A stretch of 46,418 nt of DNA from a virus: the IMG/VR virus record IMGVR_UViG_3300025101_000041, positions 1 through 46,418 of that record; one strand, given 5' to 3'. The notes under the pieces were generated by a model, which worked only from the letters and a program-made list of their open reading frames with translations, searched no databases and was not told where the DNA came from. Position numbers and translations under genes: made by a program. Shown here piece after piece: positions 1-46,418 of this stretch (position 1 is its first letter; each line of letters begins with the position of its first letter).

Positions 1-210
1 GAATCAGATGGTAGGATATTTACACAAGAAGCATACGAAGAATTATGTGATGCTATTGTGTATTTATCTTCTGTTGGCTTAAACTTAATTAGTAAAGCTA
101 ATACAGAAGATGAAAGATATCACGCACATATGATGGGTAATATATTGTTTAATACTTGTTATCAGACAATTAAATATATGGAGTTGATAAATGATAAAGA
201 AACGATATAG
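1..210 (+). CDS. hypothetical protein, 5' end cut by window edge
   Basis: Frame 1 is open from the first base to a TAG at 208-210, giving the last 69 residues of a protein that starts outside the window. The visible part is mostly helical and acidic (it begins ESDGRIFTQEAYEELCDAIV) and has no motif I recognise. Its end overlaps the next gene by 20 bases, which is typical of the compact operon that follows. Codon use is like that of the neighbours. Function unknown. Confidence 0.6.
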   Translation, partial: ESDGRIFTQEAYEELCDAIVYLSSVGLNLISKANTEDERYHAHMMGNILFNTCYQTIKYMELINDKETI

Positions 211-442
211 AAAAGATGAATTACAATTACTTGCAAAACAGTTTGTAATGAAAAGAATAGAAGGGTTTGAGATAGAAGAACAGCGTAAATATTATCTCGA
301 ACCTAAGTTAGTAGATGAATGGTCATATTATGTTTATTGTACATGGAGAGAAAACACTATGATAAGAGGTTGGGATTTGAAATATCTATATGACACACCT
401 CTTGGTATGCCTGTATATACAATAGATAAACCATTTAAGTAA
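191..442 (+). CDS. hypothetical protein (83 aa)
   Basis: A small basic protein rich in Lys, Arg, Tyr and Trp (WSYYVYCTWRENT near residue 44). It starts inside the end of the upstream gene, with a GGAG seven bases before the ATG. No known domain is seen. It is the last gene before the strong hairpin at 451-491, so it may close the upstream transcription unit. Function unknown. Confidence 0.6.
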   Translation: MIKKRYRKDELQLLAKQFVMKRIEGFEIEEQRKYYLEPKLVDEWSYYVYCTWRENTMIRGWDLKYLYDTPLGMPVYTIDKPFK

Positions 443-450
443 ATAAAATA

Positions 451-491
451 ATTGGATTAGTGGGTTATTATATATAACTTACTAGTCCAAT
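451..491 (+). promoter_or_regulatory. 17-bp intergenic RNA hairpin
   Basis: Bases 451-467 pair with 475-491 over 17 positions, closing a 7-base loop. Three of the pairs are G-U in plus-sense RNA and the rest are Watson-Crick. No T-tract follows (AATAATAAAAAT), so it is not a standard rho-independent terminator. It could be a processing or mRNA-stability element, or a weak terminator, between the upstream genes and the recombination operon. Confidence 0.7.
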
Positions 492-519
492 AATAATAAA
501 AATATAATAAGGAGATTAT

Positions 520-1086
520 ATGAAGTTTAAAGGTAGAGAATATACCGAAGTAAAAGATAGACTTATCGCATTCGCAGATGAGTTTCCACAAGCATCGATA
601 CAGACAGAACTAATTAGTGTAAGTCAAGTTATTGATACACCTACAGGAGAAACCTGTAATGAATATGTTGTAAAAGCAACAGTAATTCCAAATCCAGTAA
701 AAGAACCAGAATGGTTTTATGTGGGTCATGCAGCTGAACGTGATAACACAGGATTTGTAAATAAAACATCAGCATTAGAAAATGGTGAAACATCAGCAGT
801 AGGTCGTGCATTAGCATTTGCAGGATTTGGTGGTGACTTTGCTATTGCTAGTAAAGAAGAAGTAGATAATGCTAAAGCTAAACAAAAGCAAATTAATCCT
901 ACAATTAAATCATTAGAAGCAATGGATAAAGCAGCTAGATTAGCTAATGATGCAAAGAAACTTCCAGAAGATGATTACTTGCGTTATAAACAAAAACGTC
1001 AAGCAGGATTCTTTGATACAAAACTTAAAGTAAGTCAAAGTACAGAATACTTTGAATCGTTAACGAAGAAAAAAGGAGCTAAATAA
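520..1086 (+). CDS. probable ssDNA-annealing / recombination protein
   Basis: 188 aa, with a good AAGGAG site just before the ATG. The central motif ENGETSAVGRALAFAGFG (residues about 87-104), followed by IASKEE, resembles a conserved block I know from phage recombination and annealing proteins annotated as Erf- or Sak-like. The C-terminal 60 residues are Lys-rich and helical, as expected for a DNA-contacting tail. It lies directly before an SSB gene, with no gap, and in the same operon as the primase-helicase and a resolvase, which supports a role in homologous recombination or replication restart. The family assignment rests on one motif plus context. It could be another DNA-binding replication accessory protein. 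Confidence 0.5.
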   Translation: MKFKGREYTEVKDRLIAFADEFPQASIQTELISVSQVIDTPTGETCNEYVVKATVIPNPVKEPEWFYVGHAAERDNTGFVNKTSALENGETSAVGRALAFAGFGGDFAIASKEEVDNAKAKQKQINPTIKSLEAMDKAARLANDAKKLPEDDYLRYKQKRQAGFFDTKLKVSQSTEYFESLTKKKGAK

Positions 1087-1626
1087 ATGGCTATAACTGG
1101 AACAAAAGTGAAAACCAACACTTCTAATAAAAATTGGTTTGTAAATCAATGTCGTATTGTTGAAGCAGAACAAATTGATTCTCAATACAATGACTGTAGT
1201 ATTAGATTAAAACTAGAAGATAAAGACAATGGATATAACTACACTACATTTATCAATCAGAACTTTGAAAAAGATGTGAATGGTATTGTAACTGGTATGG
1301 CATTTCCAGAAGATTTAAACACTCTTTATCTTGCATCTGGAAAAGATATTAACGTATCTGACGTAGGTGAAGTTAATGTTGATACATTAATTGATGGTGA
1401 AGTAGCTGTTATTAATTATGCAGCATCTGGTAAATACAAAAGAGCTACTTGGGGAGTAGTATCTAATCCTAATGATACAGATGAGTTAGAAAAGAAATTT
1501 ATGGCTCAGATAGCAAAAGGTTATCCTAAAAACTATCAACAACCTCAAGAAACAATGGTCGAAGAAATGCTTGGAAATAGAGAACCAGCACAGAAAACTG
1601 AAACTGTTGATGACCTTCCTTTCTAA
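1087..1626 (+). CDS. single-stranded DNA-binding protein
   Basis: 179 aa. The C terminus reads TVDDLPF, the acidic tip with terminal Phe by which bacterial and phage SSBs recruit partner proteins. Upstream of it are a disordered Gln/Glu/Pro-rich linker (about residues 145-172) and an N-terminal all-beta region (about 1-135) that fits an OB fold. The gene abuts the preceding annealing-protein gene and overlaps the next gene as TAATG, so the three are probably co-translated. It should coat ssDNA during phage replication and recombination. The OB fold itself is inferred; the C-terminal tip and context are what I see. Confidence 0.75.
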   Translation: MAITGTKVKTNTSNKNWFVNQCRIVEAEQIDSQYNDCSIRLKLEDKDNGYNYTTFINQNFEKDVNGIVTGMAFPEDLNTLYLASGKDINVSDVGEVNVDTLIDGEVAVINYAASGKYKRATWGVVSNPNDTDELEKKFMAQIAKGYPKNYQQPQETMVEEMLGNREPAQKTETVDDLPF

Positions 1627-1886
1627 TGACTGCTGAAGGTATAATATTAAGATGGATAGACGGTAGAGCTAATTCTTCTGACCCCTGGTTTGCTTCCTAT
1701 GATTTAGAAGCAGAAGTACCAGTGTATGGAAGATTAGCTCATCAAAAAGTACATACCCCAAGTACTTATTCTAGGGCATTTAGAAAGATTCGTGAAAGTA
1801 ATACTTTGATGCGTCTAGGTCTAGAATTAGAAGAGACTGTCATCCCAACAACAAAGGCTAAAGGATGGAAAATAAAGAGACTATAA
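1626..1886 (+). CDS. hypothetical protein, small winged-helix-like
   Basis: 86 aa, starting on the last base of the SSB stop codon (TAATG), so probably translationally coupled. The N-terminal part IILRWIDGRANSSDPWFASY, followed by a Thr/Ser-rich helix (TPSTYSRAFRKIRES), could be a compact helix-turn-helix or winged-helix DNA binder, but I do not recognise the family. Its end overlaps the primase-helicase start by 22 bases. It is likely a replication accessory factor, by position only. Confidence 0.6.
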   Translation: MTAEGIILRWIDGRANSSDPWFASYDLEAEVPVYGRLAHQKVHTPSTYSRAFRKIRESNTLMRLGLELEETVIPTTKAKGWKIKRL

Positions 1887-3652
1887 TTGAAATTATCAAT
1901 GGTAGTGTCTCTAATAGAAATCGCATAGGTACCATCGATGAATTTAATAAGTTAGTTAAAAATAATGCGTGGAATGGTGAGATGTATCGCAGCTATTATA
2001 GCTTTGATGAAACACTAAGTCAACACATGGAAGTTAACAGAACAGTTAAAGGATTCGATGGTTTAACCTATTTAGATTCTATTATATTAGATGTAGACAA
2101 AGGCAATATTGCCGATGATGCATTCCAACCTTATCTGTTGCAATGTCTAGAAGAAATTACAGATTTAGGCATTGACAAATCTCACGTGAATATATGGTTT
2201 AGTGGTAATGGATATCATGTAGAACTATTAAATGTATTTGGATTTCAACCCAGTAGGTTATTACACGAAAAAGTAAAACTTACTATGAAAGAACATTTAT
2301 CATTTGCAGATAGTATATTTGATAAAACACGTATCATTAGAGCACCATGGAGTTTAAACAAAAAGACAGGACTATATAAAGTGTTTATTCCATATAGTCT
2401 TATCTGGAATCTTAAGTACGATGATGTTAAACATATGGCTAAAGATTATAAATCATATAAACACTGGAAAGAAGATGGTTGGTACGACACATTAAATGTT
2501 GATAAAGAAGTAGAACCATACTTACAAAACTTAATCGTTTCTACGTCACAAGCAGTTAGCACTGGTGGATACAAAAGTAAAGATACTACGTCAGTAGTTA
2601 CTTGTATGCAACACGCTTTCAATGAAGGACCAATAGAAGGACAACGTAATATGAAAATGATGCGTATGTCTAGCACCTACAAAAGAGCAGGTGTTCCTTA
2701 TGTAGTTGCTTTAAATGGTATGCTGCAATGGTCTAATGGTGCTATGGATGACGAAGAAGTAATTAGAACTGTAAGTAATGTATTTGATGGTAACTATCAA
2801 TATGGCTGCAATGATGTAATTATGTCTGAATATTGCGACCCAAAGTGTATTCATTTCAAAAGAAAAGATTATACATTGGATATCAAAAATGTAAACGATA
2901 TGACTAAATCATTAGTAGAATATTTGCAAAATGATATTACCAAGAAGTCAATTAATATGGCTGATATATTTAATTGCCAAGACTATATTATAAAACCAGG
3001 AGAATTAGTTGTATTTTCTGGTGATACTGGTATGGGTAAATCTGCATTTGTACAAAATGTAGTAGTAGGAGCACTTAAAGATACATTGTTCTTATCATTA
3101 GAAATGAATGAATTTCTTACATTTAGAAGGTTTGTTCAAATAGCTAATAAGAAAACAGAAGGATGGGTTGTAGACCAAGTAAAGTCTAATCCAGATATAT
3201 CTTTTGAAGAACAATTAGGTCATATACAAGTAATGACAATAGCACCAGAAATAGAAGCTATTAAGAAGGTAATTGCTACGCATGAACCTAACATCTTAGT
3301 AGTAGATACGACTGATGAGGTGCACGTTGATAGAGTAGAGTCTGAAATACAAAGACAAAACATTATCATTGGTGCACTAAAAGAAATGGCACAGAAACAT
3401 AATATAATTATTATAGCTGTGCATCACGTTAACAAGATATCTGCAGCAGGTAATACTATAGCATTACATTCATTGAAAGGTAGTACTAATGTAGTACAGA
3501 AAGCAGACAAAGTAATTATGGTTAAAGGAAATCGTGACGAAAAAGCTAGAGTAATATCTAGTGAGAAATCAAGAGATGATGGCAAATTTGAAATGACAGC
3601 ACTCTTTGATTACGAAACAATGACCTTTAGACAAGTTGATTGGAGTCAATAA
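1865..3652 (+). CDS. primase-helicase (AEP-type primase fused to DnaB-like helicase)
   Basis: 595 aa with two domains. The N-terminal domain (about 1-230) has archaeo-eukaryotic primase signatures: the metal-binding pair ILDVDK (D76, D78), SGNGYH (113-118) and RAPWSLNKKTG (159-169). A Cys/His set, C315, C324, C328 and H330, may bind zinc between the domains. The C-terminal domain is a RecA-fold, DnaB-type helicase, with Walker A GDTGMGKSA (386-394), Walker B ILVVD (477-481) and a conserved AVHHVNK (518-524). It would unwind the fork and lay primers. The order primase then helicase recalls T7 gp4, but the primase is of the AEP class, not DnaG/TOPRIM. No DNA polymerase gene lies in this window. 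Confidence 0.85.
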   Translation: MENKETIIEIINGSVSNRNRIGTIDEFNKLVKNNAWNGEMYRSYYSFDETLSQHMEVNRTVKGFDGLTYLDSIILDVDKGNIADDAFQPYLLQCLEEITDLGIDKSHVNIWFSGNGYHVELLNVFGFQPSRLLHEKVKLTMKEHLSFADSIFDKTRIIRAPWSLNKKTGLYKVFIPYSLIWNLKYDDVKHMAKDYKSYKHWKEDGWYDTLNVDKEVEPYLQNLIVSTSQAVSTGGYKSKDTTSVVTCMQHAFNEGPIEGQRNMKMMRMSSTYKRAGVPYVVALNGMLQWSNGAMDDEEVIRTVSNVFDGNYQYGCNDVIMSEYCDPKCIHFKRKDYTLDIKNVNDMTKSLVEYLQNDITKKSINMADIFNCQDYIIKPGELVVFSGDTGMGKSAFVQNVVVGALKDTLFLSLEMNEFLTFRRFVQIANKKTEGWVVDQVKSNPDISFEEQLGHIQVMTIAPEIEAIKKVIATHEPNILVVDTTDEVHVDRVESEIQRQNIIIGALKEMAQKHNIIIIAVHHVNKISAAGNTIALHSLKGSTNVVQKADKVIMVKGNRDEKARVISSEKSRDDGKFEMTALFDYETMTFRQVDWSQ

Positions 3653-3834
3653 TGATAAGATTGGACACAGTAAATAACTCAAACATAATAATGCAACGCA
3701 TTACATTGTTATATTTATTCCAATTTGGTGTATCATTTCAAGAAGAGGAAGGACAGCATTTTTGTATTATATTTGCTGTAGGACCTATTGAATTAAACTT
3801 TACATTGAGGTTATGGAATGGCACACAGAAATAA
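3652..3834 (+). CDS. hypothetical protein (60 aa)
   Basis: The start is taken at 3652 because it forms TAATG with the upstream stop and has GGAG seven bases ahead. An in-frame ATG 12 bases earlier lacks such a site. The product begins MIRLDTVNNSN and has a hydrophobic middle (ITLLYLFQFGV) but no clear membrane segment or motif. Its end overlaps the resolvase gene by 17 bases. Function unknown. Confidence 0.55.
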   Translation: MIRLDTVNNSNIIMQRITLLYLFQFGVSFQEEEGQHFCIIFAVGPIELNFTLRLWNGTQK

Positions 3835-4147
3835 AATACGTGGTAACAACCTAGAACGTGAGATTGTTAACGCAGCTAAAGAGGAAGGGCTCTCTGCAAA
3901 GAGGGCCTATGCCTCTGATGGTAGGTCACTAGGATTTAGTGAAGTAGTTGATTGTCTTGTTGAGGATTGGACCATACAAGCAAAACGTAGAAAGAAAATA
4001 GCACAATGGCTATATCCAGATTATCACGGCGATGATGTAGATGCGGTGGTAACAAGGATGGATAGAAAAGAAGCGTTAATTATAATGCCTCTTGGAAAAT
4101 GGATAAAAATGATGAAGGAGATAAAAGATGGCGAAAGTAAATCTTAG
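3818..4147 (+). CDS. Holliday junction resolvase-like nuclease (Hjc type)
   Basis: 109 aa, matching the size of Hjc-like resolvases. The PD-(D/E)XK core is visible: an N-terminal helix NNLEREIV with E13/E15, a basic stretch SAKRAYASDGRSLG, then VVDCLV with D45, then IQAKRRKK with Q54-x-K56 in place of E-x-K. Q-for-E at this site occurs in some families of the superfamily, but it is worth noting as a departure from the archaeal consensus. It would cleave four-way junctions or branched replication intermediates before packaging. It sits in the recombination operon, overlapping both neighbours. Confidence 0.7.
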   Translation: MAHRNKIRGNNLEREIVNAAKEEGLSAKRAYASDGRSLGFSEVVDCLVEDWTIQAKRRKKIAQWLYPDYHGDDVDAVVTRMDRKEALIIMPLGKWIKMMKEIKDGESKS

Positions 4148-4370
4148 TAAAGAAGAAGTAGAAGAAGTGTTAAGTGCTTTGGCTAATTTAATTACTATAA
4201 AACATAGGTATAGAGATATACATTTAGATGTTAATGTAGAAATGATTAGAGAAGTATTACATAAATTAGAAAATCCTTTTATGGTAGATTACAATAAACA
4301 AAATAAAATTATAAGAGGATTAGAAGATAAACAACCTAGAATAGGGAATTGTGAGTGTTGCGATGACTAA
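4128..4370 (+). CDS. hypothetical helical protein (80 aa)
   Basis: Starts 20 bases inside the end of the resolvase gene. The first half (LSKEEVEEVLSALANLI) is an acidic helix and the C terminus ends CECCDD, with three cysteines in four residues. The N-terminal pattern is echoed by the next small gene (FTKEELLIMRSALLNF), suggesting the two are diverged tandem relatives. Function unknown. Confidence 0.55.
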   Translation: MAKVNLSKEEVEEVLSALANLITIKHRYRDIHLDVNVEMIREVLHKLENPFMVDYNKQNKIIRGLEDKQPRIGNCECCDD

Positions 4371-4506
4371 ATTCACTAAAGAAGAATTGTTGATAATGCG
4401 TTCTGCATTACTTAATTTCAAGAAAGCACCTTGGGTATCACCAGGTGAGCATAAAATTATTAAGAAAATGTTAGAAAAAATTCACGAACTATTTGAAGAA
4501 GAATAA
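4363..4506 (+). CDS. hypothetical helical protein (47 aa)
   Basis: A short gene whose ATG overlaps the previous stop by 8 bases. The product MTKFTKEELLIMRSALLNFK... ends IHELFEEE. It shares the pattern (S/T)KEE-x(4-6)-SAL-x-N followed by a Leu/Glu helix with the preceding 80-aa product, so they may be a duplicated pair. It is too small for domain assignment. It is followed by the structured region at 4511-4633. Confidence 0.5.
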   Translation: MTKFTKEELLIMRSALLNFKKAPWVSPGEHKIIKKMLEKIHELFEEE

Positions 4507-4510
4507 TCAT

Positions 4511-4633
4511 TATTCCCCCTCACTATTAACACGCTTTGAAGGAAGCGGGTGGTGCAAATCCATCTTACCCTTAAAAGCAAATACATCTTGGTTGGCACTG
4601 AATGTATAATATATTAACAATAGAGGGGGAATA
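4511..4633 (+). ncRNA. candidate structured RNA (four-way junction) upstream of groES
   Basis: The closing stem P1 is 11 perfect pairs, 4511-4521 with 4623-4633 (TATTCCCCCTC / GAGGGGGAATA), extended by TATT 4524-4527 with AATA 4619-4622 after a 2-base bulge. Inside are three hairpins. P2 is CGCTT/AAGCG (4532-4536, 4543-4547). P3 is GGTGG/CCATC (4548-4552, 4560-4564) with a 7-base loop TGCAAAT, like a tRNA T-loop. P4 is ATACAT/ATGTAT (4581-4586, 4602-4607). P2 and P3 abut and could stack. P1 ends two bases before the AAGGAG of groES, so it could control groES translation as a cis element, or be a stable RNA of its own. The folding is read by eye and no known riboswitch was recognised. Confidence 0.6.
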
Positions 4634-4646
4634 GTAAGGAGACGAT

Positions 4647-4895
4647 ATGAAACCATTAAGAAATGAAGTTGTAATTAAGCAGCAATCTAAAGACAATAAA
4701 ACAGAAGCTGGTATTATATTAACAACTGATGAAGTAATAAAAGAAAATGTTGGCGTAGTTACTGCTAAAGGTAAAGATGCCGATGAAGTAGAAATAGGAG
4801 ATAAAGTATTGTTTGGTCCAGGATTTGTAGTCCAAGATATAGATAAACAAGAAGTTTTGTTTATGAGTCAAGACAATATACTTTGTGTTCTGTAA
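4647..4895 (+). CDS. groES: GroES-like co-chaperonin
   Basis: 82 aa, a short Cpn10. MKPLRNEVVIKQ matches the first strand of GroES (IRPLHDRVIVKR). EAGIILT (20-26) matches the mobile-loop GGIVLT that docks on GroEL. VGVVTAKG, IGDKVLFGPGF and EVLFMSQDNILCVL match the remaining core strands. It is about 15 residues shorter than E. coli GroES; the region corresponding to the roof loop is trimmed. No GroEL gene is visible, so it probably caps the host GroEL, as T4 gp31 does, to help fold the capsid protein or another large virion protein. It has a strong AAGGAG five bases before the ATG and lies directly after the structured RNA. Confidence 0.9.
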   Translation: MKPLRNEVVIKQQSKDNKTEAGIILTTDEVIKENVGVVTAKGKDADEVEIGDKVLFGPGFVVQDIDKQEVLFMSQDNILCVL

Positions 4896-5272
4896 TGGAT
4901 TATAATTCTGATTTCCAGTATGATTTAAAATTTGGTCAAGAAGGAGAAACTGAAATAGCTGCATTATTAAATGATTGCAATGTTGAAGTTAAACGTGACA
5001 GACAAACTCAAAAGACTGGTAATGTATACATAGAATACGAATCAAGAGGTAAAGCATCTGGTATTGCAACTACTAAAGCTGATAAATGGGCTTATATATT
5101 GCAAGATGGTTGTATTTTAATTGTAAACACAGAATTATTAAAAAAAGCATTGCGATATCTAATTAAAGCTAGACTTTGTGTTAAAGGTATGCCTGGCGGT
5201 GATAACAATACATCGTTAGGTGTGCTAGTAAGTGTAGAAAGATTAATGGAAGGAATAAGGAGTGTCAAATGA
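4895..5272 (+). CDS. PD-(D/E)XK-type phage nuclease
   Basis: 125 aa from the ATG that overlaps the groES stop (TAATG). An alternative start 12 bases upstream adds MCSV. FGQEGETEIAALL (13-25) is the N-terminal acidic helix. VEVKRDRQTQKTGNVYIEYESRGK (about 30-53, given here as adjoining motifs VEVKRDR and NVYIEYES) holds the candidate catalytic D35, E47 and Lys residues. ASGIATTKADKW (54-65) is a block I associate with small phage nucleases of this fold. It probably acts in recombination, host DNA breakdown or branch clearing, alongside the Hjc-like protein. The exact substrate cannot be told. Confidence 0.65.
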   Translation: MDYNSDFQYDLKFGQEGETEIAALLNDCNVEVKRDRQTQKTGNVYIEYESRGKASGIATTKADKWAYILQDGCILIVNTELLKKALRYLIKARLCVKGMPGGDNNTSLGVLVSVERLMEGIRSVK

Positions 5273-5409
5273 AAGATGATAAAACCTGGAGTTTAACCAA
5301 AGAATATGAATTAAATAAAAATAATTACATATTTACCGATAAATTTCCATTAAAACGCATATTATCTGATTTATCTAAAGAAAATGACAAATTAAAGAAA
5401 AAAAGATGA
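5269..5409 (+). CDS. hypothetical protein (46 aa)
   Basis: The ATG overlaps the upstream TGA (ATGA) and has AAGGAG six bases before it. The product is Lys-rich and ends in a charged coiled-coil-like tail (SKENDKLKKKR). It is the last gene of the left plus-strand operon, ending only six bases before the convergent hairpin. Function unknown. Confidence 0.55.
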   Translation: MKDDKTWSLTKEYELNKNNYIFTDKFPLKRILSDLSKENDKLKKKR

Positions 5410-5414
5410 CGAGA

Positions 5415-5480
5415 ATAGGGCTATACGGCGATAAAATATATTTTTGGTATAAAGTATCGTCACTCCTTTTATAGCCCTAT
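5415..5480 (+). terminator. nested hairpin between convergent operons
   Basis: The outer stem is 11 perfect pairs, 5415-5425 with 5470-5480 (ATAGGGCTATA / TATAGCCCTAT). The inner stem is 7 pairs, 5427-5433 with 5455-5461, including one G-U in the plus sense. It lies in the 100-bp gap where the left plus-strand operon meets the end of the minus-strand structural operon, the expected site for a two-way transcription stop. No clean T-tract follows on either strand, so a factor-assisted or RNA-processing role is also possible. Confidence 0.6.
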
Positions 5481-5509
5481 ATCGTTTGAATTAGAGGGCA
5501 AAACCTATA

Positions 5510-8500
5510 TTAATCGTCATTTTCATTCTGTTTTCTAAGTTCTGCTAGTATATCTTCTAATTCTTCCTGTTTAAAGTAATCTCTAGAGTATGCATGAACT
5601 TTATGTAGCGGCAATCCTGTTAGAAAGTCTGGTGCCATAGCTGGAGACTTAATAGTTCTATAAATATCTTTACTTAATCTACCAAATGGAAAATATGTAT
5701 GAAATTGATAATTCCAGAATTTATCATAGTTACCATTAATCATTGCAGTTAATGGAGGTAATATAAATCTACTTACTGGTGGTGTAACAATAGCTAATGG
5801 TGCTAGTGATGGATGAGGGTATTGACTAAAAAATGCTCTATCTTTCATTTCTTCATCACCAAATATTAATTCAGAAGTATCTTGCATCCAAGACATAGGT
5901 GGTGATAAAGCATATTCAAATATAGATGATGCAAATATATTAGCCATAGCTAATGCAAATACATCTGCTGTAAATTGATTGTTAGCTCTTTTTTTCTTCA
6001 CTTCATTGTTCCATATTTTTTGATTAGCACCTTGACCATATATATCTATTCTTCTACCAATACTATTCCAAGCGTAAGGATGAAAACGTGTCATAATTCT
6101 ACCTAGATTAGTGTTAGAGAAATTAGGTCTTTGAGTTGCGTGATAAACAAACTGTGATGCTTTTACAGATTTTCTAGCAATGTTTAATATAATAGGGTCA
6201 TTAAAAGCCATATCTTTTGTAATTTCTGGTCCCAGTATTTGTCTTGCATTAATGATAGAAGCTAACGCAGTCCTGGTTCTTAATACCATTTCAGATTTTT
6301 TCATAAAAAATGAACCAACATCAGTCAAACCTTCTACAACACCAAGTTCTTTAATAGCTTCTCCCATTGTTCTTGAATGTAATGCAGCTGCTTCTTTATC
6401 ACTCATATTTAAATAGTTATTACCTTTGGCGTCTTTTTCTCCAAGTATTTTTCTAACTATTAAATCTCTAATACGACCCCTATCTACTTGTGCTTTCTTT
6501 TGACTGTAATAACCTTCAGTAACAAGACCATCTTCAATAAAACCTTCTCTAAATAACCAGTCTATAATATCGTTATAACTTTGTATTTCCACTTTTTTTC
6601 TTTTACCTTGAGCGTCTACAGTGTAATAGAAAGAACCTTTTAAGAAAACATTGTTTAATAACCATGCTTCATTATTTGCTTTTCTAAATGAAGACCAACC
6701 TTCGTCAACAATAGTGTTAGAAAAACCGCCATAAAAATTAGTTATAGCTGATTTAGGGTGTGATAACAAAGATACCATTTCAAATTTACCTTCTAGCTCA
6801 CTCCAAGCTTTTGCTTTACGTACTAACCAATATCTTCTAGCTGTTCCACTTTTAGGTGCATCTTTTAATATATTACCACCAAAAGCATCATTAATTCTTT
6901 CAAAAAATCCTACTACAGCTTCATCACTAAATACATCATAAGCAGTATTAAATCTACCTATTTTGTTTATATTTTCTGGTTGTAATATTTCTTTTAAATT
7001 GTTTTTTCTAAGATTTAATATAGCATTTGATTTTTTTGCAGGGTCTGTTATTGCATCTACTTGTGCTTTCTGTGCTTTTGTTAAACCAAAATTGACGTCA
7101 ACTAAATCTAAAAATCTTAAATCTGGATTACTTAAATTACGTTTTTCTTTCATTTTTTTTCTATCTAAACCTGAATCTATATAAGCTTGAATTAACATAG
7201 CTTCACCTTTTTTAATACCATGAAGGTTAAAATTACGCAATGAAGGAAATCCATTGTTATTACTAAATACATCTAGTATATATGAATGCCATTGTTTATT
7301 TAAATCCATTCCTTCTTTATCTTTACCAAAAGGATTCTTTTCTAAGAATTGGTCTGCAATAAGTTTTAATTTTATGTTTTGTACTTGTCTTACCCAACTA
7401 CTATATGTTGCTTGTAAATAACGTTCTGTAGCACTAAAGTCTGTTCTCCATCCTGGAAGTTCATCTACACTTCTAGAGTTTACAATGTTTCTATTGCTAT
7501 TATCTACTTGTATCTCAGGTCTAGTATTTAATAAACGTAAACTAGATTCTTCACCTATAGAAAGTTCAAGGTCAACACCAGTAATCATTTCTTTGTCATA
7601 AAATTCTTTATAAAATCTTTTTGTTAATGCTATAGCAACATCTTTACTAATTAAACCTGCTTCATATTCTATTCTAACACCGCTTGGTAATTTTTCAACT
7701 ACAAATTTTTCACCATTTTTTCCTATTACTTCATTTATTTTTGATTCTATTTTCTTTTTAATATGTTCTTTATTTACATCTCTTAAACCTTGAAAATCCA
7801 TACCTCCAATATGTGGAACATAGCTATCTACTTCTCCAGTTTTTTCGTTTATAAATCTACCTAAACCTATTCTAGTATTTATATTATGTAATTCATTAAT
7901 TCTTTTTAAAACTGTTTGTATGCTTTCTGCTTTACCATTTACAGTAATTCTAGGTTTTTCAAATTCTTTTTTACTCAATTCTTTATTAAAGTTTACATCA
8001 GGAAAATGTGTTTTTAACATATCTTTTACTAATAAGTTATGTTCTATAAAACGTGCATCTGCTACAGAAAATGTTTCTCTTAATATTTGTTCTACATTAC
8101 CTGGACCTAAATCTAAAATACCTTTAAAAATAGCATCTATTTTTTTAACGTCTGACATAATACCATTCTTGTCAAACAATAAACTTTTTAATTCATTAAC
8201 TTCTGCTTGAATTATATTAGAAGTATTGTTTTCTACTTTACTTAAATCTACACGTTCATTTTCTGGAATATTATATCTGTCTGTTTCAAAACCTGCTTGT
8301 TTTAATTTTCTACGTATTCTAGGACCTTTACTTACAATAACATCATTATAAACTTTAGTCATAATTTCCGTATATCTTTGATTCATCAAATCTAAAACTT
8401 CGTATGCTCCTACTTTTTTTGTTTTACCAGGATTTGCTGGGTCTTTAATTTCAAATTCTACTTTTTCTTTTACGAGTGCATCTATTAATTTCTTTTTTGC

Positions 8501-11500
8501 TAACCACAATTTTTTAATATTAGCTTGTGCGTCAACAGATTTTCTTAAATATATAGGTCCTTTACCATCGGAATATTCACGTCTAAACTGCATACCGCTA
8601 TATAATAAATCAAAATGTGTACCAATTAAATTACCACTATCTAAAGTTGCCCAATCAAAATTTTCTTTTAACAAAATATCTTTAGTCCATCTATTAAATG
8701 TGTTTTGTATTTGATGGAATGTATATTGTATTTCATTACCATATCCCAAAGTAGTAGTAGGAACTTTACCAGATTTAAATGTTATGTTTCCATTCTTATC
8801 TTTTACAATATTATCTACTCTTTTAAATGTACTATCTTTTTCAAATTCTGTAGCTCCAGCTATATATTCTTCTGTATAACCTTTACTTAATATATGGTCT
8901 CTACCTGCAGGTCCTCTTCTTACTTTAGGGTCATAAAAGAAACTTTTAATCCAACCTGGTGTAGTAACTGCTTCTATATAATTCATCAATGATTGCAGCT
9001 CTTTTATTGTAATTTCTTCAAAAGGTTTACCTGTTACAACACCACCTTGAAAAGATTCATACAATGGCTCTATATAATCTTTAATACCAGGTCTGCTTTC
9101 TAATAAACTGTGAAATTCTAGCATTGTAACAATAGATTCTTCAGTTATATTAGGGTCATTAGCTTTTTTTAATAAAGCATCTTCAATGTTAAAGTCTTTA
9201 ATTTTACCATAATCTGATTTTTTAATTTGTATTTCTTCAGATAACGTAGGTTTTTCTATATCTTTTTCTATTTCTTTAACAGCTGGTTCTTCTTTTTTAT
9301 CTATTTCTTCTTGACGTCCTCTTGACTTTATAATAAAACTGTCTAATTCATAATGAAATCTTCTAGTGCTTTCCTTGCTTATACCAGGACTTTGAAATAT
9401 TTGGTCAAATTTTCCTTGTACGTCATTTAAAATACCTTTTTGTACTCTGTATAAATTATCTAAATGTGGACCATCTCCATACTTTTTATATTCTCTTTTA
9501 ATTTTTTCAGACATTTGTTTTAATCTTTGCAACTCAACGTTTAATTCTACTTTTTTTCTACCTTTACCAGATATGTCCATTTTTGAAAATGATTCTGGAA
9601 CTACATTTCCAAGTAATGCAAAGTCATAAAACAACTCTAACTCTTTTACTATATCCTCTTTTAATCTAGAGTTTTTATAACCAAAAGATTCTACATAACG
9701 TACAAAACCTTGTTTTTGTGCTGTAATATATTTAGTAACATTTAAAGGATTAATTTCTTCCCCGTTGTTAGCTGTATTAGTATTCATTTTGTTTAATAAT
9801 AAATACGATTGTCTATTTTGTATTTTTAATTCATATGCCCTGTTTGTTATTTCTTTTAATATGTCAATGCCTTTTCTACCTTGCAATTCTGGTATTTTAT
9901 TTAATATTTCTAAAACTCTTTCTCCTTGTTTTACCATTAAGGTTATACCAATAATTTCATTTAATCTTGCTTCTAATTTTGTAGGGTCTGAAGACAATAT
10001 ATCTTTTTCATTTTGCGATAAACTTGTAGAGTAATAATCTATTAATTTCAAATTTTTTAAAATAGGACTATCTTGAATATTTTTTTGAGCACCTTCCATA
10101 ATACCTATTAAATTTTTTACATCAGCATAATTAGTATAACTAAATGGTGATAAATCAAACTCCTCATACTTAGCTAAATTTCTAGCTATTTGTGTATAGT
10201 AATTATTAATAGGAGTTCCTTCATTGTTTTTATCAAAATAATTTAAAAAGTCTCTAGACACTTGTACAATTTCAGTAAGGTCTGCTTTATCATTTAACAT
10301 TCTGTGAAATTTTCTAAAAGCTTGCAATCCAGAAGCTCCATATTTATCTCTAAACATAGAATAAAAAGATAAATTGTAAGAACCCACTGCTTCACCTTCA
10401 AACATTATGTCAAAGTCTACACCTAATTCTATTTTATTTTTAGGTCCATATATTTGGTCAGCGTTTGGCAATTCTGTAAGATTAGGGTTTCTATACTCAA
10501 AAAAATCGTTAAATATTTTTGTCAAACTATCTCTTGGTTTTAATATGTTTTTATAACCTGCACTATCAGCGTGTATATTAGAACCTACAATAGAAATTTG
10601 TTTTAATCTTTGAAATCCAGGATTATTTTCTTTTAATATAATTTCTGCACCATCTCCTAAATCTATTTTACCACCATTTTCTTTAGCCATTTGCATAAAT
10701 ATTTGTAGTTGAGTAGTACCATTTATAATTTGACCCATACCACTTTTACCATCGTAAGATGTTTCACCTATTCCTAATCTTGTTCTAGTACTAAACATTT
10801 TTGATATATCAGAAGGAGCTTCTTCAGCACCAAAATATCTAATAGCAATGTCTAAGCTACCATCTTCGTCTTTTAATGGATAAAGGTCTCCGTTTTCTTT
10901 TTCAAATTCACGTTGTATTTTTTTGTTAGCAAAAGCATCTTTTATATTTTTTGGAAGTGATTGATAACCGACAACCTTATCTCCATCTTTATCCATACCA
11001 CCTTTCATTAAATCATTATATTCATTTGAATAATAACCGTGACTTCCTCCGTCTTCAATAAATCCACCAAACTCCAATATTCTAATTGCTCCATTACTAG
11101 AACTAGGTGAACGCATAATAGCAAAAGCTAATGCATCTTTAACTTCCCTGTATCCTTCTGCACCAGGAGCAAGTTTTCCACCAGGTTTAATTAAATCCCA
11201 CGCTTCTCCTAATGTCATTTCTTCTTTTGTAATTTCACCAGTTTCTTTATTAATTCTTTCTATCAATACAGGGTCAGTTTTAGCACCAGAACCTCTTTTA
11301 AATTCTTTTGTACGTATACCACCTTCTGCCATTTGTTGTTGTGAAAAAGGATATGCAACAGCATGAAAACCTGTTTCCACGTTTAACCTGGTGCTTCTGT
11401 ATATTATGTAATTACCCAAAATTCTATTCAATAAAGGTTTGTTACCCTCTCTCATTAAATAAGATATAGCATAGTCTGCACGTTCAGCACCTATCATAAA

Positions 11501-14500
11501 ATTATTTGTTTTAGTAATTTCTGCCATATCTGCCAATACATAAGTTTCTTTTAAAGCAAAATCTTCAGATTGAGTTTTTCTAAATAACTGTCTTGCTGCC
11601 CATCTACCAGAAGGCGAATCTAAATTTTCTTGTATTTCTTTAACAATAACCGTTGTATCTAACTTGTCTATATCTATATCAGACAAATCTCTTCTAGCAA
11701 ATTTATCAGAATCTTTAGCTAATTCTAAATATTTTTCTGTTAATTCTTTGTCGCCAACTAAATTTTCATTACGTAATGCAGCCATAGAATCAAAAAACTG
11801 TTCATTGAATATTGGTCTACCTGCTTCATCTAATTCTAAGCTAGTGTTTTTATCTATAAATTGTTTGTATAGTTTTATATTACGAGTTTTTACTTTTTCT
11901 TTTACATCTACGTTTATACCTATTTCGTTTGGCCTTACTTTAAATACAGTTTCTTTACCATTAGATTTGTATTTACCAGAAGCTACATCGTATGTCATTT
12001 TACCTGATTGTATGTTACCTCTTTGTTTAGCAGCAGAATCATACATAAGCATATGTCTGTTATTTTCTACTAAATAATCGTTCATTTTATTATCTGCTCT
12101 ATATAAACCTGCTTTTAATTTTACATGACCAGCTCCATTTCTAGGTGATGTATGACCTACAGGTTTCATAAAAAAACTAAAAGAATCTATATCATATATT
12201 TTACGCATTCTATCAAAGACATCTTGTCTAACATATATAACTCCGTCTAATGCAGACTTTTCACCTTTAGGATTAAATGGAGGAGGGTCTTTCATTATTG
12301 ACATATTAAAGAATCCTTCTTGTTCAACTTTACTTAGAGGGATTCCAAGTAATTCAGGTATATCTTTTATTGGTATAGGCAAATCTATACCCTGCGATAA
12401 TGGTTGATATTTATTAATTTTTGCGGCACTTTGTGGAAAATTATTTTTAGGATTTAAATAAGTTCTTAAAGCTTCTTTAACTTTTCCAAAATCATTTAAT
12501 TCATTTCTAGTAATTAAACCATTGTCTAGCAATTCGTAAATTGCATTAGCAGTAGTTTCTTTATATTCTATTTTATTTGTTTTTTCAGAACCTGGTGCAT
12601 ATTCTTGTATAACTTGGTCTAAAGTTTTAATGAATGTATTTATATTATAATCTTTATTAAAAGGTAATTTTTGTATAACAATCATACCCGAATCTTTGTT
12701 AGCACTATGTATATATTGATTAGAATCTTTCATAAGTTTTTGATTCATGTCCATAAAAAATTCTACACCTTCAGCACCAAAAGGTTCTATCAATTCTTTT
12801 TTAGTAGGTTGTTCTTCTGTTTTTTCTTTTCTACCTGTTTCAGGATTAAATTCTTCTTTAACAATAGGTTTTTTATCTAAATCAGGAACTTCTCTTTCTA
12901 TATATCTCAAAACAACTCTTACTCTATCGTCTCCGTACATTTTACTATATTTATTAGGAGCTTCTTTAACTAGTATTAAATTTCCTTTAGAGTCAGATTC
13001 TCTACCACCTGGTCCTATTTCTTGTACAACATCATTGACATCTAACATTATATTGTTACCTAATCTGTAAGTAACTTTTTTCATAAAAAATTGTTTAAAT
13101 CCTTTAGGTATATCTACTTCTGGATAAATTTCCTTAAACCCTTTTACAAAACCTTCATAGTTATTTAAGTTTTCATTTATTTTTGTAGTCAAATCTCTAG
13201 CTAAATCTTCGTATTGTAGTGAAGGATATTTTTCTATAATTTCATTATATAAAGTTTTTGTAATAGTATCTTTAACTATATTGTCATTCAAATCTTGAGT
13301 TTTAATTTCTCTTATAATTGTATCAAATCCATCTAATACAGGTCTGTTTGAATCATCTACATTTTCTTTTTTAACTTGTTCGGTGTCTTTAATTTCTTTT
13401 TCTATACGTTCTTTAAATGAAGACAACTTAACTTCTACTTCTTCTTTATTTAAATTTAAATATTTAAAATCTTCTTTTAAAGATTCTGATAATGCTTTAT
13501 GTTGTTCTGGAGTTATATTTTCTAAGTCAATATTTTCTTCTTGTGCTTTACGTACATACTCTACACCCATCAAATCGTATGCACCTTGTATTTTATCTTT
13601 TTGCTGAACATACAGCTCGTTAAAATGTCTATCTATGTAATCTTTAGATTCTTTTGGTAGTTCTTTATATTCTTTTGTTTTTAATAAACTTTCTTTTGAT
13701 TTTGCTAAATTTGCATCACCTGGTATAGGGTTTGTAGCTAAAAATTTAGTAGCTTTATTTTCTGCTACTGACCTTCCACTAGCACCAAAAAAGAATCCTA
13801 ATGCATACTCATATATTTGTTCTGGCAAAGGCATCTGGTGGTAACTAGCTAAACCACCTGTGTAAGCAGAACCTAAAACACCTCTTGCAAATAAATTTTG
13901 TACAGCTTCTTTTTCAGTAGGTCTTTGAATCATTTTACGAATAGCTTCTTCACCTAATTTTTTTGTGTTAGGATTAGCCAATAGTTTACCAATGTTGACA
14001 TATTCTGATATACCACCAAATACAGCACCTGCCATAGCACCATGCATAGCAGACTCTACCATACCTGCAGGACCTTCTTTTCTAGCACTTACACCTAATG
14101 CTATACCAAGATGTATACCATCATGTGCAACTTTTCTAAATTGTTCGTTTCCTAATAAACCTTTATTTAAAAATCCCGATGCCAATAAACCATTTTTATC
14201 TAAAGATTTTTGTGCATTATCTATTACAAAATCAGATATACGCATTGGTACTGACCTTAGAAAGAATTGTTTTTCACCTGTTAAAGGATTAATACTTTCT
14301 TTACGTAAATCAAAATTACCAATTTTTAATCTTTCAGCAATCTGTTGTGTCTTTTTACTATATGCTTTAGTACCACGGTCTAAAAGTTTTTTAGTCTGCA
14401 TAGCACCGCCTTCTTTAATAGCAGTATATCCTACACCTTTACGAATTTGTCTTCTTACTATAGAAGCAGGTAGAGATGCACCCATTGTCATAACACCAGC

Positions 14501-14839
14501 AAGAACGTCAGGTGCTAAACCTACCAAGTGTCCAACTTTATTAGCTATAGATTCTTTAGAAGTATCTGCGTCATCTGCCCATCCGAAAGTAGTAAAACCT
14601 TCAGCAAATCCAGATACAAATTGATTTAAAACAGAACCAAGGGATTCTTCTGCTGCAACCATGTCTCTATTAAATGGAACATCAGCAGCTTTCATAACAC
14701 GTTCTATATAATCTGTGTCATTTGCACTAAAACCAGTAGGATTGTTTTGATATGCTAAGTATAAACGATTTACATAATCGTTTTGACTTATCGTTCCTCC
14801 CTTAACGAGCTCATTTAAATAACGTAATTGGTCGTTCAT
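5510..14839 (-). CDS. giant virion ejection protein with two-barrel RNA polymerase signatures
   Basis: 3109 aa, the largest gene here. Residues 100-128 are hydrophobic and Gly/Ala-rich. Around 865-941 lies a block SALDGVIYV, FMKPVG, VKLKAGL and MYDSAAKQRG (K892, K907, K909, K938) that fits the lysine-bearing first barrel of two-barrel RNA polymerases. At 1242-1246 is MRSPS and at 1282-1289 MDKDGDKV, giving D1283-x-D1285-x-D1287. In beta' subunits, RAPT precedes the catalytic DFDGD by a similar distance (about 36 residues; 40 here). The middle (about 1500-2300) is Lys/Glu-rich and helical. The C terminus (about 2690-3109) has LLSHPKSAITNFYGG and hydrophobic helices near 2960, like ejected internal proteins. 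It overlaps the upstream ejection gene as TAATG. The virion role rests on context; the polymerase role is an inference from the motifs. Confidence 0.6.
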   Translation of the reverse strand: MNDQLRYLNELVKGGTISQNDYVNRLYLAYQNNPTGFSANDTDYIERVMKAADVPFNRDMVAAEESLGSVLNQFVSGFAEGFTTFGWADDADTSKESIANKVGHLVGLAPDVLAGVMTMGASLPASIVRRQIRKGVGYTAIKEGGAMQTKKLLDRGTKAYSKKTQQIAERLKIGNFDLRKESINPLTGEKQFFLRSVPMRISDFVIDNAQKSLDKNGLLASGFLNKGLLGNEQFRKVAHDGIHLGIALGVSARKEGPAGMVESAMHGAMAGAVFGGISEYVNIGKLLANPNTKKLGEEAIRKMIQRPTEKEAVQNLFARGVLGSAYTGGLASYHQMPLPEQIYEYALGFFFGASGRSVAENKATKFLATNPIPGDANLAKSKESLLKTKEYKELPKESKDYIDRHFNELYVQQKDKIQGAYDLMGVEYVRKAQEENIDLENITPEQHKALSESLKEDFKYLNLNKEEVEVKLSSFKERIEKEIKDTEQVKKENVDDSNRPVLDGFDTIIREIKTQDLNDNIVKDTITKTLYNEIIEKYPSLQYEDLARDLTTKINENLNNYEGFVKGFKEIYPEVDIPKGFKQFFMKKVTYRLGNNIMLDVNDVVQEIGPGGRESDSKGNLILVKEAPNKYSKMYGDDRVRVVLRYIEREVPDLDKKPIVKEEFNPETGRKEKTEEQPTKKELIEPFGAEGVEFFMDMNQKLMKDSNQYIHSANKDSGMIVIQKLPFNKDYNINTFIKTLDQVIQEYAPGSEKTNKIEYKETTANAIYELLDNGLITRNELNDFGKVKEALRTYLNPKNNFPQSAAKINKYQPLSQGIDLPIPIKDIPELLGIPLSKVEQEGFFNMSIMKDPPPFNPKGEKSALDGVIYVRQDVFDRMRKIYDIDSFSFFMKPVGHTSPRNGAGHVKLKAGLYRADNKMNDYLVENNRHMLMYDSAAKQRGNIQSGKMTYDVASGKYKSNGKETVFKVRPNEIGINVDVKEKVKTRNIKLYKQFIDKNTSLELDEAGRPIFNEQFFDSMAALRNENLVGDKELTEKYLELAKDSDKFARRDLSDIDIDKLDTTVIVKEIQENLDSPSGRWAARQLFRKTQSEDFALKETYVLADMAEITKTNNFMIGAERADYAISYLMREGNKPLLNRILGNYIIYRSTRLNVETGFHAVAYPFSQQQMAEGGIRTKEFKRGSGAKTDPVLIERINKETGEITKEEMTLGEAWDLIKPGGKLAPGAEGYREVKDALAFAIMRSPSSSNGAIRILEFGGFIEDGGSHGYYSNEYNDLMKGGMDKDGDKVVGYQSLPKNIKDAFANKKIQREFEKENGDLYPLKDEDGSLDIAIRYFGAEEAPSDISKMFSTRTRLGIGETSYDGKSGMGQIINGTTQLQIFMQMAKENGGKIDLGDGAEIILKENNPGFQRLKQISIVGSNIHADSAGYKNILKPRDSLTKIFNDFFEYRNPNLTELPNADQIYGPKNKIELGVDFDIMFEGEAVGSYNLSFYSMFRDKYGASGLQAFRKFHRMLNDKADLTEIVQVSRDFLNYFDKNNEGTPINNYYTQIARNLAKYEEFDLSPFSYTNYADVKNLIGIMEGAQKNIQDSPILKNLKLIDYYSTSLSQNEKDILSSDPTKLEARLNEIIGITLMVKQGERVLEILNKIPELQGRKGIDILKEITNRAYELKIQNRQSYLLLNKMNTNTANNGEEINPLNVTKYITAQKQGFVRYVESFGYKNSRLKEDIVKELELFYDFALLGNVVPESFSKMDISGKGRKKVELNVELQRLKQMSEKIKREYKKYGDGPHLDNLYRVQKGILNDVQGKFDQIFQSPGISKESTRRFHYELDSFIIKSRGRQEEIDKKEEPAVKEIEKDIEKPTLSEEIQIKKSDYGKIKDFNIEDALLKKANDPNITEESIVTMLEFHSLLESRPGIKDYIEPLYESFQGGVVTGKPFEEITIKELQSLMNYIEAVTTPGWIKSFFYDPKVRRGPAGRDHILSKGYTEEYIAGATEFEKDSTFKRVDNIVKDKNGNITFKSGKVPTTTLGYGNEIQYTFHQIQNTFNRWTKDILLKENFDWATLDSGNLIGTHFDLLYSGMQFRREYSDGKGPIYLRKSVDAQANIKKLWLAKKKLIDALVKEKVEFEIKDPANPGKTKKVGAYEVLDLMNQRYTEIMTKVYNDVIVSKGPRIRRKLKQAGFETDRYNIPENERVDLSKVENNTSNIIQAEVNELKSLLFDKNGIMSDVKKIDAIFKGILDLGPGNVEQILRETFSVADARFIEHNLLVKDMLKTHFPDVNFNKELSKKEFEKPRITVNGKAESIQTVLKRINELHNINTRIGLGRFINEKTGEVDSYVPHIGGMDFQGLRDVNKEHIKKKIESKINEVIGKNGEKFVVEKLPSGVRIEYEAGLISKDVAIALTKRFYKEFYDKEMITGVDLELSIGEESSLRLLNTRPEIQVDNSNRNIVNSRSVDELPGWRTDFSATERYLQATYSSWVRQVQNIKLKLIADQFLEKNPFGKDKEGMDLNKQWHSYILDVFSNNNGFPSLRNFNLHGIKKGEAMLIQAYIDSGLDRKKMKEKRNLSNPDLRFLDLVDVNFGLTKAQKAQVDAITDPAKKSNAILNLRKNNLKEILQPENINKIGRFNTAYDVFSDEAVVGFFERINDAFGGNILKDAPKSGTARRYWLVRKAKAWSELEGKFEMVSLLSHPKSAITNFYGGFSNTIVDEGWSSFRKANNEAWLLNNVFLKGSFYYTVDAQGKRKKVEIQSYNDIIDWLFREGFIEDGLVTEGYYSQKKAQVDRGRIRDLIVRKILGEKDAKGNNYLNMSDKEAAALHSRTMGEAIKELGVVEGLTDVGSFFMKKSEMVLRTRTALASIINARQILGPEITKDMAFNDPIILNIARKSVKASQFVYHATQRPNFSNTNLGRIMTRFHPYAWNSIGRRIDIYGQGANQKIWNNEVKKKRANNQFTADVFALAMANIFASSIFEYALSPPMSWMQDTSELIFGDEEMKDRAFFSQYPHPSLAPLAIVTPPVSRFILPPLTAMINGNYDKFWNYQFHTYFPFGRLSKDIYRTIKSPAMAPDFLTGLPLHKVHAYSRDYFKQEELEDILAELRKQNENDD

Positions 14840-15996
14840 TAATCGATTACGTTGTCAATTACGTTTTTATCATTACTAGGGTGTGTTAAATCTAGTGCAT
14901 TTAACTCAGTCATAACATCAGTTTTTTGATTTTTCTTTCCATATACCTGGTCTCTTGTAAGTTCACCTATAACACCTGTTTCGTAATAATCGTCAAAATT
15001 AACTATTACTTCATTTTGTCCTCGATATGTCTTTAGATTATCTTCCGTACCATATTGTTCTATTAAACTTAGTATATCGTCAGTAGGTTTAATAAGTTTT
15101 AATTTACCCTCTATTTTTTCTTTAGTAGCTAAAGCATTAGGCATATTCAAATTTAACCCCGAAGATATTTCAGATGCAGGGCCTTGTAAATTTATAAGCA
15201 AAGCTCCTCTATCTTTTAAATATGCATTTATAGCGTCTTGTCTTGTACCTAATAGTGACATACCTGCAACGTCTTCATAACCTTTACCAACAGCTCCTTG
15301 GATTTCAGCTGTCGTTTCCAAAGCATCTGCAACAGCTGGTAGTGCTAACGCTGCAGTCAAAAAATACCCAGCTCCTCTAACAGCTGGATGTGGTGCCGCC
15401 TTTGATGCTCCTGCAAGCCAATTAAGAGATAAAGCAGCAACACCTGCCGTTCCAACACCTTTTCCAATGTCTCCTAATTCGTAATCAAATATCTTTTCTC
15501 CACCTAAACCTTCCATGTCTTGTAAATCTGTAATATTTAATTCTCCGTTTTGGTCTTTTAACAATAAACCTTCAGCTGCATTTTTAACTTTTTCTCCTGC
15601 TTGTTCATTTCTAGTTAAATTTTCCATAAAAATAGTACCATCTGATGTCAATCTAAATGATTCTGATTCTCCAAGTGCAGTAATTTTTGCTTCTGCTATT
15701 CTTACCTTAGCTCCAAACTCTAAATCCTCTATTTCTTGTTTACGTTTTTCTTCTCTTAAAGCTATCATATCTGGGTCTGTTGCCATAAATTTATTTTGTG
15801 CTTGATATAATGCTAACGCTGAATTGTTATTTTCTATAGCCATTGCTTTTTCGTGTTGAAACTTTGCTTCAATCATAGATTTTTCAAAAGCCATAGTTTC
15901 TAATCTATCTTGAGCTTCTCTATAAGGTTCATTAAATTCTTTTAACGCACCTAAAATTTCAGAAAGATTCATTATAGTTTCTCTAGTTCTACTCAT
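14839..15996 (-). CDS. internal virion / ejection protein
   Basis: 385 aa. The first 110 residues are a charged helix rich in Glu, Lys, Gln and Ala (FEKSMIEAKFQHEKAMAIEN). Residues about 170-215 hold two hydrophobic Gly/Ala segments (GTAGVAALSLNWLAGAS and GAGYFLTAALALPAVADAL) that could insert in the host membrane. It sits between a Gly-rich membrane-active protein and the giant protein, with TAATG coupling to the latter, in the position of T7 gp15. It probably helps to form the DNA-ejection channel. No sequence family was recognised. An internal ATG at residue 9 is a possible alternative start, but the first ATG has the better GGAGGG site. Confidence 0.6.
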   Translation of the reverse strand: MSRTRETIMNLSEILGALKEFNEPYREAQDRLETMAFEKSMIEAKFQHEKAMAIENNNSALALYQAQNKFMATDPDMIALREEKRKQEIEDLEFGAKVRIAEAKITALGESESFRLTSDGTIFMENLTRNEQAGEKVKNAAEGLLLKDQNGELNITDLQDMEGLGGEKIFDYELGDIGKGVGTAGVAALSLNWLAGASKAAPHPAVRGAGYFLTAALALPAVADALETTAEIQGAVGKGYEDVAGMSLLGTRQDAINAYLKDRGALLINLQGPASEISSGLNLNMPNALATKEKIEGKLKLIKPTDDILSLIEQYGTEDNLKTYRGQNEVIVNFDDYYETGVIGELTRDQVYGKKNQKTDVMTELNALDLTHPSNDKNVIDNVID

Positions 15997-15997
15997 T

Positions 15998-16621
15998 TTA
16001 GTACCCTCCGTACATAGACAATAAAGATTGTCCGTAATTTGATTTTATTCCTTTTTCAGCAGCATATCTGTCTAATTCAAATCCAGCTGACTGTACATCT
16101 CTAACAGCACTAGCTTCTCTCATTTGCAATCCAAATGCTGACTCCTGTAATTTTAAATCTCTCATTCCTTGTTCACGTTGAAACTGGTTTTGACTTTGGT
16201 CCATTAATTGTTGACCAGCTCCACTTCCTGCTAGATTAGTTCTTCCTAAACCACCTAATGCTTGTTGTTCTTGTATTCCGTATTGGTCAATAGCTCTAGA
16301 CTGTTCCATACCTGCAGCTTGATTCATAAAACCTCTTTGTTGTGCAAACTCTGCTGCTTGTCCTGCTTGAGCACGTTGCAAAGCACCGTACTGTTCGTTT
16401 AATAAAATTCTAGCACGCTCTCTTTTTCTACGTTCACGTTTTCGTTTTCTTCTACTTCCAAAAAATCCTGCTAATGCTCCTATACCAATAGCTGCCCATC
16501 CCCAACCTGGAATAGCTGCTAATGCTCCTGCTGCACTACCTCCAGTTGTTGCACTTTTAAGTGCTACATTAGTAGCAATATTTGCACCTGTTTGTATAGC
16601 TGCGTTTTCACCATCTCCCAT
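15998..16621 (-). CDS. internal virion protein with membrane segment (T7 gp14-like role)
   Basis: 207 aa. It has a Gly/Ala-rich hydrophobic stretch at about 30-56 (AAIPGWGWAAIGIGALAGFFG), immediately followed by a very basic run (SRRKRKRERRKRERAR) and then a long Gln/Ala-rich helical tail ending SMYGGY. This layout, a membrane anchor plus a Gln-rich helix, is common in podovirus ejection proteins that cross the outer membrane. It lies between the virion lytic transglycosylase and the next ejection protein. The function is inferred from layout and neighbours. Confidence 0.6.
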   Translation of the reverse strand: MGDGENAAIQTGANIATNVALKSATTGGSAAGALAAIPGWGWAAIGIGALAGFFGSRRKRKRERRKRERARILLNEQYGALQRAQAGQAAEFAQQRGFMNQAAGMEQSRAIDQYGIQEQQALGGLGRTNLAGSGAGQQLMDQSQNQFQREQGMRDLKLQESAFGLQMREASAVRDVQSAGFELDRYAAEKGIKSNYGQSLLSMYGGY

Positions 16622-16623
16622 TA

Positions 16624-17277
16624 TTACTCTCCTCCGTATTCACTAATTAATTTATCTGGATGTTCAATAAATACTTGTCCTAAATCATCCATAGTATTTT
16701 GTATAGTCCAATTTACCATTTTTGATGCTTGTTTTTTAGCATTTTGATATATCATTTCATCTCTTTTATTGTTTTCTTGCATCATAAAATTTTGTATAGT
16801 TTTGTCATAATAATTTGCTTTGCTAGGCATATCTGCATCTGCTCCTGCCCAATGTGATTTTAACCAAGCATCTTTTAATGTAAACTCTGAAGTTCCTAAT
16901 TTGTCTAACGGAAAACCTGCTTTTTGCTCTTTATCAGCATAAAATATTTCTGTCTGCAACTCTGGTGATAACTGAGTAAAATCAGGATTATTTAAATCTA
17001 TCCCTTCTAATTCTTTTCTAAATCTTTCTGGCATAACACCTCCATAAGCTTCGTCACTATAAAATCTTTTATATCTAACTAATGCATCTTTAGCTGCACC
17101 TGAACCACCATCACTTGTTTTTTCATATTGATATACTCCTCTTCCTGGTCCACCAGAAGTTTGTGCTATATTTTTACCTTTAGATTCTAGCTCTGATACT
17201 TCCATAGCATGTAATTGCAACATTTCTGCTTGGCTAGCTCCTCTTTCTTTTGCTATAATTTCAATTACTGATTGCAT
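16624..17277 (-). CDS. virion-associated lytic transglycosylase / lysozyme-like protein
   Basis: 217 aa. LESKGKNIAQTSGGPGRGVYQYE (about residues 30-52; key parts ELESKG and GPGRGVYQYE) is the core I know from phage lysozyme-fold muramidases, with E31 or E50 as the likely catalytic acid. A hydrophobic, Trp-containing helix follows (LKSHWAGADADM, about 153-164). There is no signal peptide. It heads the ejection module, so its job is more likely local cell-wall opening during DNA entry than lysis, although it could serve both since no other endolysin is visible. Fairly sure of the fold, less so of the role. Confidence 0.6.
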   Translation of the reverse strand: MQSVIEIIAKERGASQAEMLQLHAMEVSELESKGKNIAQTSGGPGRGVYQYEKTSDGGSGAAKDALVRYKRFYSDEAYGGVMPERFRKELEGIDLNNPDFTQLSPELQTEIFYADKEQKAGFPLDKLGTSEFTLKDAWLKSHWAGADADMPSKANYYDKTIQNFMMQENNKRDEMIYQNAKKQASKMVNWTIQNTMDDLGQVFIEHPDKLISEYGGE

Positions 17278-17287
17278 AATATTTCCT

Positions 17288-17785
17288 TTAACTTGGTTTT
17301 GTTATTGTTATAATAAAATCGTTAGTTACCTTATTTTCTACTTCACCATCACTTAAATAAATTTGTACTTCATTTTTAGGTAATTCTTCTTTAGGTGGTG
17401 CAATATTTATCTTGTCATATACTTTTGTTTCAGGATTATACAATTTAACTATATCTGGGTCTTTAGCTTCAAAAGCTTTTAATCTTTTATCTTTAAAATA
17501 TTCTGTGCTTGTATCTACATTGTATTCTCCAAACATTCTTTCACCTACTCTAGATAATAAATTATCACCAGTCCCCTTTTGGTCATGAAATTTTCCTTTC
17601 ATATACTCATCACGAAATTGTTTTTTTACATTACCAACAGCTTTCATACCTTCATAAACTACTTGTCCGCCTTTAACTCCAGCTACAATATCTGTTAACA
17701 TTCCTCCGTCTTGAGGTTCTTCTCTATATATTTGACTTAACTGTCCCCTTACTTGTGACATAATTAAACCTACTCTACTTGCCAT
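17288..17785 (-). CDS. hypothetical virion protein (165 aa)
   Basis: A mixed protein with a Gly-rich first half (DIVAGVKGGQVVYEGMKAVG, about 32-51) and a polar, Pro/Glu-rich C-terminal third. It lies between the FN3 tail protein and the ejection module in the same transcript, so a structural role is likely. No family recognised. Confidence 0.5.
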   Translation of the reverse strand: MASRVGLIMSQVRGQLSQIYREEPQDGGMLTDIVAGVKGGQVVYEGMKAVGNVKKQFRDEYMKGKFHDQKGTGDNLLSRVGERMFGEYNVDTSTEYFKDKRLKAFEAKDPDIVKLYNPETKVYDKINIAPPKEELPKNEVQIYLSDGEVENKVTNDFIITITKPS

Positions 17786-17795
17786 AATCTTCTCC

Positions 17796-19418
17796 TTATG
17801 ATGTGCCTATGCACGTTATATCTAAATCTGTATTTACATTTGTACTGTTTGTAAACGTAACATCTTGTGTTGTATTATTGTTAATACTTTTAGTTCTTTG
17901 ATAATAAAACCTAACATAATAAGTTTGATTAGTAAAACTTCCGCTATGTGTTATAGTTTTTACAGGACCATATGTTAAATGATTTTGCCCTGGGTCTCCA
18001 CTTGTACTAACGTCACACCATAAAACTCCGCTTAAACCACTTTGACTACAAGATATAGTAGTATTGCCAGTACCACTGTTTAATGTTACTTGAAATAAGT
18101 CTGAAAAATCTGCACCATTAAATCCAAACCCAGTTAAAGTAAAATCGCTAGGTATATTAGACCAACTACCAGCTGTACTTGTAGTTACACTTTGTGTAGT
18201 GCTAAAATCACTAGTGTGCAAAGGACTTCCTGTATTGCTGCCATTTTGTGCTCTAGCTCTAATAAAATATGTTGTATTAGAATTTATATTACTGCTAAAG
18301 GTAGCTGTTCCTGTAGCAGAACTTGCTGTTGTAGTACCTTTTACACTAGGTGTAACATACAAAGTTTGCAATGCTCCTGAATCAAAAGTATTAACTGTAT
18401 CTATTTGTACCTTCCAATGTCTTGTTACATATGTTTCTGCAGATAGATTTACTATTACTGAGTTAACAGTTGCAGATTTTGTAAAAGAAGGTATAGCTGG
18501 AACGCTTGAGTATTTTCCAATAATATCTCCATCGTCATCTATATTTAAAACTACATCTAATGTTGCATCTGTAGGATGGTCTTGACCAAACCAACCACCC
18601 GTGTAGCTATCACTATGATTACCGTTGTCATTAAAACTACCACTTGTTCCATAAAAATTTACTGCCTGACCTTGGTCTGTGCCATACATCTTAGAAGCAT
18701 TTACAGTAAAGTTAATATCGTCTGTATATAAAGCTCCTGTTGTTGCAGCGGTATTACTACTATCAATGTCGGCTTTTTCAGCTGCTTCTAGTAACTGAGA
18801 ACTAGTGTAAGGTAAATTAGTAAAAGAACTTAAACCTATTTGTCTAGATAAATGGTCTAACTGTCTAAGTAAATATGCTGATATAGTAGAAGCTGTATCT
18901 TCTTGTATAAAATTATTTTCAGCACCTGAGTTAAAAAAGAACATCTTATATGTCCAAGCTCCAACTGTTTCACTTTCCAAATTATCATTATGAAAACTAT
19001 TAGACGTTCCTTGGTTTATTAATACTCCAGGATTTGTAAAAGATTGCCCAGGAGATGAAGACCTAAATAATTTATGACTAACTGTGTTAGCTCCATATTC
19101 CCATGTAGTACGCAAAGTCTGGTTTGATACTCTAGTAACTTCTATAGAACCAGATGGCAACCCAGGAGATGTTTCTTCACTTGCTGTTTCACTTGATTCT
19201 GTAGGTGCAGAACTTTGATTAATATTTTGTGTCAAATCCATTTTAAACCAACCATTAAATGTTTTAATATAAAAACTTTTATTACCAGCATTATTTACTA
19301 TAACTGTATCTCCATTGCTACCTTCTTTATTATTAGGTATACTATTTCTTTCTTTTGCAGGAGTGCTATACTGCTGTTCTGCTTCACGTTTTTGTATAGT
19401 TTCTATATCTTTTATCAT
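17796..19418 (-). CDS. tail protein with fibronectin type III-like domains
   Basis: 540 aa, Ser/Thr/Asn-rich and almost all beta. A short N-terminal head (about 1-65) ends in a pattern (VNNAGNKSFYIKTFNGW) often seen in phage appendage proteins. It is followed by a Ser/Glu linker. Three FN3-like repeats can be made out: about 90-165 (starting GSIEVTRVSNQTLRTTW), 315-400 (VNSVIVNLSAETYVTRHWKV) and 420-525. FN3 repeats usually decorate virions or tail tips and help weak binding to the cell surface. It overlaps the upstream hub gene as ATGA. The exact place on the tail is unknown. Confidence 0.6.
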   Translation of the reverse strand: MIKDIETIQKREAEQQYSTPAKERNSIPNNKEGSNGDTVIVNNAGNKSFYIKTFNGWFKMDLTQNINQSSAPTESSETASEETSPGLPSGSIEVTRVSNQTLRTTWEYGANTVSHKLFRSSSPGQSFTNPGVLINQGTSNSFHNDNLESETVGAWTYKMFFFNSGAENNFIQEDTASTISAYLLRQLDHLSRQIGLSSFTNLPYTSSQLLEAAEKADIDSSNTAATTGALYTDDINFTVNASKMYGTDQGQAVNFYGTSGSFNDNGNHSDSYTGGWFGQDHPTDATLDVVLNIDDDGDIIGKYSSVPAIPSFTKSATVNSVIVNLSAETYVTRHWKVQIDTVNTFDSGALQTLYVTPSVKGTTTASSATGTATFSSNINSNTTYFIRARAQNGSNTGSPLHTSDFSTTQSVTTSTAGSWSNIPSDFTLTGFGFNGADFSDLFQVTLNSGTGNTTISCSQSGLSGVLWCDVSTSGDPGQNHLTYGPVKTITHSGSFTNQTYYVRFYYQRTKSINNNTTQDVTFTNSTNVNTDLDITCIGTS

Positions 19419-21865
19419 CGTCTTACTTTTTCTCTGTAAACTATTTGCATATCATTAATTTCAAAACCTCCGTTAACAACAGCATTTCCACCCACTTCTT
19501 TTATTTGTAGTTGCAATGCAAAAGATTTAATATCTTTTAAATTTGCTTTTGTCACATTACTTCCATTTACTTCTAATTTTGCAGTGGTAAAACCACTTGT
19601 ACCAGTATGGTCCAAACCACTAATTAATTCAGCATTTCCGTCTACGTCTGGTACTCCATATACGTTTATTCTGCTACTAGATGGTTGTTTGTAATTTATA
19701 TATATAGTATTAATATTTTTTTTAGTATCAGGATTTCCAAAATCAATATCTTTTGTTTGCAATAACACATCCCCATTACTTCCTGATAAATTTTCAGAAC
19801 TATCATCCCATTTTTTTAATGTACTAGTACTGCTACTGCTTGTTAAAAACAACATATTACCGTTATTATCGTTAACAATGTTAGACATGACGTCTAATGT
19901 TTCTTTGTTTTTCAAAGACCAAGACATTGATTTAATATCAAATTGTAAAATAACATTTGCATTATTATTAAAAATAAATAAACATTTTTTTTCTGGTAAA
20001 TAGCCAATAGTTGCATCTTCGTGGTAATATGTTGTAAACCAATTAGCTAATCTTGGTTGCCCTGTTTCACTTAAATTAATATCTCTTACACGTTTACCGT
20101 CATATAAATACACAGAAGTTTTATTAAACCACGCAATAAATCCTTCACCCTTTACAACATGATAATCTTTTTCACATCCTCTAAAATTAAAAGTTCCTTC
20201 TAAATATTCTATATCTCTAGATATATTAATTAAATACATAGTATTTCTTTTAAATTGTAATAACTGATTACCTAATGTTTCTAATGCTATAATTTCATCA
20301 CCATCGTTTACTTCAACATCTATAAAATTATTTTTCCTAAATACATCAAATTGATTTACATCAGATTTTAATACAGTATCTGACTTAATTACCTTATTAA
20401 TACCATCATAATACGCTACATTGCCTATATAAGCTCTTCTATTGGCTATAGCTGACGTTTTAAACGCTGACCCTGCTCTACCTACTACTGATTGATTTAA
20501 GTTTAAATATGGCTCTTTTTTAGATAAACTTAATAAACCTTCCGTAATTAACCACTCGTCTCCTCCAAAAGATGCATGACCTAATGGCCATATATAATGT
20601 TTTCTAGTGCTATTAAATATTTGAGCTATTTTGTAACTATCAGCACCACCAATGCGTATTCCTTTTTGAAAATCAATATCTAATAATAAATATTTTTGTT
20701 GTACTGCGTCTACTTGTGACCCTAAATGATTTTTATTCATTAATGCCCAATATACTTTTATACCTGTTTGCCTAGGATTATCTGGTAATCTTCCTGTTAA
20801 TGCTAAATGCAACGGTCTTTTAAATGATGTATTAACAGCGGTAAAAGTAGGTTGTTTTATATCTCCGATATATACTGGATAAGATTCTTGATTTTCGTCA
20901 TAAACTATAGAAGCAAATAACCCATATACTAATTTTTGGTCAGGAGTATAAACAGAAATATTAGAATTAACTGAACCTATTCCCTTGTCTGCTGCTGATG
21001 TATCGTTATTAAAAAAAGCATACAAACAAAAAGTTCCATGACCGCCAGATAAATCCATTGCATTGTCCAACAAAGTGTTTGTAGCAGCAGGAGTCTCAAG
21101 CTTTGTGTCTATAATATAACCATTGCTGTTTGTTCCTGTAACAATGTTTAGCTCTCCAGCTACTTCATTTCCTCCTACTGTAGTAGTAGTGTGGTTTAAA
21201 ACTATTTCTGATGTACCAGGAGTAAAGTTTTTATTATAATAATTTTCAGGGTCATAACCATATCCATCTCCAGATATACTACTTTTCAATGGGGCTATAT
21301 ACATATCTTCAACGTAATATTTATTGTACACATGACCTATGTCGTCTATGCCACCGTTCGTAGTGGCACCAGAATTACCCATATTATATGTTTTATCTAT
21401 ATAACCAAACCATTTAGGAGTATTATCGGAAGCATCTGTTTTAGTTGCAGATATTCTTAATTGACCATCAATAACATAACCATCAATAGGTGATGCTGTA
21501 TCACCGTAGCTAAATTGTTCAATATCTACATCTTTACTAGCTAAATTGTAAAAATCTATATTTTTAGCATTAGCATCATTAATAAAAAGAATTTCGTGGT
21601 TAGATAATGCAGGGTTAGTATCATCTACATCTCTATCAGTAGAAAGATATATTACACCGTTACCAGCATTAAATATACTATGTGTTTCACTATAAGTTCC
21701 AGAACTGTGATAGTCGTCTACATATCCAAATAACTTTAATTTACCAGGAGTTTCATTATCTAAATTATTTAATACTGCAAATTCATTTGCTGCAATATCC
21801 CTGGCATTAGTATTGTTATTTAATCCTCCACTAAAATTATTTATATTTACGCTTTTTTTTGCCAC
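19415..21865 (-). CDS. tail hub / nozzle-like structural protein
   Basis: 816 aa, starting at GTG with an AAGGAT site upstream. The start, SVNINNFSGGLNNNTNARDI, is a pattern I associate with podovirus tail-tube or stabilisation proteins of beta-propeller type (compare T7 gp12 and P22 gp10): NF-x-GG-L-N followed by the acquisition of a multi-blade beta structure. The body is rich in beta strands with repeated Gly/Asn turns. It is placed before the FN3 tail protein and the ejection genes. Likely the lower tail collar or nozzle. The family link is by pattern only. Confidence 0.55.
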   Translation of the reverse strand: MAKKSVNINNFSGGLNNNTNARDIAANEFAVLNNLDNETPGKLKLFGYVDDYHSSGTYSETHSIFNAGNGVIYLSTDRDVDDTNPALSNHEILFINDANAKNIDFYNLASKDVDIEQFSYGDTASPIDGYVIDGQLRISATKTDASDNTPKWFGYIDKTYNMGNSGATTNGGIDDIGHVYNKYYVEDMYIAPLKSSISGDGYGYDPENYYNKNFTPGTSEIVLNHTTTTVGGNEVAGELNIVTGTNSNGYIIDTKLETPAATNTLLDNAMDLSGGHGTFCLYAFFNNDTSAADKGIGSVNSNISVYTPDQKLVYGLFASIVYDENQESYPVYIGDIKQPTFTAVNTSFKRPLHLALTGRLPDNPRQTGIKVYWALMNKNHLGSQVDAVQQKYLLLDIDFQKGIRIGGADSYKIAQIFNSTRKHYIWPLGHASFGGDEWLITEGLLSLSKKEPYLNLNQSVVGRAGSAFKTSAIANRRAYIGNVAYYDGINKVIKSDTVLKSDVNQFDVFRKNNFIDVEVNDGDEIIALETLGNQLLQFKRNTMYLINISRDIEYLEGTFNFRGCEKDYHVVKGEGFIAWFNKTSVYLYDGKRVRDINLSETGQPRLANWFTTYYHEDATIGYLPEKKCLFIFNNNANVILQFDIKSMSWSLKNKETLDVMSNIVNDNNGNMLFLTSSSSTSTLKKWDDSSENLSGSNGDVLLQTKDIDFGNPDTKKNINTIYINYKQPSSSRINVYGVPDVDGNAELISGLDHTGTSGFTTAKLEVNGSNVTKANLKDIKSFALQLQIKEVGGNAVVNGGFEINDMQIVYREKVRR

Positions 21866-21974
21866 TTAAGTTTATCCTTTTTGTTTTTCTACTACTTAAT
21901 AAATTAAACATTCTCCTAGTAGTATTTGTGGATACTCCAGCAACAGGTCTACCTATGCTTTTACTTGTTACCAT
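21837..21974 (-). CDS. small basic protein (45 aa)
   Basis: Reads MVTSKSIGRPVAGVSTNT... and ends SGKKKRKYK, with 14 Lys/Arg in 45 residues. It starts inside the phosphoesterase gene's end and overlaps the start of the hub gene by 29 bases. A GGGGAG lies nine bases before the ATG, and without this gene 95 bases would be non-coding. It resembles the other tiny basic products to its right. Could be spurious, but the spacing and site favour a real gene. Confidence 0.45.
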   Translation of the reverse strand: MVTSKSIGRPVAGVSTNTTRRMFNLLSSRKTKRINLSGKKKRKYK

Positions 21975-22728
21975 CTATTAATTCTCCCCAAACAGTAGTT
22001 TTACCGTCAATGATTTCTACTACTTCTACTTTAAATTCTCCATTATCAAACCAGTCTACAATAGCAAATGCATGACCCCAGTTATGTAGTCTACCTTTTA
22101 ACCATCTATTGTTTTCATGGTCCATCTTTTTTAGACAACCCATTGCCCAAGCACCAATGTTTCCATTTAGCTTGGTCAATGTGTGTCTTTGTATATCGTG
22201 AGTATGTCCATACATTACATTCTCACCATATGTTTCCAAGTGCTTCTTTGCATGATATGTTGTTGCAAAGGCACCGTGAAAGAACGCTAACTTACCTATC
22301 TCTATAGGAAGGTTGTGTTCTTTGTATTTGTATCCTCTCTCTTTGATTCTACATTTTTTTTCAAAAGTATAATCGTTGAGATAAGGATACTTATTAGCAA
22401 AATTATCCAACCAGAGGTCGTGGTTACCTTGGAGTAAATACTTTTCTTTACATCCCACTTTTTTAAGAACTTCATCCCACTCATCTAATCCTTCATTTAC
22501 TAATCTTATATCTTCTTCTACTATTGGAAGTTGAAACTCTAAAGGTGGTAATTTCTTGTCTTTATATCGCCAAGCTGACACAGACTCCCATTCTCCAACA
22601 TCTCCTAAATTTACAAATACTTTAGGTTTTATTTTTAGTACTGCTTTTTTAACACATTCGATTGCAGCTCTATCCTCCAATGGATAATGCTGGTCTGGTA
22701 TTACAATACCACGTTTTTTTAGTTTCAA
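21961..22728 (-). CDS. calcineurin-like metallophosphoesterase
   Basis: 255 aa, starting at TTG with a near-ideal AGGAGG five bases upstream. All metal-site blocks are in order: PDQHY (D12, H14), LGDVGEW (D43), GNHDLW (N102, H103, D104), FFHG (H151) and YGHTH (H175, H177). It should hydrolyse a phosphodiester or phosphomonoester with two metal ions. The substrate is unknown. Its place among late genes, next to small basic proteins, is odd for a DNA-repair enzyme and suggests a role in nucleic-acid or nucleotide turnover late in infection. Confidence 0.85.
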   Translation of the reverse strand: MKLKKRGIVIPDQHYPLEDRAAIECVKKAVLKIKPKVFVNLGDVGEWESVSAWRYKDKKLPPLEFQLPIVEEDIRLVNEGLDEWDEVLKKVGCKEKYLLQGNHDLWLDNFANKYPYLNDYTFEKKCRIKERGYKYKEHNLPIEIGKLAFFHGAFATTYHAKKHLETYGENVMYGHTHDIQRHTLTKLNGNIGAWAMGCLKKMDHENNRWLKGRLHNWGHAFAIVDWFDNGEFKVEVVEIIDGKTTVWGELIDGNK

Positions 22729-22737
22729 TGAAACCTC

Positions 22738-22890
22738 CTATTTTAATGCTTTTTTAATTTCTGCAAACAGCTTGTCGTCTAATTTATTTGAAGACTTAGA
22801 TACTAAGTGTTCTCCTAAATGTAATACAATAGCTTTAAGCACTTTTTCAGTACCTAGTTTTGCAAGTAAACTACCTAATAATGGTCCCAT
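22738..22890 (-). CDS. small hydrophobic/amphipathic protein (50 aa)
   Basis: Reads MGPLLGSLLAKLGTEKVLKA, followed by IVLHLGEHLVSK and a Lys-rich end. The ATG overlaps the upstream stop as TAATG, and its stop overlaps the AGGAGG of the phosphoesterase. The first 30 residues are amphipathic rather than a clean membrane span. It could be a membrane-associated peptide. Function unknown. Confidence 0.55.
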   Translation of the reverse strand: MGPLLGSLLAKLGTEKVLKAIVLHLGEHLVSKSSNKLDDKLFAEIKKALK

Positions 22891-23087
22891 TATTTTACCT
22901 CACAGTCTTTTTCACAAGCTTCTAGGCCTTTCATATATCCCTGATGCTCGATTATCATTTGTTTAACTTCTCCCAATCTACCTTGGGCCTCTTGTATTTC
23001 CTGAACAAGTGTATTATGCTGCTCAACCATTGTTTCCATTTTAGTTTCAGCTTCTTGTCTTAGGTCTACGTTTTTTTCTTTTGCCAT
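22890..23087 (-). CDS. coiled-coil protein (65 aa)
   Basis: Nearly all heptad-like helix (MVEQHNTLVQEIQEAQGRL), very Glu/Gln-rich, with two cysteines near the end (ACEKDCEVK). TAATG coupling to the next gene. It could be a small structural or scaffolding-like subunit. Function unknown. Confidence 0.6.
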   Translation of the reverse strand: MAKEKNVDLRQEAETKMETMVEQHNTLVQEIQEAQGRLGEVKQMIIEHQGYMKGLEACEKDCEVK

Positions 23088-23114
23088 TTTACAGGTCTCC
23101 TATTATGTTATTAA

Positions 23115-23240
23115 TTATTTCTTTTTTATTTTTTTAATTTTACCATTATGTGTTCTAGCAAATTTATGTGTTTTAGTTTCTCTTATAAGAGTTCCTTTAT
23201 AACGTTTGCCACCCCATAACCAACTAACTGTTTTAGCCAT
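23115..23240 (-). CDS. small basic protein (41 aa)
   Basis: Reads MAKTVSWLWGGKRYKGTLIR and ends KIKKIKKK. The ATG overlaps the upstream stop as TAATG. One of a run of five tiny Lys/Arg-rich products. A beta-hairpin followed by a basic tail is plausible, which could bind nucleic acid. Function unknown. Confidence 0.55.
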   Translation of the reverse strand: MAKTVSWLWGGKRYKGTLIRETKTHKFARTHNGKIKKIKKK

Positions 23241-23419
23241 TATTTACCTACTTTCTTCATTGCTATTGTATGTGACTCTCCAAAAGTTTTACCTTTAATC
23301 ATAGCTTTTACCATTATATCTATATGACTTTTTGTATGGTGTTGTGAATGTCTTTTCATAGCTTGTGCTTGTCTTTTATTTAGACCTTTAACATTTATAC
23401 CTTTAATTTTAGTAACCAT
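23240..23419 (-). CDS. small His-rich conserved phage protein (59 aa)
   Basis: Contains LNKRQAQAMKRHSQHHTKSH (residues 13-32) and GKTFGESHTIAMKKVG (43-58). From memory, this pattern (K-R-Q, a HxxHHTxxH cluster, GxxF-x-x-H-x-x-A-M-K-x-V-G) recurs in many marine phages as a protein of unknown function. The histidines are spaced to bind a metal ion. The start overlaps the end of the preceding Lys-rich gene by 11 bases and the stop forms TAATG with the next one. Confidence 0.6.
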   Translation of the reverse strand: MVTKIKGINVKGLNKRQAQAMKRHSQHHTKSHIDIMVKAMIKGKTFGESHTIAMKKVGK

Positions 23420-23519
23420 AGCTCATCTTCTTCTTTTTCTTTTTAGGTGTAGACTTTTTCTTTCCTTTCTTAGGTGGTCTACCTTTTTTACTTCCGTATG
23501 TTCCTTTACCTTTTGGCAT
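23409..23519 (-). CDS. very Lys-rich peptide (36 aa)
   Basis: MPKGKGTYGSKKGRPPKKGK, then six lysines in a row before MSYGY. An AGGAGG-like site (GGAGGATAC) lies just upstream. It contains a GRPPKK run, like an AT-hook core (GRP), which could grip the minor groove of AT-rich DNA. Such peptides may help condense DNA in the head, but this is inference. Confidence 0.55.
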   Translation of the reverse strand: MPKGKGTYGSKKGRPPKKGKKKSTPKKKKKKMSYGY

Positions 23520-23528
23520 AGTATCCTC

Positions 23529-23816
23529 CTACCATTTTACTTTATGTGACCAATACCTAGCACTTAATTTGCTAGGTTTAGAATCTTGTGCATTATGCCT
23601 TGCATAATAAGACTTACGTCTTGCTTTATCCTTTTTACTTTTTGGATTTTTACCAGCACCTTTTACGCCTTGTTGTCCAAATCTTATTGTTTTTGTTTTA
23701 TCTCCAACTTTAGCTACCACTACATGAGATTTAGTTTTATGGCCAGGAGTACGTTTAGGTTTATTATAACCAGATACACCTGCTCTTGTTAATTTTGGGT
23801 CTTTCTTTTTAGCCAT
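23529..23816 (-). CDS. small basic conserved phage protein (probably DUF6321)
   Basis: 95 aa with about 30 Lys/Arg. The blocks DPKLTRAGVSGYNKPKRTP, TKSHVVVAK, KTIRFGQQGVKG and SARYWSHKVKW match, from memory, a family seen in marine phages with the same ordered blocks (I believe DUF6321; to be checked). The repeated TKSH, RFGQQG and terminal KVKW are the most specific features. Function unknown. It is coupled to the upstream gene by TAATG. Confidence 0.65.
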   Translation of the reverse strand: MAKKKDPKLTRAGVSGYNKPKRTPGHKTKSHVVVAKVGDKTKTIRFGQQGVKGAGKNPKSKKDKARRKSYYARHNAQDSKPSKLSARYWSHKVKW

Positions 23817-23956
23817 TATCCTTGTCCTCTACTACGTTTTTTATAATATTTTTTACTAGTTTTAGTTCCATATTTTGTATTATTAGACATTCCTTGACGT
23901 GTTTTCTTCTTTCCATTGCTTTTCCTTGTAGCATTATATCCGAATACTTTACGCAT
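23816..23956 (-). CDS. small basic protein (46 aa)
   Basis: Reads MRKVFGYNATRKSNGKKKTR, then GMSNNTKYGTKTSKKYYKKR, ending SRGQG. Very basic and probably unstructured alone. The stop overlaps the next ATG (TAATG). It starts 18 bases after the thioredoxin-like gene and opens the run of basic genes. Function unknown. Confidence 0.55.
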   Translation of the reverse strand: MRKVFGYNATRKSNGKKKTRQGMSNNTKYGTKTSKKYYKKRSRGQG

Positions 23957-23973
23957 GATGCCAAATATAAAAC

Positions 23974-24363
23974 TTATTTTATTTCTTTCCTAATCTTATT
24001 AAATATTTCTTGTTCATCAAATCTCATGCTAATACCAGGTTCGTATCTCATAACCTCTTTACCTTCTTTTAAAATAATAATAGTAGGCACTACTTTAACT
24101 TTCCATTCTTTTTGAATTACAGCACCAATAGTTTTATTACTTAAATCTATTTCTGCAACATAACAAAGTTTAGATAGTTTTTCTACCTGAACTCTGTTTT
24201 GGTAATTCCAAGAAGCATTAACCTGGACTACTGCACATTTCTGAACATTCAATGCTTGTATTTCTTGAAAACTTTTTAAGTTAACTGATTGTGAGTGCAA
24301 TGACGATTGCAACGCAACAAGCCCAAAGAATCCAAAAAATAAATTGTAATATTTTTTCATCAT
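23974..24363 (-). CDS. secreted thioredoxin-like protein lacking the CxxC motif
   Basis: 129 aa. An N-terminal signal peptide is plain (MMKKYYNLFFGFFGLVALQS, cut near residue 25). The rest follows the thioredoxin plan: strand AVVQVNAS, then W52 where thioredoxin has WCGPC but here WNYQN, then YVAEIDLSN, then VKVVPTIIILKEGKEVMRYEPG with the cis-proline P93 and the classic F/I-x-x-G-x-x-V-x-x strand turn. Both redox cysteines are missing, so it cannot act as a disulphide exchanger. It may be a periplasmic binding or chaperone-like factor, perhaps acting on the infected cell envelope next to the putative lysis genes. Confidence 0.7.
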   Translation of the reverse strand: MMKKYYNLFFGFFGLVALQSSLHSQSVNLKSFQEIQALNVQKCAVVQVNASWNYQNRVQVEKLSKLCYVAEIDLSNKTIGAVIQKEWKVKVVPTIIILKEGKEVMRYEPGISMRFDEQEIFNKIRKEIK

Positions 24364-24372
24364 AATGTTTCC

Positions 24373-24669
24373 TCATTTGTTATTCATGTCTATTAAAGTT
24401 TCAGTAATAGCTCTTGTATCTGTTTTTATATCGTCTACTTTTTCTTCAAGTTTTTCAACTTTACTTTCAGTATTAACAATACTATCACGAATCATTTGGT
24501 CTTTTAAATCATATTCCATTCGTGATACTTCTGGTTCTGGTAATAGCTTTGCTTCTTCAATATCACCTTGAAGAGTAAACCACATACCAATAATCATACC
24601 AATAGATACAACTACACTAATTGCTGTTTCTATACTTAGACTAAACTTAGTATCTTTACTTACTTCCAT
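24373..24669 (-). CDS. single-pass membrane protein, possible lysis protein
   Basis: 98 aa with one membrane span at about 14-33 (IETAISVVVSIGMIIGMWFT), followed by a long acidic coiled coil (TESKVEKLEEKVDDIKTDTR). This layout fits a holin accessory or inner-membrane spanin. It lies beside a second membrane protein of opposite layout, suggesting that the pair acts together. No lipoprotein or Cys motif is seen. The lysis role is inferred. Confidence 0.5.
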   Translation of the reverse strand: MEVSKDTKFSLSIETAISVVVSIGMIIGMWFTLQGDIEEAKLLPEPEVSRMEYDLKDQMIRDSIVNTESKVEKLEEKVDDIKTDTRAITETLIDMNNK

Positions 24670-24678
24670 TGTTATCTC

Positions 24679-24879
24679 CTATAATAAACCTAATAAAATT
24701 GCTGCTAATATACCAATACCATAAATACGTGCAATGTTTTGTTCATTTCTACGTACTCTGCCATTTTGCTCTTTTACTAATTGTTTTATCTCTTTTATAT
24801 CGTGATAAATATCAATTACCTGAGCTTCTATAACAGCAACTCTTTCAGCCATTTGTTCTCTGTATTCACTTACTTTCAT
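24679..24879 (-). CDS. XhlA-like membrane protein, possible holin partner
   Basis: 66 aa: an N-terminal charged coiled coil (MAERVAVIEAQVIDIYHDIK) and a C-terminal membrane anchor (IYGIGILAAILLGLL), the arrangement of haemolysin XhlA-type proteins that pair with holins. TAATG coupling to the upstream tail gene. It probably takes part in lysis with the 98-aa neighbour. No endolysin lies next to it. Confidence 0.55.
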   Translation of the reverse strand: MKVSEYREQMAERVAVIEAQVIDIYHDIKEIKQLVKEQNGRVRRNEQNIARIYGIGILAAILLGLL

Positions 24880-25499
24880 TACGGTTGCAATCCTCCAAAC
24901 GATATATTGCCTGTTATAGCAGAACTATCAGTACTAGCATTAGTTATAGTAAAAGTAAATGCACCAGTACCATCTTTGTTAGAAGGATTATGATGCCATC
25001 CTGGTCTTAATTTTAATGTACCAGAATTAAAACTAGCTAACGCACTATTTAACTGCGATATACTAGAAGTTCCAGTAGTACTTGTACTTGGTGTACTTCC
25101 ATCTGTAGTAAACTGAAATATTAATGAACCAAATGGTCCACCGCTTGTAGTAAAGTTTTCTACATCGCAACCTCCACTACCTCCACTAATTGTTATTGTA
25201 GCAAAACTATTTGCCATATCTTTACCTCCAGGTGCACCTGAGCAATGCAATCCTGTATTACCACTCGTACTTATAGTTACACCAGCAGTGTGGTCATAAC
25301 TATAAAACTCAGACATTTCATGTGGTGCTACACCATCAGGTCTATCAGCAGCAGCATTTGCTGTGTTGATAACGTGAGAAAAAAATGTACCAGTACCATC
25401 TGACAAACTTTTTAAACTAGCATTTGTTCTATTGCTAGCATAACCTAGTTCAGATTGTATCTGACTTATCTTTATTTCACCTGATGATTGTAAGGCCAC
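24879..25499 (-). CDS. tail fibre / collar-like structural protein
   Basis: 206 aa. The start, MALQSSGEIKISQIQSELGY, and the later PHEMSEFYSYDH are patterns I know from phage tail-collar and fibre-associated proteins. The rest is Gly/Ser/Thr-rich beta structure with two cysteines (HCSGAPGG and GGCDVE). It lies just after the main fibre genes and is probably part of the fibre base or an adhesin tip. Confidence 0.55.
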   Translation of the reverse strand: MALQSSGEIKISQIQSELGYASNRTNASLKSLSDGTGTFFSHVINTANAAADRPDGVAPHEMSEFYSYDHTAGVTISTSGNTGLHCSGAPGGKDMANSFATITISGGSGGCDVENFTTSGGPFGSLIFQFTTDGSTPSTSTTGTSSISQLNSALASFNSGTLKLRPGWHHNPSNKDGTGAFTFTITNASTDSSAITGNISFGGLQP

Positions 25500-25502
25500 T
25501 TA

Positions 25503-25748
25503 TTACTCAGCGTCTTTAATTGCTTTGTACTCTACTAATTCAGCTTCTAATTCTGCTAATGATGCTTCTAAATTTGCTTTTTGAACTTCTGCATCTGCTA
25601 TAGCACTATCAACATCTCTAGTTTCTTCATAATCTAAAACAGTAACATCGTTACCATTTGGATTTTTCATTACTCTGGTATGTTTAATTGATACCATTTT
25701 TGGCGAATCAACTGATTCTTGTGTTTTTTCTGCGATTACTTTAGCCAT
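25503..25748 (-). CDS. hypothetical coiled-coil protein (81 aa)
   Basis: A beta-rich first half (KMVSIKHTRVMKNPNGNDVT) and an acidic helical second half (ANLEASLAELEAELVEYKAI). It overlaps the end of the large fibre gene by 8 bases. It could be a fibre chaperone or trimer-assembly factor, given the position and coiled coil. Not recognised. Confidence 0.5.
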   Translation of the reverse strand: MAKVIAEKTQESVDSPKMVSIKHTRVMKNPNGNDVTVLDYEETRDVDSAIADAEVQKANLEASLAELEAELVEYKAIKDAE

Positions 25749-28700
25749 TTAACTTCTCCTCTAATTTGTTTATTTGTTGTTGTTGTTCATTTACTGCTTC
25801 TATTAATAAAGAAACAATCTTTTCATATTTAACTGCTTTGTATCCACTGTCTCTAGTTTCTACAACTTCAGGTAAAACTTTTTCTATTTCTTGTGCTATT
25901 ACACCTACATCGTGTCCTTCGTTAGGATGTATTTCTTTATTTACAATCCAATCAAACTCGACACCTCTAATCTTAGATACTTTATCTAAGGCATTATCTA
26001 TAGGTTTAACATTTTCTTTTAATCTTTCGTCTGAAGAATAATATGCTATAACATCATTACCAGCTCTAATAACTCCAGCAGTTGAAGAATTTACTGCTAC
26101 GTTAACCCCTAATGAACCTGTAACTTTTAGACCAGATTTAGAAATTATTGCACACTCTACGTCTCCGCCTGCATCTCCAATAACCCATCTGAAATCTCCA
26201 CCATATCTTCCTATTTTTGACTTAAAATATCCTGTACCATTATTATCGTAATATCCCAGTGTTGCATTTTCATAAGCATTACTACCAGCAACATTACTAC
26301 CACCTAAAAAACTAATATTAGGAGAATAGTCGCTACCACCATGTCTTACATAGTGAGTTCCAGTAGGGTCAAAATCTCCGTGAACTTTTAATCCTCTTGA
26401 ACCAGCTTGTCCTATTTCTACTCTGTTTCCTACATCACATTTAATAAATGGAGCTCCAGTTCCAGAATCCCATATTTGAAATACACCACTACCAGATACA
26501 TCAAAACTTGATTCTCCACCTACATAAATATTTTTACCAGAGTTCCAAGTAATATGTCCATTCCAAGTTTGAGTATTTAATGTTAATGCTCCTGTAGCTG
26601 TATCAGTAGCATCGCTTCTTAAAAATGAACTTGCTTGTAATCCATCTACTAAATCTGCGTTTAGTCCACTACCAGAACCATCATTTGTACTATCCCAAAT
26701 TTGAGCCCACTGACGATAGGTTGAACTCCAACCCGTTCTATACCAAAGCCCTTGATTTGTAGATGTACCTGCAGTAGCTGTTTCTGGAGCATATAGTTGA
26801 AACTTTCCTCCTGAGGCAACAGAATAACTCAGTGCTACTCCGTAATGATAAGAACCACTTGGTCTATTTGAACCAGTATGATTTGTTACAGAACTAAAAT
26901 GAACTTCAGTACCATCTATAAAATTATTCCAATTTTGAGAAGTTATAGTTTCGGTTACAGCATCGTTTCTTAATAATTGAGATGATTGTAGTCCATCTAC
27001 TTTATCTGCGTCTAAGCCACTACCACCGCCGTCATTACCAGCGTGCCAAATTTTATTGCCTTTGTATAAAAAGTTACTATTTTGAACTCTTAAATATTCA
27101 GTCCAACTAATAGTGCTACCACCAGTTGCATTGCTTACGCTTGAATATAATCTTAATCCGTCGTGCATATCTACACGAGTTGCAATATCAGTAAAAGCTG
27201 CAGTATGTTGACCAGATGTTGTAGTAAAATCTATATTGTATCCAAATTGTCCATAATTACCACCAGAATATCCAATAGCCATACTTCTTGGATTACCGTG
27301 ATAACCTCTACCATTATCCCACCTTACTGTTTTGTTTGTAGCAGTCCAAGTCGTGCCATCTAAATTATCTGCATCTAAACCACTACCAGCTCCGTCATTA
27401 CCAGCGTGCCATACTGTATTCCCACTTATAGCTAATACATTAGTGCTTCCATTAAAAGTAATGCTATCTTCTGAGAATAAACGATTTGCTCCGCCAATAT
27501 TAAATACTACAGGATAAGTTCCTGAAAAACTTGTTCCCTCTATTACTCCCGTAATATCTGATATATCTGGTTGATTAGAAGAGCTGTAATACGCAGAACC
27601 TTGCAATCCATCTAATAAATCTGCATCTAAACCACTACCAGTTCCGTCATTACCACTATGCCACATTTCAAACCAACTACCAAAACTACCATTAGTTACT
27701 CTTCTTATAAAAAATAATTGATTGTCATTATCTCCACCAGACATCTGTAATCCGTAATTACCATTACCACCAGTTCCGTGTGAGTATAAACTTAATCCCC
27801 AATTAGCGTTGTTTTGCATTGAGCCACCACCACCTAATGGAGTATTTGAAGAATTGTTGCTGTATCTAAATGGTTGTAATCCAGCTGCTTTTGATGTTCC
27901 TATGTCATTAGAAAATGCAGTATTTAAATTTGTAAAACTACCTCCGTTAAGTATAGCTGTTGTAGATGTATTTCCTAATAGTTTACCAGTAAAAGTAATA
28001 TTACCAGCAGCAGTATCACTAGTATCACTTCTTAAAAATTGTGTTGAATCTAAATTATCTAATGTTCCAGCATTAGTGCTGCTTACAGGTGAAATCCAAT
28101 TAAATCCACCAGCACCATCTGATGCTAAATATTGTCCATTAGTACCATCGCCTGATACGTCTAATTCGTCTGCACCTACATTATTATCTGCTATTGTTGC
28201 TGCAGTTACTTGATTTAACTCAGCTAAAGTACCTAATCCTAAATTAATTCTTGCATTGTGGTTATTTGTAGCACCAGTACCACCTTGTGAAATTGCTAAT
28301 GCTGAACCTAAAGTTAAAGAGCCTTTTAAAACTGCATTACCAGAACCATTAACAGTAAACCAAGTATCTGTAAATGGAGCAGTAGCACTATTAGTTACAG
28401 GACCAGTTGCAACAGTTGTATCTCCTACTGCAAATAAAGTATCTCCTACTAAAGCTATACCATGTCCAGAAGTAGAATTACCAGCAGATTTTAAATAAGT
28501 ATAATCTCCTATATTTGATGACCAATAATTATATAAAATATCGTGTGTAGTTTCGTTACTCCAACCACTATTAACAATTTTTAATAAACAATTACTACTA
28601 CCTGAAAAGTTTAATTGAAAATGTGTTGATGCAGCACTATAACCAGTAACACTTGCACCTACATTATGTGTTTCAAATTTTTTGCTACCATTATAATAAA

Positions 28701-30222
28701 TTTCTGCACCTGCATTAGCAGTAAACTTTATAGCATTTTCAAATAAATTACCACTTGGATTATGGTGTCTAATTGTAAAATTATTACTATTAGCTAAGGT
28801 TTCAACATCTATAATTTTATTACCATTACCTGTAAAGTTTAATTCACTAGATAAGTTAAGTGAGTTTGTAAATGTTTTACTGCCACTAAATGTTTGAGTG
28901 CCTGATAAATGTGCAGTATCTGAGTCTAAGTTAGCAGACGGAATCACATCATCATCACTAAATACTTGATGCCAACTACTCCAAGTTCCACTATTTTGTC
29001 CACGAATATACATACGACCGTCATTACGCCAATCTTGAGCTATTTGATTTTGCCAAGCACTACTATATGACATTGTTAATAAAGAGTGGTCTGTTCCAGT
29101 TGGTTTATTACTTCCAGTTGATTGAGAATAGCTAATAGTTAATCCAGCAGAATCTCCTACACCGTCTCTATCACTAGTTCCTCTTGTAGACAACATTCCA
29201 TTAGCAGTAAATGTTGTAGCTTTTTGATAGGCAGTTCCACCACTATCAATTAAATCTCCATATATTCTTATTTGTCTACCAGTACCAGCAGATGTCTGTG
29301 TTCCTACAATATTTAATCCACTTGCAAATCTACCAGCTGCAATGAATCCGTCATTAGTGTCTGTTTGATTTGCATTACCAAAACGAATACCATTGGTACT
29401 AGTAGTAGATATATTACCACTCCAAGTGTCATTAGCATCACTTCTTAAAAAGCTACCAGCTCCTAAATTATTTAATAAAGTAGAATTTGCTGCTGTTCCA
29501 GATGAAGTTAAATAAGTGTTATTAGAGTCAAGAAATAAACCACCACCAGCATATATTCTAATTCTATTGTTGTCGAATTGAAGATATGTATCTGTATCCC
29601 CCATATGTCTTAATCTGTACGGAATATCCATATAGTCGTGAGCAAGAGTCATAGCATTCGGCAAAGTTATTGCACTTCCAGAAGTAACATCTGCACTTGA
29701 CACTTCAAAATACATTAATCCCTCTGTAGAGGTAGCATCTGTATTTACTTCAATTCTTGCAGCTTGTCCGTTCTGTTCTGGCACTCTACCAGTATGGTTA
29801 AATGTAACATTAGAGTTACCACCGCCATCATTAATAGTTAATCCAATAGCTCCACTACCTACACCAGCTTCAATGTGTGATGTTGCTGCTATTCTACCAT
29901 TTGCACTATTTGCATTTGTATTTACACCTAAACTACCAGTAAGGATTCTAATATCTCCAGTATTAGTTAATAAACTACCATTAAAAGTAAGACTACCTTC
30001 AGAAGTTATACCACCAGAACCATCGTCAGTAAGTACTTGATTGTTAGAACCAGATGTGGATGCACCGCCACCACCAACTTCTACTATTTCATTACCAGAT
30101 GAATTAGTAGGGTCGTGAATATACAGCTTGTCATTTGTATAGTCGTATGCTAATTCATATTGAGCAAGGTCACTAGTAGAGGGTGTGCCGCTACCACGTT
30201 TAATTTGTATAGTATTAGACAT
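25741..30222 (-). CDS. long tail fibre with S74-type autocleaving chaperone domain
   Basis: 1493 aa. The N terminus (MSNTIQIKRGSGTPSTSDLAQYELAY) is the usual fibre anchor (shared in outline with the next fibre gene). The shaft has repeats built on NDG-x-GSGLDAD-x-x-DG, often preceded by WHAG or WDS and followed by LQ-S/A-S-x-FLR-x-D. At least four full copies and several partial ones lie between about 240 and 1260. The last 98 residues (from 1396) form an intramolecular chaperone: SSDERLKENV with S1396/S1397 and K1402 as the likely Ser-Lys dyad, then GHDVGVIAQEIEKVLPEVV, then a coiled coil. It trimerises the fibre and is then cut off. This is the main host-recognition candidate. Confidence 0.85.
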   Translation of the reverse strand: MSNTIQIKRGSGTPSTSDLAQYELAYDYTNDKLYIHDPTNSSGNEIVEVGGGGASTSGSNNQVLTDDGSGGITSEGSLTFNGSLLTNTGDIRILTGSLGVNTNANSANGRIAATSHIEAGVGSGAIGLTINDGGGNSNVTFNHTGRVPEQNGQAARIEVNTDATSTEGLMYFEVSSADVTSGSAITLPNAMTLAHDYMDIPYRLRHMGDTDTYLQFDNNRIRIYAGGGLFLDSNNTYLTSSGTAANSTLLNNLGAGSFLRSDANDTWSGNISTTSTNGIRFGNANQTDTNDGFIAAGRFASGLNIVGTQTSAGTGRQIRIYGDLIDSGGTAYQKATTFTANGMLSTRGTSDRDGVGDSAGLTISYSQSTGSNKPTGTDHSLLTMSYSSAWQNQIAQDWRNDGRMYIRGQNSGTWSSWHQVFSDDDVIPSANLDSDTAHLSGTQTFSGSKTFTNSLNLSSELNFTGNGNKIIDVETLANSNNFTIRHHNPSGNLFENAIKFTANAGAEIYYNGSKKFETHNVGASVTGYSAASTHFQLNFSGSSNCLLKIVNSGWSNETTHDILYNYWSSNIGDYTYLKSAGNSTSGHGIALVGDTLFAVGDTTVATGPVTNSATAPFTDTWFTVNGSGNAVLKGSLTLGSALAISQGGTGATNNHNARINLGLGTLAELNQVTAATIADNNVGADELDVSGDGTNGQYLASDGAGGFNWISPVSSTNAGTLDNLDSTQFLRSDTSDTAAGNITFTGKLLGNTSTTAILNGGSFTNLNTAFSNDIGTSKAAGLQPFRYSNNSSNTPLGGGGSMQNNANWGLSLYSHGTGGNGNYGLQMSGGDNDNQLFFIRRVTNGSFGSWFEMWHSGNDGTGSGLDADLLDGLQGSAYYSSSNQPDISDITGVIEGTSFSGTYPVVFNIGGANRLFSEDSITFNGSTNVLAISGNTVWHAGNDGAGSGLDADNLDGTTWTATNKTVRWDNGRGYHGNPRSMAIGYSGGNYGQFGYNIDFTTTSGQHTAAFTDIATRVDMHDGLRLYSSVSNATGGSTISWTEYLRVQNSNFLYKGNKIWHAGNDGGGSGLDADKVDGLQSSQLLRNDAVTETITSQNWNNFIDGTEVHFSSVTNHTGSNRPSGSYHYGVALSYSVASGGKFQLYAPETATAGTSTNQGLWYRTGWSSTYRQWAQIWDSTNDGSGSGLNADLVDGLQASSFLRSDATDTATGALTLNTQTWNGHITWNSGKNIYVGGESSFDVSGSGVFQIWDSGTGAPFIKCDVGNRVEIGQAGSRGLKVHGDFDPTGTHYVRHGGSDYSPNISFLGGSNVAGSNAYENATLGYYDNNGTGYFKSKIGRYGGDFRWVIGDAGGDVECAIISKSGLKVTGSLGVNVAVNSSTAGVIRAGNDVIAYYSSDERLKENVKPIDNALDKVSKIRGVEFDWIVNKEIHPNEGHDVGVIAQEIEKVLPEVVETRDSGYKAVKYEKIVSLLIEAVNEQQQQINKLEEKLNG

Positions 30223-30230
30223 TTAACTCC

Positions 30231-31871
30231 TTAATATGTACCGCAATTAATAGTAGCACCTGTAACTGCACTTGCTGCAACCGAACCAAACTTAGCATTT
30301 CCTAATGTTCCAGTGTATGTTTCACTAGATTCTGATGCATCAGCTATATACATAAATGTATTGTCTGTATCATCCATACCAAAAAATCCAGTTTTTGCAC
30401 CTCCACTATTCCATTTGAACTCTATACCTCTATCTTTGCCGTCATCTAAACCTGCAGTTGATGCACCACCTAATGTAAATATAGGGTCATCAATCTTAAC
30501 AACAGTAGATTCGATAGTTGTAGTAGTTCCATTTACTTGCAAATCTCCTTCAATAGTAACTTTCTTGTTATTATCAATAGTCATTGCAGTAGATGCAGTC
30601 TCACTATTACCTACTTTAAATCTAAGTTTTGTAGCGTTAGAAGTAGAGCTAAAAGTTGCTGCTCCAACAGCTTCAATACTAGCTGCTAATAATCTAGCAT
30701 CTCCAGTAGCTGTAGAATCTGGTGCTGAAAAATTTATACTACCTATTATATCGTTACTTGCAACATCTACTTGAGCAGTTTGCAAATTTAATATAGAACC
30801 AGATAAACCTGCAGATGGTTTTATCGTTAAATTATGGTCTAACCCTAAAGCTTTTGCAAAAGTTACCGAACCAGATGACGCAATAGTAAAAGCAGTATTA
30901 CCAGCACTTCCACCATTATTAAACTTATATACATTTCCTATTACATTTGTACCAAATAAATTTGTTGTACTGAAAGAACCAGCAGTTAATGCACCAGCTA
31001 TTGTAACTGCTCCGTCACTTGCCTGAACCTTAAATGCATTACTACCAGAAGTATTATCTACAACAAAATCTACATCAGCAGTTCCGTCTCCAATAATAAC
31101 TTCATTCTGTGTGTCATCTTTTATTTTTAAAAATACAACAGAATTAGAACCTAATCTAATTTCGTTGTCAGTACTAAAATCCATATGATGGTCATCTGCT
31201 GCGCTACCAACTTTTAAATTAGCATTCATTACGCTTGTAATAGCAGTTTGCCCTGGTGTTATAGATATAGTTCTAGCTGCAGCTCCGTCAAATGTTCCAG
31301 CTGCCGTTATACCAGTTCCTGCTGTTAATGCATTTGGTACCTTCAATACAGATAAAGTATCACTTGATAATTCTATTGTAGAAGTATCTGCTACATTGGT
31401 ATTTAACATTGTTCCTTCAACAGAATCAGCTTGAATTGTTGCTGCTCCTCCAGAAGCTATAACAACATCTCCTCCAGTAACTCCAGCGTATATTGCATTT
31501 TTAAGATTACCGAATGTAATTTTTTTCAAAGAACCATTATCTGATAATGCAAAATGGTCTTGACTGTTATGCAAACCTGATGTTATAGCCGTATTAATAT
31601 TTCCAATATCTAAAGCTATTGTTGCACTATTATCAGTAACTCCAGAAGCTATAGTTCCAGATATACCATCACCATACGTTAAATCAGACAATAATGGTAA
31701 ATGTACAGTAGCTGCGTTACTATCTGTGGTATTACTATCTAACTTTCCTATGTATAATCTTTTATAATAATTTTGAAATGCTACTTCACCATAATGCAAA
31801 CCAGATGGAAAGCTCGTTGTACTATCGTAATCACTAGCACTATTTCTTTTTAATTTAATTCTATTACTCAT
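30231..31871 (-). CDS. tail fibre protein
   Basis: 546 aa, Ala/Ser/Thr/Gly-rich beta protein. It starts MSNRIKLKRNSASDYDSTTS, followed by LHYGEVAFQNYYKRLYIG, the same fibre-anchor plan as the larger fibre downstream (IQIKRG... ELAYDY...KLYIH). Repeated short segments such as LTAGTGITAAGTFDGAAART and VTIAGALTAGSFSTTNLF fit a beta-helix or triple-stranded shaft. It ends KFGSVAASAVTGATINCGTY. No chaperone domain is seen. It may build the proximal half of the fibre or a separate fibre. Confidence 0.7.
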   Translation of the reverse strand: MSNRIKLKRNSASDYDSTTSFPSGLHYGEVAFQNYYKRLYIGKLDSNTTDSNAATVHLPLLSDLTYGDGISGTIASGVTDNSATIALDIGNINTAITSGLHNSQDHFALSDNGSLKKITFGNLKNAIYAGVTGGDVVIASGGAATIQADSVEGTMLNTNVADTSTIELSSDTLSVLKVPNALTAGTGITAAGTFDGAAARTISITPGQTAITSVMNANLKVGSAADDHHMDFSTDNEIRLGSNSVVFLKIKDDTQNEVIIGDGTADVDFVVDNTSGSNAFKVQASDGAVTIAGALTAGSFSTTNLFGTNVIGNVYKFNNGGSAGNTAFTIASSGSVTFAKALGLDHNLTIKPSAGLSGSILNLQTAQVDVASNDIIGSINFSAPDSTATGDARLLAASIEAVGAATFSSTSNATKLRFKVGNSETASTAMTIDNNKKVTIEGDLQVNGTTTTIESTVVKIDDPIFTLGGASTAGLDDGKDRGIEFKWNSGGAKTGFFGMDDTDNTFMYIADASESSETYTGTLGNAKFGSVAASAVTGATINCGTY

Positions 31872-31882
31872 TTTTTACCCCT

Positions 31883-32143
31883 TTATGTAAATGTTCCACC
31901 ATTTATGTCATTGTCGTCTATCCACTTACCTGATGCTGCATCATATTTTAACACTGCTCCATTAGCAGGTGCTGTAATGTTTGTATCAGTTAATTCTGCA
32001 ACGGTATCTTCTCCAAAGTTTTCAGCATCTGTTATAACTACGTCAACCGTACCGTTATCAATTTTTAATTTATTATCATCAAAAAAAACTATTTTTTTGT
32101 ATACATCCTTTATTTTATTTGGTTTTGATAAACTTCCACCCAT
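31883..32143 (-). CDS. small fibre-associated protein (86 aa)
   Basis: The C-terminal half, TVAELTDTNITAPANGAVLK followed by YDAASGKWIDD, is a pattern very common in phage fibre shafts. The first half is Lys-rich and less regular. It is probably a short fibre element or connector between the upstream virion protein and the fibres. Confidence 0.55.
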   Translation of the reverse strand: MGGSLSKPNKIKDVYKKIVFFDDNKLKIDNGTVDVVITDAENFGEDTVAELTDTNITAPANGAVLKYDAASGKWIDDNDINGGTFT

Positions 32144-32149
32144 TATATC

Positions 32150-32446
32150 CTACCTATCGTTGTATATTGAACTATTAATTACTGTTGATTTTTCAGTAAA
32201 AATAGTTGGTTGTTTAATTACAGTTTCTTTATCTGTAAAAATGTTTACATTTACTATTGTTTCTTTATCAGTCATTGTAGACGTTACACTTTTTTTATCT
32301 ACTTTAGAAACATCAAATCGTGTTTCTCTATCTGTAAAACTATCGTTTATATTGTCATCAAACGAATCAGTTAATTCGCTAAATTCTCCATTATTATCTG
32401 ATAATGAAGCTAATCCAAATTGATATTTTCTCCAATTATTAGCCAT
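32150..32446 (-). CDS. small protein with repeated TDKET motif (98 aa)
   Basis: From about residue 38 the sequence repeats a unit of 12-17 residues: FTDRETRFDVSKV, MTDKETIVNVNI, FTDKETVIKQPTI and FTEKSTVINSSI. Such short Thr/Val-rich units fit a stacked beta shaft. The first 30 residues are distinct and may be an anchor. TAATG coupling to the preceding virion gene. Probably a fibre or baseplate spike element. Confidence 0.5.
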   Translation of the reverse strand: MANNWRKYQFGLASLSDNNGEFSELTDSFDDNINDSFTDRETRFDVSKVDKKSVTSTMTDKETIVNVNIFTDKETVIKQPTIFTEKSTVINSSIYNDR

Positions 32447-32919
32447 TAATCGCCTATCTGTACTATAGTAGCTGTTGCCTCATGAACTCCATCTTGATAA
32501 GCAGACGCTTTTATTTTACAATTAGCTATAGCAAGATTGTGAACAGGTATACATACCGATTCACCCAATGACAAATGTGCCATGTCTTGACTATTAATTC
32601 TTACTATTATATTATTTACAGTACCAACAACACTATCATACTTAACATAAAATGCTTTTACTGTACTAGGAGCAGAACCACTAGTAGTGGCTGTTCCTTC
32701 AAATGCAGCAGCATTAGTTTCTAATGCAGTATAACCAGTTACATTAATTACTCCTACCATCTTCCTAGCTTTAGCATCAGCAAATGTAGTTTCAAATGTT
32801 CCGCCATTTTTATCTACATTTTTTTCAATGCTATATTTTGTATATGTTTTTGTATCTACAGTTTCTGTAGTATGTATTTGTGGTTCTACAGAATTTTTAA
32901 TAATTAATTTATTTGCCAT
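32446..32919 (-). CDS. hypothetical virion protein (157 aa)
   Basis: A beta-rich protein with Ala/Thr-rich loops (YTALETNAAAFEGTATTSG) and a Cys/Ile core near the end (ESVCIPVHNLAIANCKIKAS). It looks like an immunoglobulin-like or jelly-roll fold, as in phage head-decoration or tail-tip proteins. It lies between connector genes and fibre genes. Assignment as a structural protein is by context. Confidence 0.5.
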   Translation of the reverse strand: MANKLIIKNSVEPQIHTTETVDTKTYTKYSIEKNVDKNGGTFETTFADAKARKMVGVINVTGYTALETNAAAFEGTATTSGSAPSTVKAFYVKYDSVVGTVNNIIVRINSQDMAHLSLGESVCIPVHNLAIANCKIKASAYQDGVHEATATIVQIGD

Positions 32920-32927
32920 AATTTCCC

Positions 32928-33341
32928 CTAATAACTAGATTGTCTAATATGTCTAGTCCCACTAATGCGACCTCTATTAGCATACATCTTACCTTCCTTA
33001 ACGCCTTTTTCAAATTTTCTTTCAAAATACGGTGCCATTTGTATTAACTCTGGTTTGTACTCATAACCTTTTTGTATTGCTTTATCAACAATATATTGAT
33101 GAAATTGTTCTGGTAATTCACAATCTTCTCCCATAGTTGAAGAAGTAGAATCCAATGTATTAAAATGGGCACATTTTTTATAATAATAAAGTGTAACAGT
33201 TCTTACTACTGAAAGACTTGTAAATCTATTTAACTCTGTAGCTAATGGGTCGTATAGTGCTATGCCAATAGCATCTCTTTCTACCCAATATACATTTTGT
33301 TTTATATTTCTATTGTATGAAGTTGAATGATTATTGGACAT
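32928..33341 (-). CDS. head-tail connector-like protein (137 aa)
   Basis: Contains a short strand block (VYWVERDAIGIALYDPLA) and a helical half (LPEQFHQYIVDKAIQKGYEY) reminiscent of phage connector proteins in which a helix with L-P-x-x-F/Y-H follows a beta core. It overlaps its upstream neighbour by 11 bases. The order after the capsid gene supports an adaptor role. Confidence 0.5.
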   Translation of the reverse strand: MSNNHSTSYNRNIKQNVYWVERDAIGIALYDPLATELNRFTSLSVVRTVTLYYYKKCAHFNTLDSTSSTMGEDCELPEQFHQYIVDKAIQKGYEYKPELIQMAPYFERKFEKGVKEGKMYANRGRISGTRHIRQSSY

Positions 33342-33618
33342 TGTCTAAATCCCTATATTTTGGTCTACCTATTAATCTTTTAATACTTTCATCATTACCA
33401 TCTTCATCTTGTATATCTACTGATTTAATTTCTAAAATAGATTCTTTTAATCCATAATATCTTTGATTTGCTACTGTGTCAAACTGAGTAGCTTCCTCTA
33501 GCAATAATGTTCTTGCACTAAATTCATCTAAAGCATCATTTAACATTACTATAATTTCGTTACTACCTAAGTCTGGATGATGTTTTTTAACTTGGTCTAT
33601 CATTTGTTGTAACTTCAT
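33331..33618 (-). CDS. head-tail adaptor-like protein (95 aa)
   Basis: Starts with a helix (MKLQQMIDQVKKHHPDLGSN) and then TQFDTVANQRYYGLKESILE, a pattern (x-QRYY-x-L-x-x-x-I-L-E-I) frequent in small phage adaptor proteins that bind below the portal. AGGAG seven bases upstream. It overlaps the long connector gene by 32 bases. Confidence rests on pattern plus position. Confidence 0.55.
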   Translation of the reverse strand: MKLQQMIDQVKKHHPDLGSNEIIVMLNDALDEFSARTLLLEEATQFDTVANQRYYGLKESILEIKSVDIQDEDGNDESIKRLIGRPKYRDLDNVQ

Positions 33619-34900
33619 TTTTTGCTCCTAATTTTACGTAAGGTTGTAAAAACAACACTAAGTCCTGCGATACAATTTGATGTTGTTGTACTAACCAGTT
33701 ATAATCTTGTACTACTTCTTGAAAATTTAATGTATAATCTTGTACTGCTTCTTGAACTTCTGCTCCATATTTCTGTAAATCTGCTTGATATTTTTGTACA
33801 TTTGATTGGTTTGTTGCCATCAATGCTTGCATTTCTTGCAAAGCATTTGTTATTTTTCTTTGAGATTTTTCAGCTTGATTTTGTACAGATACATTAGTTG
33901 CTAATTGTGCAGTAGCTTGTGCTGCCGCTAAATCGTTTCTAGCATCTGCAATATTTGCTTGTAAATCTCTTTGTGCTTTATCTAGCTCTGCTCTTAAATT
34001 ACCTTGATATGAAACATTTGCTTCATTAAACTCATTAACCTTAACTTGTATATCAGCTTGAAAATCTTGTAATTGCTGTGATGCCTTGCTTAATGCAACT
34101 CCTGCTAACTCCACATCCTCGTTAGTTAAATAAGCATCTACCCCAATATTAGCTGTTGTAAAATCTACTGCACTAGTATTGCTACTATCATATAATGGTG
34201 CTGCTCCTAAATCTATTTTTTGTGTTGCAGCTATAGCTTCACTATTAGTTACCACGGTAGCAGAAGCACCATTACCAACGTCTGCATTATCTGGACCATT
34301 GTAAATTATAGTAGATATTAAATTGTCGCTAGATGGCGGATTAATAGAACCTAACCCATTGGTTAAATTTGTAAGTGTAGTATTCTTCACATTTAAAAAT
34401 TTTCTTAACATTTGTTGAGACGCATATAAAACAACACCTCTATAAAACTCTGCTGGTAAATTAGATATAGTGCTTGTACTTCTTGAAACACTAGAATCTG
34501 GAGTTATATGCTCTACTGCAGCAGCTTCTGTATTTGTAGGAGTAGGATATACATGTAAAGTATTATTTAATACATAATATTTAGGGTCAAGCTTACTTGT
34601 ATAATAAATACTATTAGCATCATCTAAATCATGTCTTTCTCTAGCGTCTATTTCATCGCATATTCTACTTCTTACACTGTCACTACGTGTAACGCTACAT
34701 ACTTTCATAACATTTTCTAATGGTAAAGTAGCTCCACTACCATCTAAATCAGTAGTTGTAGTTAACTTAGGTTCTATTTCTTCGTTGTTCATAATATATT
34801 TTACTATAAACTTAACACCTTCTGTTAAATAAGAATCTGCTTCTGTAGTATAACTACTAATGCTTCCTGTTATTGCTTCTATATCTGTTTGAAAACTCAT
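33587..34900 (-). CDS. connector protein with C-terminal coiled coil (437 aa)
   Basis: The N-terminal part (to about 170) resembles phage adaptor proteins: MSFQTDIEAITGSISSYTTE, then a beta block with YYVLNNTLHVYPTPT, then LPAEFYRGVVLYASQQMLRK. Residues about 260-420 form a long Gln/Ala-rich coiled coil (LQDFQADIQVKVNEFNEANV is typical). The fusion of adaptor and long coiled coil is notable. It may both seal the portal and reach into the tail. First gene after the capsid protein. Confidence 0.55.
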   Translation of the reverse strand: MSFQTDIEAITGSISSYTTEADSYLTEGVKFIVKYIMNNEEIEPKLTTTTDLDGSGATLPLENVMKVCSVTRSDSVRSRICDEIDARERHDLDDANSIYYTSKLDPKYYVLNNTLHVYPTPTNTEAAAVEHITPDSSVSRSTSTISNLPAEFYRGVVLYASQQMLRKFLNVKNTTLTNLTNGLGSINPPSSDNLISTIIYNGPDNADVGNGASATVVTNSEAIAATQKIDLGAAPLYDSSNTSAVDFTTANIGVDAYLTNEDVELAGVALSKASQQLQDFQADIQVKVNEFNEANVSYQGNLRAELDKAQRDLQANIADARNDLAAAQATAQLATNVSVQNQAEKSQRKITNALQEMQALMATNQSNVQKYQADLQKYGAEVQEAVQDYTLNFQEVVQDYNWLVQQHQIVSQDLVLFLQPYVKLGAKNEVTTNDRPS

Positions 34901-34921
34901 TTTTCTCCTTTAAAATTCTTT

Positions 34922-34945
34922 GGGGGAGTATATTTCAACTCCCCC
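34922..34945 (-). terminator. GC-rich hairpin between capsid and connector genes
   Basis: Eight perfect pairs, 34922-34929 with 34938-34945 (GGGGGAGT / ACTCCCCC), with an 8-base loop, in the 56-bp gap after the capsid stop. On the minus strand it is followed by AAAGAATTTT rather than a solid T-run. It could cut back transcription so that capsid mRNA exceeds connector mRNA, or protect the 3' end of a processed capsid message. Confidence 0.6.
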
Positions 34946-34956
34946 TTATTCAACTA

Positions 34957-36396
34957 TTATGCAAACTTCATAACAGCGTGTGTTTCTGGTAATTGAACTT
35001 CAAGACCTGCTTCTGTAAGAATCATGTCTTTTCTTCCGTCAACATCGTTGTTTTGTACGTTTGTAATAATCTGAGTGTCTCTAGACTCACCGTTACCAGC
35101 AAGTGGTCTATATGCTACGTTGTTTAAATCAACAACTACAGCATGGTTTGCCCAAGGACCTCTAAATAGTGGTTGCATCACAAAGTTGAGTGTACCATAA
35201 AGGGTATCAACTGTTGTCACAGGAACACCATTAAATAGTTGGTTACCTTTTTCGATACCAACTTTATATGGGTTATTTGCATAAGCCATAGTGTTTCCTA
35301 AGAATGATGTACTACCTAGTTTGTTAAGCCAGTTCATAATTCCTCTAGAAGCCATAACCATCTTCTGGCCACCTGCTCCTGATTCTGGGTCAAATAAATC
35401 TGACATAGCATCCACAAATTCATCGTAACCTGAACTTGCATATGAAAAAGTTTTAGTTTTTCCATAGATTTCAGCATAAGGTAAAATACCCCATGTTTTA
35501 CGTGATTGTGATGTTGATGTTTCATCAACTGAACCGTAACCGAATAATAAAGCATTCTCAATGTCCATCTTATGTTCCATAAGTTTTTCTTGATATACTC
35601 TCATGTATTCGTTTGCGTCACCTCTGTAGCGTGTAGCTAAAGAAGTACCAGAGAATAGAGGTACTGCAGTCTTAAAGATTTGACAGTATCCTTCTCTTGA
35701 ATAGAACTCATCTCTCCATCCGTCTGGAGCTGTTCCGCCTTCAGCGTGTGCTGAACCAATTACTTGACCTTCTGCATCAGCTGCAAATTGTAAAGTATCG
35801 TTAGCGTCAATAGTAACTGCACCTGATAACTCAGGGTCATTGTCACTATCAGTCTCTGTTGGAATGTATAGAGCTTTAATAAATGAAGCAGTTTTAACGT
35901 CTTTCTTAGTTGCGTCTGCATCAGCTAGTGAGTCAATTCTGTAATATACTATTACAGCATCTCCACTACCTGAACCATTAGCTTTGAAAAGACCTTGTAA
36001 TGCTATTGTTTGTCCTACTGTTAGGAACTCTGGTTTTTTTGTTGAACCTGCAACTTTTCTTCCATACACATCGTAATCCACTGAAAGGAATAACTGGTCG
36101 CCATCTACAATGTTTAGACTTGCGTCACTTGATGACCATGTTTTTGCACTTACAGCAGAAGTTACTTTAAAGTTTCTACGTTGCCATTGATGTCTTTTTT
36201 CCAAGAATTTGAAAACAGGGTCATCTGTTGGTTTTTTAGCTACTTTTGATAAGTATGCAAAGAAAGGTGATGCAGCTGGGTTTAATTCAGCAATTCTTTC
36301 GCCGAAATTAAACATTCGTCTGTTGTCATCGATAGAAATCCCCTGCCCACTGGAGTTGATTCCTACACCGATGCTACTTGAATATACGTCGCTCAT
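34957..36396 (-). CDS. major capsid protein
   Basis: 479 aa, directly after the scaffold gene in the TerL-portal-scaffold order, with an AAGGAG site. The N terminus DNRRMFNFGERIAELNPAAS followed by PFFAYLSKVAKK is a pattern I have seen in capsid proteins of marine phages. The middle is beta-rich with Asp/Ser loops. Near the C terminus it has FVMQPLFRGPWANHAVVVDL and RKDMILTEAGLEVQLPETHA. An HK97 fold is likely but not shown directly. It is a plausible client of the phage GroES. Confidence 0.75.
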   Translation of the reverse strand: MSDVYSSSIGVGINSSGQGISIDDNRRMFNFGERIAELNPAASPFFAYLSKVAKKPTDDPVFKFLEKRHQWQRRNFKVTSAVSAKTWSSSDASLNIVDGDQLFLSVDYDVYGRKVAGSTKKPEFLTVGQTIALQGLFKANGSGSGDAVIVYYRIDSLADADATKKDVKTASFIKALYIPTETDSDNDPELSGAVTIDANDTLQFAADAEGQVIGSAHAEGGTAPDGWRDEFYSREGYCQIFKTAVPLFSGTSLATRYRGDANEYMRVYQEKLMEHKMDIENALLFGYGSVDETSTSQSRKTWGILPYAEIYGKTKTFSYASSGYDEFVDAMSDLFDPESGAGGQKMVMASRGIMNWLNKLGSTSFLGNTMAYANNPYKVGIEKGNQLFNGVPVTTVDTLYGTLNFVMQPLFRGPWANHAVVVDLNNVAYRPLAGNGESRDTQIITNVQNNDVDGRKDMILTEAGLEVQLPETHAVMKFA

Positions 36397-36413
36397 CGCT
36401 TTTTCTCCTTAAA

Positions 36414-37286
36414 TTAAAATGGATTACGCTTATTGAAACTTCCAATCATCGCATCCATCATTTTATCTTCTACGTTTTTACTTGGCGACTGGTCACTAGC
36501 TCCTGGCTGTACTCCGATAGGTTTAGGTATACTTAGCTTTTCATTGCGTTGTTTCATTACTGCAGCTTTTTGTTGAGCTTCTGGGGTTATCTGTGTAACC
36601 TGTTGTGAACCTTCGTTCAATTTCAACTGATGTAACTGTACTAAATTATCCAACGATAATGATTCTGGTGATGACATTTGGTCTAAAAAGTCATTAGCTT
36701 GCTCAGGAGTATAGCTATATTTTGACTGTAAGTCAGATATAACTTTTTGATTCCTAGAAGCAATCTCTTGTTCTTTTTGTGCTCTTGTCATACTCGCCAT
36801 AACTTGCTCATTTGAATTTGCTACATACTCTGACATAGATTCTAAATAAGATTCTTGGCTAGCTAAATACTTTGCTGATGCACTATCAGGGTCAGTTAAA
36901 GCTTCAGAGCGGTCGAAATCAGCTGGCTTTGTTGGTTTAACAGGTTTTTCTAAAACTGTTTCCTTCTCCACTGGAGCAACAGGCGTATCAGGTTGATTCA
37001 CTTTTGACATAACATCTGCCATTTGTGATTTTAACATATCTACTTCTGCTTGTCTCTTATCAGCTTGACTTTGCCAATATTGAAATTGGTCAGGGTCGCT
37101 CTTTGGTTCCATAACAGATTGAGTTTCTTCAGTTTCATTTTGAACTACTTCTTGGCCGACAGGAGCAACCTGTTCTTGTGCTTGTCCAAATATTTCGTTA
37201 AAAATGTCGTCAGAACTAGCAGTTGGCTCAGTCGTTAGGCCGTCTACTACTTGCTCATCCATTGTGTCCATTGTTTTGTTTTCCAT
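36414..37286 (-). CDS. scaffold / capsid assembly protein
   Basis: 290 aa, acidic, Gln/Glu/Pro-rich at the N terminus, with a central coiled coil (SQADKRQAEVDMLKSQMADV) and a basic C terminus (MIGSFNKRNPF). Scaffolds typically have an unstructured acidic start, a helical middle and a basic C-terminal capsid-binding tail. Its position between portal and major capsid genes fits. No protease is fused to it. Confidence 0.7.
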   Translation of the reverse strand: MENKTMDTMDEQVVDGLTTEPTASSDDIFNEIFGQAQEQVAPVGQEVVQNETEETQSVMEPKSDPDQFQYWQSQADKRQAEVDMLKSQMADVMSKVNQPDTPVAPVEKETVLEKPVKPTKPADFDRSEALTDPDSASAKYLASQESYLESMSEYVANSNEQVMASMTRAQKEQEIASRNQKVISDLQSKYSYTPEQANDFLDQMSSPESLSLDNLVQLHQLKLNEGSQQVTQITPEAQQKAAVMKQRNEKLSIPKPIGVQPGASDQSPSKNVEDKMMDAMIGSFNKRNPF

Positions 37287-37301
37287 TTTGTTTTCTCCTC
37301 G

Positions 37302-39620
37302 TTAACTCTCGTCCTTGTCTAATGGCTCAAAAATATCTTCTTCTTGTTCCATTTCGCCAGGTGACGAGCTCATCAACTGTTGTTTTGCATCGTTCAACCT
37401 TGCTTTATAAAGCGTGGTTGCCATATCAGCTCTGTTAGAAACTTTGTCTAACTCTCCACTGAATTTTTCTACTTCAAGTCGTTTCTTAGCGTGTACTTCT
37501 TCACGTTGTGCTGTTTGTAAGTCACCCTTAACTTGTTTTAATTCTTCTTGCAACATTTCATTTTGTTGCATTAATTGTTTCATTTGACTTGCTCTTCCTA
37601 GCACTCCTTCTAAGTCTACAAGTTCTGATTTCTTCAATACTTCTGTTTGGTCTATTAATCCCATCTTATACATTTCCATATAAGTATTTAACAGTGCCAT
37701 TCTATTTGTAGGTAATGTAGAGCCAGATACAACTACTACATCATACTTTCCGACTCCAATGTCATGAAATCTTTCAACATCTCCATTATCCATTTGTTTA
37801 TAGAAATTGAAACGTTCTTCTTTTTCTGTTCCATTAGGTTGTACTAGTCTAATTACTTTTTCTTCTGTATATAATTGCTGCATTAATGGTATTGCTACTT
37901 TAGCAACTTGATTCAACATTCCTTCTATATCATCTCTTCTTGATTTAATTCTACGCTGGCCAAATTCATCTACAACTAACGTTCCTCTATAAGTAGACGG
38001 TGCACTTTTACCACTACCCTGCATTAATTCAAAAATACCAAATCCATATTCTAGGTCATATTTGGCATCAGCTTCATTTTTATAAAGCTCATTTGGTAAT
38101 GGGACTGGGCCAGCCACAATCGGTGCACCTAACTCTGCGTCAAACTCAATAACGCTAGTTCCCGCTTTACTCCATTCTTGTTCAATTTCATTTAAATCTG
38201 CAGAACCCCTTGGTATTAATAGCTTTACGTTTGTACTTGTACTAGCGTGTGCTATAATTAATGAACGTATTTTATTTATATATTCCTGTAAAGGTCTGTA
38301 TAATCTTACGTCAGATTCTGGATATGGATTTCTGTGATGTATGTTCATTAATGTAATTATAGGGTACTCTTCTGTTGGTAGTAAACGTTCGTATAAAAGT
38401 TTATCTCCTACACTTACTACAAGCTTTACTCTGCATTCTTCTATTTCATTTGAAACAATTTCACCCATTCCTATCAACTCTTCTACTGTTAATGGAATTA
38501 ACAAAGTTGTTGAACCAGGAATACTGTTTTCATCTTCTTCTCCAGGAACTCTTATAGGTTGTTGTGGAACAGGTTGTCCACTTTGGTCGTATTCTAAGTC
38601 AGGTAAAACATAATGAAACATTGGACCATCTTTTTCTATAATCTTAAACATATCTTCTACAGATTCTTCTTCAAACAATATAACTTCTTCGCCTTTTACA
38701 GTTTTAACTTTGATATAGTATGTTTGTATGTATTCATTATATTCATCCATATCCAACAAATGTTCTTGTTGAGAGAAAGGTTCGTAACAATTATAGTATG
38801 CGTGTCGCTCTTTACAGTAACGTTCTATGTATTGCCTTCTATTGTGAACAGTTTCAGTTCCGTCTGTACTAAATACTTGTCCTTCTGTTGCTGCTAAATT
38901 TGTAACAGGATGTTCGTCTGTTTCGTCAGGATGCAAATTAGATTGTTCAATTATATCTGTAAACTCAGGATATATTTGCATTGCTTGTTCATCTGTCATA
39001 TAAGTAGTAACAATAATATGAGCAGCATCACGAGCATAAGTATCTTTTGCATTTGGGTCTATATATACGTCTAATGGATTTATGGATTTGATATACACTT
39101 CTCCTTTACCCATATCAGCATCAGGGTCTTGAAATACTTGTAAAACTCCCATACCGCCAACATAGTAATCGTCAATAGCTTGTTTTAATTCTTCGTCTCC
39201 AGACGATATTTGCCATATATACTGAAATAAATCAGAAAATACAGAAGCAGTTTGTCTGTCAGAATCTTCACGACCTGTTGAACGAAATTGAGGTGAATTG
39301 TATGTAAGTAAAGATTTAGCAGTCTCTACGATAGGATGTACTCTGTTTACAACTATAGGTGCTTGTCCACGTTGTTCTAAAACATCACGTTCTTCATTTG
39401 ACCATTGAGCACCAGCTCTAAACTCTACAGATTCTTGAAATTTTTGTGCCCATTGTTCTCTAGCACTTTTATAATCAGTAAATAACTCTCTGGTTATTTG
39501 TACTTCTTCATGGATTTCTTTTTGATTTATAGCTCCAGTCTTGTAATCAAAAACAAACTCTAGGTCTTTTTTATTTTGTTTCCTGGTTGCCTGTATTCTT
39601 TTTTGTATTTTTTTTGGCAT
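37302..39620 (-). CDS. portal protein (P22-like)
   Basis: 772 aa, matching the size of P22-type portals. FRAGAQWSNEERDVLEQRGQ, followed by PIVVNRVHPIVET (about 65-100), is the typical N-terminal block. YYVGGMGVLQVFQD (about 145-160) and INPLDVYIDPNAKD are core wing motifs. The C-terminal quarter is a long Gln/Lys/Glu coiled coil (EMLQEELKQVKGDLQTAQRE), equivalent to the barrel. It forms the 12-mer through which DNA enters and leaves. A 48-aa overlapping gene lies at its start. Confidence 0.85.
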   Translation of the reverse strand: MPKKIQKRIQATRKQNKKDLEFVFDYKTGAINQKEIHEEVQITRELFTDYKSAREQWAQKFQESVEFRAGAQWSNEERDVLEQRGQAPIVVNRVHPIVETAKSLLTYNSPQFRSTGREDSDRQTASVFSDLFQYIWQISSGDEELKQAIDDYYVGGMGVLQVFQDPDADMGKGEVYIKSINPLDVYIDPNAKDTYARDAAHIIVTTYMTDEQAMQIYPEFTDIIEQSNLHPDETDEHPVTNLAATEGQVFSTDGTETVHNRRQYIERYCKERHAYYNCYEPFSQQEHLLDMDEYNEYIQTYYIKVKTVKGEEVILFEEESVEDMFKIIEKDGPMFHYVLPDLEYDQSGQPVPQQPIRVPGEEDENSIPGSTTLLIPLTVEELIGMGEIVSNEIEECRVKLVVSVGDKLLYERLLPTEEYPIITLMNIHHRNPYPESDVRLYRPLQEYINKIRSLIIAHASTSTNVKLLIPRGSADLNEIEQEWSKAGTSVIEFDAELGAPIVAGPVPLPNELYKNEADAKYDLEYGFGIFELMQGSGKSAPSTYRGTLVVDEFGQRRIKSRRDDIEGMLNQVAKVAIPLMQQLYTEEKVIRLVQPNGTEKEERFNFYKQMDNGDVERFHDIGVGKYDVVVVSGSTLPTNRMALLNTYMEMYKMGLIDQTEVLKKSELVDLEGVLGRASQMKQLMQQNEMLQEELKQVKGDLQTAQREEVHAKKRLEVEKFSGELDKVSNRADMATTLYKARLNDAKQQLMSSSPGEMEQEEDIFEPLDKDES

Positions 39621-39717
39621 TTATTGCTATGTATCCTTTTGGTATTTCTACCTTATCTAAATTATCTAACTTGTGAATAAATTCATTAAAAGTTAAATAA
39701 TACTTGTTTTTATCCAT
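39571..39717 (-). CDS. small overlapping protein before the portal (48 aa)
   Basis: Reads MDKNKYYLTFNEFIHKLDNL, then DKVEIPKGYIAINAKKNTKK, and shares its last 50 bases with the portal start. There is no Shine-Dalgarno site before the ATG, but it fills an otherwise empty 149-bp gap and has phage-like codon use. Upstream, reading leftward from about 39763, is TTG followed 21 bases later by TAATTTTG, which resembles a Bacteroidetes-type promoter but could be chance. Moderate confidence only. Confidence 0.4.
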   Translation of the reverse strand: MDKNKYYLTFNEFIHKLDNLDKVEIPKGYIAINAKKNTKKNTGNQETK

Positions 39718-39769
39718 AAACGTACTATAGCAAAATTACGGGAATTTTTAGCTTCTTGTCAAGGATTAT

Positions 39770-41254
39770 TTACAATAACTTCCAAGATTTACTAGGTTTT
39801 CTATTCCAAGGGTTCTTTTGTTTAACTTCTTCTGACTTATGTGCTGGTTTATAACAATTTTTATTTGCATAATAGAAACCATCTAACAAGTCATCGTGCT
39901 TACCCCTAGGGTATAAAGTGCACTCGTCAACAAATGCTTGCATATCTTTTTGTATGTGTACTTTACCGTTTGCAAATAATGGCTGCAAACTTTCTAATCG
40001 GTATGATTTACTAGTTCTGGGATTTTCTTTTATTTCTAAACCAGGTATAAACATACCTAGTTCTGCTGCTTGTTCTTTGATATATTGTCTAAGCATTTCT
40101 TGATACCCAACCGATTCAATACGTGTTTTAGTGCTTTTGTAATTTCTGAAGTTATTAATAATCGAATCTGCCAAATCCAACGGCGTTGCTCTCTTACGAA
40201 AGTAAGGAAGCACATACCTATTATTATCCCCATCGACAGCAATATTAAATATGACACTGTAGTCAGCTCCTTTCTTTGTACTAGATGCAGGGTCGACACC
40301 AGTAAACACGTTTACAGGTCTCCTCTCTTCTACTTCCTCACCATTAAGGTTCGTCAGGATGAGAGTTGACAACCCTTGCTCATCTTTTTCTACGTATCCT
40401 TCGTAGTATTTTAGGTCGTCTTTTCTAAATAAATTATCTTCATCTCCAACAATCTGACAAAGGTATTCCCTGTAAAACACTGATAATCGATTAATACTTT
40501 CTAGTTCTTCTTTTTTTTCTTTTAATTTCTCTACGGGCCACACTTCTGGCCATAAACTATAATTATCTTCTAACACTGGTCTATACTCTTTTGTGTTCCA
40601 ACCCTTCATTTCTTTTAAAGTTTCCACCAAACAACGTTCATGTTGAGGAGTACCAATCACCACAATCCTCCCTGTCAACGGGTCAACCGATGGAACACCA
40701 GATTGTAGTAACCAACGCAAGTTATACTCCATTGCCTCAGAAGTCTTAGTATTATTCTCATCTTCAGGGTCATCAAGTATTAAAAGAGTAGGTCGTTGAT
40801 TTCCGTGTTTGATACCACGTATCTGTTGACCTGTACCTTTACATACAATTAAGCTACCATCTTTTAACTCTACCTCGGTGTTTGTCCATTTCCTAGCAGA
40901 TTGCATCCCCCAATATCCAAAAAAGTATCTAAACTCCTTAGAATAGTCTAATACATCTTTAATAGTACCTAAAAGCTTGGTAGCGTGGGACTGTGTTCGG
41001 GAAACCAATACGATTACCTTCACACCAGGAGTGAACATTAAATGAAACAAAGGAAATATCCCAGCTGCTACCGAACTTTTTGCATGACCTCTAGGAGCAA
41101 TAATGTTTATTTGCTTTTCATCATTGTTGAGTAGTTCCTTAGTTAGGTCATAATGAAAGGGTGGTGATTCACTACTAAACATATTGGGCATCACCATACG
41201 CCCAAATAACAACATATCTTGTTGCATTTCTAATAATATTTTCTTTTTATCCAT
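39770..41254 (-). CDS. terL: terminase large subunit
   Basis: 494 aa. The ATPase half has Walker A as APRGHAKSS (53-61), then the motor strand VIVLVSRT, then Walker B LLILDDPED (157-165) with the coupling motif VVIGTPQH (198-205). The nuclease half has TGVDPASS (D321), RIESVG (E380) and GKHDDLLDG (D454/D455) for the RNase H-like metal site. It cuts concatemeric DNA and pumps it through the portal. The ATG overlaps a tiny upstream gene as TAATG. Confidence 0.95.
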   Translation of the reverse strand: MDKKKILLEMQQDMLLFGRMVMPNMFSSESPPFHYDLTKELLNNDEKQINIIAPRGHAKSSVAAGIFPLFHLMFTPGVKVIVLVSRTQSHATKLLGTIKDVLDYSKEFRYFFGYWGMQSARKWTNTEVELKDGSLIVCKGTGQQIRGIKHGNQRPTLLILDDPEDENNTKTSEAMEYNLRWLLQSGVPSVDPLTGRIVVIGTPQHERCLVETLKEMKGWNTKEYRPVLEDNYSLWPEVWPVEKLKEKKEELESINRLSVFYREYLCQIVGDEDNLFRKDDLKYYEGYVEKDEQGLSTLILTNLNGEEVEERRPVNVFTGVDPASSTKKGADYSVIFNIAVDGDNNRYVLPYFRKRATPLDLADSIINNFRNYKSTKTRIESVGYQEMLRQYIKEQAAELGMFIPGLEIKENPRTSKSYRLESLQPLFANGKVHIQKDMQAFVDECTLYPRGKHDDLLDGFYYANKNCYKPAHKSEEVKQKNPWNRKPSKSWKLL

Positions 41255-41364
41255 TAATCCTCTACGATTATGGAAACTTTAAAATCTTCTGCGACCTCTA
41301 GCAATACTGCTAATAATTCACTTAGATTTGTTTTCTTTCCCGATATTACTATTGTCTTCTTCAT
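41254..41364 (-). CDS. tiny gene between TerS and TerL (36 aa)
   Basis: MKKTIVISGKKTNLSELLAV, then LLEVAEDFKVSIIVED: a neat strand-helix-strand outline. It begins inside the end of the small terminase gene in another frame, and its stop forms TAATG with TerL, so it may set TerL translation. No strong Shine-Dalgarno site. The regular amphipathic pattern and coupling argue for a real gene. Confidence 0.5.
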   Translation of the reverse strand: MKKTIVISGKKTNLSELLAVLLEVAEDFKVSIIVED

Positions 41365-42115
41365 CTAATTGCCTAGTTTGTGTAGCTTTTAACTTTTTAG
41401 TTTGCGTTTCATAACTATCTGCAATTTGATGTGACATATCCATTTCTAAAGACTCTGTAACCTGTTTTGTTTTAGGTTTCATATCTAAAAACTCTGACAG
41501 CTCTTTAGCTGCTCGTATCATATTACCAGAGTCTTCTTTTACTTTAGCTACTTCAATAGCATCTTTTATTACATCTAGTACAAATCCTTCATCAATATCC
41601 TTATCAATCAAAATATCTTTCAATTTATCCTGTATCATCTTCTTTACCTGTTTCGTTTTAAATAATCTTTTCGCAGCAATAACGGGATTATTCTGGTCAG
41701 GCCTATACAATCTACCTATTTTTTCCCAATCTGGCGATAATCCTGCCATTTTGTACGCTATATACGCATCCATAGCTATATCTGCACCTTTTTTTTGTAC
41801 TTCAAGGTCATTATAGCTCTTAGTAGACACTGTACTAAAATTATTAGACCTCCAATGCGGTTCAAACTCTAATTTACCCCACGCCGTAAGCCATTGCCTT
41901 CCGTAGGGGTAGGTATATTCCACTTTTTCGCCATATACCTTGCGATATATACACTCAGCAACATACCCATCGTCTGATATCCCATACTCACCTTCCTTTG
42001 CTTCCCCCCAATGTTTCCATTTTAAGCCCTTACCCTTAGCTTCTGCCTTAGTATACACACGAAACGTTTGTGGTTGGAAGTTATTTCTCTTTAACTTCTT
42101 CGTTATTGTTATCAT
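41318..42115 (-). CDS. terminase small subunit (probable)
   Basis: 265 aa. The C-terminal half, FVLDVIKDAIEVAKVKEDSG, then NMIRAAKELSEFLDMKPKTK, then VTESLEMDMSHQI, matches a pattern I know from small terminases (long helix, K-x-x-D-S-G-N, then L-x-E-L-L-G-x-K). The N-terminal 110 residues, with ISDDGYVAECIYRKVYGEKV and YPYGRQWLTAWGKLEF, form a separate aromatic-rich domain that I do not recognise. It would bind packaging sites. Directly upstream of TerL. Confidence 0.7.
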   Translation of the reverse strand: MITITKKLKRNNFQPQTFRVYTKAEAKGKGLKWKHWGEAKEGEYGISDDGYVAECIYRKVYGEKVEYTYPYGRQWLTAWGKLEFEPHWRSNNFSTVSTKSYNDLEVQKKGADIAMDAYIAYKMAGLSPDWEKIGRLYRPDQNNPVIAAKRLFKTKQVKKMIQDKLKDILIDKDIDEGFVLDVIKDAIEVAKVKEDSGNMIRAAKELSEFLDMKPKTKQVTESLEMDMSHQIADSYETQTKKLKATQTRQLDEEDNSNIGKENKSK

Positions 42116-42290
42116 ATTTTTTTTCTAAAAATTTTTTAAAGGATTCAGTTTCCTTTTTGTACTCAATATACTCTTGCAATAACTTATCTAGGTTGAAAAC
42201 TATAGATTGCGAGGTTTGAACGGTTTTATCCATCTGTGCTATAATGCCTAGCATTTGTTTGTACGTTAACTTATTCTTTGGTTTCTTCAT
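42081..42290 (-). CDS. hypothetical helical protein (69 aa)
   Basis: Mostly helical and Lys/Glu-rich (KKFLEKKYDNNNEEVKEK at the end), overlapping the small terminase start by 35 bases. AGGAG before the ATG. It could be a regulator or a packaging accessory. No family seen. Confidence 0.55.
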   Translation of the reverse strand: MKKPKNKLTYKQMLGIIAQMDKTVQTSQSIVFNLDKLLQEYIEYKKETESFKKFLEKKYDNNNEEVKEK

Positions 42291-42378
42291 ATCACTCCTA
42301 ATGTAGGGTATAAATAAGATAATTAATCGCTAATATATTCGTAGTTTATACATAAACGTATTTAAATTAGCTAATTAG

Positions 42379-42564
42379 TCAATCTTTTTTTTTAATTTTA
42401 TATAATCCTAGTTTCATAGCTTCTATCTTAGCTGATATTTCTAACTCAGCTTCCATTCTATCGTAAATTAGCATCATTTCTTCATTAGCTTCTTCTAAAT
42501 CTACTTTTATCCATTTACCAGTTTTTTTATCTAATTTCTCTAATTGCTGTTTTTTACGTTTCAT
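42379..42564 (-). CDS. hypothetical charged protein (61 aa)
   Basis: Very charged (MKRKKQQLEKLDKKTGKWIK, then acidic and basic helix). First gene of the minus-strand block. It has no ribosome site, and a promoter-like TTGCAT-17-TAATTT ends only five bases before the ATG, so it could be leaderless or not a true start. Unknown function. Confidence 0.4.
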   Translation of the reverse strand: MKRKKQQLEKLDKKTGKWIKVDLEEANEEMMLIYDRMEAELEISAKIEAMKLGLYKIKKKD

Positions 42565-42633
42565 ACATAAAATTAAGGGTTAACTTTCAAAAATGCAACT
42601 AGAATGTGTGTGCGTGATATATAGTAAAACTAC

Positions 42634-42660
42634 CCGCCTTCTATTTTGGTTTAATTTCTT
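42634..42660 (+). repeat. 27-bp direct repeat, copy 1
   Basis: Matches 42726-42752 at 22 of 27 positions; the core is GCCTTCT-x-T-x-TTGGTT followed by ATTTCTT. The copies start 92 bp apart, about nine turns of DNA, on the same face of the helix. Each is preceded by an arm of the inverted TAAAACTAC / GTAGTTTTA repeat. Possible operator or promoter core. Confidence 0.55.
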
Positions 42661-42725
42661 TATTTTCGTTGAAATTTAATATTTCGTTATAATCCGTTTA
42701 CATTGAGAAGGTCGTGTAGTTTTAT

Positions 42726-42752
42726 CTGCCTTCTGTATTGGTTGCATTTCTT
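42726..42752 (+). repeat. 27-bp direct repeat, copy 2
   Basis: Second copy of the repeat at 42634-42660 (five mismatches). It ends 47 bases before the start of the first plus-strand gene, so it could be part of, or overlap, that gene's promoter. Confidence 0.55.
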
Positions 42753-42799
42753 AAAATGTAATCACTTAATAATAATAATAAATATAAAGGAATATAAAT

Positions 42800-43108
42800 A
42801 TGTTAATAGATTTAAATATTCAGTTTAAGCGTTTTAAGAAATCAAAAGATGATAAAGGTAATGTATCATATGATGTGCTACCATTGACTGCTAAACAAGC
42901 AGGTCATGGTTCATTAGTTCAAGTTAGAGGCGTAGAGAATGATAAGCAATCTGCTTATGAAACAGCAGTCAATCAACATCTGCTTGCTTCAAAGGAATTG
43001 CGTATCTACGACTTCAAGTATGATAAGCAGTATAAACAGTTATCAGGTGTAGCATATGTTGCTAATACTGGTAGCACTACTAATGTATCAGTTGAAGTAG
43101 AGGATTAA
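42800..43108 (+). CDS. hypothetical protein (102 aa)
   Basis: A beta-rich protein (MLIDLNIQFKRFKKSKDDKG, then a Gln/Ala-rich middle, then VAYVANTGSTTNVSVEVED). AAAGGA nine bases upstream. First gene of the right plus-strand block, so likely early. No family recognised. It could be a small DNA-modulating or anti-defence protein by position, but nothing in the sequence shows this. Confidence 0.6.
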   Translation: MLIDLNIQFKRFKKSKDDKGNVSYDVLPLTAKQAGHGSLVQVRGVENDKQSAYETAVNQHLLASKELRIYDFKYDKQYKQLSGVAYVANTGSTTNVSVEVED

Positions 43109-43114
43109 CTTCAT

Positions 43115-43146
43115 AGTGTGTAGAGGCATTCGTGTCTCTATGCACT
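43115..43146 (+). terminator. 14-bp hairpin with UUCG loop
   Basis: 43115-43128 pairs with 43133-43146 over 14 positions; three are G-U in plus-sense RNA and the loop is TTCG. Such tetraloops are very stable in RNA. It starts six bases after the end of the upstream gene. The following TTTAAAT is a poor T-tract, so it may be a terminator of moderate strength or a 3'-end-protecting hairpin. Confidence 0.65.
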
Positions 43147-43190
43147 TTAAATACCCTACAATTAAAAAAATGTAATAAAAGGAAAAAACT

Positions 43191-43424
43191 ATGAAAAGTA
43201 TACGATATCATTTAATATGTGAGTTAAATAATCGTTGGAATGTGCAAACAGGACAGCGTTTATTCAGGTTCAGTAAAGTAAATAGTGTAAGACTATTAAC
43301 ACATATACAGGACCATTGTCATACAGCAGAACAGGTAACAAGAACATTATCTGACCATATGCAATATGACGCAATGTTTAATAGAAATAGTATTGAGAGT
43401 AACAAAGTGTTTGCTCATAATTAA
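43191..43424 (+). CDS. hypothetical protein (77 aa)
   Basis: A mixed basic protein (MKSIRYHLICELNNRWNVQT, then RLFRFSKVNSVRLLTHIQDH). It has AAAAGG just upstream and no recognised motif. It is followed immediately by the structured RNA cluster at 43428-43690, which might be its 3' untranslated region. Confidence 0.5.
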   Translation: MKSIRYHLICELNNRWNVQTGQRLFRFSKVNSVRLLTHIQDHCHTAEQVTRTLSDHMQYDAMFNRNSIESNKVFAHN

Positions 43425-43427
43425 TAC

Positions 43428-43534
43428 ATTAATAAGCATTGTCTAACAGATAGTCATAATCTTACAAGAGAAACTTTATGTATTGTAAGGCATAAAGCAG
43501 GAATCTATCTTATAAAGGGACAATGCTTGTTAAT
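43428..43534 (+). ncRNA. candidate structured RNA, nested long stem
   Basis: The outer stem is 16 pairs, 43428-43443 with 43519-43534 (ATTAATAAGCATTGTC against GACAATGCTTGTTAAT, one T-G). Inside are AGATAG/CTATCT (43448-43453, 43505-43510) and CTTACAA/TTGTAAG (43461-43467, 43483-43489). The three nest in order and form one long branched rod of 107 nt. The G-U pair points to plus-sense RNA. A terminator lies 130 bases downstream. Confidence 0.55.
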
Positions 43535-43544
43535 AGAATTACAT

Positions 43545-43635
43545 TTGTAGAATATAATATTTAGATATGAACGACGGTTCTAAGAAAAGGGTTCGAATCC
43601 CACGCCTTGGTTGGCATAAATATTGTATTCTACAA
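43545..43635 (+). ncRNA. candidate structured RNA with T-loop hairpin (four-way junction)
   Basis: P1 is 19 pairs, 43545-43563 with 43617-43635, one of them G-U. Inside, P2 is GAAC/GTTC (43569-43572, 43577-43580). P3 is GGG/CCC (43589-43591, 43599-43601) with the 7-nt loop TTCGAAT, identical to a tRNA T-loop. P4 is GCC/GGC (43604-43606, 43613-43615). The string CTTGGTTGGCA at 43606-43616 recurs in the RNA upstream of groES, also just after the T-loop hairpin. It is not a tRNA: no anticodon arm, and the T stem has only three pairs. A 9-base direct repeat AGAATTACA flanks it (43535-43543 and 43635-43643). Confidence 0.55.
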
Positions 43636-43660
43636 GAATTACAAGAGGCAAGAAATATTA

Positions 43661-43692
43661 GGGGAATAGTCATAGATTATTTCCCTTTTATT
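43661..43692 (+). terminator. rho-independent terminator after the RNA cluster
   Basis: GGGGAATA (43661-43668) pairs with TATTTCCC (43678-43685), with one G-U and a 9-base loop, followed by TTTTATTT. This is the best classic terminator seen on the plus strand. It would end a transcript carrying the two structured RNAs just upstream. Confidence 0.7.
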
Positions 43693-43755
43693 TCGTATAT
43701 TCACAGGCAAAAAAAGGACAAAATAATGAAACGAGCATTGTAGGGTTCTGATAAT

Positions 43756-43880
43756 ATTATAATATTCGTGTGTAAAAACAGACGAGGATATAGCATAGAA
43801 AAGCAGAGAATATTATAATTAGGAATAAGGACAGGGAAAACATAAGAACAACTGAAGTTGCTACTCAGTTCCAATCTGCG
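43756..43880 (+). ncRNA. further structured intergenic segment
   Basis: A 12-pair perfect stem joins 43756-43767 to 43808-43819 (ATTATAATATTC / GAATATTATAAT). Downstream, AACTGA/TCAGTT (43850-43855, 43865-43870) forms a hairpin that competes with a short CAG/CTG hairpin (43866-43868, 43876-43878) with a TTCCAAT loop, again T-loop-like. Otherwise the 168-bp gap from 43745 to 43912 holds no gene I can support. The stem is AT-only and may be weaker than the others. Confidence 0.4.
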
Positions 43881-43912
43881 TTTGAACATTAAACAAAAAA
43901 AAGGAAAAAATA

Positions 43913-44005
43913 ATGAAATGGATAGATTACAAAATAGAAAGATATAGACAATTAAGGTGGTTATATAACACAGAAAGAAATTGGATTAATAGAAAGGAGA
44001 AATAA
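43913..44005 (+). CDS. small basic aromatic peptide (30 aa)
   Basis: MKWIDYKIERYRQLRWLYNT, then ERNWINRKEK: four Trp and four Tyr or so in 30 residues. AAGGAAAAAATA precedes the ATG and its stop forms TAATG with the next gene. The coupling suggests it is translated. Function unknown. Confidence 0.45.
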   Translation: MKWIDYKIERYRQLRWLYNTERNWINRKEK

Positions 44006-44145
44006 TGATTACAACAGAAAAAGCAAAAGAACTTAGAGAAAAAGAAAGACAACAAACTATTGATACATTAGAAAATATCAATATAGAAAAAGAATACTTA
44101 AAAAAATACTATGAAGCATATGTATGGGAGAAAAATAATGTATAA
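44005..44145 (+). CDS. small charged helical protein (46 aa)
   Basis: MITTEKAKELREKERQQTID, then a second helix EKEYLKKYYEAYVWEKNNV. AGGAG lies seven bases before the ATG and TAATG joins it to the upstream gene. It overlaps the next start by 8 bases. Probably a two-helix protein of unknown role. Confidence 0.5.
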   Translation: MITTEKAKELREKERQQTIDTLENINIEKEYLKKYYEAYVWEKNNV

Positions 44146-44377
44146 GAATGCAATAATAAAATGGGCAGAAACAGACTTTAATAAACAATTAGATACTTGT
44201 TTCAAAAAATACAATGATAATGTATTGACAGAGGAAACAGATGAATCGTATTCTGGAGGTTTTTGGGACTTAGCAGATGATATGCACGCAACAAACCCTG
44301 GAACAATGAATCAAGATAGTATCTATTATTTATTAACAGATTATTACCAAAGAGTTAAATACAATGAGGAGAAATAA
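44138..44377 (+). CDS. hypothetical protein (79 aa)
   Basis: The start at 44138 is chosen because GGAG lies seven bases before it; a longer frame from 44111 lacks a site. It reads MYKNAIIKWAETDFNKQLDT, with an acidic middle (VLTEETDESYSGGFWDLADD). TAATG with the next gene. No family recognised. Confidence 0.55.
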   Translation: MYKNAIIKWAETDFNKQLDTCFKKYNDNVLTEETDESYSGGFWDLADDMHATNPGTMNQDSIYYLLTDYYQRVKYNEEK

Positions 44378-44736
44378 TGAATAAAGATAAACTAGCGTTA
44401 ATCGTGGTTGTATTAGGAATAAGTGTTACAACTTACTTGGCTTGGGTTGCAGATACATACAAACCAGTAACAAGTAATGTAACATCATCAAAATATACAC
44501 CAGAAAAGGTAAAAGATAGTGAGATACCTGAAATACCAGAACTTTCTGATATGGAAAAGGCTAAAACTGATAGTTTACATAAATCTTATGTAAAAGAAGC
44601 AGAACAAGAATCAGAAAGAAAAAGCATAGAAAATATGCGTAATGAAGTTATCAAGATACTGGACGAAGCAGTAGAACAAGATAGCACGATTACAGTATCA
44701 TTTAATATGCAATGGACCCCTTCGTGGGTAGATTAA
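44377..44736 (+). CDS. membrane-anchored helical protein (119 aa)
   Basis: An N-terminal hydrophobic segment (LALIVVVLGISVTTYLAWVA, residues 6-25), then a Pro/Ser/Glu-rich linker and a charged helix (SYVKEAEQESERKSIENMRN). It is probably anchored in the inner membrane with the rest outside. The layout would fit an early membrane modulator or a spanin-like protein, but nothing specific supports either. Confidence 0.55.
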   Translation: MNKDKLALIVVVLGISVTTYLAWVADTYKPVTSNVTSSKYTPEKVKDSEIPEIPELSDMEKAKTDSLHKSYVKEAEQESERKSIENMRNEVIKILDEAVEQDSTITVSFNMQWTPSWVD

Positions 44737-44738
44737 AT

Positions 44739-44832
44739 AAAGGAAGTTAATCAGTTATAGTGTGTGGCAAGGTTTTGTTTTTTCATGGGTGTTTGTGATA
44801 GGCACTTTACTTCCTTTCCCTTGCCAACACAC
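44739..44832 (+). ncRNA. candidate RNA pseudoknot in intergenic gap
   Basis: Stem 1: AAAGGAAGT (44739-44747) with ACTTCCTTT (44809-44817), nine perfect pairs. Stem 2: GTGTGTGGCAAGG (44760-44772) with 44819-44832, 13 pairs with one bulge. The two cross, so they form an H-type pseudoknot with a single base between the 3' strands, or they exclude one another as a switch. A small hairpin GTGTT/GGCAC (two G-U) fits in the long loop. It lies in the 132-bp gap before the next gene, whose AAGGA site is about 20 bases downstream. Confidence 0.5.
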
Positions 44833-44868
44833 CCCTAGTAAAATTTAATAACTATAAGGAATAATAAT

Positions 44869-45042
44869 ATGAAAATAAAAAGTAAAGAAGTAATAGATAG
44901 AGATACAATTTGGCTTGTTTATTATGATGATGAAAATGATGAATTGTATCGCACAAGAGTAGAAAAAGTAAAAGAAAGATGGAACAAAGAAGCAGAATAT
45001 GCGTTAGATAAATATAATGATAATAAGGAGAGTTATAGATGA
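44869..45042 (+). CDS. hypothetical protein (57 aa)
   Basis: MKIKSKEVIDRDTIWLVYYD, then DENDELYRTRVEKVKERWNK: a short beta start and an acidic/basic helix. AAGGA ten bases before the ATG. ATGA overlap with the next gene. Function unknown. Confidence 0.55.
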   Translation: MKIKSKEVIDRDTIWLVYYDDENDELYRTRVEKVKERWNKEAEYALDKYNDNKESYR

Positions 45043-45251
45043 AAATAGAAAGGTTCTTAGATAAAAAACTTGAACACGCACAATCTCATTCAACATGGTT
45101 TTGGTTACAAGAAATATATAAAATAGGACAATATCTAAATGACGATGGAACGCTTGATGAAATAACAATGCAAGGCGAGTTCAATGAGGAAATAGATATT
45201 GTCAAAGAATGGATTAAGGAATGGAAGGAAATGAATAATGAAAAAAGATAA
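45039..45251 (+). CDS. hypothetical acidic protein (70 aa)
   Basis: MKIERFLDKKLEHAQSHSTW, then FWLQEIYKIGQYLNDDGTLD: helical and acidic, with Trp residues in the first and last thirds. AAGGAG seven bases upstream. It overlaps both neighbours. Not recognised. Confidence 0.55.
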   Translation: MKIERFLDKKLEHAQSHSTWFWLQEIYKIGQYLNDDGTLDEITMQGEFNEEIDIVKEWIKEWKEMNNEKR

Positions 45252-45555
45252 TATAACATACATTGATGGTACAGGAAAAGAAATAACCAGTAAAGAGAAG
45301 TATACTGAATTTCCTTACAGTATGGAACAAGTTACATTTTTGGAAGAAGGACATGAAATGCTTACAATAGAAAATCCTTTTTCAAAAGAAACATATAGGT
45401 TATCGCCAGTAGAGGAAAGTGTATACTCAATGATTATGGGTGCACAATTTATGCCTGGTTATATGACTAATCCTAAATTACAAAACATTGTAAGAAAAGG
45501 ATTAGATTGGTTTAGAGATAACAATGCAAAAGCGTATATGACGCTATTAGATTAA
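45238..45555 (+). CDS. hypothetical protein (105 aa)
   Basis: The N-terminal half is polar with beta strands (NITYIDGTGKEITSKEKYTE). The C-terminal half, RLSPVEESVYSMIMGAQFMP and LQNIVRKGLDWFRDNNAKAY, looks like two helices packed around aromatic residues. AAGGA lies eight bases before the ATG. Function unknown. Confidence 0.55.
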   Translation: MKKDNITYIDGTGKEITSKEKYTEFPYSMEQVTFLEEGHEMLTIENPFSKETYRLSPVEESVYSMIMGAQFMPGYMTNPKLQNIVRKGLDWFRDNNAKAYMTLLD

Positions 45556-45567
45556 TAATAATAATAA

Positions 45568-45632
45568 TTACAATGATGGAACGAACGGCGTTATACGCTA
45601 GGTGAGGTGTGGAGTGGGTTCCATCCTTGTAA
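45568..45632 (+). ncRNA. candidate structured RNA, long closing stem
   Basis: 45568-45582 pairs with 45618-45632 at 14 of 15 positions (TTACAATGATGGAAC against GTTCCATCCTTGTAA, one mismatch). Inside, GGCG/CGCT (45587-45590, 45596-45599) closes a TTATA loop, followed by a G-rich strand GGTGAGGTGTGGAGTGG. It fills the 98-bp gap and ends 11 bases before the AAGGAG of the next gene, much like the element before groES. Confidence 0.5.
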
Positions 45633-45653
45633 TAATAATAAAAGGAGAGTAAA

Positions 45654-46376
45654 ATGATAGATAGAACTATGTGGTTCTTATATAACAGACTTGGTGACAA
45701 CGATAGACAAGCACCAAGTATCGATTCTATTTCTGGTATGTTCTTTAACTACTGGAAAATAATGAATGTAATGGATATTAATACACAAACATTGAGTGCT
45801 ATTGATATTTACAATGGTCTAAATACTTGCTATGATAAAATGGCAAAATCAACAGCAAAAAACCTATATGAATATGGTGAAGTTCCAGCAAATGCAGATT
45901 ATCGTATTAGTTATTACGAACAAGAACACGAAATATATGATACATATGCTTGCTGCACAAATCTAAATGAAGTCTTAATCGAAGGCGGTGAACCTGAATT
46001 TGATGATACAGAACCATTTAGAGAAGCACTAAACGAAGTAGCATACGAAAATATAGAGTATGAAGTTGAAAGTGAAACATTTACTTTGAATGACGACGCT
46101 ATCGAATGGTACAAAACTTGTCACCCTGGAGATGATAAGTTGGTTACTTATATGTATGATACTGGAAAGAACCTTGATTGGGAAGACATTGAAGAGTTTC
46201 TTGGTGATAAACTAGATATGGTAGACCACCAAAATGCAGATATGCATATTACTCAAATTAGAAAGTTTATGTTAGATAGACTTGCTAATCAAAATGTAAA
46301 TATCATAGATGGTTTAGAACAAACTGAAAATGGTATGAAAGAAGTAGACCCTAATACAGGTGAACTTCAAGATTAA
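45654..46376 (+). CDS. hypothetical acidic protein (240 aa)
   Basis: A strongly acidic protein (EPEFDDTEPFREALNEVAYE) with Cys residues in ACCTNLNE and TCHPGDD, and a disordered acidic end (DPNTGELQD). AAGGAGAG lies just before the ATG. Very acidic small phage proteins sometimes mimic DNA, but no such family is recognised. Last gene in the window. Confidence 0.6.
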   Translation: MIDRTMWFLYNRLGDNDRQAPSIDSISGMFFNYWKIMNVMDINTQTLSAIDIYNGLNTCYDKMAKSTAKNLYEYGEVPANADYRISYYEQEHEIYDTYACCTNLNEVLIEGGEPEFDDTEPFREALNEVAYENIEYEVESETFTLNDDAIEWYKTCHPGDDKLVTYMYDTGKNLDWEDIEEFLGDKLDMVDHQNADMHITQIRKFMLDRLANQNVNIIDGLEQTENGMKEVDPNTGELQD

Positions 46377-46378
46377 TT

Positions 46379-46402
46379 AGTTACATTACAGGTGGTGTAA
46401 CT
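46379..46402 (+). promoter_or_regulatory. 7-bp hairpin at the right edge
   Basis: AGTTACA (46379-46385) pairs perfectly with TGTAACT (46396-46402) around a 10-base loop, three bases after the last stop codon. No T-tract follows. It may be the start of a larger structure cut by the window edge, like those in the other plus-strand gaps. Confidence 0.45.
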
Positions 46403-46418
46403 TAAATCAGAATAGAGA

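Follow-up and report, generated by a model that had tools for sequence, protein, structure and literature searches.

The window analysed here is a 46,418-nucleotide stretch of viral DNA (IMG/VR record IMGVR_UViG_3300025101_000041, positions 1 to 46,418), which carries within its late block a minus-strand gene for a giant protein, and on the plus strand two groups of genes presumed to be early (table 1). Terminal repeats were sought by matching the two ends exactly and by sampling exact 20-mers within the first 400 bases, and none were found. The earlier note had placed the giant gene in an ejection module, and a comparison of gene order with that of three other phages backs this setting. Its 385-residue neighbor lies where phage CRP-810 encodes the 381-aa internal virion protein D, and three further cysteine-free late proteins are perhaps part of the same module. 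In three phages whose capsid protein is related, the same place holds a cysteine-free giant of 1577–2016 aa without DxD[GI]D. The window protein has three hydrophobic stretches, one of which (residues 102–130) lies within its N-terminal part. Toward its C-terminus, residues 2875–2944 match NCBIfam NF032893 (PLxRFG) at an E-value of 0.0034 (15.9 bits, for a cut-off of 100), a match on which we do not rely because it is weak and was not found in two relatives.

Table 1. Features of the window, with coordinates, strand, and the basis of each assignment
Feature	Position	Strand	Basis or remark
Giant putative ejection protein with a predicted embedded two-barrel RNA polymerase	5510..14839	-	3109 aa, 354 kDa, 0 Cys
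Giant protein, N-terminal part, residues 1-800	12440..14839	-	Boundary set by choice
Predicted DPBB-B (beta-type barrel), ~residues 860-945: D865-G866, K892-P893, S-x-x-K938	12005..12262	-	Predicted strands; approximate ends
Predicted DPBB-A (beta'-type barrel), ~residues 1179-1296	10952..11305	-	Fold matches; approximate ends
R-x-P-S block MRSPS, residues 1242-1246	11102..11116	-	Motif and conservation
Putative metal-binding D-x-D-G-D block MDKDGDKV, residues 1282-1289	10973..10996	-	Motif and conservation
Probable bridge helix, residues 1351-1387, K-x-x-[MV]-G-x-x-[IV]-N	10679..10789	-	Predicted helix, hhalign, conservation
Giant protein, C-terminal part, residues 2600-3109	5513..7042	-	Among the most conserved parts
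385-aa neighbor	14839..15996	-	0 Cys
Three more Cys-free late proteins, 207, 217, and 165 aa	15998..17785	-	
Small plus-strand genes, presumed early	42800..46376	+	Early expression inferred; proposed templates
Plus-strand genes	191..5272	+	Early expression inferred
Primase-helicase	1865-3652	+	
RusA-like resolvase	3818-4147	+	
GroES-like protein	4647-4895	+	

From the blocks MRSPS and MDKDGDKV, and from a candidate first barrel upstream, the earlier note had proposed that the giant protein contains a two-barrel RNA polymerase. All these elements lie in the ORF where it had put them, those of the first barrel being DGVIYV (865–870), MKPVG (891–895), VKLKAGL (906–912), and SAAK (935–938). A second SAAK occurs at residue 804. 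Among 2000 shuffles of the giant protein, R-x-P-[ST] followed after 30–50 residues by DxD[GI]D arose once, and DxD[GI]D by itself 204 times. Both blocks are retained in all 25 family contigs, eight of which measure 41.7–51.1 kb, the first block being written R-x-P-[S/N] for the family because its serine is sometimes an asparagine. Most of these contigs were first retrieved with patterns containing the motif; a DxDGD scan yielded 56 stretches, which comprised 10 family members, one beta'-type piece, and 45 that were discarded after a visual check of ORF length and surroundings. L051 was rejected from the family as a piece of a beta'-type RNAP. Motif-free scans gave 13 contigs, every one of which carries both blocks; seven were already in the query alignments and six were new (L005, L097, L100, L102, L103, which lacks the N-terminal end, and L105).

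In the alignment of the 18 full-length members, whose sequence identity to the window protein drops to about 20%, the residues found in every row are D865, G866, K892, and P893 in the proposed first barrel, R1243, P1245, D1283, D1285, G1286, D1287, Y1292, and Q1293 in and around the two blocks, and K1365, G1369, N1373, and D1425 further on. S935 and K938 are also called invariant, K938 being present in 9 of 18 rows as machine-aligned and in 18 of 18 only after a two-column gap was moved by eye; the DPBB-B of two-barrel RNA polymerases is described as contributing two lysines (PMC4996933). K1288, found in 12 rows, is not conserved. Around D1425, in a trigger-loop region whose placement is uncertain, none of the basic residues is conserved among the 18 rows (K1430 is a lysine in four), so that the trigger-loop lysine reported in QDE-1, RDR2, and phi14:2 (PMC8713982) has no conserved counterpart in the family.

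Structure searches and predicted secondary structure agree with the two-barrel reading, since the fold predicted for the segment resembles that of two-barrel RNA polymerases. With the model of residues 803–1487, Foldseek gave two PDB matches at an E-value of 1e-3 or below, the crAss virion RNAP 6vr4 (5.1e-7) and QDE-1 (7y7r, 5.1e-6), followed by the AR9 non-virion RNAP (2e-3); TM-scores were moderate (0.44 and 0.37). RNA polymerase entries made up 49 of the best 50 of 604 matches (the exception being row 12), a count in which row 19 is a mitochondrial enzyme of a different fold and row 18 an expressome chain assigned to beta' from its length. A larger and poorer model again had 6vr4 as its top match, and BFVD matches at 1e-3 or below include phi14:2 and crAss phages. 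VIA-align scored QDE-1 at Z 14.0–14.8 (best rmsd 4.3 over 399 residues), RDR2 at 11.9–14.0, the P23-45-type gp64/gp62 at 11.6–11.8, and gp96 at 10.2, values for which the tool itself advises caution, since Z 14 was also attained by five largely helical models that lacked a clear match. In the QDE-1 match with Z 14.8, known from its end points, model positions 10–647 fall on chain positions 672–1141; 6vr4 was not among the best 50 VIA-align matches listed.

Searches of Pfam, PHROGs, and PDB (phmmer and profile) gave no significant match of the giant protein to a known polymerase. By hhalign, the family alignment A7 (from which the near-copy L001 was omitted, as were L066 and L069 for their closeness to other members and L072 and L074 for their inserts) is collinear with crAss RNAPs over both barrels and, separately, over the bridge-helix block, which pairs with the crAss GKxxxGIxAN block. 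The proposed first barrel matches crAss blocks in the same order. The hhalign probability is 1.4% and P is 0.038; none of 200 column shuffles but 8 of 100 block shuffles scored as high, which shows that much of the score comes from a single block. Alignment A4 recovered the DxDxD block only (P 0.21). Comparison of the core with 13 crAss-type sequences reached at best an E-value of 0.0012 at 7 bits, and is not relied on. Against 50,697 phage records, tblastn of the core found two records of one phage (E 5); tblastn of a second-group core and of the C-terminal 999 residues found no match, and none of 203 pattern matches in genome contigs was confirmed. The N-terminal, core, and C-terminal parts had no significant match in N4 vRNAP, in P23-45 gp96, or in the giants of CRP-810, Mel-JY34, and a Desulfofustis phage (best E-value 0.012 at 3 bits).

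A second line of evidence concerns cysteine, which is absent from all 18 full-length family members. We quote these ORFs, together with 43 other large ones, because in a wider sorting some of the 24 ORFs classed as "giant-family" are pieces of the same proteins, and two family fragments (L066, L050) were classed as "other". If the window protein had cysteine at the rate seen in 21 of the window's late genes, 14.0 would be expected, and the resulting probability of none (7.9e-7) is too strong because the gene set was picked afterwards and large structural proteins are cysteine-poor here, the tail fibre having 3 in 1493 residues. Among the other large ORFs, 7 of 43 lack cysteine, in a count from which phi14:2, P23-45, and N4 (five loci) were excluded; the seven are three giants of other phages at the same gene position, two crAss-type polymerase pieces, one tail fibre, and one unassigned ORF. 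N4 vRNAP and P23-45 gp96 likewise have no cysteine, in 3500 and 5002 residues, and in N4-like phages this lack has been tied to injection (PMC3915230, PMC2784036), but the phi14:2 polymerase contains two. Carriage of the giant protein in the virion is therefore supported by its gene position and its zero cysteines.

Predicted fold, motif conservation, and crAss block order together support the two-barrel polymerase reading. The earlier note had named two checks that could overturn it, one on the predicted fold and one on conservation of the two blocks in homologues, and neither refuted it. We consider it very probable, on odds that rest on the fold search, that the giant protein is an injected ejection protein with a central DNA-dependent RNA polymerase of the crAss phi14:2/QDE-1 branch. 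Such a protein would be made late and packed in the virion, would thread through the tail, and would refold in the host, with no cysteine to lock its fold. Two double-psi barrels would then form the active site, in which D1283, D1285, and D1287 may hold magnesium, with the first-barrel lysines K892 and K938 facing them. The injected enzyme would transcribe the plus-strand early genes during genome entry.

Three other explanations deserve consideration. The injected two-barrel enzyme might act chiefly when replication begins, priming or copying DNA in a PolD-like or primase-like role instead of transcribing early genes: PolD is a known two-barrel DNA polymerase (PMC4996933), N4 vRNAP reportedly serves replication as well (PMC2784036), and a primase-helicase but no recognized DNA polymerase was present among the window genes scanned, an absence that counts for little because the record may be incomplete. 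We regard this role as unlikely, given that the nearest structures are RNA polymerases, with no PolD chain in the best 50 of 604 Foldseek matches, and that the giant gene lies within the late block. Less likely still is a degenerate, noncatalytic two-barrel domain serving in DNA binding or structure, with the host RNA polymerase reading the early genes. The lack of a conserved trigger-loop basic residue and divergence past detection would fit such a domain; invariance of the three aspartates, of R-x-P, of K892, and of the bridge-helix K, G, and N despite such low identity argues against it. Nor does the DNA point to the host enzyme: sigma-70-like sites, counted on both strands, numbered 33 in one plus-strand-gene region against 28.9 (sd 5.1) in shuffles and 25 in the other against 26.7 (sd 6.3), and are thus not enriched. 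Against the injected enzyme, in turn, no early or shared promoter motif was found, and the short repeats resembled ribosome-binding sites or chance. That DxDGD arose by chance in an ordinary ejection protein, as an EF-hand-like calcium loop or similar, is highly improbable, for however common the motif alone is in shuffles, fold searches and conservation oppose it and the residue that follows is K, T, or Q in all 18 rows, where an EF-hand has G.

If the giant protein is indeed an injected polymerase, injected two-barrel (cell-type) RNA polymerases reach beyond crAss-like phages and a group of Thermus phages. They would then occur in one more lineage, where no polymerase is detected by the sequence libraries tried, and a deeply diverged branch would be added near the phage and RNAi polymerases. 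Because a predicted polymerase sits in a protein apparently built for injection, the phages of this uncultured family probably carry in an enzyme of their own for starting transcription, and may begin infection without host RNA polymerase. An injected polymerase here would also suggest an inexpensive way to uncover hidden injected enzymes, namely folding cysteine-free giant late proteins domain by domain. More speculatively, and with more doubt than confidence, the common chassis (ejected N-terminal part, central polymerase, large C-terminal part, no cysteine) may have received two unrelated polymerase folds on separate occasions, the T7 type in N4 phages and the crAss/RNAi type here. The polymerase would then be an exchangeable cassette, as the giants without DxD[GI]D at the same place in three phages suggest; because part-by-part homology is not significant, the arguments for this are position, size, and the missing cysteines.

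One of the closest known systems is phi14:2 gp66 (6vr4, taken as Phi14:2_gp077 from its 2180 aa and DFDID motif), the best Foldseek PDB match, which like the giant protein is a single chain with two barrels and the same motif order, encoded among structural genes. It differs in having DFDID instead of DKDGD, in its length, in its two cysteines, and in the lack of convincing sequence similarity. With phi14:2 as the sole yardstick, the window has no Crassvirales-type TerL, portal, or major capsid (PHROGs 38, 156, and 1328, vs. 6681, 6547, and 11589 in phi14:2), and because these differ we regard the two-barrel polymerases of the family, which are presumably injected, as a new lineage. Both TerLs also match phrog_2, and the 739 phage records that match the TerL of the window include 27 Bacteroides phages, unsorted. 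QDE-1 and RDR2, the best VIA-align matches (Z 11.9–14.8), are also single-chain, and RDR2 is reported to have DLDGD (PMC8713982), but these are eukaryotic RNAi enzymes that act outside virions. The single-chain branch is described as having both barrels in one chain and no sandwich-barrel (SBHM) domain within DPBB-B (PMC7824862); the giant protein is one ORF, and the 74 residues from D865 to K938 are judged too short for an SBHM insert. YonO of SPbeta is a prophage-encoded single chain of about 100 kDa, said to be distantly related to multisubunit RNAPs. P23-45 gp96 also joins a two-barrel RNAP to a giant, cysteine-free injected protein, but there the polymerase forms the N-terminus of a tape measure, and the Thermus phage that encodes it is long-tailed (PMC10770324). 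The layout resembles that of N4 (Schitoviridae) gp50, which has a central polymerase, large flanking parts, and two cysteine-free neighbors, but whose polymerase is of the T7 type (PMC12633501) and gave no significant hmmsearch match to the giant protein. The family thus appears as a crAss/RNAi-type enzyme placed in an N4-like, presumably injected, layout.

The earlier note had proposed that the giant protein is an injected two-barrel RNA polymerase, and the motifs claimed for it are present at the residues named. By scanning IMG/VR, we identified 24 further contigs encoding this protein (25 with the window), which fall into three groups by core identity to the window (about 45–97%, 27–33%, and 18–23%). 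Eight of the 25 contigs measure 41.7–51.1 kb, one 89 kb, and 16 are shorter; the ORF is closed at both ends in 18, the window's among them, with 2996–3412 codons between stops. Contig IMGVR_UViG_3300030329_002114 (L080/L104; 88,986 bases) is about twice as long as several relatives, which could point to a dimer or to a phage of larger size. The R-x-P-[S/N] and D-x-D-G-D motifs, whose conservation served as a check of the proposal, are kept in all 25 contigs. Most of these were first retrieved by patterns containing the motif, and six by motif-free patterns; the motifs are retained in all six of the latter. The D-G and K-P of the first barrel and the K, G, and N of the bridge helix are likewise found in 18/18 aligned full-length members, and the S-x-x-K lysine aligns across groups in these 18 rows only once a gap has been shifted manually. 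The motif scan also returned a beta'-type RNA polymerase piece (RAPT...MDFDGDKV) in a 739-codon open frame of a 73,212-base viral contig (L051), which the length and context of its ORF exclude from the family.

Two structure models were built without templates and without crAss sequences. The first, covering residues 582–1762, was mediocre (pLDDT 64.6, pTM 0.45), and 6vr4, the virion RNA polymerase of a crAss-like phage, was the one PDB entry that it matched at E ≤ 1e-3 (VIA-align Z 10.9). The second, covering residues 803–1487 and derived from 20 sequences (pLDDT 75.2, pTM 0.73), bears out the proposed fold at the level of prediction, as it matches two-barrel polymerases (Foldseek E-values of 5.1e-7 for 6vr4 and 5.1e-6 for the RNAi polymerase QDE-1; 2e-3 for the AR9 non-virion polymerase). 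RNA polymerase entries make up 49 of the best 50 of 604 Foldseek rows, counting a mitochondrial enzyme of different fold (row 19) and an expressome chain taken, from its length, to be beta' (row 18); the only other entry is a cyclophilin (row 12). VIA-align gave Z values, which helical models may attain without kinship, of 14.0–14.8 for QDE-1 (best rmsd 4.3, 399 residues), 11.9–14.0 for plant RDR2, 10.2–11.8 for P23-45-type phage enzymes, and 9.0–9.8 for the largest subunits of cellular and viral enzymes; 6vr4 was absent among the 50 matches listed. In BFVD, the top matches were unnamed entries (E from 1.7e-24), and the 21 matches at E ≤ 1e-3 include proteins from cr118_1 and cr50_1, both crAss phages (labelled DNA helicase), and from phi14:2 (4.9e-4).

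An alignment of 13 crAss-type polymerases contains counterparts of the window's blocks (D-A-Q, Q-P-x-K, a V-K-V-G further along, Y-R-x-P-T, and G-S-D-F-D-I-D-K), and their order is the same. When family and crAss profiles were compared by hhalign, the two barrels aligned within a single segment of 373 columns; another segment, collinear with the first, held the bridge-helix block. Because sequence scores alone are weak (hhalign P 0.038, equalled by 0/200 column shuffles and 8/100 block shuffles; best HMMER match among the 13 sequences, E 0.0012, 7 bits), the suggested kinship with crAss-type polymerases is based mainly on predicted fold and motif order. A conserved basic residue of the trigger loop is reported for QDE-1, RDR2, and phi14:2 (PMC8713982); none was seen in the 18-row family alignment.

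Some relatives carry inserts in the polymerase. A stretch of about 115 residues with a FEVSTKGDN-like start, lacking in the window and without Pfam match at E 0.1, follows the position of window residue 836, ahead of the first barrel, in L002 and L005, and a similar one lies between DxDGD and the bridge helix in L074. Since similar stretches occupy two different sites in different relatives, the insert looks mobile. Near the L074 site, relative L072 has a cpYpsA SLOG domain (PF12694, E 3.7e-12; 11280–11729), likewise lying past the DxDGD block and ahead of the bridge helix.

Selected features of the 46,418-base virus record
Feature	Position	Strand	Remarks
Run of long genes	42115 down to 5510	−	order: terminase, portal, capsid, ending with giant ORF
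Terminase	39770–41254	−	within long-gene run
Metallophosphoesterase	21961–22728		phrog_221; inside late block
Four consecutive late proteins (385, 207, 217, 165 aa)	14839–17785	−	directly upstream of giant gene in operon; no cysteine in any
Giant ORF, 3109 codons	5510–14839	−	final long gene of run
GroES-like co-chaperonin	4647–4895	+	phrog_3188, E 1.6e-14

Plus-strand genes are mostly small, lie at both window ends, and include a primase-helicase, a RusA-like resolvase, and the GroES-like protein; the scanned genes include no recognised GroEL. Matches to the terminase were found in 739 phage records (identity below 26% in the best 30). The portal gave weak matches to 63, of which 39 are Helicobacter phages, with a Paracoccus phage having the best E among the matches listed, and the capsid protein gave five, led by Roseobacter phage CRP-810 and Microcystis phage Mel-JY34 (29%). 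Because all three are assigned to PHROGs different from those of phi14:2, and given these matches, the phage is classed by these sequence markers outside Crassvirales. The structural genes of phi14:2 include a metallophosphoesterase of the same PHROG as the window's.

The giant protein contains no cysteine, nor does any of the 18 full-length members, and the cysteine-free run of late proteins may mark out the ejection module as a whole. If cysteines were as frequent as in 21 other late genes of the phage, 14.0 would be expected in the giant protein alone (P(0) 7.9e-7); this figure overstates the case, since those genes were selected post hoc and cysteine is scarcer in large structural proteins (the tail fibre has three in 1493 residues). 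CRP-810, Mel-JY34, and a Desulfofustis phage, with capsid proteins distantly similar to the window's, also encode cysteine-free giants (1577–2016 residues), which adjoin a 349–487-residue protein and lack DxD[GI]D.

The family appears undescribed in the crAss, P23-45, YonO, jumbo-phage, and N4 literature found, whose coverage is thin for subscription journals, and may already be among the alignments accompanying PMC10770324. No early promoter motif was found in the window. By analogy with N4 gp50, a giant virion RNA polymerase, and the tape-measure-fused P23-45 gp96 (PMC12633501, PMC10770324), the giant protein would be ejected together with the DNA and would transcribe early genes as they come in. 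N4 gp50 has a likely membrane-spanning N-terminal part, a central polymerase, and a large C-terminal part (PMC12633501). In N4-like phages, absence of cysteine from the giant virion polymerase has been linked to injection (PMC3915230, PMC2784036). Lack of cysteine is neither universal among injected polymerases, since that of phi14:2 has two, nor exclusive to them, since 7 of 43 other large ORFs have none (two family fragments having been moved out of this set). Like the giant protein, the N4 virion polymerase has no cysteine in 3500 residues, its two neighbour proteins (66 and 16.5 kDa) also have none, and P23-45 gp96 has none in 5002.
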